Shown in pieces: positions 1 to 22,470 of a stretch of 22,470 nucleotides of DNA. Below the pieces are notes generated by a model. It saw nothing but the letters and a program-made list of their open reading frames with translations, did no database searches and was not told the origin of the DNA. The DNA comes from a virus: the IMG/VR virus record IMGVR_UViG_3300051397_000010, positions 1 to 22,470 of that record; one strand, 5' to 3'. How positions within the stretch are numbered: position 1 is the first letter of the stretch; each line of letters opens with the position of its first letter. The position numbers and the translations under genes are program-made.

Positions 1-564
1 GGCCCCCAGGGCTACCAATCCCACGCCGACCCCGATCCACGCCGCCGACGGAAAGGCCGCCGTCGTCGCCGAGCGGACGGCTGCCACGGCGGCCGCGGCC
101 AGCGTCAGTTGGCTCGTGGACACATAGTCCTGCCAGTTGCCCGCCTGACCGCCCCATGCCCCATTGAGGCGGGCGATCAGGACTGCCGAGGCCGGGATTT
201 GCCCATCGGGCGCGAGGATGGCCCACGCAGCCTGGGCGTTGCGCGCCGGGTTCTGGAGCCACTGCGCCCAGGTACAGGGGTCTGTGCTATGGGTCACCTG
301 CTCCAAGTACGCGATGTGCGCCCCGAGATGGATCTGCCAGAGACCCCAGGAGGTGTAGACCCCGCAGGCGGGGCGCGTGCAGTACTCGCATGTCCCGAGC
401 CGGTCGCCCCCAATCGTCGCGTCGCCGTGGGATTGAGCGATGGCAATGGCCGTCATGACCACGGGCAGGGACACGGTATGCCCCCCAACCGGCACAGACA
501 CCGCCGGAAAGGTCGCCACCGCCACCCGGGCGACCGTGCGGATAGGGCCCGGGATCGTGCGCAT
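1..564 (-). CDS. Lysozyme/transglycosylase (SLT)-like protein with membrane segment, truncated by window edge
   Basis: The reading frame starts at the ATG at 564 and stays open to base 1, so the C-terminus is missing (188 residues seen). Residues about 37-160 resemble a soluble lytic transglycosylase/lysozyme-like domain: an AIAIAQSHGD segment, then SWGLWQIHLGAH, then NAQAAWAIL and a W/G-rich stretch. The family normally has a catalytic Glu in an ESGG-type motif; here that place (residue 44) is Gln, codon CAA. The seen C-terminal end, AAWIGVGVGLVALGA, looks like the start of a membrane helix. A CxxC and further Cys (EYCTRPAC) may form a disulfide or bind metal. It starts 3 bases after the stop of the upstream protease-like gene, so the two are co-transcribed. 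Likely role is local cell-wall opening or wall binding; activity is doubtful because of the Gln. Confidence 0.6.
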   Translation of the reverse strand, partial: MRTIPGPIRTVARVAVATFPAVSVPVGGHTVSLPVVMTAIAIAQSHGDATIGGDRLGTCEYCTRPACGVYTSWGLWQIHLGAHIAYLEQVTHSTDPCTWAQWLQNPARNAQAAWAILAPDGQIPASAVLIARLNGAWGGQAGNWQDYVSTSQLTLAAAAVAAVRSATTAAFPSAAWIGVGVGLVALGA

Positions 565-567
565 GGT

Positions 568-1104
568 CTATCCCGCCGTGGTCAGCGTCAGCGTTGCCGT
601 GACCGGGTTGAGCGTCAGCGCGATCCGGTGATCGAGGAAAAACCGCAGGCCAAAGAGCGGGGACCCGGTAAAGCTCGGATCTACCACGCAATGCACCCCG
701 GTATAGCGGTTATCCCCGACAACCACCGTGACCTCACTGTTATAGGCGGTGGCGCTCCCGGTGACGCCGCTGATGTCCACTGCGCCCAGATTCGGCAGGT
801 GCAGGGCCTCGGCGATGGCCGTGGTCAGCAACATCTCGAACGCGCCCGTGTCCAATTGACAATGCACGGATGTCTCGGTGCTCGGGCCGCCCAATGGGAT
901 ATCAAAGAAGAATCCATCATCCAGAATCGTGCCATGGAACACCGCCAGCGCCGCCGGGGTTGGTTGAGTCGCCGGGGGCGGCGTCGGGGTTGCCGCAGGA
1001 CACCCCAGCTCTTGACAGATCCAGGCCCGGAGTTCGTCTTCGGTGCGGGTCAGGGTCAGGACGAAGCCACCCACTGTGGCTAACTTTTGTTGATCCGTGA
1101 TCAT
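568..1104 (-). CDS. Retropepsin-like aspartic protease domain protein
   Basis: 178 residues, start at the ATG at 1104 preceded by GAGGAGG. Residues 1-36 form a small N-terminal part, 37-52 a Pro/Thr/Ala linker, and 53-178 a domain with the hallmarks of a retroviral-type or gag-asp protease: QLDTGAF with the catalytic Asp at 85, a GVTGSATAY flap-like segment, and GLRFFLDHR as the C-terminal psi-loop/helix. Such single-domain proteases work as dimers, each subunit giving one DTG. In phages a protease may process capsid or scaffold proteins, but the target here is unknown. The next gene downstream is the SLT-like protein; a second protein with the same motif lies at 14793-15197. The fold assignment is from motifs; proteolytic activity is inference. 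Confidence 0.6.
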   Translation of the reverse strand: MITDQQKLATVGGFVLTLTRTEDELRAWICQELGCPAATPTPPPATQPTPAALAVFHGTILDDGFFFDIPLGGPSTETSVHCQLDTGAFEMLLTTAIAEALHLPNLGAVDISGVTGSATAYNSEVTVVVGDNRYTGVHCVVDPSFTGSPLFGLRFFLDHRIALTLNPVTATLTLTTAG

Positions 1105-1136
1105 GGTCAGACCTCCTCATTCACAGTCTATCACGC

Positions 1137-1169
1137 GGGCCGGGCAATATCCCGATATTCCGCAGGCCC
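1137..1169. promoter_or_regulatory. Palindromic site between divergent genes
   Basis: The 98-base gap between the minus-strand protease gene and the plus-strand coiled-coil gene holds a nested inverted repeat: AATATC CC GATATT at 1146-1159 is perfect, flanked by GGGCC at 1137 and GGCCC at 1165. It could be an operator controlling both directions. I see no clear -35/-10 pair in the gap. Confidence 0.35.
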
Positions 1170-1202
1170 GATGGTAAGCTCGCACCAAAAGGAGGCATCA
1201 CA

Positions 1203-1823
1203 ATGTCCCACACAGCGGTATGGATCGGAGTCGGCGCGGCGGGCGTCGGGGCGGCGGCGGTGGGCGTTTACCTGGCCACGCGCCCACGGGCCGTCTCACC
1301 CAGTCCCACCACGACATCCACGAGTCCCACCACGACATCCACGAGTTCGAGCACGCCGTCAACCAGTACCAGCACGGCTTGCCCCGCCACGCAGATTTTG
1401 ACGAGTGGTCAACCTGTGAGTGCGTTTGGGTCCACCGTGGCCCCGATTGCGGCCCAGTACAGCCAACAGGGATGCGGCGTCACCGTCTGGGCGGTGACAG
1501 CCAATGGCGCGACCTTCCTCGTCACAACCTGGAACACGGCGCAATCCAGCTATCTCGCGGCGGTGAACCAGGCCACGGCGGTGCAGGTGTATGCCCAGTT
1601 TGCCAATGGCCAGCAAACGGCGGGTCCCAGTGCGTCGAGTGCCAGTCCCACATCCCCCAGTACCAGCAGTACCGGGGTGCCAATGAGCACGTATCAGGCT
1701 ATCGAGCAGGACATCGCGAATGCCCGAGCTACCATCGCCAGCCTGCAAACGCAAATTGCCGCGGCCGCACACGAGATCGCCACGCTGCAGGCGCAGATCA
1801 AGACCCTGCAAGCGGCCGCATAG
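1203..1823 (+). CDS. Membrane-anchored protein with Ser/Thr linker and C-terminal coiled coil
   Basis: 206 residues with an AAAAGGAGG ribosome binding site and ATG at 1203. Residues 6-26 (IGVGAAGVGAAAVGVYLATR) form a Gly/Ala-rich membrane helix or uncleaved signal anchor. Residues 30-59 are a Ser/Thr/Pro linker encoded by a tandem 21-bp repeat. A globular part with two Cys follows (about 60-135), then a second Ser/Thr linker, then a coiled coil (about 160-206) with heptad-like ATIASLQTQI and TLQAQIKTLQ. The coiled coil resembles those in the next two genes. No family is recognised. A surface or virion stalk is plausible: anchor, spacer, trimeric or dimeric coil. Confidence 0.75.
   Translation: MSHTAVWIGVGAAGVGAAAVGVYLATRPRAVSPSPTTTSTSPTTTSTSSSTPSTSTSTACPATQILTSGQPVSAFGSTVAPIAAQYSQQGCGVTVWAVTANGATFLVTTWNTAQSSYLAAVNQATAVQVYAQFANGQQTAGPSASSASPTSPSTSSTGVPMSTYQAIEQDIANARATIASLQTQIAAAAHEIATLQAQIKTLQAAA
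1302..1343. repeat. Tandem 21-bp direct repeat, two copies
   Basis: Two identical adjacent 21-bp units (1302-1322 and 1323-1343) within the Ser/Thr linker of the coiled-coil gene, coding for a repeated SPTTTST peptide. The unit is a multiple of three, so copy changes keep the frame and only alter linker length. Confidence 0.85.
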
Positions 1824-1845
1824 GAACACGATAGGAGGACACGCA

Positions 1846-2220
1846 ATGAGCATTCTTCAATCGGTGAGCAAGGCGCATCCCACCATGATCCAGCTGGCGG
1901 TGGAGGGGGAGGGCGGCACGCCCCAATATGTCAGCAAGAGCACGTATGAGGCCGCGGTGAGCACACTCAACAGCCTGAGCAGTCAGATCAGTGCGGCGCA
2001 GGCCACCCTGGACCAGGACAAGAAACAGATTGCATCCCTGAAGGCGCAAATCGCGACCGTCCAGAGTCAGCTGGTGCCCTATAGTGAGTACGCGGCGGTC
2101 ACACAGCAAATTGCGCAGGCCCAATCCACGTTGAGCCAGGCCAAGGCCCAGATCACGGCGGACAACGCGCAGATCAACACGTTAACAGCCCAACTCGCGG
2201 CACTGCAATCGCAGACCTAA
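1846..2220 (+). CDS. Coiled-coil protein (second of three related genes)
   Basis: 124 residues, ATG at 1846 behind AGGAGG. After about 25 N-terminal residues comes QYVSKSTYEAAVSTL, then two long heptad stretches rich in Gln, Ala and Leu (LDQDKKQIASLKAQIATVQ and a similar block near the end) separated by PYSEYAAVTQQI. It has no membrane segment and no cysteine. The block TYVS-x-STY-x-A followed by LDQD-x-Q-x-IASL is shared with the next gene, so the two are probably paralogues. The likely role is structural (fibre, spacer or chaperone), by inference from the coil alone. It sits 22 bases behind the upstream coil gene and 12 bases ahead of the downstream one. Confidence 0.75.
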   Translation: MSILQSVSKAHPTMIQLAVEGEGGTPQYVSKSTYEAAVSTLNSLSSQISAAQATLDQDKKQIASLKAQIATVQSQLVPYSEYAAVTQQIAQAQSTLSQAKAQITADNAQINTLTAQLAALQSQT

Positions 2221-2232
2221 GGAGGCCACACA

Positions 2233-2673
2233 ATGGGAACAACCTATGTCTCGCAGGCGTCGTACCAGGCGGCCCAAGCGCAACTGAGCCAGCTACAGAC
2301 CCAGATCCAGGCCGCACGGCGGATCCTGGACCAGGACCAGCAGACTATCGCCAGCCTCCAGCACCAGATCGCCCAGTTGCAGGCCAAGCCGCACATCGTG
2401 GGCTACCGCTATCAGTACCTGAGCAACACCAACTCCTGCCTGTACCATTACGAAAAAATCGCCATCTACAGTGATGGGACCGAAAAGGACGTGGGGACCG
2501 TCACACGGCAAGAGGGCATCTGCACGAGCGCCCCGACCGTGAAATACACCTATCGGGAGTACCTCTCGAATACCAATTCCTGCTACTATCACTATGCCGT
2601 CATTGCGGTGTACACGAATGGCCAACAACAGCAAATCGGCACGGTGACGGTGAAAGAAGGGAAGTGCGCCTAA
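2233..2673 (+). CDS. Coiled-coil protein with duplicated C-terminal module
   Basis: 146 residues, ATG at 2233 with a GGAGG site that begins right after the upstream stop. Residues 1-52 are a coiled coil starting TYVSQASYQAAQAQL and containing LDQDQQTIASLQ, like the preceding gene. Residues 56-146 are two copies of a roughly 42-residue module, each with YLSNTNSC-x-YHY, then IA-x-Y, an acidic or polar turn, IGTVT or VGTVT, and a C-terminal EG-x-C. Each module has two Cys that could form a disulfide. The arrangement (coil plus paired beta modules) suggests a small fibre or adhesin with a repeated binding head. No known family is recognised. Confidence 0.75.
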   Translation: MGTTYVSQASYQAAQAQLSQLQTQIQAARRILDQDQQTIASLQHQIAQLQAKPHIVGYRYQYLSNTNSCLYHYEKIAIYSDGTEKDVGTVTRQEGICTSAPTVKYTYREYLSNTNSCYYHYAVIAVYTNGQQQQIGTVTVKEGKCA

Positions 2674-2727
2674 TCTGAATACCATCACGAACACAAGGCA
2701 TACACGATGATTGGATGCCATAGACCG

Positions 2728-2748
2728 AGTCCCGGATGCCCCGGGACT
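2728..2748. terminator. Hairpin after the coiled-coil genes
   Basis: AGTCCCGG and CCGGGACT form a perfect 8-bp stem with a 5-base loop, 54 bases after the stop of the last coil gene and before the next promoter. No T-run follows, so if it ends transcription it is not a standard intrinsic terminator. Confidence 0.4.
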
Positions 2749-2795
2749 GCCCAATACGTCCGCGTATCCGTCCCCTCCTGATTGCCTCGATTCGC

Positions 2796-2823
2796 TTGAC
2801 ATGTGGCAACACGATGATATAAT
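2796..2823 (+). promoter_or_regulatory. Strong sigma-70/sigma-A type promoter
   Basis: Perfect TTGACA (2796-2801) and perfect TATAAT (2818-2823) with a 16-base spacer, in a locally AT-rich stretch of an otherwise GC-rich window. It sits about 60 bases before the AbrB-like gene and is the best candidate for the promoter of the long early region. Confidence 0.8.
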
Positions 2824-2884
2824 AGGAATAAGATGAAATAAACATCATGAGAATGTGTCGTATATCCTAAATCGGAGGTGTATG

Positions 2885-3205
2885 ATGTATCGTGAAACCG
2901 CATCGCCCGTACATATCGACTATCATCTGCTGGACAATCTGTACCGCCTGAGTGTGGGGCGCAAGGTAGCCCGGTTTTGTGGCTGGGAGCCGCACCAACT
3001 GCTGCAGGTCACCCTGTGGGACGATCTGATCATCACGGTGAGACCGCCCCATGCCCGCTGTGCCATCTGTCGCCGGGCCGATGCCACGGGGACGGGACTT
3101 TCCCTGAATTTCCTCAACCCGGGCGCGCAAGATGACCGGATGATCTGCCGCGACTGTCTTGAATCGCTGAACAGACAGATGGCGGATGCTGGGATCGACC
3201 GATGA
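2885..3205 (+). CDS. AbrB-like regulator with C-terminal zinc ribbon
   Basis: 106 residues from the ATG at 2885 (GGAGG six bases upstream; an ATG at 2882 is also possible). Residues about 18-55 (LYRLSVGRKVARFCGWEPHQ and following, then DDLIITVRP) fit the swapped-hairpin AbrB/SpoVT DNA-binding pattern, in which a basic strand is followed by a helix and short acidic strands. Residues 59-91 hold CAIC and CRDC pairs that would bind one zinc, an arrangement also seen in AbrB-type transition regulators with a C-terminal zinc motif. It is the first gene after the strong promoter at 2796-2823 and probably controls the early region or itself. The zinc motif is clear; the AbrB assignment is moderate. 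Confidence 0.6.
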   Translation: MYRETASPVHIDYHLLDNLYRLSVGRKVARFCGWEPHQLLQVTLWDDLIITVRPPHARCAICRRADATGTGLSLNFLNPGAQDDRMICRDCLESLNRQMADAGIDR

Positions 3206-3233
3206 TCCGGCGTGCGGCCCGGGACAAGGCGAG

Positions 3234-4106
3234 ATGGCCATGACCACTATTCCGGTTCCCTTTCCCTGGTACGGCGGGAAGGCGCTGATGGTGTCCTGGA
3301 TCGTGCCGCTCCTGCCCGCTCACCAGGCCTATGTCGAGGTGTTCGGGGGGTCCGGGGCGGTGCTGTTCGCCAAACCGCCGTCTCCGATGGAAGTCTATAA
3401 TGACGTGGACCAGGGCTGTGTCACGTTCTTTCGCGTGTTGCGCGATCCGGACCTGTTTCCTGAATTCCTGCGCCGGGCGGCCCTCATGCCCTATAGCCGG
3501 GTGGAATACGAGACCGCGCGGGCGCATTGGCAAGACGGGACCGATCTCGTCGAACAGGCCCTGCGCTGGTACATCGTGGCCCGGTTGTCGTTTTCTGGAG
3601 ATTGGGGCAGCAGTTGGGGGTATGATGTGACGACTGGCCCCCATCGACGCCTGGCGCATCACGTGTCCAAATGGCTGTCGGCCGTTGAGGGCTTGCCTGC
3701 GTTTCACGCCCGCATTCAGCGGTGCCTCATCGAGGGGGATGATTGGGCGGCCATTCTCGACCGGTATGATGGCCCCGAGACGCTGTTTTACTGCGATCCG
3801 CCGTATGTGCCAGACACCCGCAAACCGGGATCCCAAGACAAGTATCTGCACGAACTGACCCATGCCGATCATGAGGCCCTGGTCGCCCGATTGCTCACCG
3901 TGCAGGGAATGGTGATCCTCAGTGGTTATGATCACGCGATTTATGCCCCACTCACGGCGCAGGGCTGGGCTCAGATACGACGAGACGTGCCGCTCCGGGC
4001 GAACAATTCACGGGTGTCTCGCGAGGGCCGACGCACGGAATGCCTATGGCGGAATCCCGCGGCGCAGGCCCGACAACCGCAGATCACGCTCTTTGATCCC
4101 TCCTAA
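3234..4106 (+). CDS. DNA N6-adenine methyltransferase, Dam (D12 class) family
   Basis: 290 residues from the ATG at 3234; an ATG at 3240 or an overlapping ATG at 3186 are alternatives, and an AAGG lies just upstream of 3234. It transfers a methyl group from S-adenosylmethionine to adenine in DNA. Seen motifs: PFPWYGGK (N-terminal SAM-binding motif) near residues 8-16, EVFGGSGAV (motif I) at about 35-43, YNDVD at about 55, and the catalytic DPPY at about 188-191. Length fits the family. Phage Dam enzymes usually protect against host restriction or affect replication and packaging; recognition site cannot be read from the sequence. It follows the AbrB-like gene within the same transcript. Confidence 0.93.
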   Translation: MAMTTIPVPFPWYGGKALMVSWIVPLLPAHQAYVEVFGGSGAVLFAKPPSPMEVYNDVDQGCVTFFRVLRDPDLFPEFLRRAALMPYSRVEYETARAHWQDGTDLVEQALRWYIVARLSFSGDWGSSWGYDVTTGPHRRLAHHVSKWLSAVEGLPAFHARIQRCLIEGDDWAAILDRYDGPETLFYCDPPYVPDTRKPGSQDKYLHELTHADHEALVARLLTVQGMVILSGYDHAIYAPLTAQGWAQIRRDVPLRANNSRVSREGRRTECLWRNPAAQARQPQITLFDPS

Positions 4107-4125
4107 CCAGCGAGTCCATTCGTCC

Positions 4126-4160
4126 TTGACATTAGACGCTCTCTGACGTATCATAGAGAG
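4126..4160 (+). promoter_or_regulatory. Promoter with overlapping inverted-repeat operator
   Basis: TTGACA (4126-4131), 17-base spacer, TATCAT (4149-4154). The half-sites CTCTCT (4139-4144) and AGAGAG (4155-4160) form an inverted repeat that flanks and overlaps the -10 box, as an operator would. The gene that follows is an XRE-type repressor, so autoregulation is likely. Confidence 0.7.
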
Positions 4161-4194
4161 GTAAGAGAAAATCAGACTCATCGGAGGTGAGAGC

Positions 4195-4425
4195 ATGAAC
4201 CTCGTCCGTGAACGGCGGCTAGCCCGAGGCTGGTCGCAAACGGCGTTGGGTCAACGGGTCGGATGCACGAAACAGCACATCTCCGATCTGGAACGCGGCG
4301 CGACGCTGCCATCCCTTGGCATGTTACGTCGTCTCGCCGCCGCACTCCAAGTGTCGGACGCCGACCTGCTGGCCGATATCCTCCCCAACGACGCGACATA
4401 TGGCGCGGACCGCGAGGCCAAATAA
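4195..4425 (+). CDS. XRE-family helix-turn-helix regulator
   Basis: 76 residues, ATG at 4195 behind GGAGGTGA. Nearly the whole protein is a Cro/CI-type HTH domain: LVRERRLARGWSQTALGQRV, then GCTKQHISDLERG as the recognition-helix region, then LPSLGMLRRLAAALQVSDADLL. There is no extra oligomerisation or protease domain, so it is Cro-like in size. Its own promoter carries an inverted repeat over the -10 box. A hairpin follows the gene. It probably represses its own promoter and the recombination genes downstream. Confidence 0.9.
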   Translation: MNLVRERRLARGWSQTALGQRVGCTKQHISDLERGATLPSLGMLRRLAAALQVSDADLLADILPNDATYGADREAK

Positions 4426-4427
4426 CA

Positions 4428-4450
4428 CCCCTCCGGGGGCGACGGAGGGG
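4428..4450 (+). terminator. GC-rich hairpin between regulator and exonuclease genes
   Basis: CCCCTCCG and CGGAGGGG form a perfect 8-bp stem with a 7-base loop immediately after the regulator stop codon. No T-run follows; it may be an attenuator or mRNA-stability element rather than a full terminator. Confidence 0.4.
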
Positions 4451-4486
4451 GATTCACCAAACCTATTCAGGAAGAGGGTAACAGAT

Positions 4487-5413
4487 ATGGCCACGATTCC
4501 GCAAGACCGTCAGGCGTTTTTAATGGAGCGTCGGCAGGGCCTCGGCGGGAGTGACATGGCGGCGATCATGGGCCTGAGCCCTTGGAAAAGCCCCATGGAC
4601 GTGTTTCTCGACAAGATCGGGGAGACGCCCGAGGCGTCGGACACGGATGCGATGTATTGGGGCACCCGATTAGAAGATCTGGTGGCGCGCGAGTTCGCCC
4701 GACAAACCGGATACAAAGTCCAACGCCGCAATACGATGCTGCGTCACCCCACGATTCCGTACCTCATCGGACATGTGGACCGGATTGTGACTAGTCACCC
4801 CGGTGGCCCGGCGGTGCTGGAGGCGAAGACCACTAGCGTGTACCGGAAGGCCGATTGGGCAGACGGCCAAGCACCGCTCCCCTATGTGATTCAAGTGCAA
4901 CACTATCTCGATCTGACGGGCTATCGCACCGGGTATCTGGCGGTGCTCATTGGCGGCCGGGACTTCCGGATCGTGCCCGTCGAGCCGAATGACGACCTGA
5001 TTCGCCAGATGCATGAGGCCGCCGACGCCTTCTGGCTCTGCGTCGAGACGCGGACACCACCGGTCGTCGATGGCAGTGTGGCTACCGCCAAGGCGCTGGC
5101 GGCGCTCTATCCGGCCGACTCCGGCATGACCATCCCGCTCCCAGCGGATGCGGCGATCTGGATCATCCAACGCGAACAAGCCAAGGCGGCCCTAACCGAA
5201 GTCGAAGCGAAAATTACTGAAGCCGAAAACCATCTCAAGGCGCTGCTCGGCGATGCGCGCTCCGGCCAGATTGGGCAATGGCGGGTCGACTGGGACACCC
5301 GCACGCGGCGGACGCTCGACACCCAGGCCCTGCGGGCGGCACATCCCGACCTCGCCGCGGCCTATGAGAAGACGACGACCTATCGCCACTTTACAATCAA
5401 GGAGGTGTGGTAA
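4487..5413 (+). CDS. YqaJ-type viral recombinase / lambda-exonuclease-like nuclease
   Basis: 308 residues from the ATG at 4487, preceded by GGAAGAGGG. The family degrades one strand of double-stranded DNA ends and works with an annealing protein. Seen: RRQGLGGSDMAAIMGLSPW (N-terminal signature, about residues 15-33), WGTRLEDLVAREFA, GHVDRI with the metal-binding Asp, VLEAKTT as the E-x-K catalytic pair, and QVQHYL as the Q-motif helix. Length is usual for YqaJ. The stop overlaps the ATG of the annealing protein gene (TAATG at 5411-5415), so the two are translationally coupled, as expected for an exonuclease-annealase pair. Confidence 0.93.
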   Translation: MATIPQDRQAFLMERRQGLGGSDMAAIMGLSPWKSPMDVFLDKIGETPEASDTDAMYWGTRLEDLVAREFARQTGYKVQRRNTMLRHPTIPYLIGHVDRIVTSHPGGPAVLEAKTTSVYRKADWADGQAPLPYVIQVQHYLDLTGYRTGYLAVLIGGRDFRIVPVEPNDDLIRQMHEAADAFWLCVETRTPPVVDGSVATAKALAALYPADSGMTIPLPADAAIWIIQREQAKAALTEVEAKITEAENHLKALLGDARSGQIGQWRVDWDTRTRRTLDTQALRAAHPDLAAAYEKTTTYRHFTIKEVW

Positions 5414-5445
5414 TGGAAGCTCCCGTGATGATGAGCAGTGAGTAA
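5413..5445 (+). other. Short leader ORF that is the apparent original start of the annealing protein gene
   Basis: The ATG at 5413 overlaps the exonuclease stop and has an ideal AAGGAGG site. It encodes MEAPVMMSSE and then TAA (5443-5445), after which the same frame runs uninterrupted into the annealing protein. This looks like the true N-terminus cut off by one stop codon. Confidence 0.6.
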
Positions 5446-5454
5446 CAGACGGAG

Positions 5455-6273
5455 TTGCTGGAAAAAGTCGTGGTGGGCGGGGATCTATCCAGACTGAGTC
5501 CCGCCCAGCGCGTGCAGTACTATCAAGCCGTGTGTCAGTCCCTGGGCCTGAATCCTCTCACCCGACCGTTTGATTATCTGCACTTGAATGGGCGACTCAT
5601 GTTATATGCCAACCGGACCTGTACGGATCAATTGCGGACCAACCGTAACATTTCCGTCAAGATTACCGCCCGGGACGTCTTGGATGATGTCTATATCGTC
5701 ACGGCCTGGGGTCGGCTCCCGGATGGGCGCGAGGATGAGGCCACCGGAGCCGTCTCGATTGCGGGATTGAAAGGCGAGATGCGGGCCAACGCCATGATGA
5801 AGGCGGAGACCAAGGCCAAGCGGCGGCTCACCCTCTCGCTGGCCGGTCTCGGCTGGATGGATGAAACGGAGGTCGATACCGATCCGAATGCATACCGCGT
5901 CCGGGTCGACCATGCTACGGGGGAACTCGTGGATCGGTCGACCATACCCGATGCGGTCCCCGCAACGCCGAAGGTCCAGCATCCGCTGGAGTCCGCCGGA
6001 CTCGCGCGGGCGACTATTGCCCTGCTGGCCCGCTGGATGGGGAACGGTAAGCCTGTCGTGCAATGGAGCTTGGAACAGCAGGCCGCCAGCCAGGAGGTCA
6101 TGGACTTGCTGTTAGCCTTGCTGCGACATGGGGTCCCTGCTGCGGACATTGAGGCGTTGGTGAAGGACCATGCTCACCGGGATGGCGACCGGCACGCAGC
6201 GGTCCAGGACCTCATCGACACGGCGCGAACGTGGCTGGCATCCCTCGACGCTCCGGCGACATCCGACGCATGA
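5455..6273 (+). CDS. Phage single-strand annealing protein (first of two), N-terminus interrupted by in-frame TAA
   Basis: The open frame from the TTG at 5455 gives 272 residues. The N-terminal two thirds hold conserved-looking blocks: QSLGLNPLTRPFDYL, NGRLMLYANRTCTDQLR, the TARDV/YIVTAWG region, GAVSIAGLKGEMRANAMMKAETKAKRR and LSLAGLGWMDETEV. Similar proteins occur beside YqaJ nucleases in phages and are taken as RecT/Rad52-like annealing proteins. The C-terminal third is probably helical and linker-like. The well-placed start is ATG 5413, but TAA at codon 11 blocks it; TTG 5455 and CTG 5458 have no properly spaced ribosome binding site (GGAG touches the TTG). So the gene is either weakly reinitiated, read through, or recently damaged. 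Confidence 0.7.
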   Translation: MLEKVVVGGDLSRLSPAQRVQYYQAVCQSLGLNPLTRPFDYLHLNGRLMLYANRTCTDQLRTNRNISVKITARDVLDDVYIVTAWGRLPDGREDEATGAVSIAGLKGEMRANAMMKAETKAKRRLTLSLAGLGWMDETEVDTDPNAYRVRVDHATGELVDRSTIPDAVPATPKVQHPLESAGLARATIALLARWMGNGKPVVQWSLEQQAASQEVMDLLLALLRHGVPAADIEALVKDHAHRDGDRHAAVQDLIDTARTWLASLDAPATSDA

Positions 6274-6312
6274 GCACAGGATCAGGAGTCATGAGACAAG
6301 GAGGTGGATTCA

Positions 6313-6957
6313 ATGGTCAAAATTACGTTAGACGAGATGCATCAGGTGGTTGGCTGGACGCCCGAGCAGATCAAGGCCATCAAACACACTGTGGCGAAAG
6401 GAGTGACAGATGCCGAGTTGCTCACGTTCCTGTGCACAGCGCGGAAATGGGGTCTCGATCCGCTCACCCGACAAATCTACTGCATTAAGCGGCGCGGCGA
6501 TGACGCGGCCATAATTCAAACCAGCATTGATGGCCTCCGGCTCATTGCCGAACAGACCGAGAAATATGCGGGACAATTAGGCCCGTGGTGGTGCAGCAAA
6601 GACGGGGAATGGCGAAAAGACGGGGCATGGCGGGACGTGTGGTTCCATGATGAACCGCCGATGGCGGCCAAGGTGGGCGTGATTCGCAAGAATTTTGACG
6701 AACCGATCTACGCCGTGGCCAAGTATAGCAGTTATGTACAACTGATCTGGGACACAGAGACGGGGACCATGCGGCCCAACGCGATGTGGTCGAAAATGCC
6801 CGATGTGATGCTCGCACGATGCGCGGAGGCCCTGGCGTTTCGGAAGGCATTTCCCAAAGTCCTCTATGGCATCTACACCGACGATGAAATGGGGCAAGCC
6901 GCCAACATGGTAATCGAGGCCGAGGCCAGGTCCCGCATGACGGTGGGCACTGACTAA
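6313..6957 (+). CDS. Bet/RecT-family phage recombination (annealing) protein
   Basis: 214 residues from the ATG at 6313, with AAGGAGG eight bases upstream. Signature blocks: LLTFLCTARKWGLDPLTRQIYCIKRRG, QTSIDGLRLIAEQT, YAGQLGPWW, then YSSYVQLIW, and W-KMPDVMLARCAEALAFRKAFP close to the C-terminus. These match the lambda Bet / RecT family, which anneals complementary single strands at ends made by the partner exonuclease. At 214 residues it has little of the variable C-terminal tail. It follows a different annealing-type gene; a module with two such proteins is uncommon. Confidence 0.93.
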   Translation: MVKITLDEMHQVVGWTPEQIKAIKHTVAKGVTDAELLTFLCTARKWGLDPLTRQIYCIKRRGDDAAIIQTSIDGLRLIAEQTEKYAGQLGPWWCSKDGEWRKDGAWRDVWFHDEPPMAAKVGVIRKNFDEPIYAVAKYSSYVQLIWDTETGTMRPNAMWSKMPDVMLARCAEALAFRKAFPKVLYGIYTDDEMGQAANMVIEAEARSRMTVGTD

Positions 6958-6969
6958 GGAGGATGCACG

Positions 6970-7230
6970 ATGGTGCGGGGACGAATCTGGTACGTCTGGC
7001 GGTGTCGCCGGTGCTCACAGACGGTCTGGCATGTCGTGCCATCCGTGGTGACGGTACTGGCCTTCCGGCACCAGGCGGCGGTGCATCATCGGGGCCGGTC
7101 GGTCCCCGAGGGCACCTGGACGCGCTGGACCGTGTGGTTCGGGCGGCCGTGGGGCTGCCCCGCCCGATCTCAGGCCCCGCTCACGCTGGTGCGGAACGGA
7201 CGTATCGCGAGAAAGGAGGGAGAAGCATGA
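6970..7230 (+). CDS. Small basic protein with a single CxxC, unknown
   Basis: 86 residues, ATG at 6970 behind AAGGAGG, stop overlapping the next ATG by four bases. The N-terminal part reads WYVWRCRRCSQTVWHVVP, a half zinc-ribbon; a later Cys (WGCPARSQ) may complete it. Trp and Arg are abundant, so nucleic acid binding is possible. It lies inside the recombination module. No family recognised. Confidence 0.6.
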   Translation: MVRGRIWYVWRCRRCSQTVWHVVPSVVTVLAFRHQAAVHHRGRSVPEGTWTRWTVWFGRPWGCPARSQAPLTLVRNGRIARKEGEA

Positions 7231-7463
7231 CACCCCACACACCCCGGATCGATGATGCCCGGACACAGATACTCGCCGTACTCCAGGCGGACTGCCGGAC
7301 CCTGATGGCCGCCTGGCGGCAGGCCGAGCAGGATGGTGACGATATCGCGTGGTGGTATCTGCGACGGGCCCTGAATGACCGCATTCGGATGACGCGAGAG
7401 CTACTGGGCTACCCGCTGCATGATCCCGCGTGGCAGGTGCCGTGGCACCGGGATCCCGCATGA
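7227..7463 (+). CDS. Small helical protein of the recombination module, unknown
   Basis: 78 residues, ATG at 7227 with AGGAGGGAG upstream; it overlaps both neighbours by four bases. The middle (TQILAVLQADCRTLMAAWRQ, then WWYLRRALNDRIRMTRELLGY) is predicted to form two amphipathic helices. No catalytic motif. The tight coupling to the RusA gene suggests it acts with recombination or replication. Confidence 0.6.
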   Translation: MTPHTPRIDDARTQILAVLQADCRTLMAAWRQAEQDGDDIAWWYLRRALNDRIRMTRELLGYPLHDPAWQVPWHRDPA

Positions 7464-7870
7464 GCCCGCCACGGACTCTGCGGCTCACCGTACCCGCCCT
7501 GCCGCCCAGCGGCAATCGGTGGCTGCGGCCCCGGCATTGGACCGAGCGGCGGGCGGCCATGGACACCTGGATCACGCTCATGCGGAATCTCGCCCAGGCG
7601 GCCCGGCAGGCCGGGGCCTGGGATGGGCAGCCGTTTACGCGGGCGCAGGTGCTGGTCGTGTATCATTTCCCCGACGCGCGGCGGCGGGACCCCGACAATT
7701 ATACGACGGCGCTCAAAGGGGTGCTGGATGGCCTGGTGGCCGCGGGGGTGCTGATCGACGATGACTTCGCGCACTGCACCCTCACGGTTCGGGCAGGCCG
7801 ACCCCGGCCCCCAGGGCACCTGGTGCTGTATGTGATCGACGACAAGGAAGGTGATGACCATGACATCTGA
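7460..7870 (+). CDS. rusA: RusA-family Holliday junction resolvase
   Basis: 136 residues from the ATG at 7460, overlapping the preceding stop by four bases. RusA enzymes are dimeric endonucleases that cut four-way junctions made in recombination or replication. Seen: LTVPALPPSGNRWLRP at the N-terminus, FPDARRRDPDNYTTALKG with the catalytic D-x-DN, and GVLIDDD with the second acidic cluster. Length is typical. The gene ends only 11 bases after the start of the ORF interrupted by the IscB element. Confidence 0.92.
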   Translation: MSPPRTLRLTVPALPPSGNRWLRPRHWTERRAAMDTWITLMRNLAQAARQAGAWDGQPFTRAQVLVVYHFPDARRRDPDNYTTALKGVLDGLVAAGVLIDDDFAHCTLTVRAGRPRPPGHLVLYVIDDKEGDDHDI

Positions 7871-7958
7871 CAAAACCCCGATTGAATCCCGGATGATGAC
7901 CCTCGCGGAGCGGGACCGGCTGGGTATGCCGCCCATTGAGTCAACTACCCCGGCCTAA
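7860..7958 (+). pseudogene. 5' part of a small phage gene interrupted by the IscB element
   Basis: The ATG at 7860 follows AAGGTGATGACC and overlaps the RusA stop. It reads MTSDKTPIESRMMTLAERDR then LGMPPIE, after which the frame enters the element's left end and stops at TAA 7956-7958. The native peptide is thus cut after about 26 residues. Its continuation may be the coding region that begins near 9540 beyond the element. It could also be an intact short ORF; too little remains to name a function. Confidence 0.45.
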
Positions 7959-8197
7959 AGGCCGGAGCTGGCAACAGCTCCTGAGTTGACCAGCCTGAGT
8001 CTGTTAAGGACTCCGTTCCTTGGGTGCAGACCTTGGAATGCTTCTCCAGTTCCAAGCACTCTGGTTCTCTGTTAAAAGCAAGCTAGGGGTAGCGCAAGCG
8101 GTGCAGAGAGACGATGCGACCCCAGGGAACATTGGCGAGGAGAGATTTTCGCAAGAAAGCGTCACTAGCCTCTTACGAGGCTCCGAAAGGAGAATCC
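7939..8197 (+). ncRNA. OMEGA RNA (guide RNA scaffold) of the IscB element
   Basis: A 260-base non-coding, strongly structured stretch directly upstream of iscB. The 5' end is a three-way fold: GTCAACT (7940-7946) pairs with AGTTGAC (7984-7990), enclosing CCGGCC-TAAA-GGCCGG (7950-7965) and AGCTG-GCAA-CAGCT (7966-7979). More stem candidates follow up to the iscB ribosome binding site. This position and fold match omegaRNAs of IscB loci. In that system the RNA begins with a guide of about 16 bases copied from DNA just outside the element, here about 7923-7938. Exact 5' and 3' ends are inferred. Confidence 0.82.
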
Positions 8198-8201
8198 TTC
8201 G

Positions 8202-9887
8202 ATGGTCTTTGTGTTGGATAAGCGGAAAAAGCCGTTAATGCCTTGTACTGAAAAACGGGCACGTTTGCTATTAGAACGGGGCAGAGCCCGAGTCCACAAG
8301 ATGGCCCCCTTTACGATTCGATTGATCGACCGCACAGTCGAAGATTCGGTCTTGCAGGATCTTCGTCTCAAACTGGATCCGGGGTCGAAGACCACGGGGG
8401 TTGCTATGACTCGCGATGGTGCGCGGGGCACGGCGGTCGTCTTTTTTGGGGAGATCGTCCACAAGACGACGATTAAGATGCGGTTGGATGCTCGGCGAAC
8501 GGTGCGACGTGGGCGCCGGAACCGGAAGATGCGCTATCGTCCCGCGAGGTTCCTCAATCGGAAGCGAAAACCAGGATGGCTGCCTCCGTCGTTGGAAGCC
8601 CGAGTCAACCAAACCTTGCATGCCGTCGCAAAGCTTCAAAAGCTCGCGCCGCTAACTGCGATCAGTGTGGAACACGTCAAATTCGATACGCAAAAACTTG
8701 AAAATCCCGAGATTTCGGGGGTAGAGTACCAGCAAGGCACCCTTCTGGGCTATGAGGTGCGGGAGTACTTGCTCGAAAAGTGGGGACGGGCATGCGTCTA
8801 TTGTGGAGCCACCGATGTTCCCTTGGAAATTGAGCACATCGTGCCCAAGAGTCGCGGGGGCAGTAATCGGGTGAGCAATCTCGCGCTGGCCTGTCACCCC
8901 TGCAATCAGGCTAAAGGCACGTACACCGCTGAAGAATTCGGCTATCCCGACATCCAAGCGCAGGCCAAAAACCCGCTGAAAGATGCGGCGATGATGAATG
9001 CGACACGCTGGCGTCTGTATGAACAACTCCAGGCCACGGGGCTGCCAGTGGAAGGCGGATCGGGCGGACGGACGAAGAAACAGCGGACGGTGCTGGGATT
9101 GCCCAAAGAACACTACTATGACGCATTGTGTGTCGGCGAAAGCACCCCGCTAACTTTTACCGGCTTCCCGGCTTATGTCCAGGTTTGGTCGGCCAAGGGC
9201 CGTGGCACTCGCCAAATGTGCGGGACTAACCGCTATGGATTTCCGATTCGGTACCGATCTCGCCAGAAGATTCACTTTGGCTTTCAAACCGGCGATCTGG
9301 TGACCGCTGTGATTCCCCGAGGGAAATACGCGGGCACCTGGACTGGACGGGCCACGGTCAAAGCCAGGGGATCCCTGGTGATCGCGACCAACACCGGGAT
9401 GCATCTGGAGACGCACTACCAACACGCCCGCGTACTCCAACGAAGCGACGGCTGGCAAATCACCCAAACACATATCAACGAAAAAAAGGGAACCAGCGGC
9501 TTCCTCCGCGCCCTAAAGGGCGAGGCCCCCGCCGCCAATTTCCGGTGGATGCCGTCCAATCGGAGGGGAGAGGGACATCATGCGACTTGCGCGATCTGGC
9601 TCACGCAGGACCCCGAAAATGGTCTCCAGTGCGGGACGGGGGTCCCCGGACTGAAGGCGGGCGACCAGGTCTCGGTCGGCTGGGACGCCGCGACCGGGCA
9701 CCTCATCTTGCAGGTCCGCCCCGAGGGACCGTACCGAGTGGCCAAAAATCACTATCTGGGCGGTCCGCTCTTGCATCAGTGGTGTCGGGATCGCGGGCTC
9801 GTGCCCGCGGTCCGCTATCCGGTGACGTGGGTGGCAGAGGATCAGGCCCTCTGGGTCTCTGTACAAGATAAGAACGCCACCCCGTAA
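8202..9887 (+). CDS. iscB: IscB RNA-guided nuclease (RuvC-HNH) fused in frame to a phage-derived C-terminal domain
   Basis: 561 residues, ATG at 8202 behind AAAGGAG. IscB, the likely ancestor of Cas9, cuts DNA matched by an omegaRNA guide. Domains: RRXRR/PLMP at 1-45 (KKPLMPC), RuvC-I at 55-68 (LDPGSKTTGVA, Asp59), Arg-rich bridge helix at about 97-125, RuvC-II ISVEHVKFD (Glu157), HNH at 198-240 (CVYC, IEHIVPKSRGGSN, CHPCN, His212), RuvC-III HYYDALCVG (Asp307), and a C-terminal target-adjacent-motif-type domain (about 320-420, GRGTRQMCGTNRYGFPIR). All catalytic residues look intact. IscB proteins usually end near 420-500 residues; here the frame crosses the element's right end without a stop and continues through 112 phage-derived residues (450-561). 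That tail has an in-frame ATG at 9549 but no good ribosome binding site, so it may be a captured gene. Confidence 0.93.
   Translation: MVFVLDKRKKPLMPCTEKRARLLLERGRARVHKMAPFTIRLIDRTVEDSVLQDLRLKLDPGSKTTGVAMTRDGARGTAVVFFGEIVHKTTIKMRLDARRTVRRGRRNRKMRYRPARFLNRKRKPGWLPPSLEARVNQTLHAVAKLQKLAPLTAISVEHVKFDTQKLENPEISGVEYQQGTLLGYEVREYLLEKWGRACVYCGATDVPLEIEHIVPKSRGGSNRVSNLALACHPCNQAKGTYTAEEFGYPDIQAQAKNPLKDAAMMNATRWRLYEQLQATGLPVEGGSGGRTKKQRTVLGLPKEHYYDALCVGESTPLTFTGFPAYVQVWSAKGRGTRQMCGTNRYGFPIRYRSRQKIHFGFQTGDLVTAVIPRGKYAGTWTGRATVKARGSLVIATNTGMHLETHYQHARVLQRSDGWQITQTHINEKKGTSGFLRALKGEAPAANFRWMPSNRRGEGHHATCAIWLTQDPENGLQCGTGVPGLKAGDQVSVGWDAATGHLILQVRPEGPYRVAKNHYLGGPLLHQWCRDRGLVPAVRYPVTWVAEDQALWVSVQDKNATP
9503..9525. 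repeat. Right-end hairpin of the IscB element
   Basis: CGCCC (9509-9513), loop TAAA, GGGCG (9518-9522), extended by CCT/AGG. It mirrors the CTAAAG loop of the left-end hairpin at 7950-7965 and lies in frame inside the fused reading frame. Confidence 0.65.
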
Positions 9888-9900
9888 AGGAGACACCGGC

Positions 9901-11025
9901 ATGTGGATTGAGAGTCACGATGATCTGTGGCATCACCCCAAAACGCGCCGTCTGGCCCGTCATCTAGGAGTCCCTGAACCCTATGCCGTGGGGTTGCTCC
10001 ATTACCTCTGGTGGTGGTGTCACCGCTATGCGTCCACAGGTGATCTCAGTGCCTATACGGCCGAAGACCTGGCGGATGGCCTCGAATGGGAGGGTGACCC
10101 GGACACGCTGCTGACCGCGCTGGTCACGGCGGGATTTCTCGATCAGACCGCGACCGGCTACGCGGTCCATGATTGGTATGAGTACGCAGGTCGGCTCGTG
10201 GAGCAGAAGGAAGCGCGGCGGGCGCAAACCCGCGAGCGTGTGGCCCGTTACCGGTCCCAACAGAACACCCAGCATCCCGTCAAGCCCTCGGGTTCCGGAA
10301 CGGAACCGGATCACGACGGTCCCCGTCAGGACCCGGAACCGACCGACTCGGCATCCGGCCCGACCGATGCGGGACCCCATGCCATGCTGGGGACGGAGGC
10401 ATCCAGTAACGCACCGGTCACACCATGTAACGATGATGTAACACGTTACACGCGCGTTACAGACCCGTTACGTAACGATGATGTAACGCTGTGTAACGCT
10501 CCTAACATAACAATACCTAACATAACAATACCTAACATAACCACACCTAACCCCACAGAACCTAACCCCACAGAACCTAACCACCCATCAGATCCCCAGG
10601 GTGAACGGGCGACACCCCCGGAGATTGCGGATAGGGGGGGTGATCCGAGCCCCGATTCTGCAGGGGAGGGAACGGGAGGGAAGCCCGGCGGGGGGGCACG
10701 CTATCCGCCTGCCTTTGAAGAAGCCTGGCGGGCCTATCCGCGCAAGGTCGAAAAGCGGGCGGCGTATCGCGTCTGGCAGGCCCGTCGTCGGGAGGGATGC
10801 GACCCGGCGGATCTGGCGGCAGCGGCGCGCCATTATGCAGAGGCGGTGGCGGGTCGTGATCCGCGCTACGTGAAGCACGCCGCCACCTTCTGGGGACGGG
10901 ATCGACCCTACGAAGAATACGTGCGCGGGACGGGCCCCCCGGCGGCTCGTGCAGAACCGGCAGGGTGGGCGGGCATCCGCGCATGGCTCGCCGCTACAGA
11001 ACCCGAAGGGAGGGATGAGGGATGA
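9901..11025 (+). CDS. DnaD-like phage replication initiator / replisome organiser
   Basis: 374 residues, ATG at 9901 behind AAAGGAG. Residues 1-110 are a winged-helix replication domain (ESHDDLWHHPKTRRLARHLG, then LHYLWWWCHRYASTGDLSAY, LVTAGFLDQ, VHDWYEYAGRL) as in phage initiators that bind the origin. Residues about 125-250 are low-complexity and encoded by an array of DNA repeats. The C-terminal 80 residues (FEEAWRAYPRKVEKRAAYRVW, then KHAATFWGRDRPYEEYV) resemble the C-terminal part of phage replication proteins that contacts the helicase or loader. The stop overlaps the next gene (ATGA). Like lambda O, the origin appears to lie inside the gene. Confidence 0.85.
   Translation: MWIESHDDLWHHPKTRRLARHLGVPEPYAVGLLHYLWWWCHRYASTGDLSAYTAEDLADGLEWEGDPDTLLTALVTAGFLDQTATGYAVHDWYEYAGRLVEQKEARRAQTRERVARYRSQQNTQHPVKPSGSGTEPDHDGPRQDPEPTDSASGPTDAGPHAMLGTEASSNAPVTPCNDDVTRYTRVTDPLRNDDVTLCNAPNITIPNITIPNITTPNPTEPNPTEPNHPSDPQGERATPPEIADRGGDPSPDSAGEGTGGKPGGGARYPPAFEEAWRAYPRKVEKRAAYRVWQARRREGCDPADLAAAARHYAEAVAGRDPRYVKHAATFWGRDRPYEEYVRGTGPPAARAEPAGWAGIRAWLAATEPEGRDEG
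10406..10590. other. Candidate replication origin: phased GTAAC iterons and AT-rich 15-bp repeats
   Basis: GTAAC boxes start at 10406, 10427, 10438, 10472, 10483 and 10493, and the inverted form GTTAC at 10445, 10456 and 10467. Many are 10 or 11 bp apart, one helical turn. The 16-mer GTAACGATGATGTAAC occurs exactly twice (10427, 10472), and CGTTACGTAACG at 10466-10477 is a perfect palindrome. Next come five tandem 15-bp units beginning CCTAAC (from 10501), the first three AT-rich (CCTAACATAACAATA), plus a partial sixth at 10576. Binding boxes beside an AT-rich tandem repeat are the standard iteron origin plan. Confidence 0.75.
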
Positions 11026-11543
11026 CGCGCACGGAATGCGCAACGCTCCTGGCGTATGTCACGGCGGCGGTCCCGCAGGTAGCCATTCCGGCGCAGACTG
11101 CCGAGGTGTGGTGGGACCTGCTCGGCGATCTGCCCTATGCCGTGGCCACGCAGGCGGTCCGCCAGGTGCTGGCCCGCCAGCGGGGGCATTGGTGGCCCAG
11201 CATTGGCGAAATCCGCGAAACGGCCATCGCCTTGCAACACCCCGACTGGCCGAGCGTGGACCAGGCCTGGGGACAGGTGCGGGGGGCTGTCCACCGCTAC
11301 GGCTACTATCAGCCGGAAGCAGCCTTGGCGGCGCTTGACCCGCTGGTCCGCGAAGTGGTCGAGTCCATCGGATGGACGGAGATCTGTGCGGCCGATCCTG
11401 ACGTGTTGCGCGGCCAGTTCGCTCGGTACTACCAGGCGGCCCGGAGCCGTCACACGGACGCCGCGCTGACGGCGGGTCTGACGGCATCCCGCGCGGTGCC
11501 CCAGCTTGGACCCGACAGCCCAGTGGGGTCCACCCATGGGTAA
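11022..11543 (+). CDS. G39P-like helicase loader / replicative helicase inhibitor family protein
   Basis: 173 residues, ATG at 11022 overlapping the initiator stop by four bases. The N-terminus (MTRTECATLLAYVTAAVPQV, then AEVWWDLLGDLPYAVATQAV, then WWPSIGEIRETA) fits the family of SPP1 G39P, in which a helical domain binds the host-type replicative helicase and brings it to the initiator. Residues about 75-145 (SVDQAWGQVRGAVHRYGYYQ, then REVVESIGWTEICAA and FARYYQAA) are typical of phage loader homologues. Position directly after the initiator agrees. The window contains no helicase, so the host DnaB-type enzyme is probably used. Confidence 0.8.
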   Translation: MTRTECATLLAYVTAAVPQVAIPAQTAEVWWDLLGDLPYAVATQAVRQVLARQRGHWWPSIGEIRETAIALQHPDWPSVDQAWGQVRGAVHRYGYYQPEAALAALDPLVREVVESIGWTEICAADPDVLRGQFARYYQAARSRHTDAALTAGLTASRAVPQLGPDSPVGSTHG

Positions 11544-11573
11544 GGGGATCGGGGGCCATGCGCCGGTGGGGCC

Positions 11574-11927
11574 ATGAAACGCCGGGCGTTGCAGGTGACG
11601 GATCATGCCGCGACTCGCTGGGCGCAGCGCGTCCGCACCGATCCGGGGCGGATCCCGCAGGCTTGGCGGCAGGCGATCTACGTCGGGCATCTCGCGCAGG
11701 TGCGGCGTCTCCGCCATCACTGGCTGCTCGGCTACCGGTGGGCGCAGTGGGTGTTGGTGGTCTCGCATTGGCCCGCATCCGGCGGGCATCGGGAACGGTG
11801 GGTATTGGTGAGTGTGTGGCCTGTCGCGTGGTGGGACCGGGCTGAGGCCCATGGCCCAGATTGGGGCGGGCACTGGACGGCGCGGCGGGACCGGATGACG
11901 ATACAGAGACGCACTAAGGAGGAATAA
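11574..11927 (+). CDS. Small basic Trp-rich protein, unknown
   Basis: 117 residues, ATG at 11574 with a GGTGGGG site. It begins RRALQVTDHAATRWAQRVRT, then contains a basic segment HLAQVRRLRHHWLLGYRW, two hydrophobic strands (WVLVVSHWP and WVLVSVWPVAWW) and a basic tail. A phage-encoded nuclease or nucleic-acid-binding fold is possible, but no family was recognised. It sits between the helicase loader and the lysin. Confidence 0.6.
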   Translation: MKRRALQVTDHAATRWAQRVRTDPGRIPQAWRQAIYVGHLAQVRRLRHHWLLGYRWAQWVLVVSHWPASGGHRERWVLVSVWPVAWWDRAEAHGPDWGGHWTARRDRMTIQRRTKEE

Positions 11928-11930
11928 GGC

Positions 11931-12761
11931 ATGAAATTGACGACACAGACGCTGCCAGCGGGCAGCCTCGTAGTGGATGCATCGAGTCCCGGTCAACGAT
12001 TGACGTGGTACGAGACCCTTAAGCGCTCGGGTTATGCCGCGATCATGTTGGACGCGATGACAACTGGCGTGACGGGCTATGCCGCCTATGCCCTCAATGC
12101 TGGGCTTGGGATCGGCCTCTTCCAGGGCTATTGGCCCGAGGCCTGGACATCAATCCAGTATGCCCGGCCGCGGGCGCAGTATCTGCTGGATGTGGCCCAG
12201 AAAATCGGCCTCCCGCCGGAACTCCCGCTCTGGCTGGATCTAGAGGCAGTGCCCGCGACCGTGACGGCGGAGGCGATGGAAGAATGGGTGACTGCCTGGG
12301 CCGATGAGATCGTGGGAGCGGGCTATCAACCGGGGATTTACGAAGGCGCAGGCAATCAGTTGGGAGCTGCAAACTTCCGTCATCTCGCGGCCGTCTTTCA
12401 ATCTCTGGTGTTCTGGCGATCCCTGTCTATTGTGATAGCCATCGAGGCGGGCTATGTGCTCGTGCAGACACGGGGCGATGTGACGCTGGATGACGTGCTG
12501 GTGGATATCGATAACGTGCGGGCGGACGCCAAGGGTCAGACGCTGCGAGTCGCGGTGTCGACCGCGGACCCAGGGACCGCGCCGGGGCCCCATGCCGGAC
12601 AGACGGGGGTTCAGCAGGCCCAGGATCTGGCGAAGCTGGTAGCCTGTGTCCACGATGATTTGCAGGACCTACGCACGATCATGACGCGGACGCAGGAGGC
12701 AGTAGATCAGGTGCAGGCCGCGGTGACGGCGCTGGTGCATGAGTTATCGGGAGGGTCGTGA
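11931..12761 (+). CDS. Glycoside-hydrolase-like (DUF1906 / Rv2525c type) lysin
   Basis: 276 residues, ATG at 11931 behind AAGGAGGA. Residues 10-200 read as a TIM-barrel GH25-like domain of the DUF1906 group: LVVDASSPGQ at the first strand, GIGLFQGYWPEAW, LPLWLDLEAV with the acidic pair, GYQPGIYEG, and VLVDIDNV at the last strand. The C-terminal 70 residues form a coiled-coil (LAKLVACVHDDLQDLRTIM, then AVDQVQAAVTALVHEL). There is no signal peptide, so export would need a holin; holin-like genes are at 18992-19264 and 13974-14276. Probable role is cell-wall hydrolysis for lysis; a virion-linked wall enzyme is the alternative. Confidence 0.75.
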   Translation: MKLTTQTLPAGSLVVDASSPGQRLTWYETLKRSGYAAIMLDAMTTGVTGYAAYALNAGLGIGLFQGYWPEAWTSIQYARPRAQYLLDVAQKIGLPPELPLWLDLEAVPATVTAEAMEEWVTAWADEIVGAGYQPGIYEGAGNQLGAANFRHLAAVFQSLVFWRSLSIVIAIEAGYVLVQTRGDVTLDDVLVDIDNVRADAKGQTLRVAVSTADPGTAPGPHAGQTGVQQAQDLAKLVACVHDDLQDLRTIMTRTQEAVDQVQAAVTALVHELSGGS

Positions 12762-12913
12762 TGACGCTACGAGCAGGTAGTTTGTTTTCCGGTGGCGGCT
12801 TTATGGATTATGCCGTGGAGTCTGCGGGATTTCAGGTGACGTGGCAGTTCGCAATCGATCCGGATGCCAGGGCGGGGTCGTTGACTGTATACCTTGGGGG
12901 GGAGAGGGCGTGA
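12761..12913 (+). pseudogene. N-terminal remnant of a C5-cytosine DNA methyltransferase
   Basis: 50 codons from the ATG at 12761 (overlapping the lysin stop, GGGAGG upstream). The first 36 residues carry SAM-binding motif I, RAGSLFSGGGFMDYAVESAG, and the motif II region FAIDPDA of Dcm-type enzymes. The catalytic PCQ, ENV and target-recognition parts are absent; the frame ends at TGA after an unrelated segment. A deletion has removed the rest of the gene. The remnant is still in a translatable position. Confidence 0.75.
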
Positions 12914-13176
12914 GATTCCGTGTGATGAGAACCACGTCGAGATGGAACGACCGCGTTAAGCCCTGTCGGCAGGCGGTTCAAGAAGAGTACATGGAGCGGG
13001 ATCGTAAAGGGCGGATCGTGCAAGATCGGGGGCCTAAGACCGCGTGGTTCATTGATTTGGACACGTTGGACGACCTGTTGGCATTTCGGGATACGTATGG
13101 GGAGATTATTGTGAAGAAGGCTTGGGATGATCCCGACACCTACGAATTGGAAATCTATGACGACCACCGGGAATAG
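12910..13176 (+). CDS. Small acidic protein, unknown
   Basis: 88 residues from the GTG at 12910, which overlaps the stop of the methylase remnant (GTGA) and follows GGGGGGAGAGGGC. A GTG start fits better than the in-frame ATG at 12841, which would lie inside the remnant. The second half is acidic and strand/helix-like: TAWFIDLDTLDDLLAFRDTY, then EIIVKKAWDDPDTYELEIYD. No family recognised. It may be an accessory gene. Confidence 0.55.
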   Translation: MRFRVMRTTSRWNDRVKPCRQAVQEEYMERDRKGRIVQDRGPKTAWFIDLDTLDDLLAFRDTYGEIIVKKAWDDPDTYELEIYDDHRE

Positions 13177-13225
13177 GACGATTTTGGTGTCGAACAGTGG
13201 TTCACCGAGGACGGGGGGATACAGG

Positions 13226-13918
13226 ATGAATGAGAAGCTGACACCGCTGACTGAGGTGGATAGCTTACGGCAGGCCATGGAGCAGTTGATGCGGCGTCCC
13301 GTCCCGTGCACCTGGGGCACGCTCGCGGACCTGGCGGCCCAGATAGACCAGGCTGCGTTCCCATCGTCCGACTTGGAGCGGATGCTGCAACGCGATCTGC
13401 GGGTCTACGCCATTCCGACCGCTGAGGCGATCACGGCGTTGGAAAGTTGGCTGCGGTGGCGCGGATTTCGGCGAGTGTTGGAGGTGGGCGCGGGTCGCGG
13501 TTTCTTGGCGGCGTGGCTCCAATCTGCTTGGCCGGAGGGGCAGGTGGTGGCCCAGGATGACGGGAGTTGGAAGATCGCCCCATGGCATCCTGTGGTGACG
13601 ATGCCGTTAGAGGAGGCCCTACACACGGTCGCCCCGGACGGTGTCATCAGCAGTTGGATGCCCTACGGTGTGGACTGGACCCCGGTGTTTCGGGCGACGC
13701 CGTCTGTGCGGGGGTATCTGCTCATTGGGGAAGGACCGGGCGGGGCCGTGGGCACGGATGAGGCGTGGGCCACGGTGGACGGCTGGCAGGAAACGCCGTT
13801 GTGGGACGTGGCCGATCGGATCTGGTCGTCCACCGATTGGGTGTGGCGTGATGGGCAATGTCTGCGCCATGCGGTCGTCACCGCGTGGGAGCGTGAATTC
13901 GCCGACTTGTGGGCGTGA
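13226..13918 (+). CDS. Class I SAM-dependent methyltransferase-like protein
   Basis: 230 residues from the ATG at 13226, with GGGGGGATACAGG upstream. After a helical N-terminal part (about 1-75), residues about 80-100 read RRVLEVGAGRGFLAAWLQSA, a clear motif I of the Rossmann methyltransferase fold, followed by VVAQDDGSW, DGVISSWMPYG and YLLIGEGPGGAVG as later strands. There is no NPPY/DPPY or PCQ motif, so DNA base methylation is not indicated; protein, RNA or small-molecule methylation is open. The C-terminus coincides with a 22-bp-period duplication that probably moved the stop codon. Confidence 0.7.
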   Translation: MNEKLTPLTEVDSLRQAMEQLMRRPVPCTWGTLADLAAQIDQAAFPSSDLERMLQRDLRVYAIPTAEAITALESWLRWRGFRRVLEVGAGRGFLAAWLQSAWPEGQVVAQDDGSWKIAPWHPVVTMPLEEALHTVAPDGVISSWMPYGVDWTPVFRATPSVRGYLLIGEGPGGAVGTDEAWATVDGWQETPLWDVADRIWSSTDWVWRDGQCLRHAVVTAWEREFADLWA

Positions 13919-13928
13919 ATTCGCCGAC
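13891..13928. repeat. 16-bp direct repeat across the methyltransferase stop codon
   Basis: GCGTGAATTCGCCGAC occurs at 13891-13906 and 13913-13928, period 22 bp. The first copy is read as EREFAD near the C-terminus; the second contains the stop TGA. Because 22 is not a multiple of three, the duplication changed the frame at the end of the protein. Confidence 0.85.
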
Positions 13929-13973
13929 ATGCTCGGGTGACAGATTCTGTCTCGACCGTAGGAGGTGTTCCGC

Positions 13974-14276
13974 TTGTCATCATCAGGCAGTATATCGCAA
14001 CCCAAAACAACGTCTCGAAAGTGGAAACTACGGACAGGCCCAAACGTGATGTCCGTCTTGTTACCATTCAATATCGCCTTACTAGTCGTCAGCGGTGCTC
14101 TCGCCATTCTTTCACCGACGAGATCTTTTGGTGAATGCTTGGTGGGTCTAGATGTTGTCGTGTTCTTTGGGGCCTACGGATACTTCATGCTACGCGAGCC
14201 GGATCGCTTGCAAAGCGAAGATTACCGCATCGAGCAGAAACGCTTAGATCTTCAGATCCCTGAAGGGAGGCAATAA
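13974..14276 (+). CDS. Small membrane protein with two helices, holin-like size
   Basis: 100 residues from the TTG at 13974, chosen because AGGAGG lies eight bases upstream. A basic, Ser-rich N-terminus is followed by two hydrophobic segments (VLLPFNIALLVVSGALAILS and LVGLDVVVFFGAYGYFML) and a charged C-terminal tail (REPDRLQSEDYRIEQKRLDL). This topology suits a class II holin or an accessory membrane protein. Codon use is less GC-rich than its neighbours. Confidence 0.6.
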   Translation: MSSSGSISQPKTTSRKWKLRTGPNVMSVLLPFNIALLVVSGALAILSPTRSFGECLVGLDVVVFFGAYGYFMLREPDRLQSEDYRIEQKRLDLQIPEGRQ

Positions 14277-14278
14277 CT

Positions 14279-14527
14279 ATGGGTCACCAAATGAAGGACC
14301 TGCTCTTACGCCAGGGCCCGCAGATTAATGTAGAAGTCCTCGCACAATCAATGGCGCTCAGTGAGGCTTTGCGGCACAATGGGCTTCTGCGTCGAACCTA
14401 CTCCCTGCAACGCCCGGACCGTATCCATCGGGTCCATCCACTCGACGAATCGTCCTCTGTGCGGCGTCATCGTCGATGGGCAGAACGGGAGGCGATGTGC
14501 GGATGGAAGAACCGCGTGACCAATTAA
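14279..14527 (+). CDS. Small protein, unknown
   Basis: 82 residues, ATG at 14279 behind GAAGGGAGGC, two bases after the membrane protein stop. N-terminal half is helical (MKDLLLRQGPQINVEVLAQS, then MALSEALRHNGLLRR); C-terminal half is basic. It overlaps the start of the next gene by 25 bases. No family recognised. Confidence 0.5.
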   Translation: MGHQMKDLLLRQGPQINVEVLAQSMALSEALRHNGLLRRTYSLQRPDRIHRVHPLDESSSVRRHRRWAEREAMCGWKNRVTN

Positions 14528-14781
14528 CCTGGTGGGGAGTACCCCCCGGTCCTGCCCGGCCGGTTCGGTGGAATGCCCGGGCGACGGACCCGAATCCGCT
14601 GGTGGCGATCTATGGTCCCGGTCCGGTGGGGGCCCGGTGTGGTACGTGTGCCCACCTAGTGCGCTGGCATTATGGCCGAACATACCGCAAGTGTCGGATA
14701 CGGGGCCTCACCCACGGCGAGGCGACGGACCATTTCGCCACATGGCCGGCGTGTGGGCGGTATGTTGCGGGGGAAGTGTGA
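14503..14781 (+). CDS. Zinc-binding phage protein with CxxC-C-C pattern, unknown
   Basis: 92 residues from the ATG at 14503 (GGGAGGCGATGTGCGG upstream; an earlier ATG at 14476 is possible). The C-terminal half is CGTCAHLVRWHYGRTYRKC, then a basic loop with THGEATDHFATWPACGRY. Four Cys and nearby His suggest one zinc site. Proteins with the same C-terminal pattern (KC, H, WPACG) occur in phage genomes as small unknowns. It is the last plus-strand gene and meets the minus-strand operon 11 bases further on, with no terminator between. Confidence 0.65.
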   Translation: MEEPRDQLTWWGVPPGPARPVRWNARATDPNPLVAIYGPGPVGARCGTCAHLVRWHYGRTYRKCRIRGLTHGEATDHFATWPACGRYVAGEV

Positions 14782-14792
14782 CGGATCAGACG

Positions 14793-15197
14793 TTAAGTCG
14801 GATTAGACGCGGGAGTGGTCGGCACCTGAAACGACCACACCCCAGCGGGGCCATTCCAGATGAGGACGCCGCGGTCGAGCAGATCATCTCCCGCGAGGCC
14901 GTCGGCCCCTGCGCCGGACGGCAGGGCGAGGCCCACGACCGGCAAGGCGGGCACCGTGCCGCCCGGTCCCAGGTCGAGCGTGACGGTGGCTCGGGGCACC
15001 GTGGCGGGAACGCCGGTCACACCCTGCACCCGCCAATAGCCCTGGGGCGCGATGCCGCAGGCGTGCAGGATAGTGGGGTCGATCACCGTGATGACCGCGC
15101 CCGTGTCGATCCGCAGAGTGACCCGCCGGGACCGCTGGGGCGCGGCGGGATTGCGGACCAGGGCAGGCAGCAGCAGCCGCGTGTGATAGCTAGGCAT
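14793..15197 (-). CDS. Second retropepsin-like protein
   Basis: 134 residues from the ATG at 15197, overlapping the upstream gene by 8 bases. RVTLRIDTGAVITVID carries the catalytic-type DTGA (Asp31), GVTG sits at 59-62, and GLAGDDLLDRG at about 100-110 matches the C-terminal G-(D/N)-x-L-x-D element of aspartic proteases. It shares this layout with the protein at 568-1104 but little else, and it lacks that protein's N-terminal extension and Pro-rich linker. It is the last gene of the minus operon. Either protein could be a maturation protease or a binding-only relative. Confidence 0.6.
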   Translation of the reverse strand: MPSYHTRLLLPALVRNPAAPQRSRRVTLRIDTGAVITVIDPTILHACGIAPQGYWRVQGVTGVPATVPRATVTLDLGPGGTVPALPVVGLALPSGAGADGLAGDDLLDRGVLIWNGPAGVWSFQVPTTPASNPT

Positions 15198-15480
15198 TGT
15201 GCTGCACCCACTCTCGCGCGGCCCATAGCAGATCCGGATCGGTCGTGGCCATGACCTCGCGCATGACCTGTTCGCTGTCACGGCGGCCCGCCACAACTTC
15301 CGCGCGCAGATCACAGTACTGCTGCTCGGCGGGACCAATCGCACACAGGGCCGTCAGGAGCTGGACACACGCCGGACACGGAGGCGCGGGGGTCGTCGTC
15401 TGCCGAGCCTGATAGCGTTCGGCCCAACGCAAAGCCGCCGCTCGAACCGGCGGCGGCAACTGCTCCCAAGCGTCGGCCAT
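15190..15480 (-). CDS. Small protein with CxxC, unknown
   Basis: 96 residues, ATG at 15480 overlapping the upstream stop (TAATG). Mostly helical: WEQLPPPVRAAALRWAERYQ, a CPAC pair with a further Cys (LLTALC), then DLRAEVVAGRRDSEQVMREV and LLWAAREWVQ. No family recognised. Confidence 0.6.
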   Translation of the reverse strand: MADAWEQLPPPVRAAALRWAERYQARQTTTPAPPCPACVQLLTALCAIGPAEQQYCDLRAEVVAGRRDSEQVMREVMATTDPDLLWAAREWVQHNA

Positions 15481-15755
15481 TACCGCACGCCGCGGGTCAT
15501 CCGGGCGGTGTAGTCCTGGAGCCACTTCTGGCCCTTGCCCTGCACGCCTCGGGCATAATTTTGCTGGCCCGCCTGCACGCCAATCTGCCAGGCCTGATCG
15601 GGGCAGCCGGGCACAGCCTGGCCCAGGAATTCACTAATTCCCTTGCAATACGAGCCATTGGCAACGGCTTGCTGCACGCCCGCGACATAATCTTGGGGCA
15701 TGACACTCTGGGCTTTCATATTGTATTTTTCGACTGCGCTGACCGCATTGGCCAT
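15480..15755 (-). CDS. Small repeat-like protein (Y-x-x-GV motif), unknown
   Basis: 91 residues, ATG at 15755 behind AGGAGGG. It shows a loose internal repeat, Y-x-x-GV: YVAGVQQAV, WQIGVQAG, YARGVQGKGQKW. Two Cys (SYCKG, PGCPD) may pair. The regular helical pattern and small size suit a minor structural protein, but function is unknown. Confidence 0.6.
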   Translation of the reverse strand: MANAVSAVEKYNMKAQSVMPQDYVAGVQQAVANGSYCKGISEFLGQAVPGCPDQAWQIGVQAGQQNYARGVQGKGQKWLQDYTARMTRGVR

Positions 15756-15806
15756 CGGACATCCCTCCTAGAGGCATCATACCAGTGACGGGGTCGAATA
15801 TCGGGT

Positions 15807-16223
15807 TCAGGCAAATTCCGTGCGGAATCCCAGACTCTCTAACAGGCTCTGCGCCCCCAGCCATGTATCAATGCCGTAACCGATGAAGTCACAACCGGGG
15901 GTGGTGCCCGCGGTCGGGGCCTGTTGCCAGCAGACCGTGACGAGGCCGCGATCAAACTCGACCGTGCCCAGGTTCTGCCCTGTGGGGCCGAGAATGCGCG
16001 CTGTCTCCCGATGGACGGTCGGTGCGGCCCGGGCGAGAGTATCCGTCACGCCCAGCGCGGCGTCCACCTTGTGCTCATATGTGCTCCCGACTTCCGTCAC
16101 GCAAGCCTGCTGGCCCGGAGTCAGCTGAGTCCAGGGGGCGGCCTTGTCGGTCGCGGGCAGGCACATGGCCCGTCCGTAGTCCACGGCGGGCCCGCTGAGC
16201 GTCGTATTCGGATTGGGGGTCAT
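15807..16223 (-). CDS. Unknown protein of the late operon
   Basis: 138 residues, ATG at 16223 with an AAGGAGGAA site. N-terminus PNPNTTLSGPAVDYGRAMCL, middle helical, then HRETARILGPTGQNLGTVEF and LVTVCWQQAP as beta strands, and a hydrophobic end DTWLGAQSLLESLGF. Three Cys. Its first 49 codons overlap the tail of the upstream gene in another frame. No family recognised. Confidence 0.6.
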   Translation of the reverse strand: MTPNPNTTLSGPAVDYGRAMCLPATDKAAPWTQLTPGQQACVTEVGSTYEHKVDAALGVTDTLARAAPTVHRETARILGPTGQNLGTVEFDRGLVTVCWQQAPTAGTTPGCDFIGYGIDTWLGAQSLLESLGFRTEFA

Positions 16224-16746
16224 CAGGGATTCCTCCTTCCAGGAATGGGGGTTGGGCCTCGTTACGCATATAGGCTAATGGGGCGTCCCCGAGGTGATAG
16301 GTGGTGGGGTGAAAGCGTGTAGCCTGCCAGGACAGCCAGCCATAGGTCCGCAGTTCGCGGCAGGCGTGCCACACATGCTGCCAGGAAGACCCGGTCCACT
16401 GAGCCACGGTGCGGAGCGGGACCTGCACGGTCCCGGCGTCATCACAGCGGAGGGCGAGGGCGGCGCCCACCACTCGGGCTGTCGCGTGCAGCCGGTCATC
16501 CGCCAGCAGCGCTTGGATCCGATGCAGCCGACGCTGGCCCCCCCAGGGGCCGGGGCGATGCACGAGCCGTCCGTCTGCCGTGAGGTCCAGCACGTCCCAG
16601 GTGCCATCCGCTCGCCGCCGGAGGTGCGTCGTGCAGGCGGGGCACCACCAGGTCCGTGGGGTGCCTCGCGTGGTGTCCTGGGTATCCCGCAGGAGTTGCA
16701 TCTGGACCCCGCAATCGGGACACGGCGGATAGGTGGTCGCGATCAT
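16075..16746 (-). CDS. Zinc-ribbon plus winged-helix-like protein
   Basis: 223 residues, ATG at 16746 overlapping the preceding stop by four bases. Residues 9-43 hold CPDC and CPAC, a zinc ribbon. Residues about 80-165 read as a winged helix: LLADDRLHATARVVGAALAL, then VPLRTVAQWTGSSWQHVWHA, then ELRTYGWLSWQATRF. This fits a DNA-binding regulator or replication-type protein; in a late operon it may regulate late genes. The last 49 codons (low-complexity, charged) overlap the next gene, an unusually long overlap. The real end of the functional protein may be near residue 175. Confidence 0.6.
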   Translation of the reverse strand: MIATTYPPCPDCGVQMQLLRDTQDTTRGTPRTWWCPACTTHLRRRADGTWDVLDLTADGRLVHRPGPWGGQRRLHRIQALLADDRLHATARVVGAALALRCDDAGTVQVPLRTVAQWTGSSWQHVWHACRELRTYGWLSWQATRFHPTTYHLGDAPLAYMRNEAQPPFLEGGIPDDPQSEYDAQRARRGLRTGHVPARDRQGRPLDSADSGPAGLRDGSREHI

Positions 16747-17039
16747 GCGTCGTCGAAGGGTGGGAACAGCGGGGTCACGTCGGGTATGGAGCGCTGCCAG
16801 GCATCCGCTGCCCGCTGGTATTCTGCGCCGCTGATGGCGAGGGCCGTGGCCGGGTCGAGCGTGCAGCGCCGGAACAGGGTGCCGACCGCGAGGTGACAGC
16901 GGATGAGCTGACGCCAGGCATCTTCCTCTCCCTGCGTGATCCGGAGCCATTCCACCGTCTGGGCAATCTGATCCACCGCGGCGACCAGGGCCGGGTCCAG
17001 CGGCCCCACCACGGGCCAGGGGGCACGCGGCTCACTCAT
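16743..17039 (-). CDS. Small helical protein, unknown
   Basis: 98 residues, ATG at 17039 overlapping the upstream stop by four bases and its own stop overlapping the next ATG. Predicted helices: PALVAAVDQIAQTVEWLRIT, EDAWRQLIRCHLAVGTLFRR, ALAISGAEYQRAADAWQRS. No motif recognised; probable assembly chaperone or structural component by context only. Confidence 0.6.
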   Translation of the reverse strand: MSEPRAPWPVVGPLDPALVAAVDQIAQTVEWLRITQGEEDAWRQLIRCHLAVGTLFRRCTLDPATALAISGAEYQRAADAWQRSIPDVTPLFPPFDDA

Positions 17040-17404
17040 TGCTGTGCCTTGCCGGGGTCGGGATGCGTCAGGGACTGCATCACCTGCTGCATCACGTCAT
17101 CGGCCAACGCGGGGTCGATGTCCCCCATGCGGAGGGCCTGGCCGAAGGAGGATACGAGGTCCGAGTTCGTGAGGCCCGGGATGGTCTTTGTTATCTGGCT
17201 CATCATGTAGCCCGCGGTCATGAGCCACGCGGAGATCTGCCAGGCTAGCATCGGCGCCGATTCCGTCGCGTCCATTTCCAGCAACGCCGCGGCGAGCACC
17301 TGCAGAGCCGGACGAAATCGGGCATCCAGTCCGAGACTGGTGCCCATCTGCGCCATGGTCACATTCACTAACGCCTCCGGGGTGATGCTGGTCTTCTCAG
17401 TCAT
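17036..17404 (-). CDS. Small helical protein, unknown
   Basis: 122 residues, ATG at 17404 overlapping the upstream stop by four bases. Helical with Met-rich stretches (LVNVTMAQMGTSLGLDARFR, then ALQVLAAALLEMDATESA, WLMTAGYMMSQITKTI, DDVMQQVMQSL). Not hydrophobic enough for a clear membrane span. Tight coupling to the 536-residue gene suggests a partner role. Confidence 0.6.
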   Translation of the reverse strand: MTEKTSITPEALVNVTMAQMGTSLGLDARFRPALQVLAAALLEMDATESAPMLAWQISAWLMTAGYMMSQITKTIPGLTNSDLVSSFGQALRMGDIDPALADDVMQQVMQSLTHPDPGKAQQ

Positions 17405-19011
17405 TGACGTGTCACTCCTTTCTCGGGGTTCGTCAGGGTCCGGGGGCAGGCGACTGCCGCCTGCGCCGCGCCGGTGATATCGCCCTGGACGGCCTGGGTC
17501 AAAATCGCTGCCGCCCAGTGGGCGCGGTGACGCATCAAGGGGTCCATGCCCGCGAGATCATGCTGGACATCCTGCGCCAGTTCCCGTGGCGGGATCACCG
17601 CGCCGGTATCCGTCTCGACCGGGAGGCCCGTGGCGAGCAGCGCCAAGAGCACGGCGGCCTTCGCCTCCCGTTCCTCGGGGATGTCCTCATAGGGCGTGCC
17701 GGGGGCCGGATGGTAGATGTCGCAGGACCGATTGTGCAGGAGAGAATGGGCGACCTCTTCCATGGTGGTATTCACGTCCCCTGCGTCCTCACTCCACAAC
17801 TGCGGACCCAACAGGATGGCATTCTCGCGGGGAATGTAGGCCCCCAGCACCTGGCCGGCATATTCGCCGTCCTCGATCACGGTCGGCAGTTCCTCGATCC
17901 GCACCGGCACCCCCCGTGCCGCCTCCAATTTCAGCAAATTCGTAATGGCCTGCTCCGTGGCGGGCGTTGCCCCGAGGAACGGCCGCACATTCGCGTCCGG
18001 GGTCGTCGGGGAGGTCACGTCGGCCAGACTCTCGACCAATTCGTGGGGAATCCGGGTGTCGACATCCTCAAACAGGCGTCGGGCCAGGACACGCGGCGCG
18101 GCATCGCGGCGGGCGGCGGCCAGCTGCTGGTGCAAGGTCTGTGCCTGATCGGCCCAGGTTCGCAGTTGCGCGGGGGTCAGCTGGGCGGCCTGCGTGGCGC
18201 TCACCTGCACGGCCAGCGTATCGGCGGCGGCAGCGGCCTGCACCAGCGTCGTGTTGTCGACAATCCCGCCACTGACCTGTTGGCGGAGCCGCCGCAGGGC
18301 CTTGGACGTTTTGGCGTCCCAGGCGGTCACGTCCAGCCGTTCGGCGCTGGCGAGGGCCTGTTCCGCCGCCAGCCGTCGTCGTTCGACCTCGGGGTGGGTC
18401 ACCGGATCGCCTGAACGGGTAAACCGGGTGGCCTCCTTGAGTCCGGCCGCGGCCTGTGCGAGCAGGACCGCACCGGTGGTCGTATCACCGCTCCACCCGG
18501 CGGCCCAGAGTTCGGCCACCTGGGGCCGGAAGTGATCGATGACCGCCTGTTGATCGGCGGGCCACGTCTTATCGGCGGGCCAGTCATGCTCCAGGAGAAT
18601 GCCCGGTTCTTGCTGGGCGAGCGTCCACCACCGCGTGCAGGTGGCATCGCAGGTTCCCGCCCGCTCGGCGGCGGTGGCGGCCTGTTGCAAGGACCCGGCC
18701 CAGGCGGCGAGGTGTGCCGATGCGCAGTTGAAGCAATCGGTATCATCCGTGGGATGCCCTTCCTCCGATAAGTAGCGGCTCGGAGCCGAAGCCGTGGTGC
18801 GCCGCCGGAGCCACGCGATTTGCGCGTCCAGCACGTCATGTTCCGGGCGTGTGCGAGCGGTGCGGGTGGCGGTCCGCCGCTGCCAAAAATCCGCCCCCCG
18901 ACCACTCATTGCAAACACGGTGCCGACGGCAGCGAAGATCGGACTCTCGGGGGCCAAGGCCCGCACGAGACCCGCCGCGTGATCCCCGACCTCAGTCCAC
19001 GTGGTCGGCAT
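17401..19011 (-). CDS. Large late protein with Cys-rich N-terminal part and IrrE/ImmA-like zincin domain (degenerate motif)
   Basis: 536 residues from the ATG at 19011, inside the last 20 bases of the holin-like gene. Residues about 10-30 are hydrophobic. Near residue 90-130, TDCFNCASAHLAAWAGSLQQ and CDATCTRWW give two Cys pairs, a pattern found in large phage proteins. The middle is long helical. Residues about 350-480 resemble an ImmA/IrrE peptidase domain: MEEVAHSLLHN, then EEREAKAAVLLALLATG, where the family has HExxH and a distal Glu. The first His of HExxH is Glu here, so metal binding would be weakened. Possible virion-associated or host-modifying protein; the peptidase call is moderate. 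Confidence 0.55.
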   Translation of the reverse strand: MPTTWTEVGDHAAGLVRALAPESPIFAAVGTVFAMSGRGADFWQRRTATRTARTRPEHDVLDAQIAWLRRRTTASAPSRYLSEEGHPTDDTDCFNCASAHLAAWAGSLQQAATAAERAGTCDATCTRWWTLAQQEPGILLEHDWPADKTWPADQQAVIDHFRPQVAELWAAGWSGDTTTGAVLLAQAAAGLKEATRFTRSGDPVTHPEVERRRLAAEQALASAERLDVTAWDAKTSKALRRLRQQVSGGIVDNTTLVQAAAAADTLAVQVSATQAAQLTPAQLRTWADQAQTLHQQLAAARRDAAPRVLARRLFEDVDTRIPHELVESLADVTSPTTPDANVRPFLGATPATEQAITNLLKLEAARGVPVRIEELPTVIEDGEYAGQVLGAYIPRENAILLGPQLWSEDAGDVNTTMEEVAHSLLHNRSCDIYHPAPGTPYEDIPEEREAKAAVLLALLATGLPVETDTGAVIPPRELAQDVQHDLAGMDPLMRHRAHWAAAILTQAVQGDITGAAQAAVACPRTLTNPEKGVTRQ

Positions 19012-19264
19012 GGGTCGTCTCCGGCGCGGGGGCAGATCCCATCGCCAGGCGTGCTGCGTTATGCGCATGGACCATGGCGGTGCCACTGATTCCGAGAATG
19101 AGTGCAATGATAATGCCCGCGGCGTCTTCCAAGACGGACACCTGGTGTGCCGACAAGGGGACACCGAAGGCCACGACAATCGCGAGCACCGCGCTCACGA
19201 CGCTCAACCAGAAGCTCTTGCTGTGCAAGTTCGCCGCGCGGGCGGCTTCCTGTGCTGCGGTCAT
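18992..19264 (-). CDS. Holin-like protein with two membrane helices
   Basis: 90 residues, ATG at 19264 overlapping the previous stop by four bases. Hydrophobic segments LSVVSAVLAIVVAFGVPL and DAAGIIIALILGISGTAMVH are joined by a short loop; the C-terminus is short and charged. Size and topology match small phage holins that release the lysin. It lies next to an XhlA-like gene, also consistent with a lysis or membrane module. Confidence 0.65.
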   Translation of the reverse strand: MTAAQEAARAANLHSKSFWLSVVSAVLAIVVAFGVPLSAHQVSVLEDAAGIIIALILGISGTAMVHAHNAARLAMGSAPAPETTHADHVD

Positions 19265-20016
19265 GATGATCCTCCTTCTGTCACCGGACCTGTCGTATCC
19301 GGTGATCCCTCATAGATATTGATACTGCTACGGTTGGCGCCCGCCGCATGAATCTTTTCCTCGCCCCACACCCAGATGCCAAAGCCCACCAGTCCGAGGC
19401 CGCCGCCCAGGATGAGCGCTTTATCGAGGAAACTGAGATTGTCCCACCAACTGGCGACACTGCCCGGTGGCGGAGGCGGGGGTTTGGGGACCACGGTCGG
19501 GACGAGTCCGTGAAACGTAATCTGTTTCCCAACGGTGCCTAACACGGCATCGGCAATCGCGAGGGCGACTAGGATACCGAGAATGACGAGGATCACGATC
19601 AAGATGACCGACTGGCGCTTTATCCACCGCACTGTGACAGTACGGGTATCCGCATCGTAGACGGCCAGCTTGCCGGGACCCCCATCGCTGCGGGGCCAGA
19701 GTTCGATACGCTGGCCCTTCGCGGGGCCTTCCGCGTACCGGAGATGCCCCGCCGCCCATTCGGTATTGAGCCGGTCGGCCACGACTTGCCCGGTGACCCC
19801 GACGACGGGCAGGGTGGGCATCCCACTCATGCTCAGTTCCAGCAGTCCCCCTTCGGGGGTGGCATCGACGGCCTTCGTGAAGGCCGGATTCAGCAGATCC
19901 TCGCCGCGGGTGAGGCTCGTCGTCAGGACCTTGTAGACCTCGGTCCAGCTGATCGGAAAGAGCGGACCCGCCTGCGCTGTCGAGGCGCTGGCAACGACCT
20001 GCAGTTGCGCGGCCAT
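19261..20016 (-). CDS. Membrane protein with soluble N-terminal domain and Pro-rich linker
   Basis: 251 residues, ATG at 20016 overlapping the previous stop (TGATG). Residues 1-130 are soluble and beta-rich (LLELSMSGMPTLPVVGVTGQ, IELWPRSDGG, LAVYDADTRTVTVRW). A first span, SVILIVILVILGILVALAIA, is followed by an outer or inner loop with a PKPPPPPPG linker, then a second span ALILGGGLGLVGFGIWVWG. No family recognised. It sits between two further membrane proteins. Confidence 0.65.
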   Translation of the reverse strand: MAAQLQVVASASTAQAGPLFPISWTEVYKVLTTSLTRGEDLLNPAFTKAVDATPEGGLLELSMSGMPTLPVVGVTGQVVADRLNTEWAAGHLRYAEGPAKGQRIELWPRSDGGPGKLAVYDADTRTVTVRWIKRQSVILIVILVILGILVALAIADAVLGTVGKQITFHGLVPTVVPKPPPPPPGSVASWWDNLSFLDKALILGGGLGLVGFGIWVWGEEKIHAAGANRSSINIYEGSPDTTGPVTEGGSS

Positions 20017-20252
20017 CAGTGGGTCACCGTCCAGACAATGGACCAGAGCAGCGAACCCGCGGCAATGGTGCCCATGACCCAGACCGAGATCATGCGCTGG
20101 GCGCGTCGATCCAGGGTATCCTGTTCGTCCTGTCGGGCCTCCAGGGCCGTGAGGCGCTGGGCCAGTTGGTCGAACTGCTGACGCACATAGCGCACGTCGG
20201 CCTGCAGGCTATCGAGATAGGGTTTCAGCCAGTGTTGGGTGTCCTCCGCCAT
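20016..20252 (-). CDS. XhlA-like coiled-coil membrane protein
   Basis: 78 residues, ATG at 20252 behind GGAGGGGA. A charged coiled coil (LKPYLDSLQADVRYVRQQFD, then QLAQRLTALEARQDEQDTLD) precedes one C-terminal span (MISVWVMGTIAAGSLLWSIV). This is the layout of haemolysin XhlA, which works with holin and lysin in Bacillus prophages. A structural spacer is the alternative. Confidence 0.65.
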   Translation of the reverse strand: MAEDTQHWLKPYLDSLQADVRYVRQQFDQLAQRLTALEARQDEQDTLDRRAQRMISVWVMGTIAAGSLLWSIVWTVTH

Positions 20253-20264
20253 GCCGTCCCCTCC

Positions 20265-20282
20265 TGTGCTAAGCATAGCACA
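20265..20282. terminator. Hairpin between beta-helix and XhlA-like genes
   Basis: TGTGCTA and TAGCACA form a perfect 7-bp stem with a 4-base loop in a 41-base gap on the minus transcript. There is no T-run; partial termination or mRNA processing is possible. The next gene's GGAGGGG follows at once. Confidence 0.4.
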
Positions 20283-20293
20283 TGCCGCGGCCG

Positions 20294-21772
20294 TTAATGA
20301 GACCGCATGAGCCACCAGGCGGCGGTGGCTGCGCTGCCCGCCCCCAACGCCACCAGGCCCCAGGCCAGCCAGTTCGGTGTAGGAACAGTGGGCGGCGGAG
20401 GGAACGTGCCGGTGAGGTTCGTATTGCCCTGGACGAGGGCGGTCTGCGGACCCGGCGGGCCAGACGACACCGGCAACGGGGCGGCTACCTGATTGTCCGC
20501 CACGACCACGGTGCCGATGCGGCCCGATCCCGCCGCCTGGGGGGTCGCGAGGAACCCCGTCAGGCGCTGTACCGGTCCCGTCACGGTGTTCGCCTGCACG
20601 GTGACCGTGCGGATGCCGCCATGCCCGGCCTCTGTGCTGAGAAGCGGTCCCGGTGGGCCTTGGATGGGTGCGGGAATGATGATGTGGTTCTGAGTCACGG
20701 TGAGGGTCGTCCATGTGGCGGTCTCATGGGCGTCGGCCCAGACAGCCTTGACGGTGTTGCCGTAGTCCCGCGTGGCATGAGCCAGTGGGTTGAGCGTCAG
20801 GGTATTGCCCTGCACGACCGCCGTCTGGATGGTCCCGCCGCCCCGCAGCACTAGCGGTGTCGCCTGGACGGTGGTGGTGGCGGTGGCCGTGAGCGTGATC
20901 GTATTGCCCGTGATCACGAGCCGCCCTGTGGACGGCTTATTCCCCGTATAGGAGGAATACGTCACCAGGGGCGGGGCATGGAGGATGCCCATGACGACGG
21001 GGGTAAAATGCAGCGTGTTCCCCTGCACGACCGCCTCGCGGGCCCCGGAGATGTAGATGCTCGCGTTGTAGATCACATTATCCGCCACGGTCACCGTCCC
21101 GACCGGTTGCGACTGGTGGGGCTCGATATCGAAGGCTGCGTCGACGGTATAGCCGGGGGCGTCGCGCACGAAGACCCGATTTCCGCGGAAGGTGTAAGGG
21201 CCCGTGAGCACACGGCCCGGCGGTTGCCCCAGCACCGAAACCAGCACCCCGGCGCGGGAGTGGGGCTGGAAGTCCCACACACACGCTTCGACCGTCCAGG
21301 GTCCCGTGACATTCGCCATGGAGCCATTGCGGAGGGTGGGGGGCTGGTCGGACTGCGTCCAGGTGCAGCGTTGCACCACCACCGGGCCCTGGCACCCGTC
21401 CAGGACCGCAATACTGACATCTTCAAACGTACAGTCGGTGATTGTGAGGGCGCCCACGCCCCGGCCCCAGAGGGTAAAGCCGTGGGCATTCGGGGCCCGG
21501 ATGGTGAGTCCCTGCACAGTCGCCCCATCCCACACCTGGATGGTGGTATTCGGAATCCCCGCATCGAACCACCAGACCGCGCCCGGCTCGCCGACAAAGG
21601 TGCGGTCCCGAATGGGGCTAGGCCAGGCCCCGATGCCCCGGAACCGCCAGACGCCCGGCGGGGTGACGATGGTCGTGGCCCCGCTCGCGAGCGCCCGGGT
21701 CATGGCGGTGGTGTTGTCGGTCCGGCCATCTCCGACGCCGCCGGTGGCGGCGAGAGACACGCTGCGTGACAT
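20294..21772 (-). CDS. Right-handed beta-helix (pectate-lyase-like) protein with C-terminal membrane anchor
   Basis: 492 residues from the ATG at 21772; an ATG at 21781 sits only one base from the GGAGGG site, so the second is preferred. The N-terminus (VSLAATGGVGDGRTDNTTAM) is the usual entry to a phage or pectin-lyase-like parallel beta-helix. The body repeats V-x-V-x-x-N-x-(I/V/L) turns such as TVTVADNVIYN, LVITGNTITL and VVQGNTLTLN. A Pro-rich stretch (FPPPPTVPTPN) leads to a C-terminal span LAWGLVALGAGSAATAAWWL and a basic end. Tail spikes have no such anchor, so this is likely a membrane-tethered, sugar-binding or -cleaving surface protein. Confidence 0.8.
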   Translation of the reverse strand: MSRSVSLAATGGVGDGRTDNTTAMTRALASGATTIVTPPGVWRFRGIGAWPSPIRDRTFVGEPGAVWWFDAGIPNTTIQVWDGATVQGLTIRAPNAHGFTLWGRGVGALTITDCTFEDVSIAVLDGCQGPVVVQRCTWTQSDQPPTLRNGSMANVTGPWTVEACVWDFQPHSRAGVLVSVLGQPPGRVLTGPYTFRGNRVFVRDAPGYTVDAAFDIEPHQSQPVGTVTVADNVIYNASIYISGAREAVVQGNTLHFTPVVMGILHAPPLVTYSSYTGNKPSTGRLVITGNTITLTATATTTVQATPLVLRGGGTIQTAVVQGNTLTLNPLAHATRDYGNTVKAVWADAHETATWTTLTVTQNHIIIPAPIQGPPGPLLSTEAGHGGIRTVTVQANTVTGPVQRLTGFLATPQAAGSGRIGTVVVADNQVAAPLPVSSGPPGPQTALVQGNTNLTGTFPPPPTVPTPNWLAWGLVALGAGSAATAAWWLMRSH

Positions 21773-21860
21773 GGGGTGCATCCCTCCGATCCGCCAATGC
21801 GGTTATGCGTGGCGCGTCGCCAGATCAAGAACGATACCGATTCTGAGGGTCCTGACTGAA

Positions 21861-22376
21861 TTATAACTCCCGCCGGGTAGGGGTGAGGGTGGGTGCCATC
21901 CCGATGGGGATACCCGCCGCCTCGTGCAGTTCCAACGCCTGGTCCAGCGCGAGCTGCAAGACTTGGTGGTCGACCGCCTGCTCGACTTCGCGCGTGATGT
22001 GATCCGTCGCGGCGCGTTGCCAATAATGCGGGTGGGCCGCATCGTCCCGTTCGAGTTTGTAATGGCCGCGGTCATAGGCCCGATACGGTTGATAGTGATG
22101 GAGTTTGCCGTCGTGGAGCAAAAAGTAGACCACCTTGCCGCGGGCGAAGGCCTCTTGCGTGGCGCGGCCAATGGCGTCGTGGTCGTGAACCCACCGGTCG
22201 CGGGTGCCCAGCGGGGGGTCGCCGGTGCCGTCCCACATGACGGCGGTCCACCGCGGGCGTTCTGCGGCCTCCAGCGCTTCCCGGTCGAGGGAGTGGAGGG
22301 CTTGTCGCACGAGCGAGGGCGCGAGGACCAGGCCCTGGCGGGCCGCGAAGAACAGGATATCGGTAGATCGAATCAT
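21861..22376 (-). CDS. Unknown protein of the late operon
   Basis: 171 residues, ATG at 22376 behind AGAGGAGGC. N-terminus hydrophobic then helical (STDILFFAARQGLVLAPSLV), middle with RWVHDHDAIGRATQEAF and KVVYFLLHDGKLHHYQPYRA, then a helical His/Glu-rich part (TREVEQAVDHQVLQLALDQA). His and acidic residues are plentiful, but no metal motif is clear. An 88-base gap separates it from the beta-helix gene. Confidence 0.6.
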   Translation of the reverse strand: MIRSTDILFFAARQGLVLAPSLVRQALHSLDREALEAAERPRWTAVMWDGTGDPPLGTRDRWVHDHDAIGRATQEAFARGKVVYFLLHDGKLHHYQPYRAYDRGHYKLERDDAAHPHYWQRAATDHITREVEQAVDHQVLQLALDQALELHEAAGIPIGMAPTLTPTRREL

Positions 22377-22387
22377 GCGTGCCTCCT

Positions 22388-22470
22388 CTAGAATAGATAA
22401 GCCGTGACGGCGGCTAGGGCACCGCTGCTGCTGGCCCCATCAATCGCATACATGAGGGTGTTGCTGCTAT
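22388..22470 (-). CDS. C-terminal end of a gene cut by the window edge
   Basis: Only the last 26 codons are present, ending AVTAYLF and TAG at 22388-22390. The tail (LMYAIDGASSSGALAAV) is hydrophobic and Ala/Ser-rich, suggesting a membrane or structural protein. Its stop lies eleven bases before the next start, in the same operon. Too little is seen for a name. Confidence 0.55.
   Translation of the reverse strand, partial: SSNTLMYAIDGASSSGALAAVTAYLF

Follow-up and report, generated by a model that had tools for sequence, protein, structure and literature searches.

Does a cluster of short repeats inside the coding sequence of a phage gene mark the place where replication begins? The question is raised by a 22.5-kb virus record (hereafter the window, the whole stretch of 22,470 nucleotides that was analyzed), in which a sequence-only reading had taken an array of GTAAC/GTTAC pentamers and the adjoining tandem units, both lying within one open reading frame, for an intragenic origin. 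In its sequence, the segment at 10406-10582 agrees with what is expected of such an origin, with repeated boxes in the middle of the gene, an easily melted tract beside them and a loader gene next door. It is probably a replication origin carried in the linker of the phage's own initiator gene, read by a bZIP-like helix and opened in the tract, with binding, unwinding and the start of replication being inferred.

The gene product matches PHROG 9474 ('replication initiation protein') over the full length (1.5e-44, residues 2-351) and no Pfam family above threshold; Phage_rep_org_N is matched by the initiators of a few relatives. Foldseek comparison of the winged-helix-type domain with the PDB yielded weak winged-helix matches at best, none of them significant, and the same search with the C-terminal domain gave nothing significant, no solved relative of it having been found. 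This C-terminal domain is common to initiators with unrelated N-terminal domains, and mosaicism among phage initiators is on record (PMC10684548). Pfam and PHROG profile scans detected no DnaA domain in the initiator, no AAA+ domain was seen, and no Pfam match indicating homology to lambda O was obtained at E values up to 0.1. The gene directly 3' belongs to the SPP1-type helicase loader family (Inhibitor_G39P), while the 5' side harbors RecE/RecT-like and RusA-like genes, a D12-class adenine methyltransferase and an IscB-type gene with its HEARO RNA. The neighborhood is an early replication/recombination module. The stretch at 7940-9887, comprising a HEARO (omega) RNA (RF02033, 125.7 bits) and then a protein with RRXRR and HNH parts (PF14239, 3.2e-68), is a gene of the IscB type for an RNA-guided nuclease; it belongs to the early region of the phage and lies immediately 5' of the initiator. 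Its protein is long (561 aa), and the last ~130 residues may derive from another protein joined in frame. Elsewhere in the window, at 1302-1376 and 13891-13940, there are short tandem repeats of 21 and 22 bp. A megablast search with positions 8000-22470 against phages returned no match, and GC skew shows no inversion at the 10406-10582 site, which counts against an origin there.

Table 1. Coordinates of the features discussed, numbered from the first base of the window
Feature	Position	Strand	Description
Window	1-22,470		22.5-kb virus record, IMG/VR IMGVR_UViG_3300051397_000010
Replication initiator gene	9901..11025	+	374 aa; winged-helix N-domain, basic helix, linker encoding the putative origin, helical C-domain
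Winged-helix-type domain	9901..10176	+	codons 1-92; AlphaFold2 model, mean pLDDT 88, order H-H-H-H-E-E-H
Long helix with bZIP-like basic motif	10174..10257	+	codons 92-119; helix in the AlphaFold2 model; proposed box reader
Tenth box, GTAAC	10247..10251	-	inside codons of the putative recognition helix (CGT TAC = R-Y)
Box array	10406..10497	both	nine GTAAC/GTTAC, 11-bp phased
Palindrome CGTTACGTAACG	10466..10477		two abutting TTAC half-sites; core as in the bZIP site TTACGTAA
Spacer GCTCC	10498..10502	+	between the last box and the tract's first TA; one of 58 aligned junctions
Period-5 A/C-biased tract (TAACA TAACA ATACC ...)	10503..10582	+	proposed unwinding/single-strand recognition element; also read as NITIP/NPTEP
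C-terminal helical domain	10708..10929	+	about residues 270-343; model pLDDT 94
G39P-like helicase loader gene	11022..11543	+	Pfam PF11417 Inhibitor_G39P, 7.9e-7, above its cut-off

All nine pentamers that had been claimed for about 92 bases are present, starting at 10406, 10427 and 10438 on the forward strand, at 10445, 10456 and 10467 on the reverse strand, and at 10472, 10483 and 10493 on the forward strand again. The two words occur 17 times in the whole window against 15.9 expected, so that nine in 92 bp represent local clustering rather than a common word; in codon-preserving shuffles of the gene, 10401-10500 contained 3.0 boxes on average and 8 at most, and none of 20,000 reached nine. 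The reported 11-bp spacings were recovered (10483 to 10493 being 10), as was the perfect 12-bp palindrome, whose core recurs in the YRE-A site TTACGTAA (PMC6545440). Boxes of one orientation are in phase with one another at 11.0 bp (resultant 0.96 and 1.0), but the two orientations are out of register with each other; the proposal that bound proteins would sit on one face of the helix is for that reason limited to each orientation and does not extend across the two. The further proposal that both arrays are in-frame multiples stands for the 15-bp units and fails for the boxes, 11 not being a multiple of 3 and the codon phases running 1,1,0,1,0,2,1,0,1. Boxes that fall in all three codon phases and on both strands are therefore not a coding repeat.

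About 110 non-redundant relatives were assembled from N-domain searches, which led to phage records, a Clostridia contig and IMG/VR loci; 68 genes formed the first set, and 43 held-out genes were fetched later and filtered against it. The Clostridia contig (L003) has GTAAC boxes at the equivalent place, including AACGATGATGTCACGCTGTGTAACGC as compared with AACGATGATGTAACGCTGTGTAACGC in the window. Most relatives contain, at the same place in the gene, 11-bp-spaced boxes, a short and mostly GC-rich spacer and a strand-biased period-5 tract with A/C or A/G bias; neither part is clear in three distant relatives (L012, L088 and L092). Counted from the start of the initiator gene, the arrays are about 300-600 nt downstream, and the box type switches repeatedly among GTAAC, GTCAC, GGACGTCC and CACGTG. 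For every lag, the identity within a gene was set against that in codon-shuffled versions of it. Across the 68 genes the box segment showed an excess at lags 11 (z 7.9-9.4), 22 (5.6) and 33 (3.2) and none at 10.5-type distances such as 21, and the next segment showed an excess at lags 5 and 10 (z 8.0 and 8.2) and also at 15 and 20; in the N-domain segment the excesses were small and fell mostly on multiples of 3 (z up to 4.9), with neither period standing out. The 43 held-out genes gave z values of 7.1 and 6.8 at lags 11 and 22 and of 6.9 and 6.0 at lags 5 and 10. Gene by gene, single exact words cluster beyond the codon null in some of the relatives only, because the boxes are often degenerate, and more weight rests on the lag test across the family. 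Clustering, phasing and conservation of the two-part layout are thus established at the level of sequence. The comparison that had been suggested as a check came out in favor of an intragenic origin, since relatives keep the box spacing while codons, peptide and even box sequence change; the refuting outcome, peptide kept and boxes lost, is not what is seen. Replication from the site itself has not been shown.

The initiator linkers of five relatives (L026, L083, L239, L260 and L324) contain an HNH-like stretch (CxYCG..VNWKDR..G.TYD..DP.G) between the basic helix and the tract, placing the site of this insertion inside the putative origin. Initiators that share the C-domain and have unrelated N-domains (L113-L192), some of them apparently from enterobacterial prophages, carry iterons followed by a short-unit tract before the C-domain. 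Because the tract period in these, judged by eye, may be 5, 6, 12 or 15, the 5-nt unit is not universal.

The tract of the window is strongly biased (A38 C35 T12 G3 at 10498-10585) and consists of 15-bp tandem units in frame at 10501-10585, which are more aptly regarded as pentamers. It had been described as AT-rich and ideal for unwinding. The low stability was borne out, 10491-10550 being the second least stable 60-bp stretch of the window, but AT-richness is not the point: GC-rich relatives have GC-rich tracts (TACCGGACCAACCGG) with period and 5-bp skeleton unchanged, which rules it out as a conserved property and implies that the periodic skeleton, not AT content, is kept. When 58 hand-picked junctions were aligned on the first TA of the tract, the spacer consisted mostly of G and C, A occupied +6, +11, +16, +21 and +26 in 64-76% of the rows with C (or G) next, and T was almost absent from the third and fourth pentamer positions. 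Only the later positions count as independent evidence, since positions 0-1 were chosen by hand and those up to about +9 were used in picking.

The in-frame 15-bp units, which give NITIP and NPTEP, might suggest that the repeats are a mere low-complexity protein linker of the PN-x-T kind. Such an explanation is scarcely tenable: besides boxes in every codon phase and both orientations, it would have to account for identity at lags 5, 10 and 11 above codon-preserving shuffles and for one DNA skeleton read in two different frames. Of the junctions, 35 have a tract starting in codon frame 2, 21 in frame 1 and two in frame 0, and therefore the peptides differ; in some relatives purine pentamers on the same DNA skeleton give quite different ones. 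Inspection of the sequence shows ATACC or similar at every third pentamer, the one in codon phase 0, in which TAA or TAG would be read as a stop, and it is this avoidance of stop codons that produces the 15-bp period and the peptide NITIP. NITIP/NPTEP is a coding shadow of the 5-bp DNA repeat, and pentapeptide repeats in these initiators are explained as its by-product.

The link between array and protein comes from the relatives. Box types were assigned from the DNA before the protein was examined (a few by reading linkers) and compared with the N-terminal protein alignment, the helix being registered by its motif. Three helix positions covary with box type (p0, z 18.8; p4, 16.8; p7, 7.7), p1 and p5 are moderate (4.8 and 4.4), and p2, p6 and p9-p15 remain at about 3 or less. 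R is nearly invariant at p3 and p8, which is partly imposed because both were used in the registration motif. The codons of p0 and p4 are free of box overlap in most rows; p7, whose codon is frequently overlapped by the first box, is weaker and partly confounded evidence. Residue combinations follow the boxes closely: N-K-S accompanies GTCAC (10 of 12), D-K accompanies GGACGTCC (21 of 22), N-M-A/S accompanies CACGTG (8 of 8), and N or T with V/A/T/Q plus an aromatic residue or His accompanies GTAAC (9 of 9). The window, with T110-RER-V114-AR-Y117-R118 (codons 10228-10254) within the predicted helix 92-119, has T and not N at p0. Genes of the GTCAC and CACGTG classes (e.g., L018 and L041) often have the first box inside the codons of its own reader helix, as CGG TCA CGC (R-S-R) or GCA CGT GCA (A-R-A).

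The rule was fixed on the first set and made 29 predictions in the held-out set, leaving 14 other genes without one; by mechanical counting 24 of the 29 were right, as compared with a mean of 10.9 and a maximum of 22 in 200,000 label shuffles. The five misses comprise one HNH insertion, two degenerate GGAC boxes recognized by eye, and two Gln/aromatic cases (NAERQRRFR and NRERQRRYR) that have GTAAC boxes and the Gln plus aromatic combination found in Yap. On a poorly resolved winged-helix tree the four box labels require at least 18 changes, with no clustering at all of the eight CACGTG rows (8 changes). Where the winged helices of a pair were at least 60% identical, p0/p4 were shared in 72 of the 76 pairs with the same box and in none of the 129 with different boxes. 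Natural swaps of helix and box together were found in L056/L074 and L089/L090, whose winged helices are 89% and 88% identical. The winged helix was also considered as the specificity reader and is unsupported: its columns have a mean z of 0.9 and a maximum of 5.1 against box type, and winged helices 88-89% identical accompany different boxes. The covariation itself is established in sequence; that the basic helix binds the boxes is strongly supported by it, in the absence of binding data.

Covariation might also arise within an intragenic origin merely because helix and boxes are exchanged jointly as one DNA cassette. The helix codons do lie close to the boxes, and swapping of N- and C-domains is common (PMC10684548), but against this the signal is concentrated at p0, p4 and p7, on one helix face, with p2, p6 and p9-p15 at background, and we consider it unlikely. 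An operator, through which the initiator would control transcription of the replication operon from inside its own gene while replication starts elsewhere, is compatible with covariation, which demonstrates cognate recognition and not replication, and with the frequent role of winged-helix proteins as regulators. It is quite unlikely, given arrays placed about 300-600 nt into the gene and not at a promoter, an adjoining period-5 tract at a fixed junction that has no operator role, and the same layout at known origins, those of lambda O and SPP1 gene 38 (PMC6022878, PMC6316719). Very unlikely is a site for partition, packaging or recombination (centromere-like iterons, pac, or the homing target of the neighboring IscB), although iteron arrays are known in such sites and the IscB-type gene with its RNA lies immediately upstream. 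No match to parA/parB or terminase was found among the scanned neighboring genes, the examined relatives keep the element inside the initiator gene, and covariation with the initiator's own helix points to that protein.

An intragenic origin read by the basic helix invites comparison with eukaryotic bZIP proteins. The GCN4 half-site is TGAC. Ser at p7 of the phage helix goes with TGAC and an aromatic residue at p7 with TTAC, as is likewise the case for GCN4 and Yap (PMC6545440). In Yap bZIPs residue 239 is Gln and residue 242 Phe or Tyr, and the sites are TTAC(GTAA) (PMC6545440). GCN4 contacts bases through five residues, Asn235, Ala238, Ala239, Ser242 and Arg243 (PMC6545440); the covarying p0, p4 and p7 correspond to Asn235, Ala239 and Ser242, and the phage motif [N/D/T]-x7-R has the spacing of the bZIP basic region N-x7-R. 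The phage initiator differs in joining the helix to a winged helix and in lacking a leucine zipper, the basic motif being followed by a Pro/Gly/Gln-rich linker without heptad leucines. It also lacks detectable homology: none of 69 family members matched a bZIP Pfam family, and a basic-helix profile found no match in the PDB. The likeness is probably convergent. No bacteriophage origin read by a bZIP basic region was found in the open-access papers searched, and a prior description is not excluded.

A mechanism can be proposed in three steps. The initiator would bind the GTAAC boxes via the basic helix that follows the winged-helix domain, reading TTAC half-sites as a bZIP basic region does; the 11-bp spacing suggests one molecule per helical turn. 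The bound array would then strain or capture the adjoining pentamer tract, with opening presumed to begin at the fixed TA, which lies about 10 nt from where the last box starts, as inferred from position, stability and the lambda precedent. The 5-nt unit may next be held on one strand by the initiator or a partner; such single-strand recognition, which recalls DnaA-trios and the DnaD element, is speculative, its chances being about even. Finally, the replicative helicase would be brought in by the product of the adjacent loader gene, a role inferred from its family.

Whether this amounts to a widespread initiator family, in which a bZIP-like helix follows eukaryotic residue-to-base rules, specificity for the origin changes time and again through two or three residues that swap with the boxes, and opening relies on a single-strand motif of 5-nt units at a fixed distance as the phage counterpart of DnaA-trios, is a broader proposition that we regard as having somewhat better than an even prospect. 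Intragenic origins are known from a few model phages; here a single element can be recognized in a large, mostly uncultured phage family. Its box, spacer and tract can be delimited by sequence alone, and the code that relates helix residues to boxes is testable. If true, origins and their specificity become predictable for many phages, bZIP-like DNA reading gains an unusual prokaryotic case, and single-strand recognition by a non-AAA+ initiator becomes directly testable.

The parallel drawn with the lambda origin, of different sequence, was a fair one. Ori-lambda lies midway in gene O, with iterons and then an AT-rich region (PMC6022878), and as here the unwinding tract is on the same side of the iterons and the loader gene is directly downstream (PMC6022878). 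The lambda deletions ori95 and ori96 leave O active (PMC6022878). In lambda, however, four inverted-repeat iterons of 18 bp stand about 20-24 bp apart beside an AT-rich tract, and the O protein is unrelated; the window instead combines 5-8-bp boxes spaced by 11 bp with a pentamer tract and a proposed reader in the form of a basic helix. The array, of 5-bp boxes at 11-bp spacing, does not fit the 18-bp inverted-repeat iterons of lambda ori proper. The oriL of Bacillus phage SPP1, in gene 38 beside the gp39 loader, resembles the window in having direct repeats and a DUE inside the initiator gene together with a G39P-type loader (PMC6316719); neither a bZIP-like code nor a pentamer tract is described in the accessible part of that source. 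The rep gene of lactococcal phage TP901-1 has the same order, TTTCCAGATGTGG repeats and then a 15-bp-period tract after GCAGC|TA, with an N-domain and box other than those of the window. The B. subtilis oriC (DnaA boxes, DnaA-trios and DnaD element) also sets double-strand boxes beside a repeated motif of one strand (PMC10201434), but its unit is 3 nt and its initiator DnaA, whereas the tract here has a 5-nt unit and the initiator no DnaA domain; the DnaA-trio or BUS type, defined by a trinucleotide motif and DnaA, does not fit. An origin within an initiator gene is thus of a kind already known (PMC6022878, PMC6316719); what appears to be new is a defined family in which the boxes are one turn apart, a pentamer tract adjoins them at a fixed junction and recognition follows a bZIP-like code.
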